Assembly (NCBI GenBank): GCA_964019425.1
Contig: OZ025820.1
Span: forward strand, 1 to 64,000
Direction: 5' to 3'
DNA: 64,000 nt
Origin: Flectonema sp. DT1601
Lineage: Eukaryota > Euglenozoa > Diplonemea > Diplonemida > Diplonemidae
Within the stretch, counting starts at the first letter, position 1. Every line of letters starts with the position of its first letter. Below the pieces are notes generated by a model. The model did not search any database. It saw only the letters and a program-made list of their open reading frames with translations, and was not told the DNA's origin. The translations under genes and the position numbers were made by a program. This document shows, piece after piece, positions 1 through 64,000 of this stretch.

Positions 1-2463
1 TTAAACCAACAACAACAAGAACTGCTACAATATAAAGCAGACCTACAACAGAAGCAGGAACAAATCCTGATCCAACAACAGCAGCTCGAACAGCAGCACA
101 GCAAGGAGAAGGCTGTCGAGGATGAGTCTCTCCGAAGAAGAAGATGCCAACTCGAAGAAGACCAACGCCAACAACAACAAGAACAGTCCAGGATTCAACA
201 GAATCTGCAACGGCAACAGGTTAGCCTGGAGGAAAAACAGCAGCTGCTTCAACATCAACTGAATGTGGAGTTGGAAAAGGGCAAACTGGACCAGCAGCAA
301 CAACAACAGAGACGGGAAGAAATCAAAAAGCAGGAAGATGACCTTGAGCATCAACGACTCCAACTACAACGCCAGCAGGAGGACGAGATGGAGAAGGGTA
401 GGAAGGAACTCCAGTGTCTCAGGAACAAGCTAGACATGGAGTTCGAACAACAGAAGCTGCGTAGCCATCAACTCCAACAACAACAAGAAAAGGAGAAGGA
501 ACAAGGGAGGAAGGAACTGCTCCAACTTCAACGGGAGCTTGGAAAGGAGTTCGAACAACAGCAACAAGAAGACCAGAAGTCAAAGCTAGATCTGGAACTT
601 CAAGAAGGAAAACTGCGACAACAGCAACAGAAGCTCCAACTCCAACAAAGCAGCCTCCGTCAGCAAACGCATGCAGTAAGCCAACCTCCGGTTTACTACA
701 TGCAGCACCAGCCTTATGCACCGATGCATCAAAGGCAACCGTACCCGCCGGTACTTCCGCAACAACAGGGAATTGAACAACTCCGACTGGAGCTCCAGAA
801 AGAGAGAGAAGAGAAGGGTGAGCTGAGGAAGTTGCTCATGGAACTCCAGACTCAGCTGAAAGAACTGAGACAGGAGTTGGCCTCATCGAGAGCGCAGAGA
901 AGCGAAGAAGTGAATGAGGTCGTAGTAGCCCCGAGCCAACCACCACTGGGAATTGCCAACTTAGTGAACGGTCTGACCTACTCTCGCTCCTACGGCCTCA
1001 CCACTGATGAGTCAAAGGTTAGATCAGCTGTACAGAGGAACTGCACATCCGAGTGGGAATCACTGGAAAAGAAAGCGATGCAGTCGATGAAAGCTGTTGA
1101 AAAAGCCAGACGTCTCTGGGAGAAAACCAACAAGAAGGAGAGGGAAGTGTTGAACTCCTGGAGCCTGAGGGAAGTTGATTGGAACATTCCGGTCACGAAG
1201 TTTGAGGAGGTATCGAAAGGGAATCAAGGAGTAGCCCTTGCGACGCCTTCGGAGGCAAGAGATCTTCTGGGGATGAAGCCGGAGGTTCCTGCATGGAAAA
1301 CGTGCAGCGTGGTAACGCTGGACCAAGTGAATGGACAAGGAAGAAGGGAACACGTGCTATTATCGAGCAAGGATGGAAACAAGGTACATCGCATCTTCAT
1401 TCATGACCTGGGTGAGGCTGCTCTACCAAAGGGTAAGCGGGGTATTAAATCGGTGAAGGCAATAGTGACCGCTCCTAAAAGAAGGTGGAAGGATGATAAG
1501 TGGCTTGAGTTAGCGAGTAAGCCTGAGCACCTCATCACAAAAGAAATGAAGGACACACCCGGCTTCATGGAAGCGTACAACTTCAGGGTAACGAAGAGTA
1601 CGGTGTCGGCTGTCATCCGACTGAGGAAATCCGGGGCGGTGGAACTGCTAAGAACTTCCGGCAAAGATGGGAGGTTCTTGTGGATCCAAGACGAAGGGGA
1701 GGCTCCGAAGGATACAGTTATTTGGCTTCAGGACGAGTGCTCTTTGAAGGAGGCAGTTGAACACTCTGATTCCTTGGAATCGTTGGGATTAGTCGAAAAC
1801 CCTAAAGGTTTTGGTATCAGAGTTTCACCGGAGCTGGAAGATGTAACCAGGGAAAAACTGGGAATCCCTGCAAAGCTCCCTGAATTAGAAATCTCGGGAA
1901 TTCCGTTAGATGTACTTCCCCGTGAAGCGGTAGCGCTGCTGGCGAAGGATGGGTGGCATGTGAGAGCAACCGTGGATGGAGTAAGGACTGGATACAGATG
2001 GATGAGGGTGCGTGCTGAAGTGCCGGATGACGACACGGTATTAATCGACGGTAGGGCATGTACGGTTGAGGTAGTTCAAAGACAAGATCGTAAGAAGCGC
2101 CAAGCTGCCAGAGAGGTGGATGTGAAGGAGAAAACTCAGCCAACGTCAACTGCGGAGAGCACACCGGAAAAAGGCCTTACTCCGCCGGAGAAGAGACGCG
2201 ATCCAACAGAGGGGGAGGCCTCTAATCGTTGCTACTTGCGAGCAGAATTCTTATCCTTTCATGGTAAGGGGAAGGGGAAGAGACTCTGGCGGGAAGCGGG
2301 TGTGAAGATTGAGGAGAGGAAAGGAGCCTTGAAGGAAGTAGGTCCTGTAGAGCAGGTTGTGACAAAGAAAACTGTGAAGAAGTCGACAGCTGAACAGGAT
2401 ACGATGGAACGAAGGATGGATCGTTTAGAGATGCTGATGACGAGATTCTTGGAAGGTAAATGA
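1..2463 (+). CDS. LINE ORF1 protein, glutamine-rich coiled coil (partial, 5' end outside window)
   Basis: Open from base 1 in the frame that ends at TGA 2461-2463; it matches ORF1 of copy 2 from codon 235 onward. The first third is a glutamine/leucine/glutamate-rich coiled coil built on loose QQQ heptads. A short proline/tyrosine linker (QPPVYYMQHQPY) and a second coiled coil follow, then about 430 residues of unrecognised globular sequence and a lysine-rich tail. ORF1 proteins of LINEs usually bind element RNA and form multimers; that role is inferred here because no RNA-recognition or zinc-finger motif is visible. One residue differs from copy 2 (arginine instead of leucine, codon at 208-210). 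Confidence 0.85.
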   Translation, partial: LNQQQQELLQYKADLQQKQEQILIQQQQLEQQHSKEKAVEDESLRRRRCQLEEDQRQQQQEQSRIQQNLQRQQVSLEEKQQLLQHQLNVELEKGKLDQQQQQQRREEIKKQEDDLEHQRLQLQRQQEDEMEKGRKELQCLRNKLDMEFEQQKLRSHQLQQQQEKEKEQGRKELLQLQRELGKEFEQQQQEDQKSKLDLELQEGKLRQQQQKLQLQQSSLRQQTHAVSQPPVYYMQHQPYAPMHQRQPYPPVLPQQQGIEQLRLELQKEREEKGELRKLLMELQTQLKELRQELASSRAQRSEEVNEVVVAPSQPPLGIANLVNGLTYSRSYGLTTDESKVRSAVQRNCTSEWESLEKKAMQSMKAVEKARRLWEKTNKKEREVLNSWSLREVDWNIPVTKFEEVSKGNQGVALATPSEARDLLGMKPEVPAWKTCSVVTLDQVNGQGRREHVLLSSKDGNKVHRIFIHDLGEAALPKGKRGIKSVKAIVTAPKRRWKDDKWLELASKPEHLITKEMKDTPGFMEAYNFRVTKSTVSAVIRLRKSGAVELLRTSGKDGRFLWIQDEGEAPKDTVIWLQDECSLKEAVEHSDSLESLGLVENPKGFGIRVSPELEDVTREKLGIPAKLPELEISGIPLDVLPREAVALLAKDGWHVRATVDGVRTGYRWMRVRAEVPDDDTVLIDGRACTVEVVQRQDRKKRQAAREVDVKEKTQPTSTAESTPEKGLTPPEKRRDPTEGEASNRCYLRAEFLSFHGKGKGKRLWREAGVKIEERKGALKEVGPVEQVVTKKTVKKSTAEQDTMERRMDRLEMLMTRFLEGK

Positions 2464-2547
2464 CGGCACGTAGATGGAAGGAACTGGGCTGAGACTCGAA
2501 GACGTCTCTTGCTGATAGCAGGGGACGTTGAACGAAACCCAGGGCCG
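2461..2547 (+). promoter_or_regulatory. ORF1/ORF2 recoding junction: TGA-CGG stop followed by 2A skipping motif (copy 1)
   Basis: ORF1 and ORF2 are in the same frame and only TGA 2461-2463 separates them. The stop is followed directly by CGG, giving UGA-CGG, a known leaky stop context. Fifteen sense codons later comes LLLIAGDVERNPGP, which matches the 2A consensus D-x-E-x-N-P-G-P; the skip would fall between the last G and P (2544/2545). A small hairpin (GAGAC at 2491-2495 with GTCTC at 2504-2508) lies between. The only ATG in the gap (2474) is in another frame and ends after 13 codons. Read-through is inferred; the motifs are seen directly. Confidence 0.7.
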
Positions 2548-5500
2548 AATAGGAGAAAGGATGGTCCCTCTTGCAAACTAAATGTAATCAGTTGGAATTG
2601 TCGCACCATCTCGAACAAAATGGAGTTCATTGGACACATCCTGAGTAAGCTTGACCCCGACGTACTTTGCCTTCAGGAGACTTCTTGCAGGATGGCATTG
2701 TTTCATTGGAACTACGTTTGCTACAGGAGGGATAGGCCAGGAAGGGGAGGTGGCCTGATCACTTTAATAAAACGAGGAATTCAACATGATTGCTTTGATA
2801 TCTCCATACCGTCGATGAGAGGAACCGTCGAGTCGATGGGTGTCAGAATTAACGAAGACGTAAGTATTCTCAACATCTACTCCCCACCGAGCTCGAGGAT
2901 TAATTTTGAACTATTCTCCCTGAAACGTGTTGGCAAGTTCATTCTCGCTGGTGACTTCAACGCACACCATAGGTACTGGTCCAAGAAAACCGACGTAAAA
3001 GGCTGTGACCTTCTCAACTGGACAGGGCAAGAGGACCTCCTGATTGCGAACCCGCCAGGTCTAGCGACACTGCCGAGACATGGGACCTCGCCCGATCTGA
3101 TCCTGCACCACGAGGAGATTCAACTGCTTAACTTTGAGCTGGTAGGTGAAGGAATTGAGCACGGTTCGGATCATACACCACTCTCTGCTACCTTCGATAC
3201 GCTCTCACCCCTTGAGCCTTCGGGCAACCACGCGACGAAGAGATCGGTCTGGGACTTCAATACAGCTGATTGGTACTCATATGAACATGAACTAGACTAC
3301 AGGTTTGGAAAGGTAAACAACTCTGCGAGCGTTGGGAGAAGAGCAGTAACGTTCAACAGAATCGTTCTTGGAGTAGCGAAGAGGTACGTTAGGAGAAGGC
3401 TTCGGATCAAAGGGAAGAGAAGAAGAATGTGGAACGCTTCCACCCCAGATACCAAGCGTGCGAAGGGAAAATTTATCGCTGAACGGCTAGCAAAAGGTGA
3501 AGGCTTTGCATATGCGTTCAAAAAGATAAAGGACCTTGAGACGGATGAAGGACGTGAAATTCACATTCCGGAGTTTGACGAGAACCAACTACCTGCGAAG
3601 TTCTTGGAACAATTTGTTAAGACCCCGACAAAACGTAAACTAGGACCTCCGAATACGAAGAGCAGCGACTTCGCCAAAATCGGAGGGAATCTAACAATGA
3701 CTGAACTGAAGCGAGCCATCAAGAAGGTAAGGCCCGGGAAAGCACCAGGTCCAGATGGAATCCATGGGATAATGTTGAAGAACTTATCGGTGATAGGAAT
3801 GGATTTCCTCCTGGCGTTATTCAATGAATCGTGGCTAACGTCAAAGGTACCGAGGATCTGGAAGGAGGGTCTTATCAAGCCAGTTTACAAACCAGGTAAG
3901 CCAAAAGATAAGATCGCAGGTTTCAGACCGATCACGTTGACCTCGGTGGTGGGTAAAGTACTTGAAAGAGTGATTTATGATAGGTTGATGTATTGGCTTA
4001 CCCAGAACAATGCCCTGTCGTCTATCCAGGCGGGTTTTAGAAGAGGAAGGAATACGTGTGAGCAGATTTCAATGTTAGTCAACGCTCTTCATGAGGCCAG
4101 TGAAAAGAACAAGAGCTCTGTTCTGCTGTCGTTCGACTTCACGGAAGCATTTGATAGAATTAATCATGAGAAACTGATCAAGAAGATGAAGAACATGAGT
4201 ATTCCCTCCCCGTTCATTGCATGGGTAGTTGACTTCCTGAAGGGCAGGCAGGCAAGGGTGAGTGCGAATGGCAACCTTAGCTCCTACAGAACGGTAACGA
4301 GGGGGGTTCCCCAAGGTTCGATTATCGGTCCGCTGCTATACCTGATTTATGTTGATGACCTGGCGAAGTTGTTGGAAAAGACTGGCTCAGTTTCGGCTCT
4401 TTATGCAGATGACACCGCTTGTGTAGTCTCTGATAAGGACGTTAATTTAACCAATAAGAAAGCGCAATGGATCCTTGGACTTGTGGATAGCTGGTGCAAA
4501 ACCAATGATATGGCACTGTCCGTCTCTAAGACATGTGGTATGCCTGTGCGCTGCCCAAAGGATATCTACTGGAGACTGGGCTTCCCCAGGACTGCAAAGG
4601 ATAATTATTACGTTGTAAGCAGGGGAGATCTGGCTAAGATGATCAGACCGAACGAGTTTGGAAGGCCAATTCTGGGTAGTGGAGAAACCATTCTCAAGGT
4701 GGATGATACCGAAGTTGCTAATACGAAGGACCTGCTTGCAATTTTCCCTGATGGATCAAGTAAGCTGAGAGTAAAGTTGTTAACCGCAGTACTGATGCCG
4801 ATGGTAGACAGCGTTAAATACCTGGGGGTGCACATTGATGGTGATTTATCTTATGGAACACAGGTCGGAAAGATGCTGGATGAGACCAGGAAGGGTCTTG
4901 CACTCCTGGGGAAACTAGAACAGTATGATTTTGATTTTAAGACGCTGTGCATGGTCAAGAACCTGTACATACTTTCAAGGCTGTCATATGGGCTGGAGAG
5001 CTTCGGTCCTTTCCTATCTGAGGGTCAGATTGATCTTGTGGACTTGAATCTGAAGAAGATTGCGAGAAGGATAACGGGTTGCAGCATCTACACCAGGTCT
5101 CTCCCACTGCTCTTGGAGGCGAACATGCTCCCGATGAAGTTGATAATAGAAAAACAGGCCAGAACTGCTCTGTTTAGGTATCGATCGCTGAAGTGGGTAC
5201 GTTCGACGAACCGAATAGCGAAAGGATTCTGGAGTTCTAAGTTGCCGCAGGAAGATTGTAACATCGCCCTCCAAGGAATAGTTCAACCTGACAGCATCGA
5301 ACCCTGGGCGGATGTACCAAATCTAGAGATATCCTGTGGGTATGGTCATAACAAGACCGGTGATGCAGATGTGGATAGGAACAAATTTGAGGAATACTGC
5401 AGGGACCTAGTCCCTTGCAACTCGGCTATATATGTGGACGGCTCACATGATCCTGCTAACTACACTGCGGGTGCGGCAGCAGTACAGGTCTCACCAACTG

Positions 5501-6351
5501 AGAGAACGATGTCGTCAAGACTTGTAGCTACTGAAAGCAGCTACAAGGCTGAACAAGTAACACTCAAACTGCTGATGAGAGAAATTGGCAAAGCTGACTC
5601 GATCTTGGGTCCCAGGTCAGGTATTACCAGAATCTTCAGTGACTCGAAATCCAACCTGGAGGAACTCAATGGAGGGATTGTTGCCCAGAGGAAGTTGAAC
5701 TCTCTGTTAATACTGGAAAGCATTAGGGATCTGAAGACACAGGTGCATCTCCAGTTTATCCCGGCCCATGTGGGGATTGAACCACACGATAAGGCTGATA
5801 AGCTGGCCAAAGAAGTCTCGAAGGATGCCGAAAGTAAACCGGTCTCAACGACCATAGATTTCTTCGCCCACAAATCAAGGGTAGCGAGGGAGTCTCACAG
5901 GAAGTTGATAGGAAAGATGATGGAAGCCTCCGAGAAGGCAAAGCCTCCAATGAAACGGGTGATGCTCAGACAGTATCTGGAGGCGACCGGAGGATTGAGA
6001 ACTGCTAGATATCCGAAAGACATGCTGAGGGCTTCGGAAGTAAGAATTGCACAATTCAGAACGGGTTCACACCCCTTGCTGAGAGACAAAGGCGTACAAC
6101 TGAAGTGCCCTTTTTGTAAACGGACGGACTCATCACCTAGACACTTGATGTTTAACTGCATGAACTCTGCTCTGGTACGCATCAGAAATGGAACAATTGG
6201 ATCTGTCATGGAAGAAGCGAAGATTTCAAAGAAGGAACACAGCCTGCTATTTATGTTCGCTACGAGGAACTTACATTCCCTCGCTGGCTTCATATGGCAT
6301 TTAGAACAATGGACGGCAACAAGCTGTTATCAGAAGTTACTATCTTTTTAG
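2464..6351 (+). CDS. LINE ORF2 polyprotein: 2A peptide, APE endonuclease, reverse transcriptase, RNase H, zinc knuckle
   Basis: Residues counted from the TTG at 2509. The 2A motif is at 5-13. The APE endonuclease runs about 24-230 (VISWNCRT; GDFNAHHRYW near 147; GSDHTPLSATF near 219). Reverse transcriptase spans roughly 380-700, with RPITLTSVVGKV, FDFTEAFDRIN and the catalytic YADD near 632. RNase H is about 970-1110 (YVDGSHD, FSDSKSN, IPAHVGIEPHDKAD). A CPFC-x9-H-x4-C knuckle is near 1199. It would nick target DNA and copy the element RNA by target-primed reverse transcription. No ATG precedes the endonuclease: the first in-frame one (2620) lies after the catalytic SWN, so I start the feature just after the ORF1 stop. 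Confidence 0.92.
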   Translation, partial: RHVDGRNWAETRRRLLLIAGDVERNPGPNRRKDGPSCKLNVISWNCRTISNKMEFIGHILSKLDPDVLCLQETSCRMALFHWNYVCYRRDRPGRGGGLITLIKRGIQHDCFDISIPSMRGTVESMGVRINEDVSILNIYSPPSSRINFELFSLKRVGKFILAGDFNAHHRYWSKKTDVKGCDLLNWTGQEDLLIANPPGLATLPRHGTSPDLILHHEEIQLLNFELVGEGIEHGSDHTPLSATFDTLSPLEPSGNHATKRSVWDFNTADWYSYEHELDYRFGKVNNSASVGRRAVTFNRIVLGVAKRYVRRRLRIKGKRRRMWNASTPDTKRAKGKFIAERLAKGEGFAYAFKKIKDLETDEGREIHIPEFDENQLPAKFLEQFVKTPTKRKLGPPNTKSSDFAKIGGNLTMTELKRAIKKVRPGKAPGPDGIHGIMLKNLSVIGMDFLLALFNESWLTSKVPRIWKEGLIKPVYKPGKPKDKIAGFRPITLTSVVGKVLERVIYDRLMYWLTQNNALSSIQAGFRRGRNTCEQISMLVNALHEASEKNKSSVLLSFDFTEAFDRINHEKLIKKMKNMSIPSPFIAWVVDFLKGRQARVSANGNLSSYRTVTRGVPQGSIIGPLLYLIYVDDLAKLLEKTGSVSALYADDTACVVSDKDVNLTNKKAQWILGLVDSWCKTNDMALSVSKTCGMPVRCPKDIYWRLGFPRTAKDNYYVVSRGDLAKMIRPNEFGRPILGSGETILKVDDTEVANTKDLLAIFPDGSSKLRVKLLTAVLMPMVDSVKYLGVHIDGDLSYGTQVGKMLDETRKGLALLGKLEQYDFDFKTLCMVKNLYILSRLSYGLESFGPFLSEGQIDLVDLNLKKIARRITGCSIYTRSLPLLLEANMLPMKLIIEKQARTALFRYRSLKWVRSTNRIAKGFWSSKLPQEDCNIALQGIVQPDSIEPWADVPNLEISCGYGHNKTGDADVDRNKFEEYCRDLVPCNSAIYVDGSHDPANYTAGAAAVQVSPTERTMSSRLVATESSYKAEQVTLKLLMREIGKADSILGPRSGITRIFSDSKSNLEELNGGIVAQRKLNSLLILESIRDLKTQVHLQFIPAHVGIEPHDKADKLAKEVSKDAESKPVSTTIDFFAHKSRVARESHRKLIGKMMEASEKAKPPMKRVMLRQYLEATGGLRTARYPKDMLRASEVRIAQFRTGSHPLLRDKGVQLKCPFCKRTDSSPRHLMFNCMNSALVRIRNGTIGSVMEEAKISKKEHSLLFMFATRNLHSLAGFIWHLEQWTATSCYQKLLSF

Positions 6352-6653
6352 TATATCATACTCATACATCACTCCTAATTCATCTCCTAATAACTCTCTG
6401 AGGACATCCGTAGAGCTTCATAGCTCGCAGGTAACCCAGTGGTCTTTGGCCACCGTCTCCGTATTGATCATTCGCTTTGTACTTACAGTGTCGTGAGCTT
6501 CCTATCCGGGGAAGTCCTCCAACGGACTCACAACAGTTGCACTCGTTGTTGCTTATTTACTTAGTTAAAAAATAAGAAGAGCGAGTATGCTCAGAAAGAA
6601 TAAAAACAAAGTAGAAAGACAGGGGGGATGTGACTAAATAAATAAATAAAAGA
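6352..6653 (+). other. LINE 3' UTR and A-rich tail (copy 1)
   Basis: About 300 bp between the ORF2 stop and the insertion point. It has no open reading frame of note and ends in a run of AAAT units (CTAAATAAATAAATAAAAGA). Short stretches such as GTAGAGCTTCATAGCTC could fold. The identical segment in copy 2 is 18,093-18,394. Confidence 0.8.
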
Positions 6654-6857
6654 AGATTTTTTTATTTCTCGGGAGCTTAGTGGGGCAACCTACCACCAGA
6701 AAAAAATTTGGAAAATTTTATTTATTTTTTTTTTTTTTTTTTTTTTTTTGAGGGATTTATTTTGTAGTGGGGGCTGGGGCTGGGTCTTAACATTAAAGTT
6801 AACGTGGGAGCGGCGAAAATTACGTCTTTCGGGGAAGAAAGCCAAAAAAAAAATATA
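6654..6857. repeat. SL/5S repeat-unit fragment between the LINE and the DNA transposon (copy 1)
   Basis: These 204 bp are the piece of a 640-bp SL/5S unit that normally follows the 5S 5' flank: target-site duplication, CTCGGGAGCTTAGTGGGGC, the poly(T) tract, and the segment ending in AAAAATATA. The LINE inserted at its left edge and the transposon at its right edge, so one unit took two insertions. Confidence 0.9.
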
Positions 6858-9257
6858 CTGTAAAGGGAAATATTCTCGCGGGGAAATATTCTTGCGGGGA
6901 AATATTCTCGCGGGGAAATATTCTCGCGGATTTGGGGATTTTTTTTCAAACTCGCGGGTTTTTCCCCACAAGAATATTTCCCTGCCACAGAGGATTTCTG
7001 CTGTAAGAAATATTTCCCTGCAACAAAAAAAATTTATTGCAGAGTTTATGTAAGGATTATTATTTTTATGTCCTGCATCAAGTGCAATCATGGTTGGAAC
7101 CAAAAGTTAAAGGAATTTATTTGAACTTAGCAAACAAAAACAAACATACCAAGGGAACAACTAGTAATAATTGCTAAAGAATTTTACTGCAATGATTTAG
7201 ATTTCTGTGTGTGTACATCATCAAGTTAAAAAAGTTATTTAAACCAGCAAACAAAACAACAATGCCAAAGGAACAGCCACTTATTACTTCCTTCCTAAAG
7301 AAGGATGGAAATACACCACCACCAAGATTCAACCTACCTGGACCAATAGTAAGAAGCATTGCTAGGCAAGTAAGAGAGGAAAAGGGAAAGAGAAATCAGG
7401 TGAAGTGGGAAAAAGAAGAACTGATAGAGATAGGTAGGAGGGTGTCAGTGGCCACCAACTTAGCAGCAGGGATCAGGGTGTGGAACCAAGGTGAAGGGAA
7501 CAAGAGACTTGCAGAGACAACTGCAAGACATGCAGTTAAGCTTTATAGAGAAAGGAACAGTATGCAGGCAGTCAAGCGAAAAGCTGGAAGACCTTCCCAC
7601 CTTTCAGAAACAAATGAAGAAGAGGTCTTAGCACACCTAAGGAACTTAAGAAGGTTTGGTGCTTCAATCAACAGTCTGGTAGTTAAGGCCACAGCCAAGG
7701 CCATATACTACAGAAATGACCCACAAAGGGAAATTACATTCACAACTGAATGGGCAAAGAAGTTTATGGGTGCAAGAGGATTTGTTTGGCGCTCAGCAAC
7801 TGCAAGTAAACCCCTTCAAGAGAAGAATCTCCTTGAAGCACAAAGGGAGTTTACAATGGAACTAAAACAGGCAATACATGACTGTGAAGTTCCACCCTGC
7901 TGTGTATTAAATATTGATCACACAGGGCTACAGTTAACACCAGCACCAGAGAAGACCTTGGAACAAAGGGGGGCCACTCAAGTCCCAATTACTTGTGCCA
8001 ATGATAAAAGGCAGATCACAGGTATTGCTTGTGTTTCACAGGCAGGTGATATCCACCCCTTCTGTTTGATTGTACCTGGCAAAACTACTCGCAGTCAACC
8101 AAAGCTATCTCCTAATCTTCAGGGCAAATGTTTTATATTATCCTCTGGTTCAACAAACCATTTTGCCAATAAACAACTAACCAGGCAGTACATTGAATTT
8201 CACCTTCACCCAATCAGACTTAAGATTGTTGAGAGTAACAATCTTGATGAAAACCAAATATTTATTATCCTTCTTGATCATTTTAGTGGCCAGGATGATT
8301 GTACCATGTTTGATTTCTTTTTATCCTTTGGCTACCTGCCAATATTTATACCAGCTGGTTGGACAGGTAAGCTACAACCACTGGACATTTCAGTTTTTGC
8401 TGGTTTGAAGCAAAGATTTAGAAACAAGTTTTGTAATTGGTATTCTGAAGAGATAAATTCTATTTTAACAAAACAAAAAAAAAGGCAAAAGGAGATTGAG
8501 GAACTTCAAAGGGCTGCACAGGAAACTGGACAGAACTTTGATGATTCTCAAATCCCTAAAATCCCAGTTTTACCTGATTTGCGAACATCTTCCCTAAGAG
8601 ACAGGCAAGCAAGATGGGTTATTGAGTCTTACTATGAAACACCAAAGGAGACTATTATTGCTGGCTTTAACAGGGCACTTACCCCTTATCATCTAGGTGA
8701 ATCCCAGTCAATTTCAGACACAACTAGCTTTTATGCAGTTGATGGCTCCCAAACCACTATTGATGTTGATGATCTTTCAGGCTACTATTCTGACCCAGAT
8801 TCTTCAATTTCTTCAGTTCCTAATCCTAACAGTGTTCAGGATTTTGAAGAAGTACCTGAAATTGAAGTAGGACCTGAAGTTATCAACATTGATTAAATCT
8901 ATGTTTTCCCCTATATTTTTCTCCCTATTTTATAAATTCCCTTAGCTTGTTTCTATTTACTTTTAATTTTGTTTTCTTCTCTCTTTTGTATAAGTTCCCT
9001 CACAGCAATTTGAATGATTCAATTTATATGTTCACTTCTAATTATATTTTTCTACTTACAGCACACCAATAAAATATAACTGCACTAAATAAATTTTCCT
9101 AGTTTATTGTATTTTCACACCTTTTCTTTCACAAGGGGAAAAAAAAAATGGCTGGGCAAAATGTTTGTTAGCAGGGAAATATTCTCGCGGGGAAATATTC
9201 TCGCGGATTTAGGAAAAATGAGAAAAACTCGCGGGTTTTTCCCCACAAGAATATTTC
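6858..9257 (+). mobile_element. pogo/CENP-B-type DNA transposon, copy 1 (right end truncated)
   Basis: The left end CTGTAAAGGGAAATATTC directly follows a TA target. The body holds one transposase gene. Left subterminal DNA has four copies of the AAATATTCTCGCGGGG type and the right end has two, with CCCCACAAGAATATTT facing inward at both. Copy 2 shows the complete right end CCCTTTACAG plus TA; here the match stops after AAGAATATTTC, so the final bases of the right terminal inverted repeat are gone and unrelated sequence follows. Without both ends this copy probably cannot move by itself, though its transposase frame is open. Confidence 0.9.
7262..8896 (+). CDS. pogo/Tigger-like DDE transposase (copy 1)
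   Basis: A 544-residue transposase of the DDE_1 (pogo, Tigger, CENP-B, Jerky) type that would cut and paste the surrounding element at TA sites. The catalytic triad is visible as NIDHTG (Asp 219), LLDHFSG (Asp 339) and LQPLDIS (Asp 375), a DD35D spacing. Upstream, AVKRKAGRPSHLS and the helical stretch after it resemble the helix-turn-helix DNA-binding region of this family. The frame is open from a GTG at 7211, but the first ATG (7262) opens MPKEQPLITSFLKK, the better start. The acidic serine-rich C-terminus is typical. It differs from copy 2 at two residues (Val/Met and Glu/Lys). Confidence 0.92.
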   Translation: MPKEQPLITSFLKKDGNTPPPRFNLPGPIVRSIARQVREEKGKRNQVKWEKEELIEIGRRVSVATNLAAGIRVWNQGEGNKRLAETTARHAVKLYRERNSMQAVKRKAGRPSHLSETNEEEVLAHLRNLRRFGASINSLVVKATAKAIYYRNDPQREITFTTEWAKKFMGARGFVWRSATASKPLQEKNLLEAQREFTMELKQAIHDCEVPPCCVLNIDHTGLQLTPAPEKTLEQRGATQVPITCANDKRQITGIACVSQAGDIHPFCLIVPGKTTRSQPKLSPNLQGKCFILSSGSTNHFANKQLTRQYIEFHLHPIRLKIVESNNLDENQIFIILLDHFSGQDDCTMFDFFLSFGYLPIFIPAGWTGKLQPLDISVFAGLKQRFRNKFCNWYSEEINSILTKQKKRQKEIEELQRAAQETGQNFDDSQIPKIPVLPDLRTSSLRDRQARWVIESYYETPKETIIAGFNRALTPYHLGESQSISDTTSFYAVDGSQTTIDVDDLSGYYSDPDSSISSVPNPNSVQDFEEVPEIEVGPEVINID

Positions 9258-9467
9258 AACACCAAGATTTCAAAACCAGATTGCATACTAAAAGGAGTCC
9301 TTTCTCATCCTATTATACCTTATCTATCTTTCCTAAACCTGCTTATGCGCAGAAATCCAGCATCTTTTCCTTGGGCAAAAACCTTTCTTACTTTTCTAGT
9401 AAGAAAGTTTTCTGCCTAAATTCTGGTGCATTTTGGATGGCTGCGCAATTACTGAAATAAATTTGCA
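9258..9467 (-). repeat. SL-headed element X: non-SL sequence fused to the 5' part of an SL exon
   Basis: This 210-bp stretch replaces the missing transposon right end and the 3' part of an SL RNA gene. Read on the minus strand it follows SL exon nt 1 to about 27 and continues TTTATTTCAGTAATTGCGCA, then ATCCAAAATGCACC. Nearly the same continuation follows an SL exon fragment at 57,131 on the plus strand, 48 kb away. It has no open frame of note. I call it a member of a dispersed family that starts with SL sequence; its far end is lost in the truncated transposon. Confidence 0.65.
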
Positions 9468-9494
9468 AAAACTGTAGCTTTAGAATCGTTGGTT
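9468..9494 (-). pseudogene. Truncated SL RNA gene (5' part of exon only)
   Basis: Only the first 24-27 nt of the 39-nt SL exon remain (rightmost base 9494 is exon nt 1). The rest of the exon, the GT donor and the RNA body are replaced by element X. The flanking DNA toward the next 5S gene is normal. Confidence 0.85.
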
Positions 9495-9602
9495 AACCTT
9501 AAAAAGCAGTTACCTCAGGTAATTAGAAATTGTGTGGCTTTTAGAACTACTAGCCAGTACTAACAGAAATGCTTGTTTGCGGGTAGGGAAGTAAAGGAAA
9601 AA

Positions 9603-9721
9603 GCCTGCAAGCACCCGGGGTTCCCACGTGATCACTCACCGCAGTACTAACCAGGCCTGCTGGTGCTTAACTTCCCAAATCGGGCGGGATGGGGTGCATT
9701 CACCAGAGTATGGCCGCAGGC
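9603..9721 (-). rRNA. 5S ribosomal RNA
   Basis: Minus strand, 119 nt, from GCCTGCGGCCATAC to GGGTGCTTGCAGGC followed by TTTTT, a Pol III terminator. The ends pair (GCCTGCGGC with GCTTGCAGGC). Internal promoter motifs are present: AGTTAAGCACC (A box) and GGCCTGGTTAGTACTGCGGT (C box). Length and motifs match eukaryotic 5S. Confidence 0.96.
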
Positions 9722-10023
9722 AATAGCAGATTTTTTTATTTCTCGGGAGCTTAGTGGGGCAACCTACCACCAGAAAAAAATTTGGAAAATTTTATTTATT
9801 TTTTTTTTTTTTTTTTTTTTTTTGAGGGATTTATTTTGTAGTGGGGGCTGGGGCTGGGTCTTAACATTAAAGTTAACGTGGGAGCGGCGAAAATTACGTC
9901 TTTCGGGGAAGAAAGCCAAAAAAAAAATATATTAAAATTTTTTTACGTAAAAATAGGAAACACGGTAAGTCTTTGTACATTTTCTTCTACTTGGCAAACA
10001 CAAGTCCACGGACAATAAAAAAA

Positions 10024-10134
10024 CCCCAAAGGAAGAAAATTCTTCCAAAGAGGTTAGCTAAATATTCCAAGCAAGCTCGGATGTTGAGACTGTACCAATA
10101 AAGTACAGAAACTGTAGCTTTAGAATCGTTGGTT
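10024..10134 (-). ncRNA. Spliced-leader (SL) RNA
   Basis: The exon is 10,096-10,134 (39 nt, AACCAACGATTC to TTTATTG) and is followed by the donor GGTACAGTCTC. The RNA body contains GGAAGA-ATTT-TCTTCC, a small hairpin with an AAUUUUC sequence that could serve as the Sm site. It ends at a run of T (10,017-10,023), giving an RNA of about 111-117 nt. The exon closely resembles the Diplonema SL. It donates the capped 5' end of nuclear mRNAs by trans-splicing. Confidence 0.93.
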
Positions 10135-10242
10135 AACCTTAAAAAGCAGTTACCTCAGGTAATTAGAAATTGTGTGGCTTTTAGAACTACTAGCCAGTAC
10201 TAACAGAAATGCTTGTTTGCGGGTAGGGAAGTAAAGGAAAAA

Positions 10243-10361
10243 GCCTGCAAGCACCCGGGGTTCCCACGTGATCACTCACCGCAGTACTAACCAGGCCTGC
10301 TGGTGCTTAACTTCCCAAATCGGGCGGGATGGGGTGCATTCACCAGAGTATGGCCGCAGGC
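10243..10361 (-). rRNA. 5S ribosomal RNA
   Basis: Second complete 5S copy, 640 bp from the first and identical to it by eye, with the TTTTT terminator on its 3' (low-coordinate) side. Confidence 0.96.
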
Positions 10362-10663
10362 AATAGCAGATTTTTTTATTTCTCGGGAGCTTAGTGGGGC
10401 AACCTACCACCAGAAAAAAATTTGGAAAATTTTATTTATTTTTTTTTTTTTTTTTTTTTTTTTGAGGGATTTATTTTGTAGTGGGGGCTGGGGCTGGGTC
10501 TTAACATTAAAGTTAACGTGGGAGCGGCGAAAATTACGTCTTTCGGGGAAGAAAGCCAAAAAAAAAATATATTAAAATTTTTTTACGTAAAAATAGGAAA
10601 CACGGTAAGTCTTTGTACATTTTCTTCTACTTGGCAAACACAAGTCCACGGACAATAAAAAAA

Positions 10664-10774
10664 CCCCAAAGGAAGAAAATTCTTCCAAAGAGGTTAGCTA
10701 AATATTCCAAGCAAGCTCGGATGTTGAGACTGTACCAATAAAGTACAGAAACTGTAGCTTTAGAATCGTTGGTT
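10664..10774 (-). ncRNA. Spliced-leader (SL) RNA
   Basis: Complete SL gene: 39-nt exon at 10,736-10,774, GT donor, hairpin/Sm-like body and T-run. Identical by eye to the copy at 10,024. Confidence 0.93.
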
Positions 10775-10882
10775 AACCTTAAAAAGCAGTTACCTCAGGT
10801 AATTAGAAATTGTGTGGCTTTTAGAACTACTAGCCAGTACTAACAGAAATGCTTGTTTGCGGGTAGGGAAGTAAAGGAAAAA

Positions 10883-11001
10883 GCCTGCAAGCACCCGGGG
10901 TTCCCACGTGATCACTCACCGCAGTACTAACCAGGCCTGCTGGTGCTTAACTTCCCAAATCGGGCGGGATGGGGTGCATTCACCAGAGTATGGCCGCAGG
11001 C
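10883..11001 (-). rRNA. 5S ribosomal RNA, next to the LINE insertion
   Basis: Complete 5S gene. LINE copy 2 inserted about 20 bp upstream of its 5' end in the opposite orientation. The internal promoter is intact, so the gene may still be transcribed. Confidence 0.95.
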
Positions 11002-11007
11002 AATAGC

Positions 11008-11021
11008 AGATTTTTTTATTT
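11008..11021. repeat. LINE target-site duplication, left copy
   Basis: AGATTTTTTTATTT, repeated at 18,395-18,408 after the LINE tail and present once in empty units. It is A/T-rich, as expected for an APE-type target. Confidence 0.88.
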
Positions 11022-11039
11022 ATTAAGGGACCACACAAA

Positions 11040-14000
11040 ATGCCTCCACGCGGCGGTCTCGGACGGCAGAGACCGACTAAATTTTGCAACCAGATGGGAG
11101 GAGAAATACTCTCACGGAAGGAAAGGAACCAGAAAGCACACACAGAGAACGGGAACGGTAAGAAAGACAGGAAGACGAGCGTAGACACGAAGGAACGAGA
11201 CGAGTTGAGGGAGAGACTCGCACGGGATGGCCTAAGAAGGCTGGATCGGGACGAAGACAGGAAGAAGGACGAGAAGGTCCTCAAGAAAAAACAGGCAGAG
11301 CAGGAAGAAGAGAAGAACGAACTGCTGCAACAACAAGAGCTCCTCTGCAAACAACAGAGTGAGCTAGAAGTTAACTTCCAGAAGAAACAGGAAGAATTAT
11401 TCCAAAAGCAACAACAGCTTGAGGAAGTACTGACTAACCATAAACAGCAACAACTTGTCAACCAGAAACAACTGGACCATCAACAGCAACAAAACCAGGA
11501 ACATCTGCATCAACAACAGAAGGCTCTTACTCAGTACGAAGATGAACTCTGTCTGAAGCAACAACAGCAAGAACAGCAACTTAGCCATCAAGTCAAAAAG
11601 CAGCAGGAAATTCAACAGCAGCAGCAACAGCAACTTGATCAACAAGTCCAACAACAGCAGGATAAGCATATACAACAGCAACAACAACTTGAGCATCAAG
11701 TCCAACAACAACATCAAAACCAACAACATAGCCAAGAGTTGTTAAACCAACAACAACAAGAACTGCTACAATATAAAGCAGACCTACAACAGAAGCAGGA
11801 ACAAATCCTGATCCAACAACAGCAGCTCGAACAGCAGCACAGCAAGGAGAAGGCTGTCGAGGATGAGTCTCTCCGAAGAAGAAGATGCCAACTCGAAGAA
11901 GACCAACGCCAACAACAACAAGAACAGTCCAGGATTCAACAGAATCTGCAACTGCAACAGGTTAGCCTGGAGGAAAAACAGCAGCTGCTTCAACATCAAC
12001 TGAATGTGGAGTTGGAAAAGGGCAAACTGGACCAGCAGCAACAACAACAGAGACGGGAAGAAATCAAAAAGCAGGAAGATGACCTTGAGCATCAACGACT
12101 CCAACTACAACGCCAGCAGGAGGACGAGATGGAGAAGGGTAGGAAGGAACTCCAGTGTCTCAGGAACAAGCTAGACATGGAGTTCGAACAACAGAAGCTG
12201 CGTAGCCATCAACTCCAACAACAACAAGAAAAGGAGAAGGAACAAGGGAGGAAGGAACTGCTCCAACTTCAACGGGAGCTTGGAAAGGAGTTCGAACAAC
12301 AGCAACAAGAAGACCAGAAGTCAAAGCTAGATCTGGAACTTCAAGAAGGAAAACTGCGACAACAGCAACAGAAGCTCCAACTCCAACAAAGCAGCCTCCG
12401 TCAGCAAACGCATGCAGTAAGCCAACCTCCGGTTTACTACATGCAGCACCAGCCTTATGCACCGATGCATCAAAGGCAACCGTACCCGCCGGTACTTCCG
12501 CAACAACAGGGAATTGAACAACTCCGACTGGAGCTCCAGAAAGAGAGAGAAGAGAAGGGTGAGCTGAGGAAGTTGCTCATGGAACTCCAGACTCAGCTGA
12601 AAGAACTGAGACAGGAGTTGGCCTCATCGAGAGCGCAGAGAAGCGAAGAAGTGAATGAGGTCGTAGTAGCCCCGAGCCAACCACCACTGGGAATTGCCAA
12701 CTTAGTGAACGGTCTGACCTACTCTCGCTCCTACGGCCTCACCACTGATGAGTCAAAGGTTAGATCAGCTGTACAGAGGAACTGCACATCCGAGTGGGAA
12801 TCACTGGAAAAGAAAGCGATGCAGTCGATGAAAGCTGTTGAAAAAGCCAGACGTCTCTGGGAGAAAACCAACAAGAAGGAGAGGGAAGTGTTGAACTCCT
12901 GGAGCCTGAGGGAAGTTGATTGGAACATTCCGGTCACGAAGTTTGAGGAGGTATCGAAAGGGAATCAAGGAGTAGCCCTTGCGACGCCTTCGGAGGCAAG
13001 AGATCTTCTGGGGATGAAGCCGGAGGTTCCTGCATGGAAAACGTGCAGCGTGGTAACGCTGGACCAAGTGAATGGACAAGGAAGAAGGGAACACGTGCTA
13101 TTATCGAGCAAGGATGGAAACAAGGTACATCGCATCTTCATTCATGACCTGGGTGAGGCTGCTCTACCAAAGGGTAAGCGGGGTATTAAATCGGTGAAGG
13201 CAATAGTGACCGCTCCTAAAAGAAGGTGGAAGGATGATAAGTGGCTTGAGTTAGCGAGTAAGCCTGAGCACCTCATCACAAAAGAAATGAAGGACACACC
13301 CGGCTTCATGGAAGCGTACAACTTCAGGGTAACGAAGAGTACGGTGTCGGCTGTCATCCGACTGAGGAAATCCGGGGCGGTGGAACTGCTAAGAACTTCC
13401 GGCAAAGATGGGAGGTTCTTGTGGATCCAAGACGAAGGGGAGGCTCCGAAGGATACAGTTATTTGGCTTCAGGACGAGTGCTCTTTGAAGGAGGCAGTTG
13501 AACACTCTGATTCCTTGGAATCGTTGGGATTAGTCGAAAACCCTAAAGGTTTTGGTATCAGAGTTTCACCGGAGCTGGAAGATGTAACCAGGGAAAAACT
13601 GGGAATCCCTGCAAAGCTCCCTGAATTAGAAATCTCGGGAATTCCGTTAGATGTACTTCCCCGTGAAGCGGTAGCGCTGCTGGCGAAGGATGGGTGGCAT
13701 GTGAGAGCAACCGTGGATGGAGTAAGGACTGGATACAGATGGATGAGGGTGCGTGCTGAAGTGCCGGATGACGACACGGTATTAATCGACGGTAGGGCAT
13801 GTACGGTTGAGGTAGTTCAAAGACAAGATCGTAAGAAGCGCCAAGCTGCCAGAGAGGTGGATGTGAAGGAGAAAACTCAGCCAACGTCAACTGCGGAGAG
13901 CACACCGGAAAAAGGCCTTACTCCGCCGGAGAAGAGACGCGATCCAACAGAGGGGGAGGCCTCTAATCGTTGCTACTTGCGAGCAGAATTCTTATCCTTT

Positions 14001-14204
14001 CATGGTAAGGGGAAGGGGAAGAGACTCTGGCGGGAAGCGGGTGTGAAGATTGAGGAGAGGAAAGGAGCCTTGAAGGAAGTAGGTCCTGTAGAGCAGGTTG
14101 TGACAAAGAAAACTGTGAAGAAGTCGACAGCTGAACAGGATACGATGGAACGAAGGATGGATCGTTTAGAGATGCTGATGACGAGATTCTTGGAAGGTAA
14201 ATGA
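11040..14204 (+). CDS. LINE ORF1 protein, glutamine-rich coiled coil (copy 2, complete)
   Basis: 1,054 residues from the first ATG of the element. Residues 1-40 are basic. About 60-455 form a very long Q/L/E coiled coil with many CAA/CAG runs. A QPPVYYMQHQPY linker lies near 460-485 and a second coiled coil (EQLRLELQKEREEKG) near 490-530. Residues about 560-1000 look globular and match no family I recognise. The C-terminus is lysine-rich and ends in a short coiled coil (MERRMDRLEMLMTRFLE). It is long for a LINE ORF1 and lacks CCHC knuckles. The likely role is binding and packaging element RNA (inferred). It ends at a TGA in frame with ORF2. Confidence 0.9.
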   Translation: MPPRGGLGRQRPTKFCNQMGGEILSRKERNQKAHTENGNGKKDRKTSVDTKERDELRERLARDGLRRLDRDEDRKKDEKVLKKKQAEQEEEKNELLQQQELLCKQQSELEVNFQKKQEELFQKQQQLEEVLTNHKQQQLVNQKQLDHQQQQNQEHLHQQQKALTQYEDELCLKQQQQEQQLSHQVKKQQEIQQQQQQQLDQQVQQQQDKHIQQQQQLEHQVQQQHQNQQHSQELLNQQQQELLQYKADLQQKQEQILIQQQQLEQQHSKEKAVEDESLRRRRCQLEEDQRQQQQEQSRIQQNLQLQQVSLEEKQQLLQHQLNVELEKGKLDQQQQQQRREEIKKQEDDLEHQRLQLQRQQEDEMEKGRKELQCLRNKLDMEFEQQKLRSHQLQQQQEKEKEQGRKELLQLQRELGKEFEQQQQEDQKSKLDLELQEGKLRQQQQKLQLQQSSLRQQTHAVSQPPVYYMQHQPYAPMHQRQPYPPVLPQQQGIEQLRLELQKEREEKGELRKLLMELQTQLKELRQELASSRAQRSEEVNEVVVAPSQPPLGIANLVNGLTYSRSYGLTTDESKVRSAVQRNCTSEWESLEKKAMQSMKAVEKARRLWEKTNKKEREVLNSWSLREVDWNIPVTKFEEVSKGNQGVALATPSEARDLLGMKPEVPAWKTCSVVTLDQVNGQGRREHVLLSSKDGNKVHRIFIHDLGEAALPKGKRGIKSVKAIVTAPKRRWKDDKWLELASKPEHLITKEMKDTPGFMEAYNFRVTKSTVSAVIRLRKSGAVELLRTSGKDGRFLWIQDEGEAPKDTVIWLQDECSLKEAVEHSDSLESLGLVENPKGFGIRVSPELEDVTREKLGIPAKLPELEISGIPLDVLPREAVALLAKDGWHVRATVDGVRTGYRWMRVRAEVPDDDTVLIDGRACTVEVVQRQDRKKRQAAREVDVKEKTQPTSTAESTPEKGLTPPEKRRDPTEGEASNRCYLRAEFLSFHGKGKGKRLWREAGVKIEERKGALKEVGPVEQVVTKKTVKKSTAEQDTMERRMDRLEMLMTRFLEGK

Positions 14205-14288
14205 CGGCACGTAGATGGAAGGAACTGGGCTGAGACTCGAAGACGTCTCTTGCTGATAGCAGGGGACGTTGAACGAAACCCAGGGCCG
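14202..14288 (+). promoter_or_regulatory. ORF1/ORF2 recoding junction: TGA-CGG and 2A motif (copy 2)
   Basis: Same junction as in copy 1: TGA 14,202-14,204 followed by CGG, no frame change, then GDVERNPGP with the expected skip point at 14,285/14,286. The out-of-frame ATG in the gap is also the same. Both open copies keep it, so it is unlikely to be a sequencing error, although the copies are too alike to show selection. Confidence 0.7.
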
Positions 14289-17200
14289 AATAGGAGAAAG
14301 GATGGTCCCTCTTGCAAACTAAATGTAATCAGTTGGAATTGTCGCACCATCTCGAACAAAATGGAGTTCATTGGACACATCCTGAGTAAGCTTGACCCCG
14401 ACGTACTTTGCCTTCAGGAGACTTCTTGCAGGATGGCATTGTTTCATTGGAACTACGTTTGCTACAGGAGGGATAGGCCAGGAAGGGGAGGTGGCCTGAT
14501 CACTTTAATAAAACGAGGAATTCAACATGATTGCTTTGATATCTCCATACCGTCGATGAGAGGAACCGTCGAGTCGATGGGTGTCAGAATTAACGAAGAC
14601 GTAAGTATTCTCAACATCTACTCCCCACCGAGCTCGAGGATTAATTTTGAACTATTCTCCCTGAAACGTGTTGGCAAGTTCATTCTCGCTGGTGACTTCA
14701 ACGCACACCATAGGTACTGGTCCAAGAAAACCGACGTAAAAGGCTGTGACCTTCTCAACTGGACAGGGCAAGAGGACCTCCTGATTGCGAACCCGCCAGG
14801 TCTAGCGACACTGCCGAGACATGGGACCTCGCCCGATCTGATCCTGCACCACGAGGAGATTCAACTGCTTAACTTTGAGCTGGTAGGTGAAGGAATTGAG
14901 CACGGTTCGGATCATACACCACTCTCTGCTACCTTCGATACGCTCTCACCCCTTGAGCCTTCGGGCAACCACGCGACGAAGAGATCGGTCTGGGACTTCA
15001 ATACAGCTGATTGGTACTCATATGAACATGAACTAGACTACAGGTTTGGAAAGGTAAACAACTCTGCGAGCGTTGGGAGAAGAGCAGTAACGTTCAACAG
15101 AATCGTTCTTGGAGTAGCGAAGAGGTACGTTAGGAGAAGGCTTCGGATCAAAGGGAAGAGAAGAAGAATGTGGAACGCTTCCACCCCAGATACCAAGCGT
15201 GCGAAGGGAAAATTTATCGCTGAACGGCTAGCAAAAGGTGAAGGCTTTGCATATGCGTTCAAAAAGATAAAGGACCTTGAGACGGATGAAGGACGTGAAA
15301 TTCACATTCCGGAGTTTGACGAGAACCAACTACCTGCGAAGTTCTTGGAACAATTTGTTAAGACCCCGACAAAACGTAAACTAGGACCTCCGAATACGAA
15401 GAGCAGCGACTTCGCCAAAATCGGAGGGAATCTAACAATGACTGAACTGAAGCGAGCCATCAAGAAGGTAAGGCCCGGGAAAGCACCAGGTCCAGATGGA
15501 ATCCATGGGATAATGTTGAAGAACTTATCGGTGATAGGAATGGATTTCCTCCTGGCGTTATTCAATGAATCGTGGCTAACGTCAAAGGTACCGAGGATCT
15601 GGAAGGAGGGTCTTATCAAGCCAGTTTACAAACCAGGTAAGCCAAAAGATAAGATCGCAGGTTTCAGACCGATCACGTTGACCTCGGTGGTGGGTAAAGT
15701 ACTTGAAAGAGTGATTTATGATAGGTTGATGTATTGGCTTACCCAGAACAATGCCCTGTCGTCTATCCAGGCGGGTTTTAGAAGAGGAAGGAATACGTGT
15801 GAGCAGATTTCAATGTTAGTCAACGCTCTTCATGAGGCCAGTGAAAAGAACAAGAGCTCTGTTCTGCTGTCGTTCGACTTCACGGAAGCATTTGATAGAA
15901 TTAATCATGAGAAACTGATCAAGAAGATGAAGAACATGAGTATTCCCTCCCCGTTCATTGCATGGGTAGTTGACTTCCTGAAGGGCAGGCAGGCAAGGGT
16001 GAGTGCGAATGGCAACCTTAGCTCCTACAGAACGGTAACGAGGGGGGTTCCCCAAGGTTCGATTATCGGTCCGCTGCTATACCTGATTTATGTTGATGAC
16101 CTGGCGAAGTTGTTGGAAAAGACTGGCTCAGTTTCGGCTCTTTATGCAGATGACACCGCTTGTGTAGTCTCTGATAAGGACGTTAATTTAACCAATAAGA
16201 AAGCGCAATGGATCCTTGGACTTGTGGATAGCTGGTGCAAAACCAATGATATGGCACTGTCCGTCTCTAAGACATGTGGTATGCCTGTGCGCTGCCCAAA
16301 GGATATCTACTGGAGACTGGGCTTCCCCAGGACTGCAAAGGATAATTATTACGTTGTAAGCAGGGGAGATCTGGCTAAGATGATCAGACCGAACGAGTTT
16401 GGAAGGCCAATTCTGGGTAGTGGAGAAACCATTCTCAAGGTGGATGATACCGAAGTTGCTAATACGAAGGACCTGCTTGCAATTTTCCCTGATGGATCAA
16501 GTAAGCTGAGAGTAAAGTTGTTAACCGCAGTACTGATGCCGATGGTAGACAGCGTTAAATACCTGGGGGTGCACATTGATGGTGATTTATCTTATGGAAC
16601 ACAGGTCGGAAAGATGCTGGATGAGACCAGGAAGGGTCTTGCACTCCTGGGGAAACTAGAACAGTATGATTTTGATTTTAAGACGCTGTGCATGGTCAAG
16701 AACCTGTACATACTTTCAAGGCTGTCATATGGGCTGGAGAGCTTCGGTCCTTTCCTATCTGAGGGTCAGATTGATCTTGTGGACTTGAATCTGAAGAAGA
16801 TTGCGAGAAGGATAACGGGTTGCAGCATCTACACCAGGTCTCTCCCACTGCTCTTGGAGGCGAACATGCTCCCGATGAAGTTGATAATAGAAAAACAGGC
16901 CAGAACTGCTCTGTTTAGGTATCGATCGCTGAAGTGGGTACGTTCGACGAACCGAATAGCGAAAGGATTCTGGAGTTCTAAGTTGCCGCAGGAAGATTGT
17001 AACATCGCCCTCCAAGGAATAGTTCAACCTGACAGCATCGAACCCTGGGCGGATGTACCAAATCTAGAGATATCCTGTGGGTATGGTCATAACAAGACCG
17101 GTGATGCAGATGTGGATAGGAACAAATTTGAGGAATACTGCAGGGACCTAGTCCCTTGCAACTCGGCTATATATGTGGACGGCTCACATGATCCTGCTAA

Positions 17201-18092
17201 CTACACTGCGGGTGCGGCAGCAGTACAGGTCTCACCAACTGAGAGAACGATGTCGTCAAGACTTGTAGCTACTGAAAGCAGCTACAAGGCTGAACAAGTA
17301 ACACTCAAACTGCTGATGAGAGAAATTGGCAAAGCTGACTCGATCTTGGGTCCCAGGTCAGGTATTACCAGAATCTTCAGTGACTCGAAATCCAACCTGG
17401 AGGAACTCAATGGAGGGATTGTTGCCCAGAGGAAGTTGAACTCTCTGTTAATACTGGAAAGCATTAGGGATCTGAAGACACAGGTGCATCTCCAGTTTAT
17501 CCCGGCCCATGTGGGGATTGAACCACACGATAAGGCTGATAAGCTGGCCAAAGAAGTCTCGAAGGATGCCGAAAGTAAACCGGTCTCAACGACCATAGAT
17601 TTCTTCGCCCACAAATCAAGGGTAGCGAGGGAGTCTCACAGGAAGTTGATAGGAAAGATGATGGAAGCCTCCGAGAAGGCAAAGCCTCCAATGAAACGGG
17701 TGATGCTCAGACAGTATCTGGAGGCGACCGGAGGATTGAGAACTGCTAGATATCCGAAAGACATGCTGAGGGCTTCGGAAGTAAGAATTGCACAATTCAG
17801 AACGGGTTCACACCCCTTGCTGAGAGACAAAGGCGTACAACTGAAGTGCCCTTTTTGTAAACGGACGGACTCATCACCTAGACACTTGATGTTTAACTGC
17901 ATGAACTCTGCTCTGGTACGCATCAGAAATGGAACAATTGGATCTGTCATGGAAGAAGCGAAGATTTCAAAGAAGGAACACAGCCTGCTATTTATGTTCG
18001 CTACGAGGAACTTACATTCCCTCGCTGGCTTCATATGGCATTTAGAACAATGGACGGCAACAAGCTGTTATCAGAAGTTACTATCTTTTTAG
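14205..18092 (+). CDS. LINE ORF2 polyprotein (copy 2)
   Basis: The translation is identical to ORF2 of copy 1, with the same order: 2A motif, APE endonuclease, reverse transcriptase (FDFTEAFDRIN, GVPQGSIIGPLLYLIY, LYADDTA), RNase H and CPFC zinc knuckle. The usual 2A product would begin with the proline at 14,286, so the mature enzyme would start PNRRKDGPS just before the endonuclease. RNase H followed by a knuckle separates this element from L1 and RTE types and supports the Ingi/I/Jockey side of the LINE tree. Confidence 0.92.
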   Translation, partial: RHVDGRNWAETRRRLLLIAGDVERNPGPNRRKDGPSCKLNVISWNCRTISNKMEFIGHILSKLDPDVLCLQETSCRMALFHWNYVCYRRDRPGRGGGLITLIKRGIQHDCFDISIPSMRGTVESMGVRINEDVSILNIYSPPSSRINFELFSLKRVGKFILAGDFNAHHRYWSKKTDVKGCDLLNWTGQEDLLIANPPGLATLPRHGTSPDLILHHEEIQLLNFELVGEGIEHGSDHTPLSATFDTLSPLEPSGNHATKRSVWDFNTADWYSYEHELDYRFGKVNNSASVGRRAVTFNRIVLGVAKRYVRRRLRIKGKRRRMWNASTPDTKRAKGKFIAERLAKGEGFAYAFKKIKDLETDEGREIHIPEFDENQLPAKFLEQFVKTPTKRKLGPPNTKSSDFAKIGGNLTMTELKRAIKKVRPGKAPGPDGIHGIMLKNLSVIGMDFLLALFNESWLTSKVPRIWKEGLIKPVYKPGKPKDKIAGFRPITLTSVVGKVLERVIYDRLMYWLTQNNALSSIQAGFRRGRNTCEQISMLVNALHEASEKNKSSVLLSFDFTEAFDRINHEKLIKKMKNMSIPSPFIAWVVDFLKGRQARVSANGNLSSYRTVTRGVPQGSIIGPLLYLIYVDDLAKLLEKTGSVSALYADDTACVVSDKDVNLTNKKAQWILGLVDSWCKTNDMALSVSKTCGMPVRCPKDIYWRLGFPRTAKDNYYVVSRGDLAKMIRPNEFGRPILGSGETILKVDDTEVANTKDLLAIFPDGSSKLRVKLLTAVLMPMVDSVKYLGVHIDGDLSYGTQVGKMLDETRKGLALLGKLEQYDFDFKTLCMVKNLYILSRLSYGLESFGPFLSEGQIDLVDLNLKKIARRITGCSIYTRSLPLLLEANMLPMKLIIEKQARTALFRYRSLKWVRSTNRIAKGFWSSKLPQEDCNIALQGIVQPDSIEPWADVPNLEISCGYGHNKTGDADVDRNKFEEYCRDLVPCNSAIYVDGSHDPANYTAGAAAVQVSPTERTMSSRLVATESSYKAEQVTLKLLMREIGKADSILGPRSGITRIFSDSKSNLEELNGGIVAQRKLNSLLILESIRDLKTQVHLQFIPAHVGIEPHDKADKLAKEVSKDAESKPVSTTIDFFAHKSRVARESHRKLIGKMMEASEKAKPPMKRVMLRQYLEATGGLRTARYPKDMLRASEVRIAQFRTGSHPLLRDKGVQLKCPFCKRTDSSPRHLMFNCMNSALVRIRNGTIGSVMEEAKISKKEHSLLFMFATRNLHSLAGFIWHLEQWTATSCYQKLLSF

Positions 18093-18394
18093 TATATCAT
18101 ACTCATACATCACTCCTAATTCATCTCCTAATAACTCTCTGAGGACATCCGTAGAGCTTCATAGCTCGCAGGTAACCCAGTGGTCTTTGGCCACCGTCTC
18201 CGTATTGATCATTCGCTTTGTACTTACAGTGTCGTGAGCTTCCTATCCGGGGAAGTCCTCCAACGGACTCACAACAGTTGCACTCGTTGTTGCTTATTTA
18301 CTTAGTTAAAAAATAAGAAGAGCGAGTATGCTCAGAAAGAATAAAAACAAAGTAGAAAGACAGGGGGGATGTGACTAAATAAATAAATAAAAGA
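18093..18394 (+). other. LINE 3' UTR and A-rich tail (copy 2)
   Basis: Same as the copy 1 3' UTR; ends CTAAATAAATAAATAAAAGA right at the target-site duplication. Confidence 0.8.
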
Positions 18395-18598
18395 AGATTT
18401 TTTTATTTCTCGGGAGCTTAGTGGGGCAACCTACCACCAGAAAAAAATTTGGAAAATTTTATTTATTTTTTTTTTTTTTTTTTTTTTTTTGAGGGATTTA
18501 TTTTGTAGTGGGGGCTGGGGCTGGGTCTTAACATTAAAGTTAACGTGGGAGCGGCGAAAATTACGTCTTTCGGGGAAGAAAGCCAAAAAAAAAATATA
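18395..18598. repeat. SL/5S repeat-unit fragment between LINE and transposon (copy 2)
   Basis: 204-bp piece of a 640-bp unit, matching 6,654-6,857. Its left 14 bp are the right LINE target-site duplication, and its last TA (18,597-18,598) is the left target of the transposon. Confidence 0.9.
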
Positions 18599-21006
18599 CT
18601 GTAAAGGGAAATATTCTCGCGGGGAAATATTCTTGCGGGGAAATATTCTCGCGGGGAAATATTCTCGCGGATTTGGGGATTTTTTTTCAAACTCGCGGGT
18701 TTTTCCCCACAAGAATATTTCCCTGCCACAGAGGATTTCTGCTGTAAGAAATATTTCCCTGCAACAAAAAAAATTTATTGCAGAGTTTATGTAAGGATTA
18801 TTATTTTTATGTCCTGCATCAAGTGCAATCATGGTTGGAACCAAAAGTTAAAGGAATTTATTTGAACTTAGCAAACAAAAACAAACATACCAAGGGAACA
18901 ACTAGTAATAATTGCTAAAGAATTTTACTGCAATGATTTAGATTTCTGTGTGTGTACATCATCAAGTTAAAAAAGTTATTTAAACCAGCAAACAAAACAA
19001 CAATGCCAAAGGAACAGCCACTTATTACTTCCTTCCTAAAGAAGGATGGAAATACACCACCACCAAGATTCAACCTACCTGGACCAATAGTAAGAAGCAT
19101 TGCTAGGCAAGTAAGAGAGGAAAAGGGAAAGAGAAATCAGGTGAAGTGGGAAAAAGAAGAACTGATAGAGATAGGTAGGAGGATGTCAGTGGCCACCAAC
19201 TTAGCAGCAGGGATCAGGGTGTGGAACCAAGGTGAAGGGAACAAGAGACTTGCAGAGACAACTGCAAGACATGCAGTTAAGCTTTATAGAGAAAGGAACA
19301 GTATGCAGGCAGTCAAGCGAAAAGCTGGAAGACCTTCCCACCTTTCAGAAACAAATGAAGAAGAGGTCTTAGCACACCTAAGGAACTTAAGAAGGTTTGG
19401 TGCTTCAATCAACAGTCTGGTAGTTAAGGCCACAGCCAAGGCCATATACTACAGAAATGACCCACAAAGGGAAATTACATTCACAACTGAATGGGCAAAG
19501 AAGTTTATGGGTGCAAGAGGATTTGTTTGGCGCTCAGCAACTGCAAGTAAACCCCTTCAAGAGAAGAATCTCCTTGAAGCACAAAGGGAGTTTACAATGG
19601 AACTAAAACAGGCAATACATGACTGTGAAGTTCCACCCTGCTGTGTATTAAATATTGATCACACAGGGCTACAGTTAACACCAGCACCAAAGAAGACCTT
19701 GGAACAAAGGGGGGCCACTCAAGTCCCAATTACTTGTGCCAATGATAAAAGGCAGATCACAGGTATTGCTTGTGTTTCACAGGCAGGTGATATCCACCCC
19801 TTCTGTTTGATTGTACCTGGCAAAACTACTCGCAGTCAACCAAAGCTATCTCCTAATCTTCAGGGCAAATGTTTTATATTATCCTCTGGTTCAACAAACC
19901 ATTTTGCCAATAAACAACTAACCAGGCAGTACATTGAATTTCACCTTCACCCAATCAGACTTAAGATTGTTGAGAGTAACAATCTTGATGAAAACCAAAT
20001 ATTTATTATCCTTCTTGATCATTTTAGTGGCCAGGATGATTGTACCATGTTTGATTTCTTTTTATCCTTTGGCTACCTGCCAATATTTATACCAGCTGGT
20101 TGGACAGGTAAGCTACAACCACTGGACATTTCAGTTTTTGCTGGTTTGAAGCAAAGATTTAGAAACAAGTTTTGTAATTGGTATTCTGAAGAGATAAATT
20201 CTATTTTAACAAAACAAAAAAAAAGGCAAAAGGAGATTGAGGAACTTCAAAGGGCTGCACAGGAAACTGGACAGAACTTTGATGATTCTCAAATCCCTAA
20301 AATCCCAGTTTTACCTGATTTGCGAACATCTTCCCTAAGAGACAGGCAAGCAAGATGGGTTATTGAGTCTTACTATGAAACACCAAAGGAGACTATTATT
20401 GCTGGCTTTAACAGGGCACTTACCCCTTATCATCTAGGTGAATCCCAGTCAATTTCAGACACAACTAGCTTTTATGCAGTTGATGGCTCCCAAACCACTA
20501 TTGATGTTGATGATCTTTCAGGCTACTATTCTGACCCAGATTCTTCAATTTCTTCAGTTCCTAATCCTAACAGTGTTCAGGATTTTGAAGAAGTACCTGA
20601 AATTGAAGTAGGACCTGAAGTTATCAACATTGATTAAATCTATGTTTTCCCCTATATTTTTCTCCCTATTTTATAAATTCCCTTAGCTTGTTTCTATTTA
20701 CTTTTAATTTTGTTTTCTTCTCTCTTTTGTATAAGTTCCCTCACAGCAATTTGAATGATTCAATTTATATGTTCACTTCTAATTATATTTTTCTACTTAC
20801 AGCACACCAATAAAATATAACTGCACTAAATAAATTTTCCTAGTTTATTGTATTTTCACACCTTTTCTTTCACAAGGGGTAAAAAAAATGGCTGGGCAAA
20901 ATGTTTGTTAGCAGGGAAATATTCTCGCGGGGAAATATTCTCGCGGATTTAGGAAAAATGAGAAAAACTCGCGGGTTTTTCCCCACAAGAATATTTCCCT
21001 TTACAG
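18599..21006 (+). mobile_element. pogo/CENP-B-type DNA transposon, copy 2, complete
   Basis: Complete 2,408-bp element. It starts CTGTAAAGGGAAATATTC and ends with the inverse GAATATTTCCCTTTACAG, with TA on both sides (18,597-18,598 and 21,007-21,008). Empty units read AAAAATATATTAAAA at this point, which proves a single TA target duplicated on insertion. The subterminal AAATATTCTCGCGGGG repeats (four left, two right) are probable transposase binding sites (inferred). The transposase frame is open, so the element could be autonomous. Confidence 0.95.
19003..20637 (+). CDS. pogo/Tigger-like DDE transposase (copy 2)
   Basis: 544 residues with the same triad as copy 1 (Asp 219, 339 and 375; DD35D) and the same MPKEQPLITSFLKK start. 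Two substitutions separate the copies: Met for Val near residue 61 and Lys for Glu near 231, the latter in TPAPKKTLEQRG close to the first catalytic Asp. Both termini are intact here, so this is the better candidate for a functional source. The gene is AT-rich compared with the LINE frames beside it. Confidence 0.92.
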   Translation: MPKEQPLITSFLKKDGNTPPPRFNLPGPIVRSIARQVREEKGKRNQVKWEKEELIEIGRRMSVATNLAAGIRVWNQGEGNKRLAETTARHAVKLYRERNSMQAVKRKAGRPSHLSETNEEEVLAHLRNLRRFGASINSLVVKATAKAIYYRNDPQREITFTTEWAKKFMGARGFVWRSATASKPLQEKNLLEAQREFTMELKQAIHDCEVPPCCVLNIDHTGLQLTPAPKKTLEQRGATQVPITCANDKRQITGIACVSQAGDIHPFCLIVPGKTTRSQPKLSPNLQGKCFILSSGSTNHFANKQLTRQYIEFHLHPIRLKIVESNNLDENQIFIILLDHFSGQDDCTMFDFFLSFGYLPIFIPAGWTGKLQPLDISVFAGLKQRFRNKFCNWYSEEINSILTKQKKRQKEIEELQRAAQETGQNFDDSQIPKIPVLPDLRTSSLRDRQARWVIESYYETPKETIIAGFNRALTPYHLGESQSISDTTSFYAVDGSQTTIDVDDLSGYYSDPDSSISSVPNPNSVQDFEEVPEIEVGPEVINID

Positions 21007-21100
21007 TATTAAAATTTTTTTACGTAAAAATAGGAAACACGGTAAGTCTTTGTACATTTTCTTCTACTTGGCAAACACAAGTCCACGGACAATAAAAAAA

Positions 21101-21211
21101 CCCCAAAGGAAGAAAATTCTTCCAAAGAGGTTAGCTAAATATTCCAAGCAAGCTCGGATGTTGAGACTGTACCAATAAAGTACAGAAACTGTAGCTTTAG
21201 AATCGTTGGTT
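21101..21211 (-). ncRNA. Spliced-leader (SL) RNA
   Basis: Complete SL gene, exon nt 1 at 21,211. It lies about 95 bp from the right end of transposon copy 2 and is intact. Confidence 0.93.
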
Positions 21212-21319
21212 AACCTTAAAAAGCAGTTACCTCAGGTAATTAGAAATTGTGTGGCTTTTAGAACTACTAGCCAGTACTAACAGAAATGCTTGTTTGCGGG
21301 TAGGGAAGTAAAGGAAAAA

Positions 21320-21438
21320 GCCTGCAAGCACCCGGGGTTCCCACGTGATCACTCACCGCAGTACTAACCAGGCCTGCTGGTGCTTAACTTCCCAAATCGG
21401 GCGGGATGGGGTGCATTCACCAGAGTATGGCCGCAGGC
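21320..21438 (-). rRNA. 5S ribosomal RNA
   Basis: Complete 119-nt copy with TTTTT terminator; identical by eye to the others. Confidence 0.96.
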
Positions 21439-21740
21439 AATAGCAGATTTTTTTATTTCTCGGGAGCTTAGTGGGGCAACCTACCACCAGAAAAAAATTT
21501 GGAAAATTTTATTTATTTTTTTTTTTTTTTTTTTTTTTTTGAGGGATTTATTTTGTAGTGGGGGCTGGGGCTGGGTCTTAACATTAAAGTTAACGTGGGA
21601 GCGGCGAAAATTACGTCTTTCGGGGAAGAAAGCCAAAAAAAAAATATATTAAAATTTTTTTACGTAAAAATAGGAAACACGGTAAGTCTTTGTACATTTT
21701 CTTCTACTTGGCAAACACAAGTCCACGGACAATAAAAAAA

Positions 21741-21851
21741 CCCCAAAGGAAGAAAATTCTTCCAAAGAGGTTAGCTAAATATTCCAAGCAAGCTCGGATG
21801 TTGAGACTGTACCAATAAAGTACAGAAACTGTAGCTTTAGAATCGTTGGTT
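21741..21851 (-). ncRNA. Spliced-leader (SL) RNA
   Basis: Complete SL gene, exon nt 1 at 21,851, donor GT after 39 nt. Confidence 0.93.
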
Positions 21852-21959
21852 AACCTTAAAAAGCAGTTACCTCAGGTAATTAGAAATTGTGTGGCTTTTA
21901 GAACTACTAGCCAGTACTAACAGAAATGCTTGTTTGCGGGTAGGGAAGTAAAGGAAAAA

Positions 21960-22078
21960 GCCTGCAAGCACCCGGGGTTCCCACGTGATCACTCACCGCA
22001 GTACTAACCAGGCCTGCTGGTGCTTAACTTCCCAAATCGGGCGGGATGGGGTGCATTCACCAGAGTATGGCCGCAGGC
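21960..22078 (-). rRNA. 5S ribosomal RNA
   Basis: Complete 119-nt copy with A-box and C-box motifs and TTTTT terminator. Confidence 0.96.
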
Positions 22079-22380
22079 AATAGCAGATTTTTTTATTTCT
22101 CGGGAGCTTAGTGGGGCAACCTACCACCAGAAAAAAATTTGGAAAATTTTATTTATTTTTTTTTTTTTTTTTTTTTTTTTGAGGGATTTATTTTGTAGTG
22201 GGGGCTGGGGCTGGGTCTTAACATTAAAGTTAACGTGGGAGCGGCGAAAATTACGTCTTTCGGGGAAGAAAGCCAAAAAAAAAATATATTAAAATTTTTT
22301 TACGTAAAAATAGGAAACACGGTAAGTCTTTGTACATTTTCTTCTACTTGGCAAACACAAGTCCACGGACAATAAAAAAA

Positions 22381-22491
22381 CCCCAAAGGAAGAAAATTCT
22401 TCCAAAGAGGTTAGCTAAATATTCCAAGCAAGCTCGGATGTTGAGACTGTACCAATAAAGTACAGAAACTGTAGCTTTAGAATCGTTGGTT
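22381..22491 (-). ncRNA. Spliced-leader (SL) RNA
   Basis: Complete SL gene, exon nt 1 at 22,491. Confidence 0.93.
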
Positions 22492-22599
22492 AACCTTAAA
22501 AAGCAGTTACCTCAGGTAATTAGAAATTGTGTGGCTTTTAGAACTACTAGCCAGTACTAACAGAAATGCTTGTTTGCGGGTAGGGAAGTAAAGGAAAAA

Positions 22600-22718
22600 G
22601 CCTGCAAGCACCCGGGGTTCCCACGTGATCACTCACCGCAGTACTAACCAGGCCTGCTGGTGCTTAACTTCCCAAATCGGGCGGGATGGGGTGCATTCAC
22701 CAGAGTATGGCCGCAGGC
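22600..22718 (-). rRNA. 5S ribosomal RNA
   Basis: Complete 119-nt copy. The spacer on its 5' side carries a single-base variant (AAAATCTTTT for AAAATTTTTT near 22,936). Confidence 0.96.
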
Positions 22719-23020
22719 AATAGCAGATTTTTTTATTTCTCGGGAGCTTAGTGGGGCAACCTACCACCAGAAAAAAATTTGGAAAATTTTATTTATTTTT
22801 TTTTTTTTTTTTTTTTTTTTGAGGGATTTATTTTGTAGTGGGGGCTGGGGCTGGGTCTTAACATTAAAGTTAACGTGGGAGCGGCGAAAATTACGTCTTT
22901 CGGGGAAGAAAGCCAAAAAAAAAATATATTAAAATCTTTTTACGTAAAAATAGGAAACACGGTAAGTCTTTGTACATTTTCTTCTACTTGGCAAACACAA
23001 GTCCACGGACAATAAAAAAA

Positions 23021-23131
23021 CCCCAAAGGAAGAAAATTCTTCCAAAGAGGTTAGCTAAATATTCCAAGCAAGCTCGGATGTTGAGACTGTACCAATAAAG
23101 TACAGAAACTGTAGCTTTAGAATCGTTGGTT
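23021..23131 (-). ncRNA. Spliced-leader (SL) RNA
   Basis: Complete SL gene, exon nt 1 at 23,131. Confidence 0.93.
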
Positions 23132-23239
23132 AACCTTAAAAAGCAGTTACCTCAGGTAATTAGAAATTGTGTGGCTTTTAGAACTACTAGCCAGTACTAA
23201 CAGAAATGCTTGTTTGCGGGTAGGGAAGTAAAGGAAAAA

Positions 23240-23358
23240 GCCTGCAAGCACCCGGGGTTCCCACGTGATCACTCACCGCAGTACTAACCAGGCCTGCTGG
23301 TGCTTAACTTCCCAAATCGGGCGGGATGGGGTGCATTCACCAGAGTATGGCCGCAGGC
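23240..23358 (-). rRNA. 5S ribosomal RNA
   Basis: Complete 119-nt copy with TTTTT terminator. Confidence 0.96.
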
Positions 23359-23660
23359 AATAGCAGATTTTTTTATTTCTCGGGAGCTTAGTGGGGCAAC
23401 CTACCACCAGAAAAAAATTTGGAAAATTTTATTTATTTTTTTTTTTTTTTTTTTTTTTTTGAGGGATTTATTTTGTAGTGGGGGCTGGGGCTGGGTCTTA
23501 ACATTAAAGTTAACGTGGGAGCGGCGAAAATTACGTCTTTCGGGGAAGAAAGCCAAAAAAAAAATATATTAAAATTTTTTTACGTAAAAATAGGAAACAC
23601 GGTAAGTCTTTGTACATTTTCTTCTACTTGGCAAACACAAGTCCACGGACAATAAAAAAA

Positions 23661-23771
23661 CCCCAAAGGAAGAAAATTCTTCCAAAGAGGTTAGCTAAAT
23701 ATTCCAAGCAAGCTCGGATGTTGAGACTGTACCAATAAAGTACAGAAACTGTAGCTTTAGAATCGTTGGTT
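23661..23771 (-). ncRNA. Spliced-leader (SL) RNA
   Basis: Complete SL gene, exon nt 1 at 23,771. Confidence 0.93.
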
Positions 23772-23879
23772 AACCTTAAAAAGCAGTTACCTCAGGTAAT
23801 TAGAAATTGTGTGGCTTTTAGAACTACTAGCCAGTACTAACAGAAATGCTTGTTTGCGGGTAGGGAAGTAAAGGAAAAA

Positions 23880-23998
23880 GCCTGCAAGCACCCGGGGTTC
23901 CCACGTGATCACTCACCGCAGTACTAACCAGGCCTGCTGGTGCTTAACTTCCCAAATCGGGCGGGATGGGGTGCATTCACCAGAGTATGGCCGCAGGC
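23880..23998 (-). rRNA. 5S ribosomal RNA
   Basis: Complete 119-nt copy; the poly(T) tract in its spacer is one base shorter, which gives a 639-bp unit. Confidence 0.96.
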
Positions 23999-24299
23999 AA
24001 TAGCAGATTTTTTTATTTCTCGGGAGCTTAGTGGGGCAACCTACCACCAGAAAAAAATTTGGAAAATTTTATTTATTTTTTTTTTTTTTTTTTTTTTTTG
24101 AGGGATTTATTTTGTAGTGGGGGCTGGGGCTGGGTCTTAACATTAAAGTTAACGTGGGAGCGGCGAAAATTACGTCTTTCGGGGAAGAAAGCCAAAAAAA
24201 AAATATATTAAAATTTTTTTACGTAAAAATAGGAAACACGGTAAGTCTTTGTACATTTTCTTCTACTTGGCAAACACAAGTCCACGGACAATAAAAAAA

Positions 24300-24410
24300 C
24301 CCCAAAGGAAGAAAATTCTTCCAAAGAGGTTAGCTAAATATTCCAAGCAAGCTCGGATGTTGAGACTGTACCAATAAAGTACAGAAACTGTAGCTTTAGA
24401 ATCGTTGGTT
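24300..24410 (-). ncRNA. Spliced-leader (SL) RNA
   Basis: Complete SL gene, exon nt 1 at 24,410. Confidence 0.93.
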
Positions 24411-24518
24411 AACCTTAAAAAGCAGTTACCTCAGGTAATTAGAAATTGTGTGGCTTTTAGAACTACTAGCCAGTACTAACAGAAATGCTTGTTTGCGGGT
24501 AGGGAAGTAAAGGAAAAA

Positions 24519-24637
24519 GCCTGCAAGCACCCGGGGTTCCCACGTGATCACTCACCGCAGTACTAACCAGGCCTGCTGGTGCTTAACTTCCCAAATCGGG
24601 CGGGATGGGGTGCATTCACCAGAGTATGGCCGCAGGC
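24519..24637 (-). rRNA. 5S ribosomal RNA
   Basis: Last complete 5S gene of the array; 119 nt with TTTTT terminator. Confidence 0.96.
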
Positions 24638-24939
24638 AATAGCAGATTTTTTTATTTCTCGGGAGCTTAGTGGGGCAACCTACCACCAGAAAAAAATTTG
24701 GAAAATTTTATTTATTTTTTTTTTTTTTTTTTTTTTTTTGAGGGATTTATTTTGTAGTGGGGGCTGGGGCTGGGTCTTAACATTAAAGTTAACGTGGGAG
24801 CGGCGAAAATTACGTCTTTCGGGGAAGAAAGCCAAAAAAAAAATATATTAAAATTTTTTTACGTAAAAATAGGAAACACGGTAAGTCTTTGTACATTTTC
24901 TTCTACTTGGCAAACACAAGTCCACGGACAATAAAAAAA

Positions 24940-25050
24940 CCCCAAAGGAAGAAAATTCTTCCAAAGAGGTTAGCTAAATATTCCAAGCAAGCTCGGATGT
25001 TGAGACTGTACCAATAAAGTACAGAAACTGTAGCTTTAGAATCGTTGGTT
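24940..25050 (-). ncRNA. Spliced-leader (SL) RNA
   Basis: Last SL gene of the array, complete, exon nt 1 at 25,050. Confidence 0.93.
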
Positions 25051-25158
25051 AACCTTAAAAAGCAGTTACCTCAGGTAATTAGAAATTGTGTGGCTTTTAG
25101 AACTACTAGCCAGTACTAACAGAAATGCTTGTTTGCGGGTAGGGAAGTAAAGGAAAAA

Positions 25159-25239
25159 GCCTGCAAGCACCCGGGGTTCCCACGTGATCACTCACCGCAG
25201 TACTAACCAGGCCTGCTGGTGCTTAACTTCCCAAATCGG
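25159..25239 (-). pseudogene. 5S rRNA, 3' 81 nt only (array edge)
   Basis: Matches 5S from its 3' end up to CCCGATTTGGG equivalents, then changes to the TTTGCGGG minisatellite. The first 38 nt are missing. The A box and C box remain but the RNA could not pair its ends. Confidence 0.93.
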
Positions 25240-25896
25240 TTTTGCGGGTTTGCGGGTTTGCGGGTTTGCGGGTTTGCGGGTTTGCGGGTTTGCGGGTTTG
25301 CGGGTTTGCGGGTTTGCGGGTTTGCGGGTTTGCGGGTTTGCGGGTTTGCGGGTTTGCGGGTTTGCGGGTTTGCGGGTTTGCGGGTTTGCGGGTTTGCGGG
25401 TTTGCGGGTTTGCGGGTTTGCGGATTACTTGATGTTCAGAATTGACGTCAGAATCTAACATCTCACTGAAAGCTGTTGGATTGAAGTTACCAAATACCCA
25501 GTTTGGAACATTCTGGTGATGCTGCTGTTGATGTTTTTTGTACGAATTCCTAATTTCTGAAAGCAATATTTGATCACCAGAAGTAACAGTTTCATCCTCA
25601 ACTTTAGTTTTTATTTTTTTATTAACTTTCTTTGACCGAGTTCCCCAAGCAACATATTTTCCTCCTCCCCTATACGGGTTTATTTTAGGTATCACTTTTG
25701 CTGGCTTTACAGCATGTCGACACTCACTCTGATGAACTGATTCTTCACTCATTTCAGAGACTTCTTTCACAATTTTATCCTTTTTTTTTAGAGCTTCGGT
25801 TGCGGCCAAATTCCGTAGCCCTCTCTTCCATCTTTCGACTTCGTATTTTATTGGAAGCTCGTCAAAACAATCTGAATAGTGAGTGAGACTGCTCAT
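25192..25896 (-). CDS. Unrecognised protein, frame continuing through the minisatellite into 5S DNA (probably truncated)
   Basis: I start at the ATG at 25,896 (MSSLTHYSDCFDELPIKYEV). An AG acceptor (TTTTCACTAG) lies about 20 bp upstream, suitable for SL trans-splicing. The first 157 residues look like normal host coding sequence: charged, with KKKDKIVKEV and WVFGNFNPTAFSEML motifs, but no family I recognise. From 25,424 the frame runs through the minisatellite as about 7.5 RKPANPQT repeats, then antisense-free 5S sequence, and stops at 25,192. The natural C-terminus was probably lost when the array edge moved in. Whether the chimeric product is made is unknown. Confidence 0.5.
   Translation of the reverse strand: MSSLTHYSDCFDELPIKYEVERWKRGLRNLAATEALKKKDKIVKEVSEMSEESVHQSECRHAVKPAKVIPKINPYRGGGKYVAWGTRSKKVNKKIKTKVEDETVTSGDQILLSEIRNSYKKHQQQHHQNVPNWVFGNFNPTAFSEMLDSDVNSEHQVIRKPANPQTRKPANPQTRKPANPQTRKPANPQTRKPANPQTRKPANPQTRKPANPQTRKPAKPIWEVKHQQAWLVLR
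25240..25424. repeat. TTTGCGGG 8-bp minisatellite (22 perfect copies)
   Basis: Perfect tandem array from 25,241 to 25,416 plus one imperfect last copy (TTTGCGGA). It is G-rich on the plus strand and could form G-quadruplexes. Because 8 bp is not a multiple of three, it translates with a 24-bp period, giving RKPANPQT repeats on the minus strand. It lies exactly between the 5S/SL array and host DNA. The motif TTTGCGGG also occurs once in every SL/5S spacer (CTTGTTTGCGGGTAGGG), a possible seed. Confidence 0.97.
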
Positions 25897-25919
25897 TATT
25901 ATTCTACCAACCAACACTA

Positions 25920-27366
25920 GTGAAAATAATTATTTGTTATTTTTTAAAAAAATTTAAAAAAAAAGAGGGAAGTTTGTTGACAGCTCATGCTCACTTCATA
26001 GATCACTTCCACAATTATTTTTTTTTATAACGCAAAACGTCAGCTAACTGTGAAAAAATAAGTGAAAAAAAAAATCGAACAGCAATGAAGAATATTTTCG
26101 GACACTTTTTAAAATTAAAATGAAAAGACCGAAAAGACAAAGGGGAAGAGACAGGGGAGCCATTTTTTCCGAAATGAAAAAATATTGTTAATTATTGTGC
26201 AAATAAAGAAAGGGGGAAAAAAATTAAAAATCAAAAGATAAAATGTAAAACGAATATCTGAACTCGTTTAATTATTATTTTTTTTTTGTAGCTACAAACC
26301 TGTTGTTTGCGGGCAACTCCATTGTTCTTCTTTGCCTGCATGAATGCCTTCGCAAGTGCCCGCAAACTAAAAAGAAACAGCTATATGCCATAGAATTTGG
26401 TTACCACCCCCAACAAGTTAACCCCCAGAGAGATCAAGATGGACAATGTTGCCCTCTTGTCAAACACAAAATATTCACACAGCTGTATGTACGCTGTAGA
26501 GAACTCACATCTTTTGGAGCAATGTGCTTGATATCAAAGTAGAAAATTATTGGCAGTATCACAGAAATATATAAAACACCTCTTTTTTTGCAAATGGCCC
26601 AAAATATACTGAACCTGGGCTTTGGGAACTTGTAAGTCAAAGTTGAACTTGTGTCACTTCATATAGCATCTTCATCTTCAGTTTATCCTCCTAACATTTT
26701 AGGAAGTCCCCAAACCTGCTGATTGACAGTGCTATATGGGAAGTACCTAGGAGTCTTTCCAATCACATGATGCTGAACTTTTCTGTTCTGTTGGGGGATC
26801 CCTTTCAGTTTTGCAATGGTTTGGACAAGACTTCTGGTGCCAAAGGGTGGCAAATGTACTGCACCGCCTTGCTACTTTTTACAAGCCAAAATAGGTTGTA
26901 CATTTACCTCTTTGTTTCGGAAAGTAGAGGGTATCTTTAGTGCAGGTTTGTGGGTCATTCAGTCGCGAATTAACAAAATCAGGTATCTGTACATAGATGT
27001 TGTTTGTACTGTCTGTAATGTGATTTTAAGGACACATCATTTGCAATTATAAGGGTCTTCTTGTTCTCATTCAGGAGGCATTTATAAGGCATTCAATGCC
27101 TTAAAAATGTTCATTTGTTTTATGTTCCTGCAATGGCTGGTGAAATATGTTTTCTTTTAAAACAACTCCGACATCACGTAATTTCCCTGTAATGAAAATT
27201 ATGATACACAACACAACGGAATACAACAGCAAGGTGATAAGATTCCGTTGTAGAATTTGTCTACTTGTATCTATGTCACGCTATGAACGCATCTATTCTT
27301 GTGTTTATCTTGTTTTTTGATCGATCAGGTTGAATCGACAGAGCCGTGAGCTGGTTTGGTTTCTTC
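25920..27366. other. Intergenic, no supported gene; one inverted repeat
   Basis: AT-rich with homopolymer runs up to about 26,290. Near 26,305 there is an 11-bp inverted repeat (GTTTGCGGGCA at 26,305-26,315 and TGCCCGCAAAC at 26,357-26,367). The rest, to the end of the VPS13-like gene, has only short plus-strand frames without recognisable motifs. I see no RNA gene. Confidence 0.6.
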
Positions 27367-28690
27367 TCAGCCGGAAACACATAAAAAACTGATGAATGGA
27401 AGAAACAGGAAGAAACAGGAGGCAAAATAGAACTCTATCGCAAAAGGTTTGTAGTGGGATAGTTCTGTAAAGTGTGTCCTTTGTGATGAATCACTATTCG
27501 GACGAGGAATTTGATGCCTGTCTGCTCTAAAAAAGGACAAGTATTGTGGCAACAGCTCTGATGATGTATTTCTAATTACCAAAAGCCAATCTCTCCATCT
27601 CCCAGCGAAGTTCATTTCCGAGAGTAGTGACAATGCTGCCGTTAATCCGCAAATCATGCGGAACTGCTTCCGTATTTCAAGCGGGAATGAGATTGTCGCT
27701 TTTCTCCTGCTAAATGACGATGTAGACTTGTGAATGGTTGGGGCTGCCTGTAATAGTCCAGGGGCTATTTCTGCTTGTGATGTTCTATCTTTTATGACTC
27801 CAACAAAGTCAGACATAGCTTGAACATTCTGAAACTGCAACAAGAAATTAGTATTCAAACACCGGCCACCGACAGTCTGAAGCCTAAAAACACAACTTGG
27901 CTCTGCAGTAACACTTCTAATATGAGCAAGCGGGAAACTCCACGTTACCCACTTCCTATTTTGCAACATACAAAGAATACGAACTGTTGTTATCAGATAC
28001 GTAGTGGAATAAAAGGAAGAGTTAGCATGCGACACATAATATTCATTATCAAGATTAATAGACAGAGATCCACTTCTAATATTTAAGTGACAGAACAGAT
28101 CATACACATGACTGACAGTTGAATTATAAGCCGATAAGATACCAGAAATGACAACTCGAGGAGGTCGAATACGTCCGCTTTCAGGAGGACCATGGATAAC
28201 AGCAATGAGCCCATTGCATACAGTTGAACAAAGGTCGACTATTCCTTGAGTTGGTTTTGTGCCAATAGCAACACATCCGCCAACAATGCCAACTATTGCA
28301 CCTGAGAATCCAGAATCTTGATATCCGTGCATTGGTCTTACTACAACACCTTCAACAGCAGCTACGATACTATTTCTTAAATGTGTCCCTCCGATAGATA
28401 CACTATCTCTGAATCCCCTTGGAGGTCTTATCCACAATCGAATCCTGTGCATTCTTTGATACTTATTGTCACCCAGGTAAGAATCAATAGCACCACAACC
28501 TGCTGACTAAGGCAAACAATGCGGCAACTAACGTTAGCAGGGCAGCGATGAAGTTCGCGACGAAGAGCATCACACCGCGACCGATGCCACGACCACAGCC
28601 TTCAATGGAGAAGGAGTGAAATCCAATAGAAATCTCCCGAACAAGAGACCGTCCACCATTGTAAAGTGATCTAAGAACCTTGCTGATTGC
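27367..28690 (-). CDS. VPS13-like protein, C-terminal exons (fragment)
   Basis: Two exons: 28,576-28,690 and 27,367-28,499, with a 76-bp GT-AG intron between them; the phase is kept. Joined, they read RSLYNGGRSLVREISIGFHS, then GDNKYQRMHRIRLWIRPPRG and AVEGVVVRPMHGYQDSGFSG, ending with a PH-like tail. The GV..RP..G...G..G...G...G pattern followed by RPPRVV is the hallmark of the VPS13 C-terminus. VPS13 proteins carry lipids between membranes at contact sites. A further coding-like piece (WLGVLGGTDLMPLLQ) lies near 28,860-28,915, but I could not find a clean splice to it. Upstream, no frames for the remaining thousands of residues exist before the next gene, so this is a fragment or very diverged. 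Confidence 0.65.
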
Positions 28691-28934
28691 CTACTGTAAC
28701 TGCTCCACAAACACAACCGACGCTCTCAAAACCGACGGCAGATAATGTCTAGCGGATTAGTACACAATGTCCCTTTCTCTTACAAGTAAATTGCTATCTC
28801 TCCAAGTGAATTTGAGCCTCATCAACACAAAATAATGAAATACCCTATGACTGCAACAACGGCATCAAGTCTGTGCCTCCGAGAACACCTAACCAAGTAA
28901 GCTCAAGTTTTATTTTGTGTAAAAGCATTTCTTG

Positions 28935-28967
28935 AATGCATATCCAGTTTTTATCTGGATATGCATT
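28935..28967. repeat. Perfect 13-bp hairpin
   Basis: AATGCATATCCAG and its exact complement with a 7-nt loop (arms 28,935-28,947 and 28,955-28,967). A second hairpin with 8-bp arms CGGCATTG/CAATGCCG follows at 29,001-29,029. The pair may be an RNA processing signal or the end of a small inverted-repeat element. Confidence 0.8.
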
Positions 28968-29034
28968 AGGTTTCAGGTTTCTTTTTGAGAAAGCCTGAGG
29001 CGGCATTGGCTTTGATATCAGCAATGCCGTGAGA

Positions 29035-29091
29035 AGTGAAGTGAAGTGAAGTGAAGTGAAGTGAAGTGAAGTGAAGTGAAGTGAAGTGAAG
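29035..29091. repeat. GTGAA microsatellite and adjacent TTTA repeats
   Basis: About eleven copies of the 5-bp unit GTGAA, followed within 15 bp by (TTTA)n up to about 29,130. Confidence 0.95.
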
Positions 29092-29129
29092 CTTATACTA
29101 TTTATTTTTATTTATTTATTTATTTATTT

Positions 29130-29990
29130 ACGAAGCCTAGGAAGCCAAAAGCCAGGAAATGCTCACAGAGTAACAGTTATATCGCTACCAGCAACCGTGA
29201 GACTCTCACAGACGATAAGAGACGTAGAATAACCTGGAACAAATGACTACCTAAACCCACCGTCCACGCGAGCAGACAGTGTTAGAGACGGCTGATAACG
29301 CCAATTTTCGTCAAAGAGAGGGAGAACACGCCACATTAGATCAGAAAATAAGAAATAAAGTAACCTCATCATAAGTTCAGCTCCTGTTTAAAAAATGAAA
29401 AAAGAAAATACAAAAGTTCCACACTCTCTCATGTCACCATCACCGTAAAGCCCTCTACGATCCCTCCCTCCATGGCAAGAGGTCTATTTCCCACTTAACT
29501 TACTCTGTTAGTTAGTCATTTAATCCAACTGTGTATGTTGTGAGAATAATAAATAAAAGTAGCCAACACATTATTTATCACATTTTATGGATCGCAGTCA
29601 GGGAACAGAATTACCTCAGCTGGGTAACCGAGTGAGATACCAGCAGTCACTTTCAGGTGAAAGGGTTTGCGTGGAACCGAAAAAGGAAGACAGAACTATT
29701 TTATTTTTTTTTTTAAAAAAAGGAGAAAACAAACACATAGGGAAGTTTCAGCATGCGAGAATTTTTTTATGTTGCTCCAGAGAGAGCAATCTGGTTCAAA
29801 AAGAAATAAACTTGTGAAGAATGAATTACTCGAGGGGGAAATAATGGAATTCGAAGAAAACATCGCCTGATTGAAGCCTCATATCGATTATTGAAAAATG
29901 GTAAAAAAACTGTGAATTATTTTTGAACAGCTACAGCAATTTAAGAAAAAAGAGAGAAATGCCAAAGAACATCGTTAGGGAATAAATAGA
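29130..29990. other. Intergenic, no supported gene
   Basis: No frame over 80 codons. Two short overlapping plus-strand frames near 29,590-29,870 lie in A-rich DNA and look accidental. Confidence 0.5.
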
Positions 29991-29994
29991 AACA

Positions 29995-30250
29995 CGTTAG
30001 GCTATGCTTTCGCTCTGTCGATCGCTACCGAGCAAGCTTTTACCCTTATGCTCTACGTGAGATTTCTGTTCTCACGGAGCTTGCCTTAGGACACCTGCGC
30101 TAATGTGTAACAGATGTGCCGCCCCAGCCAAACACCCCACCTGACTGACGGTGTCTCCAAACGCGGGGTCACGAGCCGAAGCCCGTTTTTCGCTGGAATC
30201 GGAAAAGCCACGAGTCCGCAAGGGTTGGGGTCGTAGCAGACCATCCACGA
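29995..30250 (-). pseudogene. Large-subunit (28S) rRNA fragment
   Basis: The minus strand carries universally conserved LSU rRNA motifs in order: CAGGTGGGGTGTTTGGCTGG, GGCGGCACATCTGTTA, GCGCAGGTGTCCTAAGGC, GAGAACAGAAATCTCACG and AAGGGTAAAAGCTTGC. This is the domain V region near the peptidyl-transferase centre. Only about 250 nt are present and no flanking rRNA follows on either side, so it is a displaced fragment. Euglenozoan LSU rRNA is often naturally split, so an independently expressed piece cannot be excluded, but a stranded rDNA fragment is more likely. Edges are approximate. Confidence 0.85.
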
Positions 30251-30254
30251 ATAA

Positions 30255-30797
30255 GCTTTCTTTAAATAAAAAAACTGAACTCTGGTTTTTTTTTTGCCAG
30301 GAAGTTAAGCTTCACAAACCAGATTAAAAATAATTCAAAAAACTCACATTTACGCAACTACAGATAAAACTTTATTATACCAGTCTCTCTATCACATGAC
30401 CAGGAAGATAGCAATACACAAAACTTGAGGTTTCTTCTCCGAAGGGAGGTTTCTTCTCCGGAAAGGAACATCATATCCCAACTAAGGTCGAGAGAAAGGT
30501 TACAAATGTTCACAATCACGGTGATGTTCTTACCAGTTAAATGTTAATTAGGACACATGTGAGGGACTCAAGTTGATGTCATTTCACTCCAATTAAGAAA
30601 AATAATTTTTCTTAATTGCCGAATTGGGCAGAGAAAGGGAACAAAAATAAATGCCGAGAACGGGTTTTTTTTTTTTTTTTTTTTTTTTTAAATTCAGAGG
30701 AAGATGAACTTGGAGGATGAACTTTGGGGTATTCTTTTTGTTTACCCCAAGTCACCCTTGATATAAATAAAAAGAAAGTAAGAAAGACAGTGTTTCA
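30255..30797. other. Intergenic / 3' flank of the ferric reductase gene
   Basis: AT-rich, with a near-duplicate GGTTTCTTCTCCG (near 30,429 and 30,448), a TTCTTAATTG/CAATTAAGAA inverted pair near 30,590-30,618 and a poly(T) tract at about 30,666. No gene seen. Confidence 0.5.
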
Positions 30798-33164
30798 TTA
30801 CATCAAGAATGTTTCAGAGTGCACAACTATAGAGCCTCCGAATTCACAGCTATCAATTGCTTGCAAAACAGATTCTTCCATCGATTCTGGACCACACGTG
30901 AACACACCAACATCACTGACGGGGGTATCGGTGTTGGTTTCCTCAAACAGAGAACCACCCGGTGTGAATACTTTACTGTAATCAGGTCTTCCTGAAGTGA
31001 CAGTAACATTAGCTGGCATCTCGATATCGGAAATCTCTCCCCCACCAGTGTAGTACAGAAAGGTGTGTACCGATTCCGTTTCCAACTCGTTGAGGTACGG
31101 TGCGACTAGTTCGAGTAAAGCCGCGTCACGGCAACTCCAGTGGAGGTGAATCTTTGCCGACTCTGAGTTTCCAGGAGTGCTTTGCATTTCAGTTTCATCA
31201 TCAGTTTTTGAGGCAGCACACACATTCATAATACCAACGAGTGGAGTCACACCAACACCGCCAGCGCAGAGAATGACTCTTTCGTAGTGTTCCGGCATCA
31301 CAGTTGGGACTCCGAGCGGACCTTCTAAACGAAAAGTGTCACCCTCTTTGACATTTTTAATGATGTGGTCTGTTGAGGTTCCAGAACCCATGTTCTTAAT
31401 AATGAAATCAACAGTCGACCCATCCTTCACTACAGAAAATGGATGCGTCTGGAACATGTCTCCCTTTACTCCCACGTTGTAGTAGCTTCCGTACGTGCAT
31501 GGTTTCTGATCTTTAATACTTACCTGTATCTTAGTGTATTGGCCGTCTTTGCTTACGATCTTCTCTCTCACTACAGCCGCAGGTTGGATAAACTTAAGAA
31601 TAGCAAACAAAACAACGACCCCCGACGCCACTGCTACTGGAATTATAACCTCATCAGAGTGCAGGCATGAGAAGACAAGAACTGAGACTGCTGAGATCCA
31701 GTGACTGTAAAGAAAGATGTGATACCATCTTCTTCTAATAAAGGAAAGTGAGAACAACAAGAAGGTGAAGCCGAGACTTAAGACTCCGTAAAGGGGAGCG
31801 ACTCCCTTATAGTCGTCAGTTTTCCACATCAGGTCTAAGATGCCTTTGTTAGAACTGTCGATTAGAAAACCAATTCCATGAATTGATGACAACAATAAGA
31901 AAAGTGTTCCCATCCATCTGTGGTATGTTATTAATCTCTCTCTTGAGATCTTTACGAACTGTCCAACAGCTCCACTGGATATATAAAAAGTAATTACAAG
32001 ACAAGCTAAGGCCGGGCTAGCAGTCCCAAACCACCACTCTTCTGTACTATAATAAGTGAAGTATGACATCGTACTCGCCATTACAACAACAATCGCTGAA
32101 ATGATTGTGCCCACGTGAGAGTTGAACAGCTTCTTGCTGAAGAAGTCTGGTCCATTCTTAGTGTAGCGGTAGTACATCAAGGCAGAAACCACACCAATGC
32201 TATAGACTAGACCAATTCCGATATAGAATAACCAAATCCGGAGAGTTCTCTCATCATCAACACTTCTAGTTCCTCCAGTTGCGAGGAACTGCCCTCCTCG
32301 TTGATCGTCTCCGTGTTTGTTTAGATTGCCATTCGTAACTCTTCCAACACCCCACAATATCGGAGCTCCAGATACAAACCCGCTGCCTACTTCATCAAAT
32401 GTTGCAGTGAGTGTGAAGAACCCATTTTCGACTGAGTACTCTGTTGCGGTGACTTTTTGATCTGCTTCCAGTTGGGGACCTGAAAGCCTTAGTCTGTTGT
32501 TTTCACAAAGACCAGGTTCTCTGCAAGTTATCGCACGTCCATCTGCCATACTGCCGAGACCAACACCGCACCATGATCCTACCTGACATCTCATCACCAT
32601 TTGGAATTTATTTTCGTCAAAGTTGAGTGACGTCAATGAAAACTGTTGAGAAAACACCTGTCCTGATGATCCGGTTGTTGCTGCTGTTGGATCCGTAGAA
32701 ACGAACATAAATGCGGCGGCACCTCTCGTAGTCATGTGGTAGTTGTATGCAGCCGCTCCACTCGCCCATATCACACCAATGCCGCCAGCAACCGTCGGAA
32801 AGGTGTAGGTCCCGGAACCTCCAGCAATAGGTCTAGTTACAACTACTACTCTGTTTGTGCCAGTCACAGTGTCTGATACTACCGTCAACACTGCTGGTGG
32901 GTCAGTTCCACGGCCTTGGGATCCCAACACCTTCTCGTAAGGAGCCGCTCCGTTCTCAATAACAATCGCAGATGCCGTAGTGGCCATGCTATTCCCACCA
33001 AACCCAACAGCGTACCATCCCACATTAGGTCCGGTCATTGTTATCCTCACTTCAGTCCCAACTTCAACCATCGAAGTGATTCCAGAACCTGACCAGCTTC
33101 CGGTCACATCTGCACTCGAGTACGTGACGCACACCAACAGCAGTAATGCTATCCGCGATATCAT
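30798..33164 (-). CDS. DOMON-domain ferric reductase / FAD-NAD(P)H transmembrane oxidoreductase
   Basis: 788 residues from the ATG at 33,164, which opens a clear signal peptide (MISRIALLLLVCVTYSSA); a GTG-led frame extends only eight codons further. Residues about 20-290 hold two DOMON-like beta domains, usually heme- or sugar-binding and outside the membrane. A ferric-reductase transmembrane core follows (about 310-530) with paired histidines in YHRWMGTLFLLLSSIHG and WYHIFLYSHW. The cytosolic C-terminus has FAD binding (THPFSV), GPLG, the NAD(P)H motif CAGGVGVTPL and the terminal CGPESM. Electrons would pass from NAD(P)H through FAD and hemes to an outer acceptor such as ferric iron. DOMON fused to a NOX/FRE-like core is an uncommon arrangement. 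Confidence 0.88.
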   Translation of the reverse strand: MISRIALLLLVCVTYSSADVTGSWSGSGITSMVEVGTEVRITMTGPNVGWYAVGFGGNSMATTASAIVIENGAAPYEKVLGSQGRGTDPPAVLTVVSDTVTGTNRVVVVTRPIAGGSGTYTFPTVAGGIGVIWASGAAAYNYHMTTRGAAAFMFVSTDPTAATTGSSGQVFSQQFSLTSLNFDENKFQMVMRCQVGSWCGVGLGSMADGRAITCREPGLCENNRLRLSGPQLEADQKVTATEYSVENGFFTLTATFDEVGSGFVSGAPILWGVGRVTNGNLNKHGDDQRGGQFLATGGTRSVDDERTLRIWLFYIGIGLVYSIGVVSALMYYRYTKNGPDFFSKKLFNSHVGTIISAIVVVMASTMSYFTYYSTEEWWFGTASPALACLVITFYISSGAVGQFVKISRERLITYHRWMGTLFLLLSSIHGIGFLIDSSNKGILDLMWKTDDYKGVAPLYGVLSLGFTFLLFSLSFIRRRWYHIFLYSHWISAVSVLVFSCLHSDEVIIPVAVASGVVVLFAILKFIQPAAVVREKIVSKDGQYTKIQVSIKDQKPCTYGSYYNVGVKGDMFQTHPFSVVKDGSTVDFIIKNMGSGTSTDHIIKNVKEGDTFRLEGPLGVPTVMPEHYERVILCAGGVGVTPLVGIMNVCAASKTDDETEMQSTPGNSESAKIHLHWSCRDAALLELVAPYLNELETESVHTFLYYTGGGEISDIEMPANVTVTSGRPDYSKVFTPGGSLFEETNTDTPVSDVGVFTCGPESMEESVLQAIDSCEFGGSIVVHSETFLM

Positions 33165-33522
33165 ATTTATGGCGACGATTCCCTTCACAATATTTGTTAA
33201 ACCTGATTGTTGAATATGTTTATAATTTTACTTTAATCATTACACCAAGCTGATATGGAAATTTACTTTGAAATGTATGTTTTCTTTTTAATTGTCGCAA
33301 AGCAATAGCTTTATCTTCACCTGGAGCTTTCCCTGTAATGAAATAAAGTGTTACTGCAGCTTGAGAAAACAAAATTAAAATACTCCGCCAGGTCACCTTA
33401 TTGGTGTCAACTGAACAGTAAACGAAGCGATCATACTAAGGTTTGTTTTAGTACTGGTTGTGTTTTCAATAAGTGACTTATACTTTAAGTAATTGCCTAA
33501 AGACTAAAAATTGATAAACCAA

Positions 33523-34569
33523 CTACAGCTTTGCATCACTTTGAAGCAGTATATCAGCAAAGAACGTCGACAACAAGTTATTCACTGCCTCAGGCTGTTC
33601 CTGCTGAACCCAATGTCCGGCATTTGGAATGAGATGTTTTCCTCTAAAGTTAGGTAGTGAATCAATCATATTATAGAGCATTCGATACATTGAAATCATT
33701 ATATCTTCCTCTCCAGAAATGAATAAAAACGGTTGAGGAAGTTTGTAACCAGAGTAAAGCTGAAGCATGTCAACGTTCTGGGGGACGTTTGAATACCAAT
33801 TCAAAGCCCCTTGAAAGCCAGTTATTTGGAACTGAGCAATCTGATTTGAAAGATCAACAAATGAAGGAGCTGAAGCATAACTGGGGATATAATCAGTTAA
33901 AGGGGCTTTCGGGTTAAGTGCAAGAGGGAATACCTTTCCCTTGGTGGGGGAAAATTCTTTGAAAACATGACTTCCAGCAGCAGTTGCAGAATACGTTAAT
34001 CTGAACCACTGTTCTGGATCTTTATTCAAACCATCGACAGCTGCTTCTGAGCCGTAATACCGCTGGTAGTGCAGAAGGTTTGGTTTCTCAATTTTTGAGT
34101 ACTCGCGAAGTACCGCACCACCCGCGTTTTTTACCATTTTTGGAGGTGTGCACCCCAATGGAATCGACATATTGCACAACCCAACCACCAAGTCAGGCCT
34201 TATTAATGTACAATAGAAGGCTGGAGTTGTACCGAAATCGTGACCTACTAGTAGCATTTTTTTCGCTTTAATAGCTTCAGCAAAACCAATTATGTCTTTG
34301 CTTAAATTTAACGCGTTGAATGTTTCTTTCTGTGATGCGTCCCAGCCAACTGTTTGTCCGTAGCCTCTTTGGTCTGGAGCAACGCACCAGTAACTTCTTC
34401 CAAAGTGTTTAAGCTGATGGTTCCAACACGTCGCTAGCTCTGGGAATCCGTGCAGAAACACGATTGCTGCATTCTGACGAAGAGATCGATTAGCAGCACC
34501 AGTTTCGAGATAGCTCATTTGGAGACCATTTTTGTTGTCGACTACTTTTCGCTCACAGGAATGGGCCAT
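33523..34569 (-). CDS. Alpha/beta hydrolase, soluble epoxide hydrolase-like
   Basis: 348 residues. HGFPELATCWNHQ supplies the oxyanion-hole HGFP motif. LLVGHDFGTTPAF places the aspartate nucleophile in the GHDFG elbow, as in epoxide hydrolases and dehalogenases (esterases have Ser). GEEDIMI carries the acid, and NAGHWVQQEQPEAVN the catalytic His with the typical GHW-x-QxExP ending. The cap region contains YYGSEAAVDGLNK. Epoxide hydrolase is most likely given the cap and C-terminal motif; haloalkane dehalogenase is an alternative. An AG acceptor (TTTTATAG) about 25 bp upstream of the ATG suits trans-splicing. No signal peptide, so probably cytosolic. Confidence 0.88.
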   Translation of the reverse strand: MAHSCERKVVDNKNGLQMSYLETGAANRSLRQNAAIVFLHGFPELATCWNHQLKHFGRSYWCVAPDQRGYGQTVGWDASQKETFNALNLSKDIIGFAEAIKAKKMLLVGHDFGTTPAFYCTLIRPDLVVGLCNMSIPLGCTPPKMVKNAGGAVLREYSKIEKPNLLHYQRYYGSEAAVDGLNKDPEQWFRLTYSATAAGSHVFKEFSPTKGKVFPLALNPKAPLTDYIPSYASAPSFVDLSNQIAQFQITGFQGALNWYSNVPQNVDMLQLYSGYKLPQPFLFISGEEDIMISMYRMLYNMIDSLPNFRGKHLIPNAGHWVQQEQPEAVNNLLSTFFADILLQSDAKL

Positions 34570-35089
34570 TTTCTTGCAACCGTGTCCGAGTCTATAAAAG
34601 AATTTTTTTTTACCAACAGCTTCGTAATTGATTCTTACAATTAGTAAAGCGGAAAATCTGTTTTCACCAACCCCCCCAGACCCCTTAAAATAAATCTAAC
34701 CAATCAAATACTCCACAACCATAAAGACTCTCCTGTAGATAAGTTAGTTGAATTATATAAAGATATAAATATGAATACAAACAGACTTCTCAAGAGGATG
34801 CACATTTCAGCTCCCTGAAAACAATATCATTATTTAAAACTATTCAAATCTCTGAAAGTATTTCGCAGACCGGTTGAACGAACAGATGTTTCCATCCTTT
34901 AGTCTCCAAAGACTTGTTAACAAATTATATTCAACAAAAGATGAAAGTTAAAAAAGGATACTTCTCAGTGATAGCAACGGACAGAAGATTTTAATTCTGT
35001 TGAGTCAACACTGACAAATTGTGTAAATAATAACAACAACGATGATAATAACAAAGGGTGGGGAGGGGCATTAGTATCCCTCAACTCAA
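34570..35089. other. Intergenic, no feature seen
   Basis: AT-rich spacer with no frame or repeat I can support. Confidence 0.5.
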
Positions 35090-37426
35090 TTAATTTAGTT
35101 TTTTACAAACGTGTCTCGACTGCACGCCTTCATTGAGCTGAGTATCCCTCCACATGGCTCTCATCAGGTAGACTTGAGAGGGTCTGCTTTGACCAGCCAA
35201 TAACAATGAGCAACAAGAGAGAGGTAGGCAGGCGGGGTGGAAGGTAGTTTCGAGGTATGGAGTTCCCTGAAGTTCTCCAAATAAAGAATTCTTACGGTCA
35301 GCGTAGTTAGAAAGTGTACGAAGAATTTCTTGGTGTTGTTCCAACGTGTGTGGCATGCTGTGAAGAGCTGAACCTGCTCGTTTCATAAATCCCACTGCGT
35401 GGGAAACAGATCCAACAGGAAGTGTCGACATTATTAAGAAGGCATCCCATGAGACAATCCACGGTCCTTCACGTGTTCCCATCGTACTTCTAACTAAACT
35501 AGATAACTGTGGTATTGACCATTGTCTCTTTGTTAGTTTACAATACTGAATTGTTATATTTAGTGTTTGTCGTAATATAATCGCAAACCCATCAAACCCT
35601 TCAGTCCCGACGTCAGCAACACTAATTGAGTGTCTGACTGTCTCACTGCCATAACAACAATTCACACAAGTGTGTTCTACTACTTCTTCATGATTCAAGT
35701 GTTTTATGAACACTTCTTTAATATCAACTACTTGTTGGGTGGCCTTTATCGCCAGCTGTGGGATGCCACTGGGTTTGGGAGTCATTCGAATCTTGCTTTT
35801 CTTTTTCATTCGGAAAAGGTGAGGATCTGTTTCGCGATTGTACAAGGGTATAAGTTGTCGTTTCTTATCTCGGCCCACAGGGACGTGTTCGTCCGGAAAC
35901 TGGGTGGCTCCAGTGCGAGAATCCCACAGGTGCTCAAATATGTGAAAAAGCCTTTCATTTGACTTGTTATTTTGATTATTGCAACTTAATTTAACAGGAA
36001 CCCCATTTAAGTGAAGTTCTTGTGTGTCGGAAGTCTTTTGAGTCTTTCGGACAGTTGCAAATGTCGGTTGACAAGTATTTGATTTCGAACACTGATAGCC
36101 ATTCAACTCGCTGCTGTATTCCATCGTAGAAACAGGTCGGCTTACAGCCCATTCTTTGTGAAGGATACAAACTGCTAAAGGAATACATGGCCAAGTAGGA
36201 ATACAGGAATACCTGCCACCTTCTTCGGGAACAAGTTCCGGTCTTGGTCTTAATTTTCGATGTTTTCGACACTTAAACAACAACATTGAGTCTGGGTAGC
36301 CACAACTCATTGAAGAGACCGTCCCAATGGATCTGTGTAATCGTTTCTCGTTGATTGCGTATCGTCCGTCAAAGAACTCTGAAAGCACTTCAAGATCTCC
36401 AACAGTACAATGACCAGTCACCGAGTACTCCTGGAAGAATTCACCACTTTCAGTTTCCGGCAGTGATCGCAACAAGACCATCGGCCTCATAAACGCAGCA
36501 ACAAAGTCCGATGGAACTAATTCTGTGAATTTCTCATCTGATCGCGATTTCGGTGGTTCCATTCCGAGTCCTGAGTTTGACATTTTTTTAGGGAGCTCTA
36601 TAGTGACAGCACGGTACGAGTTGGAGGCGCACCACGGCTTTTTCAGTGGCATTTCAGATACCACCTTATGGCCGGCAGATTGCAGATGATTAATAAGAAA
36701 CTTTGTGTGTCTACGAGGGGCATAAAACACGCATCCCTGACTGAGACCAGTCACAGTTATATCAACACCACTTGAATTGGCGAGAGAGGATATTAAACTT
36801 TTAGCCTTGTTGAAGATCATACGAGATCCTTGCCTTGGTAACTTACCAGAATTATATTTGTGTTCGGTGTGAGGGAGGCATATTTCAACTAAGAAACTAA
36901 CAGTGCAGCATTGATCATTTATGAAGGCATTTTGAATCTGACTTTGGACATTGAGAACCGACACATCATTACTGTCTGCTTTCATGACGGGACTCATATT
37001 AGCAAAGCAACCTGCTGTGAGACAGCAAGCGACATGAGATAAGATGATATTCTCTTTATGTTTGATGATTTCACTCACAACTTTGTTTATGAACATTCCA
37101 GTCGTTGGGGTTTTCAACTCAACAGAAAGTGTTATTGTCGGTGAATATAAATTTCCCGAAGACTGACTTTCGGAGATGACAACGTGTCTTCCCTTTGCAA
37201 TGAAATATATTTCTGTTAAACTTTCCTGACTTGTCGAAGTTATAATGACGGATTGCCTGCTATCACATGTTTGCTTAACTTCATCACGACACGTTACCTT
37301 AACACAATTCCATCCGCAGTGGATTCGTAACCTCTCACATGCTCGTTGTACAGCAGCGCTGCTTCTCTGATTGCACTCCTCGGAAGTGTAATAAACTATT
37401 TGTGGATCCACTTTGACAGTTATCAC
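35090..37426 (-). CDS. Unrecognised 778-codon open frame
   Basis: A long open frame with good codon texture but no family I recognise. It is rich in cysteine and histidine (ERLRIHCGWNCVKVTCRD, HTCVNCCYGSE) with no regular zinc-finger spacing. It has no signal peptide or membrane segment. Start uncertain: the frame opens with GTG at 37,426, no ATG comes before about codon 110, and an acceptor-like TATATACAG lies about 20 bp upstream with a donor-like TTTA|GTAAGTAAG near 37,506. An upstream exon, or an intron in the 5' UTR, is therefore likely. The C-terminal part (ATQQVVDIKEVFIKHL onward) looks the more conserved type of sequence. Confidence 0.6.
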   Translation of the reverse strand: MITVKVDPQIVYYTSEECNQRSSAAVQRACERLRIHCGWNCVKVTCRDEVKQTCDSRQSVIITSTSQESLTEIYFIAKGRHVVISESQSSGNLYSPTITLSVELKTPTTGMFINKVVSEIIKHKENIILSHVACCLTAGCFANMSPVMKADSNDVSVLNVQSQIQNAFINDQCCTVSFLVEICLPHTEHKYNSGKLPRQGSRMIFNKAKSLISSLANSSGVDITVTGLSQGCVFYAPRRHTKFLINHLQSAGHKVVSEMPLKKPWCASNSYRAVTIELPKKMSNSGLGMEPPKSRSDEKFTELVPSDFVAAFMRPMVLLRSLPETESGEFFQEYSVTGHCTVGDLEVLSEFFDGRYAINEKRLHRSIGTVSSMSCGYPDSMLLFKCRKHRKLRPRPELVPEEGGRYSCIPTWPCIPLAVCILHKEWAVSRPVSTMEYSSELNGYQCSKSNTCQPTFATVRKTQKTSDTQELHLNGVPVKLSCNNQNNKSNERLFHIFEHLWDSRTGATQFPDEHVPVGRDKKRQLIPLYNRETDPHLFRMKKKSKIRMTPKPSGIPQLAIKATQQVVDIKEVFIKHLNHEEVVEHTCVNCCYGSETVRHSISVADVGTEGFDGFAIILRQTLNITIQYCKLTKRQWSIPQLSSLVRSTMGTREGPWIVSWDAFLIMSTLPVGSVSHAVGFMKRAGSALHSMPHTLEQHQEILRTLSNYADRKNSLFGELQGTPYLETTFHPACLPLSCCSLLLAGQSRPSQVYLMRAMWRDTQLNEGVQSRHVCKKLN

Positions 37427-37429
37427 ATG

Positions 37430-38092
37430 TTGTTGTCGATCTCTGTATATATTTTTAATAAAATAAAATAAAATAATATAAAAAGAATGATCTCAAGGCT
37501 TACTTACTAAAGTGATTCGCAAGTACGTTGCAATTCTTAAATTAGATTACCCGAAGTGGTCTTCTTATGTGACAAAAGAAATCAGTGAAATCGCGCGTGT
37601 TGTATTATTTCCCTTCACTCGGGGGGAAAAGGTATCCATGGCAGATAGGTAGGTTGCAGAAGAGAATAGTTAAAAATAAAAATTATTTAAAAAAAAAAAG
37701 AGGAAACTGACAGTTCCTCTAACCCCTCAATATGTCCCGACACAAAGAAGTGGTTTAATTGTTCTTTTTATTTACATTTTTTTTATAATGTGATTCATAA
37801 CACATTACTCTGAAGCCGCAATCAGGAAACGTCGACCCAACACTTTCTTTTGCTTGGTTGCTTGACGATCGCAGTTACCGACAATTTAATGTATAAATTT
37901 AAAACACAAAAAAAAAAAAAAAATGAAACTAAACTCTATCAGGTTATTATGAACTTTACAACCAAATGTTTGTTTTTTTTTTTTGTGTACAAAAAAAAAA
38001 AAAAAAACTGACTGTAACTAAATTAAACTCAATTAAGGTAAAGAATACAGTTCTGAGATGTAGAAAAGAATAAATCTGTCAAAAGAACATTT
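37430..38092. other. Intergenic with possible upstream exon of the 778-codon frame
   Basis: A donor-like site (GTAAGTAAG, minus strand) near 37,500 may end an upstream exon. Otherwise AT-rich with several A/T homopolymers around 37,900-38,010. Confidence 0.4.
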
Positions 38093-39700
38093 CTAGAAAC
38101 CAGTTACTTGAATACCACTCGACTTGAACTCAGGCGATAGCTTTCCAGGATACATTTCAGCAATGCAACTCGTTTTTCGTGTGGATGTCGTTACTTGGTG
38201 AGTTTCTTTTTTAACACCTGCATCTCCTTTCAGGTCAGAACAAGTCTGCCAATACTCAATTTTTGGAACGCAAAGCACCTGACGAAATGCCATTTTAATA
38301 TCCCTCGATGACGACGATGCCAACTCAAAGTACATCACCCCTCCGTTGTATGACCAAAACACTTTCGACATATATATTCGAGATGTCTTCTTCTCAGGTG
38401 ACCAAGCATTATTTACAGAGTGAGTCCTGCTAACAAAACCGCCCTTCGTATCCCACACATCCACAAACATGTCATTATTAGGGAGAACAGCACTAACGTA
38501 ACACCTAAAGTTATCAATATACGCGCTGTTAATAGTACTGTAGCACTCGCATAGCACTCTCGTTGATGAGAGTTCAGTGTAGGAATCCTTTCGGTAGTTT
38601 ATTTTATGGACCTCGACATAATATGGAGGTTGAGAATTCTGGCTTCCGCTATTCCAAAATATTATTAACGAACCTGATGTTCGAAGGAGCTTTGGTCGAG
38701 GACCGTTTCCGTTGTCAGAATTATAATACTTCGCAGGACATGTACACCACTGCTTGGCCTCATAGTGATAAACTTGAACTACTCCTGCATCATCGATGAG
38801 TGCAGCTATCTCACTGGAGCCCTTGAAATCACTTCGTTCTCGAGATTTCCACTCCCCCGTTGGGACTGAACTATCTGGTGAGATATTCGAATTGACTGCT
38901 ACTTCGTGAAGTAACTTTCCGGTATTGAAATTAAAGATGTGCAACATTCCCATAGATTGTGATTCTATTGTTGTCAGAACTCCAATATTCCCCTCATCGT
39001 TAATGTGAATAAGAAGTACTTTCCGACCTGGAAATCCGAGTTCCCCCTGAGTTGAGATAACTCTCGACCTGGTTAAGGGTTTCAATTCATATATAAACCG
39101 ACGTTCTGATACAGTAAGTCCCCGATAAGTCTTTGGAGGTATGATAAATAATTCTATTGATGAGTGTGTCCACACAACAACATTCGTATGAAATGATCGA
39201 TCGACTGAGAAGTCCAACTTGACTATCGTATCACTTGCTAAACCTGTAGCGAGGTATTCTGCTGTTTCAGTGCAAGGAGGCATGCCGAGGTGGCAGCCTT
39301 TTTTGAGAGCAATACGAGTAAGATTATCACAAGTCTCGATACAGTAAAGAGTAAATCTTGTTTTAAATTGTAACCCAACTCTCGGATACGTGTAATACAT
39401 TTGAGAAATAGCTCCCTCATCGTTCTCTAAATTAGGTATCCTTGAAGACTCGAAATCAACCATCAGATTATCGTTACTCGGCCTCCACTTCTTGTGACAG
39501 TAATTTGATTCCCAGAACTCCCTCATGTTCGCACAACCACTGAAATCAATGCTTCCGATATTTCCTGAGATTAGTTGCCAGACGTGTTCATCTTCAGTCA
39601 TTTCCTTCCATCTCTTACAAACTAAAGCAAGGCGAGGTATGGCACTTATAAATGACCAAATATCACATATCACTGGAATGGGACATAATAGTAGTGACAT
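38093..39700 (-). CDS. F-box-like protein
   Basis: 535 residues. The N-terminus (PIPVICDIWSFISAIPRLAL, then VCKRWKEMTEDEHVWQ) fits an F-box, the motif that docks on Skp1 in SCF ubiquitin ligases. The LALVCKRWKxMxxDExxW pattern is the strongest part. The remaining 480 residues contain recurring beta-rich stretches such as GELGFPGRKVLLIHINDEGN and could form a propeller, but I see no clear WD or Kelch repeats. Substrate unknown. A probable acceptor (CCCAACAG) lies just upstream. An out-of-frame ATG between acceptor and start would give a four-codon upstream frame. The family call rests on the F-box only. Confidence 0.65.
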   Translation of the reverse strand: MSLLLCPIPVICDIWSFISAIPRLALVCKRWKEMTEDEHVWQLISGNIGSIDFSGCANMREFWESNYCHKKWRPSNDNLMVDFESSRIPNLENDEGAISQMYYTYPRVGLQFKTRFTLYCIETCDNLTRIALKKGCHLGMPPCTETAEYLATGLASDTIVKLDFSVDRSFHTNVVVWTHSSIELFIIPPKTYRGLTVSERRFIYELKPLTRSRVISTQGELGFPGRKVLLIHINDEGNIGVLTTIESQSMGMLHIFNFNTGKLLHEVAVNSNISPDSSVPTGEWKSRERSDFKGSSEIAALIDDAGVVQVYHYEAKQWCTCPAKYYNSDNGNGPRPKLLRTSGSLIIFWNSGSQNSQPPYYVEVHKINYRKDSYTELSSTRVLCECYSTINSAYIDNFRCYVSAVLPNNDMFVDVWDTKGGFVSRTHSVNNAWSPEKKTSRIYMSKVFWSYNGGVMYFELASSSSRDIKMAFRQVLCVPKIEYWQTCSDLKGDAGVKKETHQVTTSTRKTSCIAEMYPGKLSPEFKSSGIQVTGF

Positions 39701-39912
39701 CCTATCTTGCTACCATGTTGCTGTTGGGAGAGAAGGTAATAATATTATAACGTCAGCTCACTTTAATTATTAATGTTTTTTTTTAACAAAAAAAAAAAAA
39801 GGTTGTTCTTTTGGAGTTATAAAATAATTATTTTTATTTTTTTTTTTTGTGTTTTTGTTAGTTCCCCCACACTAACGTATCTCCGCATTGGAAACAAAAA
39901 AAAAAAAAGTTA

Positions 39913-40482
39913 TTAATCACAAGCAAGTATGGGGGAGTAGTCATCGTATTTTATGTACCCTGTTTCAGGGTCAGCTGCAGCATTGAGCATTTCCAGAACT
40001 TCTTCATTTGTGAAGCGTTCACCGCGTGTAGTCATTAATTCTTTTAGATATTCGGAGTCAATGTAGCCTTTCTTTTCAGGGTCGAGTGCTTCAAAGGCTC
40101 GTAAGATCGTTTCTTCACTGTCACGAATTATTAGTTCTCCGTTGTATTCGTAAGTCAGTAAGATGTCAAGCATCAATTCAAAGAACCGACGAGGTTCTTC
40201 TACAGTGTCTCCAGGTTTTACTGGGTCTCTCTTGAACTTAACGTAACCAGTAGACTGATCGCTTTCCATTTCTCTAATCATTTTGTCGAGTTGACTCTCT
40301 TTTGGGTTCAGTCCTAGAGCTCTGACCATGGTTCCTACTTCTCTGACATCGCAGAGACCATTCTTGTCTCTCTCAAATAGTTTGAATATATTTTTGATCT
40401 CCTCCTCGAGTTTTGCTTTTCGCCGTTTCTCTCGATGTGGAGGGATGAAACTGAATTCTTCCCACTCATGAACTTGAGCCAT
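39913..40482 (-). CDS. EF-hand protein, dynein regulatory complex subunit 8 (DRC8/EFCAB2)-like
   Basis: 189 residues with a calmodulin-like fold: IFKLFERDKNGLCDVREVG and RAFEALDPEKKGYIDSEYL mark two EF-hand pairs, with weaker partners (EMESDQSTGYVKF, AAADPETGYIKYDDY). Most loops lack the full Asp/Glu set, so calcium binding is probably weak, as in DRC8. The opening WEEFSFIPPHREKRRKAKLE and the length match DRC8, a nexin-linker subunit that regulates dynein in the flagellar axoneme. A T-rich tract and TCTCATCAG acceptor precede the ATG. Another axonemal EF-hand protein is the main alternative. Confidence 0.8.
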   Translation of the reverse strand: MAQVHEWEEFSFIPPHREKRRKAKLEEEIKNIFKLFERDKNGLCDVREVGTMVRALGLNPKESQLDKMIREMESDQSTGYVKFKRDPVKPGDTVEEPRRFFELMLDILLTYEYNGELIIRDSEETILRAFEALDPEKKGYIDSEYLKELMTTRGERFTNEEVLEMLNAAADPETGYIKYDDYSPILACD

Positions 40483-40499
40483 TTCTGGATTAGTTGAGT

Positions 40500-41156
40500 T
40501 CTGATGAGAAAAAAAAAAAGATATTTTTAAACTGCTGCTGTCTATTTTCGTTAAACAAATTTTAAGAAAATATCAAAACGACTCCGTTAAAACATTATAA
40601 CAAATACAAATCAGATTTTGGGATTGGATGAGGTGGTGACTACTACGCTAGTCAAGGAAGGATATCGGGACAGAGATAAAGGGAATCAATTTTTTCGATA
40701 ATATCATTAGTACGACAGAAGGAACGAATGCTGAGAAATTTGAAGGAAAAAAAAAGAGCAGAGAGTCATCTGAATCCGCAAAAAGAATTTTTGCAATTCA
40801 ATTTTGTCTGCCGCCACCACTTGGAGTGCTCAAAAAAAAAGGTGGAGGGAAAATAAAATAAAATAACAATCACGAAGGAAGAAAAAAGAAAAAGTGAAAC
40901 CAAAATACGGCCACCAGTCAGCAACACCGAAGCAAGAAAAACTTTTTTTTTATTTTTGTTTTTTTCCATGCATTCATGAGGCATTCTGAAGTACTGAGTC
41001 GAGGAATCATTTCCCACAGAGAAGTGAAACACCTTAGTGTGGAAACCATTTCCCTTATTTTTTTTAAAGAAAAGGATTTTTATTTTATATATCAAAAACC
41101 GCCATGGCGTAAATCAAAAGTGACGAGATGAAAAAGGGAAACGATTAGCCATGAAA

Positions 41157-41187
<31 letters not shown>

Positions 41188-42203
41188 GTATCCAATTTAA
41201 GTTCCTCTCATTAACATGATGCGATGCAGCGATTTTGTTTTTGTTTTGTTTTGTTTTGTCAAAAAGTTTTTTTTTCGTTCTCCAAAAAAAATAAACTAAA
41301 TAAAAAAAGGATTGTACAGAATTAATTTTGTTTCTTTATTATTCCTTAGTTGTGTGTGTGTGTGTGTTTTTTTCTGCTATTTTTTCCTCTGTTCGTAATC
41401 GTCCGCTGTACCTTCCTTCGGTTGAAATTCCCGCACCACAATGACGCGTCAAACAAGGATGAGAAACCTTTTTTTTTTTTTTTTTTTTTTTTGCACAAGA
41501 AAAAAAAGCAAGAGAAAGAGTGAAGGGGAAAAAAAAAAAAAAAAAAAAGGGAATTTAAGAAAAAATAAACAAACACAACTCTGACATGTCTGACTGAAAT
41601 TATTTCATTTTTTTTAATTTTGGGAAATAAGGCAAGTTGGGGAAAATAAGAATGGGATCTCTGAACTGGACTGAAAAATGCAAAGGAAGCCCAAAAGGGA
41701 ACCTCAGTGGCAGGTGGGTAAGCTGCAGGAATTTAAAGGAAAACAGCGAAGGTACAATATAAAGAATACACTTAGAGAACGCCACATGTAGTAAAAGTAA
41801 CAATCGGTTCATTCAAAATTATGAACAATAATTTGAGATCTGTCAACTCATCCAATTGCACCAAACAAATAAAATAAAAAAATAAGAATATTTCTCTCGG
41901 GGAGGTGTTGGGGAGTATTTGTTTCTTCCTTCAGTCCTAACAACTTCTCATCTCATCCGATTCAAGACTTTCTCACTGGAAGATTACTCAAAAAAGTGGA
42001 CGGGGAAAAAAAGGGGGAAAGAGATCCATGAACGCAGAGATTGTAAATAACATTTTAGTATTCCTTACGAGGGTAACGGGGAATGGTAAATTGATAATTT
42101 CTTTTTGTTGCTGAGGTCCTACACACGACAGCGTAGTACATGTTTATAGTCTGCTGACTTCTGTAAGGAGACACCATAAATAATTGATCACATTGCTTAA
42201 AGT
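40500..42203. other. Long AT-rich intergenic region, no supported gene
   Basis: Dense poly(A)/poly(T) runs (for example 41,163-41,187, 41,468-41,492 and 41,530-41,549), a (GT)n tract near 41,350 and a TTTTG run near 41,238. Apparent frames here are driven by homopolymers. Confidence 0.6.
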
Positions 42204-45200
42204 CTACGACAAATCAAAAGATCCTCTTCCCTCTCTCACAGCAATTAACAACTTCTCTCGGAGTATTTCTTTTGAAGAATACGCTGGTAGTTTTAGGTAA
42301 TGAAAACAAGTGTTGACAGATGGTAGAGGAACATCGCTGTACAGACAGTCGTCGTCTACTACTTCGAATTCCAATCCACGCCGGACAACAGTAATCTGTT
42401 TTATTTATTTTATTTATGTATTACTTTACGATTTTAACAATTCTCACAAGATGCGTGACGACAAACCTTTGGACACAATCCTCCCAACGGCATCCTTGGA
42501 GACCCGCTAATGAATGTGAGAAAGTTTCGCTGTTCTTCATTTGTCATCTCAACGACAACTTCAATTAGCTGTTTTGTGTTGTGTTGTTTTTAACTTAAAT
42601 AACTCCTGTAGTGTGTCACCTTTCATCTGAACACGAGAAGAAAAAAAAATAATTGTGGTAACACCCGACACTCTTTTTCGTGAAATGAACACAATAAAAA
42701 CAAACCTGTTTAATTGGTATACTAGTTCTGACGTATCCATGATCGCAGATAATATCGTTTTTGAGTGCTTCTGCTGTAGACCAAAGTCTGTCGTCTGCTC
42801 TTCCTTCAATAATTGATTGCAGTTCTTCAGCAGTGAACACTTGAAGTGCTGAAGTTGGAAAAACTTCATTAATTCCGTGAAGAATCGCTTTGATATGAGA
42901 AGCGATCCCTCCATTTAGAAATACATCTCTACAGCGACTGACATAAGTAGGAGCGTTTGAACTATTTAGTAACACATCAGACTGCATTATAAAATAATTA
43001 TCAGTTCCCGGCAGAACCGTATCTAACTCTAAACTATCAATTGGGTGTTGCTCTCCTTCAGAAGGCTGAATTAAAGTCAGAGACTCAATATGTCTTAAAG
43101 AACGTTCATATTCCGGTTCAATCAATTCCAAGTTCTCAGAAGCGTTGTGTAATATATCCTGTCCTAGGAGGAGTCTATAGAATAGAATATTAAAATGAAC
43201 ATTCAAAACTTTGTATTCTCTGATAGAACGACCGATGAGTCTACCGACGAATAAGAAACTCTGAGCTAATCGACTTCTCACTGATGAAGAAGCTGACGGA
43301 TTACAAACTGTCGGAAACAATCCATTCGGATGATGCACAAAACCTCCCTCGTCTGTCTCACCTCTCCAGAGGTGAAGTGACGCTCGTTGGATTTCATTGC
43401 CGACGAGATTGAAGAACTCTGTTGTTGGTCCAGAACCAGTTCCTGGCTCACCATCAAAATAAATATCAAGATGAAGCGGTGAAGTCGCATGTCGTGATAA
43501 CAACACTTCAGCGCAGTGTAGAATCGCATCTCTTGAAACCACAACTTTTTGTTTTCTGAGAGAGCTCCGACTCCAAATTCCAGGAAGTCGAAGCCACTGA
43601 CTTCCCAAAACAGTTCTAAAAGTTGATATCCATCCGGAACCATGAGCTCCTCCTAATGGAACAACATAACTCGGTAATAATATACCTCTTAGTAATGTTT
43701 GTCTTGCTCCACAAACTATGTTATCAAAATATTGCATTCGAAGATGAAATGGAAACAATAATGGATACTTCGTCACCACAACTCTCACTAATCTGCGAGT
43801 GTCACCAACGCACTGATTCAAAGGACTTAGTGAAGGAAAGTTTATTGCGATACTGGCTGCGCGATGTTCGTCGCTGAGGAGAGCTGAAGCAAGCTTTAGG
43901 TTCGAACTGGAGAGGGGATTTAGAGAACCAGAATTAGAGATGTTGTTGTTGTCACAAATGTCATTCTGAAGGGACGCAGTTAGCGAACCGGCTTCGAGGC
44001 TTACTTTTAGCCTGTTCGTTTCTGCGATTTCTACTGTTGCAGCAGAATTATTGTCACTCGAAACAGTACCGCAACCACTCACAGGATCATTTAGTCTTCG
44101 ATAATGAACTACAAAGTTACCCGACCACAGAGATAGAGCTTTGTTTAGCATCGACTTCCCCAGGTGGGTTTTTTGTTGATTTGTGAGACTACACGCAGTT
44201 AATATTTTACGCATATTCAATCCCACAGTGCTGTACAGAATAGCCGCATCCAGAATAGTTAATCTCTTGCTGGGTATGACGTGACCATCGATGAGGAATT
44301 CAATTGCTGAAGGAAGTTCTGTCTCAGGAAATATTTTATCAGACTCACTGTCAGTAGTCGCATTGGTGTGAGAATCTTCTCTGCTGCCAGTGGTTCCAGT
44401 TGTGCCGCTAGCGTTCATTGCTGGCTGGACAGCTCCCTGAACAGCAGCAAGAGGGTTCTGGTTACCACCATCGCTGTGATTTGATGCAGCTGCTGTACTG
44501 CTTCGAGTTGTAGCATTCTGAGGATGGAATGCAGCATGAACACTACTAGTAACTGACCTAGTTGGAGGTTCTACAATAATATCAGATGAAGTAGAAACAA
44601 CAGCAGCAGTACTTCTTCCTCTGTCTGCTACAGAACTCAAAGGAATAGTTGGATTGCTATTTGATAATACAACACTTGGTGTTGGTGATGTTGGTAAAAG
44701 AGGATCCATTGCAGGACTCAATGTTCTCGTACAGGGAAGACTTACAGCACACGAGGCATGAACACCAGGACTGTTTATTACTTGAGTTGGTCGTTGAGTC
44801 TCAGTCACAGAATTCACTTCTGTCTCTCTGACAGAATTTACTTCTGATTGACCCGTCGGAGAATGAGGTCCAACAACTGATGGTAACTCTCTACTTACAA
44901 CAGCCTGAGGTAGTGTTGATTGTCCTCTATAAGGAACACTACTAACACTCGATATCGTAGCAGCACTTTGTAAAGGTGAGCTGGGCTGTTGAGTTGAGCT
45001 TTGAGTACGAATCGGAACATCAACAGCTGATGAAGTACTGGCTTCAGCAATATTACTCTTTATAGTATCAGCTCTGTACTCAGTAGTGTTACTGTCAATA
45101 GCTATTTGATCACTAAATGTTATTTGAGTATCTTCTTGTTGAAAACTGTTAGCATCTGTTACTGAATTTGCACTCAGAGCATGTGGAGCAGTGCTACCAG

Positions 45201-48200
45201 GATTTACTACTGCACTTGATGAACTCTCAAGTCCACTCTCATCTCTGTGATCATCCTCACTAGATTGTGGAAGTACGACAGGACTGTCAACTGTTACGAG
45301 TGGAGACGCTCCAACTTGAGGAGGTGTTCCATACAATCCATTACTTCTCATTTCATCAACACCTGAGTGAGATGAACGATGTCTTGATGGCTGTGGTGCT
45401 GATCTTCCATCGTCCTTCTTACTGTTGATGTACTTCTCAAGAAGACCAAAAGTCGCAAACGGAAAGACTGACACCGTATGAACTTGATCAGGTTCACTTT
45501 TATCATCGTAAGTACCAGACATTGGAACACATCTAAGAAAGAATGGACGAGTTAGTCGATCAATAATATTATTCATAACTCCTGAAGATATCACCGCTGG
45601 AAGGTAACTAACTCTCAAGGGAAGTGATATTGAGGAAATGTGTTGAGCTTTACCATCACTCGATGATCCAATTCTTCCACAATCACTACCACCTCTTATT
45701 GTTAACATGTGTAATGATGAATAGGTTAGTCCTGTAGCAGGTAATCCAATATTTATACATCTTTGAACTATGTCACTGAGTGTTTGTATTGCTGAGTGTG
45801 ACTTCTTACCTTTTGCTGCTACTAAAGTAAACTCCGCTCTTTTACTCGGATCTGACAACATGGCAGACAGAGTTTCCATAGCACTGCAGTTAGGATGTAA
45901 TAACTCATACGGAGTTACTCTTTGTTCTTCAATCACACGTAGTAGTTCAATAATGTTTCGAGTGGTGTTGTGAGAGTTTAATATTTCATGGAGATCCTCG
46001 AGGTCCTTAGTAGCTGATTCAGTACTCGCAAAACTTGTTAATTCTGTCTGAACATTCTCCGCGTACGATACCAACTTATTTAATATTCTTTTATTAGAAC
46101 AGCTGTGACTTGGTTTAGCTGCTTCAACTGATGACACTTCACTACAACAGTTCTGACCTCTCGATCGTAGTACTGAAGGTAAGTCAGTTACCTGTTGTAG
46201 AGCTCCGTTAATTCCATTTCTTATTAAATGAGAAGTAAAGACATCACCGTGAATACTTAATATCAAATCAATACAAACAAGTATCGCTGATAGAGTTCTT
46301 CCATAAACAGAAAGTCCCGGTGTCGGAGATACTAAATGACCCCTCGTATAGTCAGACATGTTAACAGGACTGTACCTAACACATGATGAAATAGTCAACA
46401 CTAAAGCAGCAGATAAAGTATCTGCATATGTGATTAATAAGCAACTCAGGGGGGGTGCTGTATCTGTTGACGGAATTCCTGTTGGAGGCTGTGCTGACGA
46501 ATCTTCGGATCGAACTTCAACCTGCTCTTCAGCCTTTGAAACCTGCGCTGCTATTACTGTTTTATAAACAGATATTATTCTTGTGATAGCAATGACTGCA
46601 TCTTTGATTAGATTCGCATTCACAGATGAGTTTAAAAATTGAATCAGAGTCGGCAACACGTGAATTAATAATTGTTTTAAGAATAACGGATTAGAAGTAA
46701 TGTGAGAAATAATAACTTTATCAAGTGCAGCTGTTGATGGTAATAATGTACTTCGTAAATCACCATCACTGTACGTCGCGGTATCAATAACTCGTCTGTC
46801 TGCAGAGGTGGAGGATGCGTCAGTGTCTGGAGGAGTTCCCTGCCAACATGAAATAATCTTTTGTTTTAGAATTTCAAGACAAGAAGAACAGGAACCATCA
46901 GAAGTACCTTTCTCTGACCTAACATGATATGATTTCGTAGTAACTATTTCATCATTACTAATCTCATCGCTATGACTGGAATGAGTCGCGTTAACAACAT
47001 CTGCATCACTCGGCTCACTCTGAAGTGGAGGTGCTATCACTGGATGGATTTGATTACTTCTTAAGAAGTTTGATGACCTTCTCGAACTAGTTCGCGCTGG
47101 TTTCTGTCTTCCAACAACATCATCACTTTCATCATTCAAAGATCCAACATAACATCTTACAAAGTAACATGGGATAGGGTCTCTGTATATTGGTCTCGTA
47201 CCTCCTGTTCCACGTGATACTTGTCTCATATCACTAAAGCGGAGAGTAGAGTTACGGCCGTGAATTATTATATCGACGGCTTTTAGTTGATTTGATTTGC
47301 GTTGGCGGGAGTACTCTGTTTCAAGTTCGTGGCAGACCAGTTCTTCGAATTCTGAAAAGTTTCGATAATCGTCCTCCCACGTCCACCAATGAAATGGAAT
47401 TAAGATTTCAACGTCGAGAAGTGAATTAGAAACTGACGGGAGTAACATTGAAAGGAATTCCAAAGCAATCGAAATTGAAGTTTCTTCTTGCGATTGATAA
47501 ACAGTTCCTCTCTTGTCATTATTTCCATTCTCTGATGTGTTTGATGTGAACGCAGCTCCATTAAACGCAACTTGTGACATGAACATCTGCCCACCATCAT
47601 CACCATCACCAATCCCTCTTTGAGAAGCGTAGTCAGGACTAGTTTGCATATTCTTTTTAATAATAGCGCAAGTTAATTCCAAAATCCTTTGATCTTGGTA
47701 TGCTTCAATTCCCTTTGTGGGATTCGTGTTATAAATCACAACCATCACTCGAAGTATAAAAGAATACTGAGTTGGTGCGCAATGACGTAATTTGAAATCG
47801 TGAGATTCGACTGAAGTATCGGAAGAGTCAGCAGGAACTCTAATAGTGTCAAGGAGAGCTGTAAATAAATAACTATTTATAATACTATTCAATATAACAG
47901 GATCTGATCCAAGCCTGTCTATCATGTGAGCAAATGCTAAACAAGTTCCGCTGATTGCACCGACAGCTTCCCTTGCAGTTGCTGTGTCTGAGAGTCTGAG
48001 TGTTGCTCTGTTCAGGATTGAAACTAAAACAGGAAACACACTTTCAATAACTTCCCAATCAGAATGCCTTAACCTACTACAGATGTTACTTAGAATGCTA
48101 ATTACTCGAATGTGAAGTCTTTCTTTTGCTGATTCCAATCCCTCCAACCAAAGCAATAGTTTTTGTAACCCAGATCGCTCAAGGATGAGATGTGGAAAGT

Positions 48201-48576
48201 CTAAAGAGAGACACTCTATAGATTTAATTAACTCCTCAGCCAACTGAATAGTAACATCAGATTGTGACAATAAATCCAACGCCAGTGGAATTACGTCATG
48301 AGCTACTGTCGCAGGACCAGATCTCGGAACAATATCGAGAATCAAAGCGATTGCTCTCATTGCGAAGACTTTCAACTCCGGCAACAGAGATTTCATTATT
48401 AAGATTTCTGACAACACTTTCACAAACGCCTGAGCATCTATAACTCTAATGTGGTCTTCGGAACCAATACACAGGATGGTACAAATCTCCTCACACAGAC
48501 CAACCATCAGAACTTCTGACTTCGTCTTCTTCGCAAACTGCAGCTGCTGAAGCAGCCCATTTATATCGTCAGCCAT
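42204..48576 (-). CDS. HECT E3 ubiquitin ligase, UFD4/TRIP12-like (three exons)
   Basis: Exons 42,706-48,576, 42,467-42,568 and 42,204-42,395; introns of 137 and 71 bp are GT-AG and keep phase, giving about 2,054 residues. The N-terminus is helical and armadillo-like ([20 protein letters not shown], then [20 protein letters not shown]), typical of UFD4/TRIP12. A long Ser/Thr-rich low-complexity centre (about 1000-1400) follows. The HECT domain covers the last 380 residues: [25 protein letters not shown], then [12 protein letters not shown] (exon 2). Exon 3 holds the catalytic cysteine in [14 protein letters not shown] (Cys about 2021, codon 42,306-42,308) and ends EGRGSFDLS. It attaches ubiquitin to substrates, in yeast and animals the fusion-degradation pathway. 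Exon 1 alone would lack the active site. Confidence 0.92.
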
Positions 48577-48690
48577 TATTTCTTATTGGTGAGTCCTAAT
48601 GAGGTTCTCAGATTGTTGTTATTACCGACCTTCCATTTAGAAGTGTAGTGAGGAAGACTTACAACCTTCTGTTATGTACTGCCGTACTGA
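48577..48690 (-). promoter_or_regulatory. 5' flank of the HECT ligase gene with trans-splice acceptor
   Basis: The minus strand reads CCTCATTAG then GACTCACC about 20 bp before the ATG, a likely SL acceptor. Inferred from position only. Confidence 0.4.
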
Positions 48691-48805
48691 TGGAGGGAGA
48701 TAACTTGATACTAATATTAAATAGAAAGCAACTTGAAACTGGCTAAAACGAGAATAGGGTTCGGCCAAACCTGGTTGCAATATAAGAAAATCAACAATTG
48801 GAGGG
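48691..48805. repeat. Dispersed repeat A, copy 1
   Basis: Shares TAACTTGAT, AAAGCAACTTGAAACTGGCT, AAAACGA and GGGTTCGGCCAAACCTGGTT with 50,391-50,495. The core can fold (GGTT...AACC; GCAAC...GTTGC). It lies about 115 bp upstream of the HECT ligase ATG. Confidence 0.85.
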
Positions 48806-49477
48806 AGAGAGAGATTGTTTTATTCAAAAAAAAAAACAGAATACTTTTGTACTTAAGAGCACCTCATCAGTGACACGAGAACTGTAAAATATAAAATAAA
48901 ATAACAACAACAGACGACAACTCTCCTAATCAATTTCTGACTATTAATGCCTAGTAATATTAGCTCATTCCTATTTAGTAGGGAAGGGGAAGGTAGTCGG
49001 GAGGGTGTATTTAGATGAAAAAGAAATAAAAAACTAAATAGGGATAAATAGAAAAGGGAAAGATGAATGCACAAATGTACAGTAAGACATCACTGGTAGG
49101 CTAAGAGAGGATTTCTCACACACACTCCCCTCGTCTTGATAGAATTATAAATAAAACATTATTATGGCAAGCTGGAAATGTTTTTTTTTTTTTTTTTTTT
49201 TTTTGAATTATAGAACAGGTCATCCCACTCAGTGGGCGGTTTTTTTTTAATTTCTTTCTCTCAAACAAATAATATAAAAGGAGGGGGTAGTAGCAGAAGG
49301 CTACTCATTGCTGTACTCACTTTTTGATTTCATTCGTAGATAACGAATATCTGTGCACACGAGAGCTGAAGATGATTTCCGTGTGTTGTCACCATTCTCA
49401 CTGTTGGCTGCTCAATTCGAGCTGTTTAAAAGCCAAAATATTATTTTTTTACTTAACAATCAGCGTGTTAGTTTTCT

Positions 49478-49518
<41 letters not shown>

Positions 49519-50180
49519 CAGAAAGAAGGGACCCGCCCCTCGTTGAACAATATTACGGCAAAAATAAATAACTTACATTTTGTGTAGCCTCCAGAAAATA
49601 GAAAGTTTCTTTTGACGGGTACAGGATTTACTTACTTTTTATCTGCTCAGCGATATTTTTTTTATTTTTCTTGTTTCCCCACATCGTAGATGTGGTTCTC
49701 CGAATACCCGATTGGTTTAGAATTAATTGTGATTGAAAACAAACAAACGATTGTTGTCAATTACTGATTCGTGTTTCTTATTTAAGAGAAATTAATTTAA
49801 AAAAAATAATAAAAAAAATTAAGGACGGTTTTGTTTATATACTCAGTTTTTTCAACTTTTATTAACAGGAAGTGATAGTTTTGACAAAAAAAAAAAAAAA
49901 AAAAAAAAAAAGTACGTTTAGTAGTAAGAAAACACAACAAAAGGGAAATATATACTTGGTCTTATTGACCAGAAGACGTCGTCGCAATCTGGTAATTATC
50001 AACGAGGGGGGGGTGATGGTGAAAACAGAATAATCTTCATAATACTAAAATAGGTAATAAAGTCAAACTGAAGAAATGACAGAAGATTAAAGTTTCACTT
50101 TTTTTAGAATAGTTGGCTAAGAATGCAAAGACAACGTATTACACTTGTACATAACTAAAATTATATTAGAAAAAAGTATC
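48806..50180. other. Intergenic, homopolymer-rich
   Basis: Long A/T runs (49,181-49,204 T; 49,481-49,516 A; 49,887-49,911 A). CAACGAGGGGGGG near 49,999 recurs near 50,389, and a variant near 51,152. No gene supported. Confidence 0.55.
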
Positions 50181-50240
50181 TAAAAAATCGTTCGGGGGCC
50201 ACATTCTACAAGTTGAGCGCCCCATGCTTTGCAGTCCGTT
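50181..50240. repeat. Dispersed repeat B, copy 1
   Basis: GGGGGCCACATTCTACAAGT, then TGAGCGCC and GTTACAGC; a shorter form (GAGGGCCCACGTACTACAGG, then TTGAGCGCTGTTACAGC) is at 50,518-50,560. Both may be degraded copies of one small element. Confidence 0.65.
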
Positions 50241-50390
50241 ACAGCGGATGTAAATTTATTTTCCTTTCTTTTTTTTTTTTTTTTTTTTCGGTTATCATAT
50301 TTTCTGTAATTACTACTACCAGAATCTACTTCTGTTAAACAGAACATTGATTACTTTGAAGTTGAAGGTCATTCTCGAAGCGCCCATCAA

Positions 50391-50560
50391 CGAGGGGGGG
50401 TAACTTGATCCTTTGATTAATAAAGCAACTTGAAACTGGCTAAAACGAATACAGGGTTCGGCCAAACCTGGTTGCAATGAAAAGAGACCAACAGTTCCTA
50501 TCGATAAAATCCTGTCGAATACGGGGATTGAGGGCCCACGTACTACAGGTTGAGCGCTGT
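50391..50560. repeat. Dispersed repeats A and B, second copies
   Basis: Repeat A at 50,391-50,495 and the shorter repeat B at 50,518-50,560 lie side by side here, whereas their other copies are 1.5 kb apart. Confidence 0.75.
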
Positions 50561-51349
50561 TACAGCTTATAATCAGTACTTTTTTACACACGAGGGTTGA
50601 ATTGTTTGAATATATTTGTGAAGACATAAACATCTGTATTGGACGAGTTAACATAACAGTAGACTAAATATAATGGTTAGTAAACACCCTGCATATGACG
50701 TAGAGGACTTTACATTATAATTAATGTTTCTCTCTTAGTTGCATACATGTCTCTTTTTCTGTGTTGTCTGTCTTCAAATAGCCGTGAGCCCTGGGGTAAT
50801 ACGGCAGAGTGTAGGTTTCACCCACTAATTACTTGTCCAAAGATTTTTTTAAAAAATGAGCTAGTTTGTAGCACACTACTAGCGGAGCACTCACCTTAAA
50901 TAAATTCAGGTAGTGTTGTCCAGGATTCAGTTAGCAAAACATGAGGGAGTTGCATAACCCAACAAACAATGTTGGGGTGGTGGCATCGACGGGTTTTGAG
51001 TAAAGACATCAATTGACAAGTCCAGAGTGGGGGAGGCTTATCGAAATAAACTCATCATCCAACAAAGAAGGTTAACTGTTTGATTTGTACGTAAAATACA
51101 AATGTATTGTAAATAACATAACGATAATTTAACATTAGCTTTAGATCATTCAACGAGGAGGGGAGGTAAGCAAACAGAAAATACGATTGAGCTCTCAGTC
51201 ATCTAAAACTCAAAGAGCCCGTGTCCCAGCGCCACTCAAAACAAAACAAAAACAGAACGATAACCAAAACAACTTAACTGTAAAAAATTAAATTAAATTA
51301 AAGAAAAGAAAACTCTCTCATTACTCATAATGCGGATTAAAGATTTGCA

Positions 51350-51380
<31 letters not shown>

Positions 51381-52068
51381 CATCGATTCCCACAATGAAA
51401 AAAGAAGACTTCTTCAAGTAAACAAGCTGGAGAAGAAGTTCCTTTATATAGAAATCGATTTCTTGTCATGACATACTCGCTCAACCATTCAAAAAAAAAG
51501 AAATCTCAAAAAAATCTCAAAAAAAAAAAAAGGAAGAACGAGAGAGACCAAACAGATTTGTTGAGGACAATTACACTCCAGCTAGTTAGAATGCAGGATT
51601 AGGTGCGCTCCATAAAAAAGAAAAAAAAAGGGGAAATTTTTTTTAAAAAAAAAACACAGTTTGATACAGCTAGTTAGAAGTTTAATGGAACATGTACACA
51701 TCGATACCGTGTTTAAGTTGATATAAAAAAAACTTAAAAAAAGAAGAAGGGGAAAAAAAAAAAAAAAACTTTGAGCAACATCCCCTGTCTTGGAGACCAG
51801 ATTAACGAAGAGGAGGGGACGGGATACTTCCACTACTTAATTTATTCTCTTTCTACTACTCTATGAAACACTAAGAAGCGCTTACTATGAACATCAATAT
51901 CGTCAGCACTCTGTAACTATCAGCTATTTAATTAAGTGAGAATACTAACCGTCTGTGCTAAGAAATGTGTCGCTGTTGCTGTCGCGTTGATTTGACTCCT
52001 CAACAACTTTAAACGAGTCAGTCTTCAGGTGACGGAACTTTACTTTTCCTTCGTTGTACCCAAAGTAG
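50561..52068. other. Intergenic / 3' flank of the ankyrin gene
   Basis: Several A-runs (51,357-51,380; 51,521-51,531; 51,752-51,768). No frame over 85 codons and no RNA gene seen. Confidence 0.5.
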
Positions 52069-53886
52069 TCATTCAGAGCAACAGAACAGGAAAGTGTGAA
52101 TGAACTTGAATATACGAGCAGCTGTACTCGGTCTGTTTTTTATATTTTCATCAAAAGCTTTCGACAACATAACATGTCCTCTGACTGATGCGATTGTTAT
52201 TGGAGACTCACCCTCCTCATTCTTCGAACGGGGGTCAGCATCGTGGAGGAGAAGTTCACTAACGACATCAAGAAATCCTTTTTCAGTTGCATGGTGGAGT
52301 GGAGTCCATCCTCTTTTACACGCGATTTTAGGACTTGCACCATTCCGAAGAAGGAATCTAACAACTTCTAACCTTCCATTCTTTGCAGCCCAAGTGATAG
52401 CTGTATCACCGTGGATATCACAATGGTTTACTGGTACTCCGTGTTTTACAAGTGTGAGTACAACATTATCATGTGCGTGTCTAGCTGCATAAGTTAAAGG
52501 TGTTCCGTATGGGTCTCGACTATGAACATCAGCTCCGTGAGCTATTAAAGTTTTTAACATTTGAAAGTGTCCTTGATGAGCTGCGTGTTGTAATGGACTC
52601 CAACCCTTTTTACATTTTATATTAACAACCGCACCAGAATCTATCAGTTCTTCACAACACGCTCGATTTCCATTTTTCGTTGCCCAGATTAAAGCCGTGT
52701 CACCGTACTTGTCGGTGTGATTGACATCAGCACCTCTTTTTATTAGTTCTTTTATTATTCCTAAGGCTCCACACTTTGCTGCGGAAATCAAAGGAGTGCC
52801 GTTGCAATTGTCGGGAGTCCCGACATTTCCACCTGCCTCGACTAACAGCTGAGTGATGTCAATATGACCCTGTTCACTTGAATGTTTTAATGGAGTCCAA
52901 CCTTGATTACATTGTGTGTGAATATTAGCTCCATTTGTTATTAAAGTTTTACAAACATCAAGATGACCTTTCTTCGAAGCCCATGTTAACGGAGCATCTC
53001 CAAACTTATCCTGGTGACTGAGATCAGCTCCATTTTCAATAAGAAGTTTAACAATATCGACGTGACCATTTTGAGCAGCGTGTTGTACGCTGCTCCATTC
53101 TTTGTTGCAATATTTATTTACTTCAACACCTTGAGAACATAAAGCTCTACAAATATCGATATGACCATTCTTTGACGCCCATATTAATGGTGAGTCTCCA
53201 TGACAGTCGGAGTGGTTTATTTCAGCTCCATTCTCAATCAGGAGCTCAACAACCTCCAGGTGACCATTCTGAGCCGCGTGTTCTAAAGGAGTCCATGCTT
53301 TACTACATTGGGAATTAGGATTAGCTTTAAACAAACAAAGAACACCACATATTTCATAGTTTCCGTTTTTAGCTGCCCAGGTGAGGGCTGAGTCTCCAGC
53401 GCTAGTTTTTAAGTCAGGATCAGCACTGTTTTGAAGAAGAGTTTTGACCGCTTTATAGTTTCCAGCATTCGTTGCTGTTACGATTGCTGGCTTTCCTTGA
53501 TCAATACAATTGACATCAATACCAGAATCTATTAAATACCTAACGATGTCTTCATCTGCTGTTTTCATATCGTCAGGTTCACTACAGCAGTAGGTGCATT
53601 CTCTATGAAGAGATTGTTCGGAAGCTTCGATGTCCTTTTCTCCGAGTTTTAAAAGAGCGATGCACTTTGTTGATTCTTCCAATACGACCGTGTCGCCCAT
53701 TGACATCCCCATTTCTATTAAGTTCATCTTCATCGGAATTGGTTCTCCTCCGTAACTCATTCCAAACAGCCCTTTTTCAATGCCCAACTCCTCACTAACA
53801 CTTTCCTCAAGATCACATCCTCTAGTGTCAGCATGAATACTAACTGGAGAGGTGTCCCCCAACATGTCTTCTACGAGTATCTCCAT
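52069..53886 (-). CDS. Ankyrin-repeat protein with ubiquitin-like N-terminus
   Basis: 605 residues from the ATG at 53,886 (MEILVEDMLGDTSPVSIHAD). The frame extends 14 codons further, but a CACCCTAAAAACAG acceptor lies inside that part, so the later start is better. The first 75 residues look ubiquitin-like (GMSYGGEPIPMKMNLIEMGM is a typical second half). From about 110 to 590 there are about 14 ankyrin repeats in the usual 33-residue rhythm (WTPLEHAAQNGHLEVVELLI, ENGADLSHQDKFGDAPLTWA). Alternate repeats carry CxKGWTPLxHAA and GDTALIWAxKNGN, suggesting growth by duplication of repeat pairs. Probably a cytosolic protein-binding scaffold; partner unknown. Confidence 0.9.
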   Translation of the reverse strand: MEILVEDMLGDTSPVSIHADTRGCDLEESVSEELGIEKGLFGMSYGGEPIPMKMNLIEMGMSMGDTVVLEESTKCIALLKLGEKDIEASEQSLHRECTYCCSEPDDMKTADEDIVRYLIDSGIDVNCIDQGKPAIVTATNAGNYKAVKTLLQNSADPDLKTSAGDSALTWAAKNGNYEICGVLCLFKANPNSQCSKAWTPLEHAAQNGHLEVVELLIENGAEINHSDCHGDSPLIWASKNGHIDICRALCSQGVEVNKYCNKEWSSVQHAAQNGHVDIVKLLIENGADLSHQDKFGDAPLTWASKKGHLDVCKTLITNGANIHTQCNQGWTPLKHSSEQGHIDITQLLVEAGGNVGTPDNCNGTPLISAAKCGALGIIKELIKRGADVNHTDKYGDTALIWATKNGNRACCEELIDSGAVVNIKCKKGWSPLQHAAHQGHFQMLKTLIAHGADVHSRDPYGTPLTYAARHAHDNVVLTLVKHGVPVNHCDIHGDTAITWAAKNGRLEVVRFLLRNGASPKIACKRGWTPLHHATEKGFLDVVSELLLHDADPRSKNEEGESPITIASVRGHVMLSKAFDENIKNRPSTAARIFKFIHTFLFCCSE

Positions 53887-53928
53887 GTTGGGTAGTCGGC
53901 TACTGTTTTTAGGGTGAAAAAAGAACAA

Positions 53929-54586
53929 AATATTGTCACTCTGATCATAAATCTCTCGTTAACTACTTCGTTAATGTAATCATAACCTGCCTGGAAGAGT
54001 AAATATGAATGTCGTCAACACGATGATGTGTTTGAAAGAATTGGTCGCCAAGACCCGCAGGAGTATTGGAGCACCTCTCTGCACGGCTACGCAACTTCGC
54101 TAATTACTAAAAGTTCGATGCTGTTGATCGAAAGCACAACGGACCGTAATGGGGAGAGGAGGGGGGGGGTTACAAGGACCTGCAACGAATGCAAAAGGAA
54201 AGAAAAAGCTGTCTTAAGAGCACCTGGCAATCGGAAAAAGAAACCGAAGGCACAGACTGGAATCAAACTCAACAAAGTCTTCTTAAATGATGAGGTACCT
54301 AACCTTCAAAAGATATAAAGTAGTGATCGAGATTTTAAAAAGAACTCACTTCTTAACATCAGCTACCTACATTAGATCATCTTGTTGAAGAACTGTACTT
54401 CTATTTGAGAGTCGAGTCAATGCAGTAGGGAACGAGTTGTTTTGTTAGTTTCAAAAATATTAATTCGAACAGACTGAAGTCCTGTAAGACGACAGCTGTT
54501 GGGTTGCTCTTTGACGACAAAGTTTATCAACTGTTTGATGAGAAACAGTAAAAGAAGTACCATCTCTAGCTGATAACTTTACTTTA
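53929..54586. other. Intergenic, no supported gene
   Basis: A 96-codon plus-strand frame at 54,028-54,318 has no recognisable motif and runs against all neighbours. I do not call it. Confidence 0.5.
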
Positions 54587-55402
54587 TTAGATTGCTACAT
54601 CAGGAACCATTCTAATAGCCTGAACAGCAGACATACCATAATGGACCATAAGGTTTTGTCTAATAGCATCAACACTCTTTGAACAGGCAAACTTCAATGC
54701 GATCTTATTAGTTGGGAATGGAGTACTGTTTACGGATACTTCACTCGGAGTTAATAATCCGTAATTACTTTGAATCTGTGAGTAAGAATCCCCAACTAGA
54801 TAAGTGACTCCTGTTTGACCATCATCACGTGACCATAACTTCCCTTTAAAGACTCCAATAATTATCGTCTTCTTACCGGATAAAGAACCTTTTGTGTAAG
54901 TTAAAGTATCCCCAGATTCAAAACCAAATTTCTTACAAACGTGAGAACTCGCATCTAAAGTTTCAATTTCTTTAGTGTGAGCCATCATTGCCTGGACCTC
55001 TCTGGTGTCTTCACGTCTGATACGTTCGGCTTCTTGATCCTTCGCAGTGATATTTTCAATTGTCTGTTTGTTTTTATTGTTAAACTATTATTATAAATAT
55101 TTATAAAAAATATTTCATAGAATACTCCGTTTTTTTTTTGTAAAATATAAAAAAACAAGACGTACATCAACACCATAAGTTTGACATATTTCTTCCTTAT
55201 TACTTCCGTTAAAGTATGTCGCTGTTGTTGAGCCTTCGTCGATGGACCAAAGTTTTCCATCTGAGACGCCAACTACTTCTGTTTTCTTACCCTTTAATGA
55301 TCCATTACGGTATTGAAGTACATCCCCAGGTTGGAATCCGAACTTTTCACAGACTGCTTCTGTTACGATAAATGTTCTGCTAATCTCTGTAGTGCTACTC
55401 AT
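54587..55402 (-). CDS. Unrecognised protein with two copies of an ~80-residue domain (two exons)
   Basis: Exons 55,166-55,402 and 54,587-55,063 flank a 102-bp GT-AG intron in phase 0, giving 237 residues. Each exon carries one copy of the same domain: VCEKFGFQPGDVLQYRNGSL with KLWSIDEGST, and VCKKFGFESGDTLTYTKGSL with KLWSRDDGQT. The shared pattern is VC-K-FGF-GD-L-Y-GSL-GKKT-GV-GKLWS-D-G-T-Y, probably a small beta barrel. A charged helix (KDQEAERIRREDTREVQ) links the two. I do not recognise the family. No signal peptide or membrane segment, so probably cytosolic. Its 5' end is partly duplicated upstream. Confidence 0.75.
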
Positions 55403-55513
55403 GTTGTTATGTCTGAAGTGTACTTTGTAATATAAATCTCACCTGATTGTTGGTATTTGTTGAAGAAATTCACGACTTTCATTAATCACATTGCTGATTG
55501 CTGTCTATAAAAA
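55394..55513. repeat. 120-bp direct repeat, copy 1 (5' end and start codon of the two-domain gene)
   Basis: GCTACTCATGTTGTTATGTC to CTGTCTATAAAAA, matching 55,661-55,780 with one mismatch seen (AAATTCACG against AAATTAACG). It includes the start codon and 5' flank of the gene. Confidence 0.93.
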
Positions 55514-55660
55514 TATGATTGAGCCTTGATCTTGTTCGGTAATTCCTGAGGGGTGAAGTATAATGCGGTTAAAGAATCACTTGCATAGGGCTTGGCGCTA
55601 GTCGGAAATCAGAAAAACCCTTTACGAACACACACAAAACGTTTTTGCTTTTTCGCAGTC

Positions 55661-55780
55661 GCTACTCATGTTGTTATGTCTGAAGTGTACTTTGTAATAT
55701 AAATCTCACCTGATTGTTGGTATTTGTTGAAGAAATTAACGACTTTCATTAATCACATTGCTGATTGCTGTCTATAAAAA
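55661..55780. repeat. 120-bp direct repeat, copy 2
   Basis: Upstream twin of the gene's 5' end, 267 bp away. Its own ATG (55,667-55,669, minus strand) opens only a 15-codon frame. Confidence 0.9.
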
Positions 55781-55784
55781 GAAA

Positions 55785-56324
55785 AATTACAAAACATGTG
55801 AAAAATTAAGATCTTCATCAAGGGGGTACTAATGTACACTTTTTTTTTTTTTTTTCTTTTTTTTTTTTTTCTGAGAGACCCAAGACCTCCGAAATACAAA
55901 AAAAAAAAAAAAAAAAAGAAAAATAACAAAAAGAAAATTATTCCTTTTTTTATTTTTTTTAATAAAACCTTTCTTATTATAATTTTTTTTTTTTTCTCCT
56001 TCTCTTGTCCGAAAACATTCATCTCCCCTTTTTTTTTTTATTTTTGAGGTTAATATTACTTCTTAACTACCACTGCTACCGGTGCAGGAGACGTACGGCA
56101 GCGTGTGTGTCCGACATGAGTCCACCAGGTGACAGGTGACATTTTTTTTTCATTGAGGGAAGCATATAAATAATTTCACTAAAGGAACTCCCAAAGATTG
56201 GGAATCCACAATTCCTCATCGAGGAAGGTGCTTTCATTGGAATTTCTTGTGAAGTGAGTTTCTTCCAATAGTCGAATGATGCTATGGTCAGCAGTGTGAA
56301 CAGAAACAAGTAGTCAACACACAT
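55785..56324. other. Intergenic, homopolymer-rich
   Basis: Runs of T and A between 55,838 and 56,045 with a complementary A-run/T-run arrangement. A short minus-strand frame directly after the transporter stop looks like 3' UTR. Confidence 0.5.
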
Positions 56325-58364
56325 TTAAGGACCCCTCACAGTTGCAGGTGAAGTACTCGAGAGTATAGTGCTGTTCTTTACTTTAGCAGCTCCGCTCTCG
56401 AGATCTTCTTTTTCATGTCGATCACGCTGTTCTCGTAAAGAGTCCTTTGTGCTTACCTTGACATTAACAACTGTGTACATAAGACCTCCACCTAGAGCAC
56501 ATGCAATACCAATGGCCCCTAAGTTACTTGGATACTGTTCAAAGATATACATCGAGAGTATTGCTAACGGTACTTTATTAAGAGCACCAACCACACTGTA
56601 AGTAGTTGGCGACGTCATTCTCATACACCAAAAAGAAGCCATCGTCATAACTGCTCCGATCATCATCATCAATGCTAACCATAAGTGTAATGATCCTGTT
56701 GGTGTTGTTCTTGTATTTATTAATAAGGATAATAAGATCGTTTAATTATTAAAAATAAAGAAAACACACCAATCTCAAGACTTGATAAATGATGACTCCA
56801 AGACGGAGAATCAATCAGAGTCGGTAGTAACAACGGAGGCAATGCCAGCAAATTATTAAAATAAACCGGACCCCATCTTCCCAGACCTTGAACATCATTG
56901 AGAACGCCCTTCATGTATAGCTGATATCCGGTAGTACATAAGACGTTGCTGAAATTCCAAAACAATCCCCATGGTGTTACCCAGGGGTCTTGTTGGGCTC
57001 CAATTACAGAACCAAAAATCATTAAAAGAAACGAACACAAGACCCACTTGTCGAGGTAATGTCCATAGAGAAGGTTGTCACTGTTGATTGTTTTTTTTTT
57101 TTTTTTTTTTTTTTTGATATAGTGTACCCTACCAACGATTCTAAAGCTACAGTTTCTGTTAAATATATTTCAGTAATTTGCAGCATCCCAAAGCACCGTT
57201 TCACCAAGCATCGAATTTTTCGATGCGTTCCCATAATGTAAATCCAACATTCTGATTATTAGTTTCTGTAGTCGTTAATACTAAAATTCTTAATTCACAC
57301 CCATTTATCAGATTTCGAACCCCGTTTCGCGCATAACAACCTTTTTCACAAATTTTAAATTATTGTTGTGTGGTACAAAATAAAGTAAAAGAATGGCTGA
57401 GGTCTGTTATGACTTTAATGTGCCAAGTTCATTGGCAGAGAACCTGCAACCAATATTAGGGTCAGCGGATGAAGGCCTAGGCAGGGGTGTTGGTGAGGTG
57501 CCTTGGGGAGGCCGAAGCCAACCTAGTTTGGTTGGCGACGACAAAGGAGGACTTGTTGGGCTTGCCAAGGCGACGAGTATGGCTACGGAAGGAGAACATG
57601 GCCACCTTACAGCAGCAAACGGCGGGCCAGATGAAGACGGAAAAGAGGGTGGAGAAGGTGATTGCGGCAACCTCGGCTGCTTTTACTGAGGTGCAGACGG
57701 AGCAACAGAAGGCTGCGAAGTCGTTGAGGCAGGTGAAGGAAGTGGGCGCGACTGCGGCGAGGGCGCTCAACGACGTGGGGGAATGCAAGATCATGCCGGA
57801 CTGGTGGTGGACGAAGTCTCCTCACGACAGGTGAAAACGGAGGAGGAGGTCGCGTCCATAATGGAGGAGGTGGGGCGACAGGGGGGGAACAGCGGGAGAG
57901 ACTGTTGGTGCAGCAGGGAATATCTTTCTACCGAACAATGGGTTTGTAGGTACAAATTGAAGAAAAAAAAAAAAAAAAAAAAAAAACACATACCCAACAG
58001 CGATAAATATTAATGCAAAATTCTTAATTAAAAGGGTAATGCTAATACTCATTGTTTTCAGTCCCAACATAGAAGTTGCGAGCATTCCAACGAATAGACC
58101 AGTCAGAGGAAGCCATCTGAGAAGTAATTTCTTTTCTAAAGAGGGGTACTCAACGAACCCTAACAGTCGTAGTGCAATCACAAGTATTAAAGCAGACAGA
58201 GCTTGAAAGAATAACAACGAGAATAGATAATTGAATTTGTGAGTGTCGATAACTAGCTTATTTAAGATAACCATCGCAATAGAACAAGTGCTGTAGGCTG
58301 CTACCGACATAACTGTTTCAATAATCTTCGACCTCCCATACGCCATTACTAAGGTATCAAACAT
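56325..58364 (-). CDS. GDP-mannose-type nucleotide-sugar transporter (VRG4/LPG2-like, three exons)
   Basis: Exons 57,994-58,364, 56,770-57,080 and 56,325-56,695; GT-AG introns of 913 and 74 bp keep phase and give 350 residues. About ten membrane segments are visible. Exon 1 has SIAMVILNKLVIDTHKF and TMSISITLLIKNFALIFIAV, the drug/metabolite transporter fold. Exon 3 contains TTYSVVGALNKVPLAILSM, with the GALNK motif that binds GDP-sugars in Vrg4 and LPG2. It would exchange GDP-mannose for GMP across the Golgi membrane to supply glycosylation. The C-terminal tail is charged and cytosolic. Intron 1 is abnormally long because of an insertion at 57,131-57,986. Confidence 0.9.
57131..57986 (+). mobile_element. 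SL-headed retroposon-like element Y, inside transporter intron 1
   Basis: It begins ACCAACGATTCTAAAGC, i.e. nt 2 to about 30 of the SL exon, and ends in 24 A (57,963-57,986). After the SL part it reads AAATATATTTCAGTAATTTG and GCAGCATCCCAAAGCACC, almost the same as element X at 9,258-9,467. The second half is GC-rich and coding-like, with a frame rich in Gln/Lys/Glu (EKRVEKVIAATSAAFTEVQ). The SL match ends well before the splice donor, so this is not an ordinary trans-spliced mRNA copy. A 25-T run at 57,091-57,115 precedes it. No clear target-site duplication: only TACCC is shared by the two sides. Confidence 0.6.
57393..57834 (+). pseudogene. Coding-like GC-rich part of element Y
   Basis: Two overlapping plus-strand frames. 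One starts MAEVCYDFNVPSSLAEN (57,393-57,689). The other (57,487-57,834) reads LQQQTAGQMKTEKRVEK and KAAKSLRQVKEVGATAARAL, a likely coiled coil. Base composition is far more GC-rich than the intron around it. It may be a worn ORF1-type gene of a retroelement or a captured mRNA; I do not recognise it. Confidence 0.45.
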
Positions 58365-60580
58365 TTCTAATAATTGACCCCCTGAGGAGGGGGTGAGTTT
58401 CTGAAAGGGGGAAGAATAATTTTATTGGGTTAACAACGACGACCAAATGTTTCACTTCGACAGTCTTCGTATCGCACTCACTATAAATATCATACCGTGA
58501 CCTGTTCTAGAGATAAGACATAAACTTATTTTGTTAAGCTGCTTTTTTTTTTTTTTTTTTTTTTTTTTTCGACTGATATATCAGAACACAGTTCACAACC
58601 ACGAGAAGTCTGCTTACTACCTGTCCTAAGACTCGGTAATTAAGACCAACGGAGAGAGTAAAAAATAAAAAAAAACAAAAAAAAATAAAAATAATGAAAC
58701 GTTATAATTATCCCTCTTCTTTTTGTAATCTCTGTTTGTCGACACTCCCTTTTTTTTTTTAAAAAAGAATTATTTTCACTTGTTTTTTTTTGTTTTTGCT
58801 TTTTGTTTTTGAGAAGATTTCTTTGCAACAAAAAAAAAAAGAAGTCAGAACAACAGAAATAAAGATTACAAATCACTCCGTATTCGGGGAAGAAAAAAAA
58901 AAAAAAGAAGAAGAAGGCTAATTTTGTTTATACGATTTGAAAACCCTACACTAAGGGAATAATCCATAATATCAGTTTTCCTATTCATTTTTTTTTATTT
59001 TCCCTTCTTCTCGGTGAGGTGGATACCAGTTAGAGATCAATGCGATGAATCATTAATAAAACTTCCCTAAACTTTATTTGATGTTACAAACTGGTCAGAT
59101 TAGCACAAAACCTTGAAAAAGGTTTCGTACGACTTTGCGAATTAAATTTTCGAACATTCGCTCATCCTTTTTGGGTATGTCATAAATGAAAAGAGAGACT
59201 CCATCTATAAAGTATTACACGTTTAAAAAAACAAAATATTCAGCTTGACTACACGTTTTATGGGAAGAGGGGAATTTAAGAGAAATCGAAACCAGAGGTA
59301 GTTAGACTGCCTGACACGTAGACGACAAGAAGTAACCACAATCTCGATAGCTGGTTTAGACTGTTCTGAGACAGACGGAGAGAGACTTCCTCTGGGTGGT
59401 GTATGTCGATAGGTGGGTTACTCACGTGGGTTAATAAAAAAAAAAAAAAATTAAAAAAATTAAAAAAAAGAAACAGAAACGTTGGCAAATTTCCATCCTT
59501 AACAAAACACTCAAACCTCCCCTCCAGAAAGCTGGCAACAGGCATCAGATAAAATATTTGATATGAGACGAGCGAAGGGATCTCAATGATATTCACCAGC
59601 AATCATAAAAGAGGACGTTCGTCACAATCACTAAAAGATCACACGCAGAGGGGGAACGGGAGATGAACTCGTAACATGGTAGCTGTCTTTTCCTTTTTTT
59701 TTTTTTTTTTTTTTTTAAAAATTTCAATTTCGTTTTCATTTTTTTACGTTGCTAATGCAAACTATTTGTGAAACCGACACAACAAATCGTTTCTTTTTTT
59801 ATTTTAAAATTACTATTTCTAATTTTATTCAACACGCACAAAGTTGGGGGGGATTTTTACTTTTGTAGAATACAAAACAAAAAAAATAGATCGCAATAAC
59901 ATAAAACGATAATTTTGATTTTTTTTTTTTTTTTTTTGTTAAGGAACATAAACGGTTTTAAGCAACCGTCGGGTTTCGAGAGTAACCCATCCCTCTCACA
60001 CAATAACAAAAGAAATCAACAATCCATAATTAGTAAGTTGGTGTTCACAATGTCTTAGGGAATCAAGATCCTCACTCACTATGTAACCATTGTGACATGA
60101 ATAGTAAACAGCTTTGGTTGAATGGTCGGTCAGTCTGTTGTACCTTTCTTGTTCATTCACAAGAATAGAAAAATCTTACTATAAAAAAAAAAAAAAATCC
60201 TTTAAAAAAAAGGAGATAGGTTCACGGCACACTGTTGGACAAAAAAAAGGAATAATAATTTTTTCCAATAATAATAAAAAAAAAAGAATTAAAAAATTTT
60301 AAAAAAAATAAAAAAAAAAACGGAAATAAAACAACACGAATTGTCAGTTGATGTTCCTTTTTGAGGGATATTTTTATGATGAAATAGATTTTGATTTGAT
60401 GTTTTGTTTTGTGAACAACAACAAAAGAAATTTTCCTTGAGCGAAACATCCGATGACATGTAACGGAAATACACCACCTCCTTGATTAAAAAACTTACCT
60501 GTAGATGTTAAGTAAATGCATAACTTCTTGGTCACAGTAGGGAAAATAAAAAGTATCCGAACTAAATAAATTGAAGGATC
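58365..60580. other. Intergenic, homopolymer-rich, no supported gene
   Basis: Poly(T) at 58,544-58,569, 59,694-59,716 and 59,920-59,938; many A/T runs. CCCCTGAGGAGGGGG near 58,380 is a short palindrome. No gene or RNA seen. Confidence 0.55.
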
Positions 60581-62050
60581 TCATTCTTCTTCTGATGTGA
60601 TGTATGAACCTTCTGTGGTGTTCATACTTTTTCCAATTTCTTCGGCATTTCTTGGAATACATAACCAAGTGAGAGCAGCACCAAAAATACCAACACCTGC
60701 ACAGATTCCAGCAACGATATGAAATCCGACTTCAGCATCGGAATCGCTACCAGAAGAGCTGTCATCATAGTGGTTCATTATTGAAGCAAGAACGTAAACT
60801 CCGACTGCAGCTCCAGTCTTTCCTAATGCGGCAGACAGTCCGTGACAACGAGCACGAATATCTTTTGGGAATAAAAGTGTTGGAAGGATGTATGTCGTGT
60901 AGTTAGGACCAAAGTTACTAAAAAAGAACGTCAGTCCGTAAACGAATAAAAACGCACCAGTTGATTCCTTCAACTCGTGATATAACACAGCTAGTAGAAA
61001 GAACGTGACGGCCATCATAAGAAACCCAAACATCTGAATTCTCCAAAGTCCCATTCTCGAAACCATAATTAGAGAAACAACATAACCAGGAAGTCCTAAC
61101 CCGGCAACAATCAACATGTGAAGAGATGTGTCGGTCACTTTGTGATGAGGAGTCGCGTCTTTTGATGCCTTGATACCAATTAGAGAGAAGGCGTCTGATG
61201 CGAGAATCGCGTTACCATAAAAAGAAATATCAAACAGAAACCACGATCCTGCTGTACCAATTAAACGCCTCCACATAACTGAAGCAGACAAGGTAGCCAT
61301 CACACCATCTTCGTTAATTTCTTGATGAGATCTCATTGCTTCCATGAATCCAACACTATCAGGAGCTGGTGCGTTAGGTGGAAGCATCTTTGCTCTTGGG
61401 TATACAAGCATCAGTCCAGGGATGGCTGAAAATAAAAGAGCTCCTCTCCAAATAGCCATCTGATCTTCTGAACCACTTCCAGTAAAGAGAGCTTCAGATA
61501 ATATTAAGAAGATGATCGGTCCTAAAATAAATCCAACTCCCTGCATGCAGAATGTGTATCCAATCTTTTTAAAATCTGGTGATGATTCCCTCGACACGGA
61601 TGCTGAAAGTGGATATTCTCCTCCGACACCAAAACCGAGTAAGAATTGAAATACTCCGAGAAGCCAATATGCGGTGTGTCCAGATACTGCTTCAGTACAA
61701 GCAGGAATCGAACCTGAGAGTATTGACCCAAGAACAACAAATGTCAGAGTTGTCATAAAAGCTGTTTTTCTACCGACAACGTCCGCTACTGTACCAAAGA
61801 TCAACTGACCGAAGATTGCACCAATCAGTGACAAACCTTTAATTACTAACTTCTGAGTATCAGTAGCGTCACCGATACTAGTGTTCTTCATCGTATCCAA
61901 TACAGGTGATATAATAAATAAGTTGTACTGGTCCAACATAAATCCTCCTCCAGTAACCATAAACTTACCAACACTGAAAGTATCCTTTTGTTTGATCTCC
62001 TCACGTTCATCATTTTGAACGACTAGCTTAGTGCTCTCGTCGATTCCCAT
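60581..62050 (-). CDS. PHO84-like inorganic phosphate transporter (MFS)
   Basis: 489 residues, 12 predicted membrane helices. GGFMLDQYNLFIISPVL is the first helix as in PHO84-type phosphate:H+ symporters (Asp and Tyr in place). VADVVGRKTAF is the MFS loop 2-3 motif. FLLGFGVGGEYPLSASVSRE is the PHO84 signature in helix 4 (GGDYPLSA in yeast, Glu here). FLFDISFYGNAIL marks helix 7, and FGPNYTTYILPTLLFPKDIR a late conserved region. It would import phosphate at the plasma membrane. The start ATG follows an A-rich leader with a CCAACAG acceptor about 35 bp upstream. Stop is TGA, showing that TGA is a real stop in this genome. Confidence 0.92.
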   Translation of the reverse strand: MGIDESTKLVVQNDEREEIKQKDTFSVGKFMVTGGGFMLDQYNLFIISPVLDTMKNTSIGDATDTQKLVIKGLSLIGAIFGQLIFGTVADVVGRKTAFMTTLTFVVLGSILSGSIPACTEAVSGHTAYWLLGVFQFLLGFGVGGEYPLSASVSRESSPDFKKIGYTFCMQGVGFILGPIIFLILSEALFTGSGSEDQMAIWRGALLFSAIPGLMLVYPRAKMLPPNAPAPDSVGFMEAMRSHQEINEDGVMATLSASVMWRRLIGTAGSWFLFDISFYGNAILASDAFSLIGIKASKDATPHHKVTDTSLHMLIVAGLGLPGYVVSLIMVSRMGLWRIQMFGFLMMAVTFFLLAVLYHELKESTGAFLFVYGLTFFFSNFGPNYTTYILPTLLFPKDIRARCHGLSAALGKTGAAVGVYVLASIMNHYDDSSSGSDSDAEVGFHIVAGICAGVGIFGAALTWLCIPRNAEEIGKSMNTTEGSYITSEEE

Positions 62051-62304
62051 TTTTTTTTTTTTGTTTTTTTTTTTTGTAGTTTTCTGTTGGTTTCAAATAT
62101 AAAATTAAAAACGTGAAAAAAACAGTTCTCAGAAGAATAGAAACCAGAACTCCATCATTGTGTGCCTTAATAAGAATTAATGGTGTAAAGTAACTCTGTA
62201 GTTGACTTAAAACACAAACAAACAAATACCAAAGAAACACAAGAAAGTGTTCCAAAAGTGTTACTCAAACTCCAAGAGAGGTATTAGGGTGGTGATAAGA
62301 AAAA

Positions 62305-62335
<31 letters not shown>

Positions 62336-63010
62336 TATACGTGAGAATGAAGAGATGTGAAGTGAGAGGGAAACGAGAGGAGAGCAGGAGAACTGACGGA
62401 AGCATAATAAAAAATAAAAAATAAATTTTTTTAAAAAAAAAGAAAACCGATATCGGAGGAAAGTACGAGCGATTCCTCCACATTTAATACATGTACTGGA
62501 AATGAGTGAGAGGGTTGCCTAAAATAGTAACCCATTGACTCACTTGTAAAGAATGAAAAAAAAAAAAAAAAAAAAAAACTAAAATATTTGCTACAGAGAA
62601 AAAGAGTGTAATGAAGAATACTAAATAACAGGAGAGGAAGAAAATCACATCCCGTGTGTACCTTACTTTGCAAGTCAGAAGACCAGAAGTATTTTATAAA
62701 TAAATAATTAGTTTTTTTTTTGTTTGTAATAATGTCGATAACAATGACAAAGGGAAACAAATGAAGAGAGAACATAATATGAATCCCATCATGTCCCCCT
62801 CTCCTCCCCACCCCTTTGAGTTTGTTATTACACGAGAGAAGATAACGTAAAAAAAAAAAAAGAAAAGTTTTTTTTAAAAAAAAGAAAAAATGTAATTTTA
62901 TTTATTTAAAATAAGGTTAATCCAAACACGACGTAATAATATAAAAGAAATATATAAACATAAAAAGAAATGTCAACGCTTCGATTTAATAATAATTATT
63001 GGATTCTCTA
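62051..63010. other. Intergenic with (AAT)n microsatellite
   Basis: (AAT)n at about 62,306-62,333, an A-run at 62,558-62,578 and further short homopolymers. No gene supported. Confidence 0.6.
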
Positions 63011-64000
63011 TCATCCTTTTAAAGAGTTGCATGCCAACTGAATATCGTAGTCAGACCTCAGTTTATGATCACTCAGGACAGCTCTGGCTTCACCAACTTC
63101 TTTAAACATCTTTTCATGATATGGTCTCGACTCAGAACTTTGACATCTGTCAGGATGATATCTCAAAGCAAGTTCTCTATAACGTTTCATAATTGTAGTC
63201 GGATCAGAAGACTTATTCAGACCTAAGACTGTGTAGTAATTAGAAGTAGAGGTGTGACTAGCAGTTGCTGGATAATTATTAACAAAATTCGTATTATTCA
63301 AAGGAGGCGTTGAATGACTAGTTCCCATGTTTGAATACCTTCGACTACTTCCAGCAGATGCTGGACGAGAACTTGAAGCAGAGCTGGGTCTCGAAGTAGG
63401 ATATGGATTACTTCCAGTTGCTGCTCGCAACATTTCTCTTTTTCTATGAACTTCTTTCAACTCATGGCTGTACGATGGGTTTAATTGAGAAGCAAGCTCA
63501 AGATCTCGAATCGCAGCTTCAATATTTCCCAAATCCTGTTGAGCATGACTCCTCCTTGCATAAGCCTTCACATTAGTACAATCCTCATTAATAGCTGCAG
63601 TGCAATCTCTGATTGCTTCAACAGCATTTCCCATCATAAGTAAAGCAGCAGCTCTATTGTTGTAAGTTATACTTTTTAATTTATGATTAGCTGCGTCAAT
63701 ATTCAAGCAAGCAGTGTAGCTTTGAAATGCCTCAACCCATTTCCCAGCTCTGTAAGCATTACTCGCTTCTTTGTTACTAAACTCAAACGCATTTACTGAC
63801 TGAAGTAGTTGAACAGCACTCTTATGACCAGGAGAGTGTTGTAAAGCTTCTTTTAGTCTTTGTCCTGCAGCTGACACATATAAGTGCCCGCTGTAAAATG
63901 ATGCCTTCGCGAGTAGAACTAATTGATCTGACAACAGTTGTGAATTAATACCGCAATCAGGTTTCTCAAACATCCTCTGTGTGACTGAAACAGAGTGTCC
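63011..64000 (-). CDS. TPR-DnaJ co-chaperone, DNAJC7-like (partial, N-terminus outside window)
   Basis: The frame is open to the window edge, so the Met at 63,973 is not necessarily the start. Three or more TPR units are visible (KEASNAYRAGKWVEAFQSYT, YNNRAAALLMMGNAVEAIRD, ARRSHAQQDLGNIEAAIRDL). A Ser/Pro-rich linker (RPSSASSSRPASAGSSRRYS) precedes a C-terminal J domain: YYTVLGLNKSSDPTTIMKRY with the HPD motif in LRYHPDRCQ. TPR repeats followed by a J domain is the DNAJC7 (TPR2) layout; such proteins bind Hsp90 and Hsp70 tails and pass clients between them. Cytosolic. The long serine linker is unusual for DNAJC7. Confidence 0.88.
   Translation of the reverse strand, partial: GHSVSVTQRMFEKPDCGINSQLLSDQLVLLAKASFYSGHLYVSAAGQRLKEALQHSPGHKSAVQLLQSVNAFEFSNKEASNAYRAGKWVEAFQSYTACLNIDAANHKLKSITYNNRAAALLMMGNAVEAIRDCTAAINEDCTNVKAYARRSHAQQDLGNIEAAIRDLELASQLNPSYSHELKEVHRKREMLRAATGSNPYPTSRPSSASSSRPASAGSSRRYSNMGTSHSTPPLNNTNFVNNYPATASHTSTSNYYTVLGLNKSSDPTTIMKRYRELALRYHPDRCQSSESRPYHEKMFKEVGEARAVLSDHKLRSDYDIQLACNSLKG

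Follow-up and report, generated by a model that had tools for sequence, protein, structure and literature searches.

The LINE at the contig start

How LINEs with two ORFs limit the amount of ORF2, and how they keep it separate from ORF1, is understood only in part. A LINE at the start of contig OZ025820.1 of the diplonemid Flectonema sp. DT1601, within the 64,000 nucleotides analysed here (the window), raises this question: how is an ORF2 expressed that lies in the frame of ORF1, behind a stop codon? As the original prediction had it, ORF1 and ORF2 occupy one frame split by TGA-CGG, and this frame is open on both sides of 2461-2463. The predicted 2A core, GDVERNPGP, does follow the TGA (2521-2547), whereas its spacing had been misjudged, the core being preceded by 19 codons rather than 15. 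ORF2 was also said to have no ATG ahead of its endonuclease domain, and indeed the first in-frame ATG is at 2620 and the SWN motif at 2590. The features of copy 1 are:

1..2460, + strand: ORF1 of LINE copy 1, truncated by the contig start, 820 codons open
2461..2463, + strand: in-frame TGA, predicted leaky, followed by CGG at 2464-2466 (context class of PMC3542737)
2464..2520, + strand: spacer of 19 codons from the stop to the 2A core, without in-frame ATG, with protein-like substitution between families
2521..2547, + strand: 2A core GDVERNPGP (motif definition of PMC12846837)
2542-2544 (G) / 2545-2547 (P), + strand: predicted skip in the 2A of copy 1
2545..6351, + strand: predicted post-skip ORF2, with its TAG at 6349-6351
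2590..2598, + strand: SWN motif, start of the endonuclease domain
2620..2622, + strand: first in-frame ATG downstream of the stop, past SWN

From 2464 the frame runs open for 1295 codons to the TAG at 6349-6351, and its ORF2 contains Exo_endo_phos (PF03372/PF14529), RVT_1 (PF00078) and weak RNase H domains. An endonuclease and a reverse transcriptase in a single ORF2, which mark an APE-type LINE, are also found in two of the other families described below (F2 and F7). Zero further in-frame TGA or TAG codons are present in ORF1 and ORF2 of the window copies.

A second copy in the window contains the full ORF1:

11009..11021, + strand: 5′ target-site duplication GATTTTTTTATTT (by eye)
11040..14201, + strand: full ORF1, 1054 aa from the first ATG (P0121)
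14202..14204, + strand: in-frame TGA, followed by CGG
14262..14288, + strand: 2A core
14286..18092, + strand: predicted post-skip ORF2, with its TAG at 18090-18092
18396..18408, + strand: 3′ target-site duplication (by eye)

The joint of copy 2 (14202/14262) is identical to that of copy 1. Both belong to a tandem duplication with an offset of 11,741 bases, in which 2461-8896 and 14202-20637 comprise the LINE and a transposase-like ORF behind it; the two window joints thus count as one event. The target-site duplication is 13 bp long and, as identified by eye at a single insertion, flanks copy 2. The transposase-like ORF, named by eye, has 566 codons (7196-8896 and 18937-20637). Elsewhere in the genome, an F7 LINE copy (L107) lies inside a copy of the same transposase-like gene, with frames that continue into the gene on both sides.

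The neighbourhood is repetitive. At 9602-25050, a 640-base unit is repeated in tandem; it carries, on the minus strand, a 5S rRNA gene together with a spliced-leader-like exon, and LINE copy 2 lies about 8-20 bases past the 5′ end of a 5S gene. The exon, CCAACGATTCTAAAGCTACAGTTTCTGTACTTTATTG, is present nine times in the window and has two mismatches to the corresponding 37 bases of a listed 39-base euglenozoan leader (PMC3795323). In Diplonema, 5S and SL RNA likewise share one repeat (PMC10161547), which fits a diplonemid origin. A eukaryotic large-subunit rRNA fragment lies on the minus strand at 29969-30154, and D. papillatum also has scattered 28S pieces (PMC10161547). Site-specific insertion into the 5S/SL repeats was considered and rejected: 43 matches to the element 3′ end plus flank were obtained (40 of 83 candidates were scored), and element and flank matched together in no copies but the two of the window. 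As these two matches are one tandem duplication, a preference for this insertion site is unsupported.

The joint across the genome

The genome (89.5 Mb) was searched with degenerate motif patterns, and the same patterns reversed served as a chance control. The G-D-V-E-R-N-P-G-P pattern gave 130 matches against 0 reversed, D-x-E-x-N-P-G-P gave 137 against 0, and GI-x-x-NPGP gave 22 against 0. Among the matches listed, 100 of the 130 GDVERNPGP joints were examined, both window copies included; with six DVE(T/I)NPGP joints and nine of the 22 GI-x-x-NPGP matches added, the set comprises 115 joints with an intact 2A core.

Homologues without the in-frame stop or the 2A would have spoken against the original prediction. 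On checking, 112 of the 115 intact-2A joints, from ten LINE families, keep an in-frame stop at a distance fixed within each family (97/100 for GDVERNPGP, 6/6 for DVE(T/I)NPGP and 9/9 for GI-x-x-NPGP), with one F1 copy having a spacer one codon shorter. Two of the three exceptions (L018, L079) retain the letters TGA-C and are shifted in frame by indels; the third (L017) has decayed, carrying a 7-base insertion and reading TGG at the stop site. Outside the 115, one decayed copy (L117) has NSGP for NPGP and is stop-free for 100 codons upstream. Among frames outsized for their family (150 endonuclease matches scored of 310 candidates), no stop-less ORF1-ORF2 fusion was found: the long frames C12, C27 and C39 retain the stop (L031, L058, L107), and C21 and C8 (L116, L119) have unrelated sequence directly upstream. 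The joint is not a peculiarity of a single copy, and its anatomy is established: the common frame, the stop context, the spacer, the 2A core and the start-less ORF2 recur with the same layout in ten families.

Stop contexts in ten families

The ten families are our own grouping and are related, so that they do not represent ten independent draws. Their stops, and the sense codons between the stop and the 2A motif, are:

F1: TGA-CGG, 19 sense codons to the G of GDVE(R/T)NPGP
F2: TGA-CCG, 19 sense codons to the G of GDVE(R/T)NPGP
F3: TGA-CTT, 17 sense codons to the G of GDVE(R/T)NPGP
F4: TGA-CAT, 17 sense codons to the G of GDVE(R/T)NPGP
F5: TGA-CTA, 27 sense codons to the G of GDVE(R/T)NPGP
F6: TGA-CTT (CTC in one copy), 47 sense codons to the G of GDVE(R/T)NPGP
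F7: TGA-CTA, 16 sense codons to the G of GDVE(R/T)NPGP
F8: TAG-CAA-CTA, 28-29 sense codons to the N of NPGP
F9: TAG-CAA-CGA, 29 sense codons to the N of NPGP
F10: TAG-CAA-TCA, 28 sense codons to the N of NPGP

Seven families thus have TGA-C, and the three more distant ones (F8-F10) have TAG-CAA. Among viral leaky stops, type II is UGA-CGG or UGA-CUA and type I is UAG-CAR-YYA (PMC3542737). F1, F5 and F7 carry type II contexts, F8 and F10 carry type I, and F9 (CAA-CGA) is one base off type I; F2, F3, F4 and F6 have other UGA-CNN contexts (CCG/CUU/CAU/CUU), outside the CGG/CUA of type II. F5 and F7 read UGA CUA G, which is described as a high-read-through motif (PMC12233894). In an ilarvirus study, UGA-CNN contexts besides CUA and CGG are ostensibly less leaky, UGA CUA alone is quoted at ~1.5-2.9% read-through, and the same mix of contexts is taken as a sign of read-through (PMC11166343). 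Since both contexts match published viral leaky classes, the identity of the stop has changed while its context remained leaky-type.

Other stops in the same DNA provide controls. The genuine ORF2 stops of F1-F6 are TAG-T, TAG-G, TAA-C, TAA-C, TAA-A and TAG-T, with 0/6 in a leaky class. The observation that host genes here also end in TGA proved correct: among 14 long host ORFs in the window (non-LINE, non-transposase, at least 150 aa), seven end in TGA, two in TGA-C and none in TAG-CAR, which means that of the seven host TGA stops two are followed by C. The background in the host part of the window is 18% for TGA followed by C and 5% for TAG followed by CAR. One host ORF, ankyrin-like by eye (52069-53958), ends in TGA-CTA; it was rejected as a read-through case, its downstream frame closing after 16 codons. 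TGA-C is shared by F1 and F3 despite near-saturated synonymous sites in the spacer (pS 0.96, core included). This retention of TGA-C across saturation, together with the other stop in another leaky-type context in the distant families, carries the main weight of the argument.

The 2A motif

The consensus of the 2A (StopGo) core is (D/G/C/N)(V/I)ExNPGP (PMC12846837). The cores of F1-F7, DVE(R/T)NPGP (DVEINPGP in one F7 copy), and of F8-F9, GIEQNPGP, all fit it, and that of F10, GIHPNPGP, deviates once, with His at the Glu position. Rare variants, including ones at this Glu position, are reported as ~90% active or more in reticulocyte lysate (PMC12846837). Activity depends on upstream residues, suitable ones being L-rich and ending in (A/S/C)G before the D, or with (A/G/S)G at p12 (PMC12846837); by eye, the lead-in LLL(I/Q/L/K)AG seen here resembles the active L-rich motifs published there. 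For full activity, the FMDV 2A is described as requiring its native sequence over >30 residues. The stretch between the stop and the 2A glycine measures 24-35 codons in every family except F6, where it is 55; to reach the FMDV length, most families would thus need upstream residues supplied by an ORF1 chain that runs on past the stop.

Spacer, start codons and RNA structure

For the spacer, pN/pS was computed with the last eight codons (the 2A core) excluded:

F1/F2 0.15/0.59; F1/F3 0.09/0.88; F1/F4 0.13/0.80
F2/F3 0.12/0.82; F2/F4 0.10/0.74; F3/F4 0.03/0.44
Distant pairs: F1/F7 0.43/0.82; F5/F6 0.48/0.68
Distant pairs: F8/F9 0.30/0.71; F8/F10 0.55/0.79; F9/F10 0.49/0.80

In the same F1-F4 pairs, the last 30 codons of ORF1 have pN of 0.19-0.49. 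Constraint on the spacer is weak between distant families, and the comparison of F8 subtypes says little because different lengths were aligned without a gap. The substitution pattern indicates that the spacer evolves as protein.

In the ten family representatives, the region from the stop to the endonuclease motif (for F2, TIN, assigned by pattern) is free of in-frame ATGs; those ATGs that occur there are all in the +1 frame. Two gene-caller starts were rejected: that of P0001, which lacks the first endonuclease motif, and that of P0005 ('MKPTT'), in whose place GTG stands in the F6 copies.

In most cases, type II read-through goes with a proposed stem-loop that starts about 8 nt past the stop. 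No conserved stem-loop 3′ of the stop was found in folds of 11 representatives at three window sizes against shuffles, only F1 falling below a z of −2 (−2.99 at 100 nt, −2.71 at 150 nt). The alignment of nine F1-F4 sequences gave a covariation term of 0.1, with 2/27 pairs changed on both sides. A downstream RNA structure as read-through stimulator is thus unsupported by folds and covariation.

Module exchange and relatives elsewhere

The ORF1 proteins of F1-F4 (34-70% identity) and F5-F7 (32-43%) form two classes. The ORF2 of F7 is 72% identical to that of F1 and is joined to an ORF1 of the other class; the ORF2 of F2 is 24% identical to that of F1 over 252 aa and is joined to an ORF1 and a spacer that group with those of F1-F4. 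F2 (L012) and F7 (L107) look as if lineages had traded ORF1 and ORF2, with the junction at or close to the 2A. ORF1 and ORF2 types thus appear to have been swapped around a retained joint.

Relatives of ORF2 are found in EukProt transcriptomes (P0004, P0006, P0008, P0009). P0004 has GNVEVNPGP ahead of the endonuclease and a Met upstream of this 2A, so that an AUG start is possible in this protein. In P0006, the annotated start Met occupies the place where NPGP would have its second proline (MLRILSWN). NPGM belongs to the rare 2A variants that are active (PMC12846837), and P0006 as a putative case of this type is only a lead. Several of 236 retrieved proteins are other LINE proteins in which a predicted start is followed, close to the N-terminus, by a 2A-type motif. 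The 2A is common in LINEs, and the elements here stand apart in having a joint that lacks a start and lies behind a stop. Five ORF1 matches all look as if they come from this genome, their tails matching F1-F4; viral contigs yielded no relatives.

Proposed mechanism and alternatives

A leaky stop followed by 2A skipping is the best fit for the joint, and we regard it as very probable. ORF1 would terminate at the stop in its leaky-type context, and a small share of ribosomes would likely read through in frame to give an ORF1-ORF2 chain. The downstream 2A is predicted to skip one peptide bond, freeing the endonuclease/reverse-transcriptase ORF2 as a separate protein, and the stop would hold ORF2 scarce relative to ORF1. 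Because one frame, a leaky-type stop and a 2A-type motif are found in ten families, ORF2 is likely made via occasional read-through. The sequence shows the layout of the joint; read-through, 2A activity in this host and scarcity of ORF2 are inferred from it.

Alternatively, ribosomes might reinitiate or enter internally at a non-AUG codon of the spacer, with the 2A acting on a short N-terminal leader. Stop-start reinitiation occurs in SART1 and has been proposed for LINE-1 (PMC5972666), and both the LINE proteins with an N-terminal 2A-type motif behind a predicted start and the upstream Met of P0004 would suit such a route. However, it would not require that the stop share the frame, that its context be of a leaky type or that two kinds of it exist; in all ten representatives, the stretch between the stop and the endonuclease motif offers ATGs in the +1 frame only, and a leader made of the spacer only would measure 24-56 residues to the 2A glycine. 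We consider this route improbable. Removal of the stop before translation, by RNA editing, by splicing or by spliced-leader addition that makes a separate ORF2 mRNA, appears highly improbable. The host does carry spliced-leader RNA genes, and trans-splicing is common to all Euglenozoa (PMC10161547), but a separate ORF2 mRNA would still have no in-frame ATG ahead of SWN, editing leaves the leaky-type context and the TGA/TAG switch unexplained, and the joint showed no intron-like insert.

If read-through were genuine and the 2A core an inactive relic, ORF2 would act as an ORF1-ORF2 fusion. The dependence of StopGo activity on upstream residues and the His in the F10 core leave some room for this, which we put at a very slim chance: a 2A-type core is retained in ten of ten families, ORF1 and ORF2 types appear exchanged around it, and the His variant is ~90% or more active in lysate (PMC12846837). 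Coding sequence beyond in-frame stops would also be expected if TGA (and TAG) were plain sense codons, or TGA a selenocysteine site. We give this the least credence of all, as seven of 14 long host ORFs terminate in TGA, neither ORF of the window copies contains a further in-frame TGA or TAG, and distant families have TAG at the same joint.

Having preferred a leaky stop followed by 2A skipping, we lean, with some reserve, towards a wider reading in which this pair is the ancestral, selected expression system of the whole diplonemid LINE radiation. The joint would be portable: the ORF2:ORF1 ratio would be set by the stop and the boundary between the products by the 2A, ORF1 and ORF2 types could be exchanged on either side, and the stop would have switched between UAG-CAA and UGA-C yet always remained leaky.

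Significance and comparison with known systems

2A-bearing non-LTR retrotransposons reportedly include L1Tc and ingi of trypanosomes and APE-type elements of animals. Such retrotransposons resemble the elements here in that the ORF for their APE endonuclease and reverse transcriptase carries a 2A-type motif close to its start (PMC4981915, PMC5972666); a leaky stop ahead of the 2A is unreported for them in the secondary literature consulted. The literature searched, with the primary 2A papers (Heras 2006, Odon 2013, Luke 2014) outside its scope, reports no LINE in which a leaky stop and a 2A are joined, and the original prediction, which knew of none, agrees with that literature, those key papers excepted. 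Each device has precedents, the 2A in LINEs and read-through in viruses; their combination would be new. If true, it would be a first natural case, within the literature searched, of stop read-through and 2A skipping in series, borne by ten families with two kinds of stop. The joint is short and testable, provides leaky contexts as a natural series within a eukaryotic lineage that has been little studied, and is a possible design for fixed-ratio, unfused co-expression.

Reinitiation in SART1 and LINE-1 likewise yields little ORF2 from a two-ORF mRNA (PMC5972666), whereas it needs a new start codon, of which none lies in frame here before the endonuclease motif. The viral type II contexts UGA-CGG and UGA-CUA (tobraviruses, alphaviruses) and the type I context UAG-CAR-YYA (tobamoviruses, Providence virus) both recur in these LINEs, Providence virus having exactly the UAG-CAA-CUA of F8 (PMC3542737). 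No conserved stem-loop was found here. Providence virus also has 2A-type motifs, in other ORFs. The viral cases listed in PMC3542737 lead to an extended fusion, whereas in these LINEs the stop is followed by a 2A at a distance of 24 to 56 codons. Cardioviruses likewise place a 2A (StopGo) beside a second recoding event in a single mRNA, a −1 frameshift site, which lowers enzyme output (PMC5009743); there the frameshift comes after the 2A, whereas here read-through would come before it.
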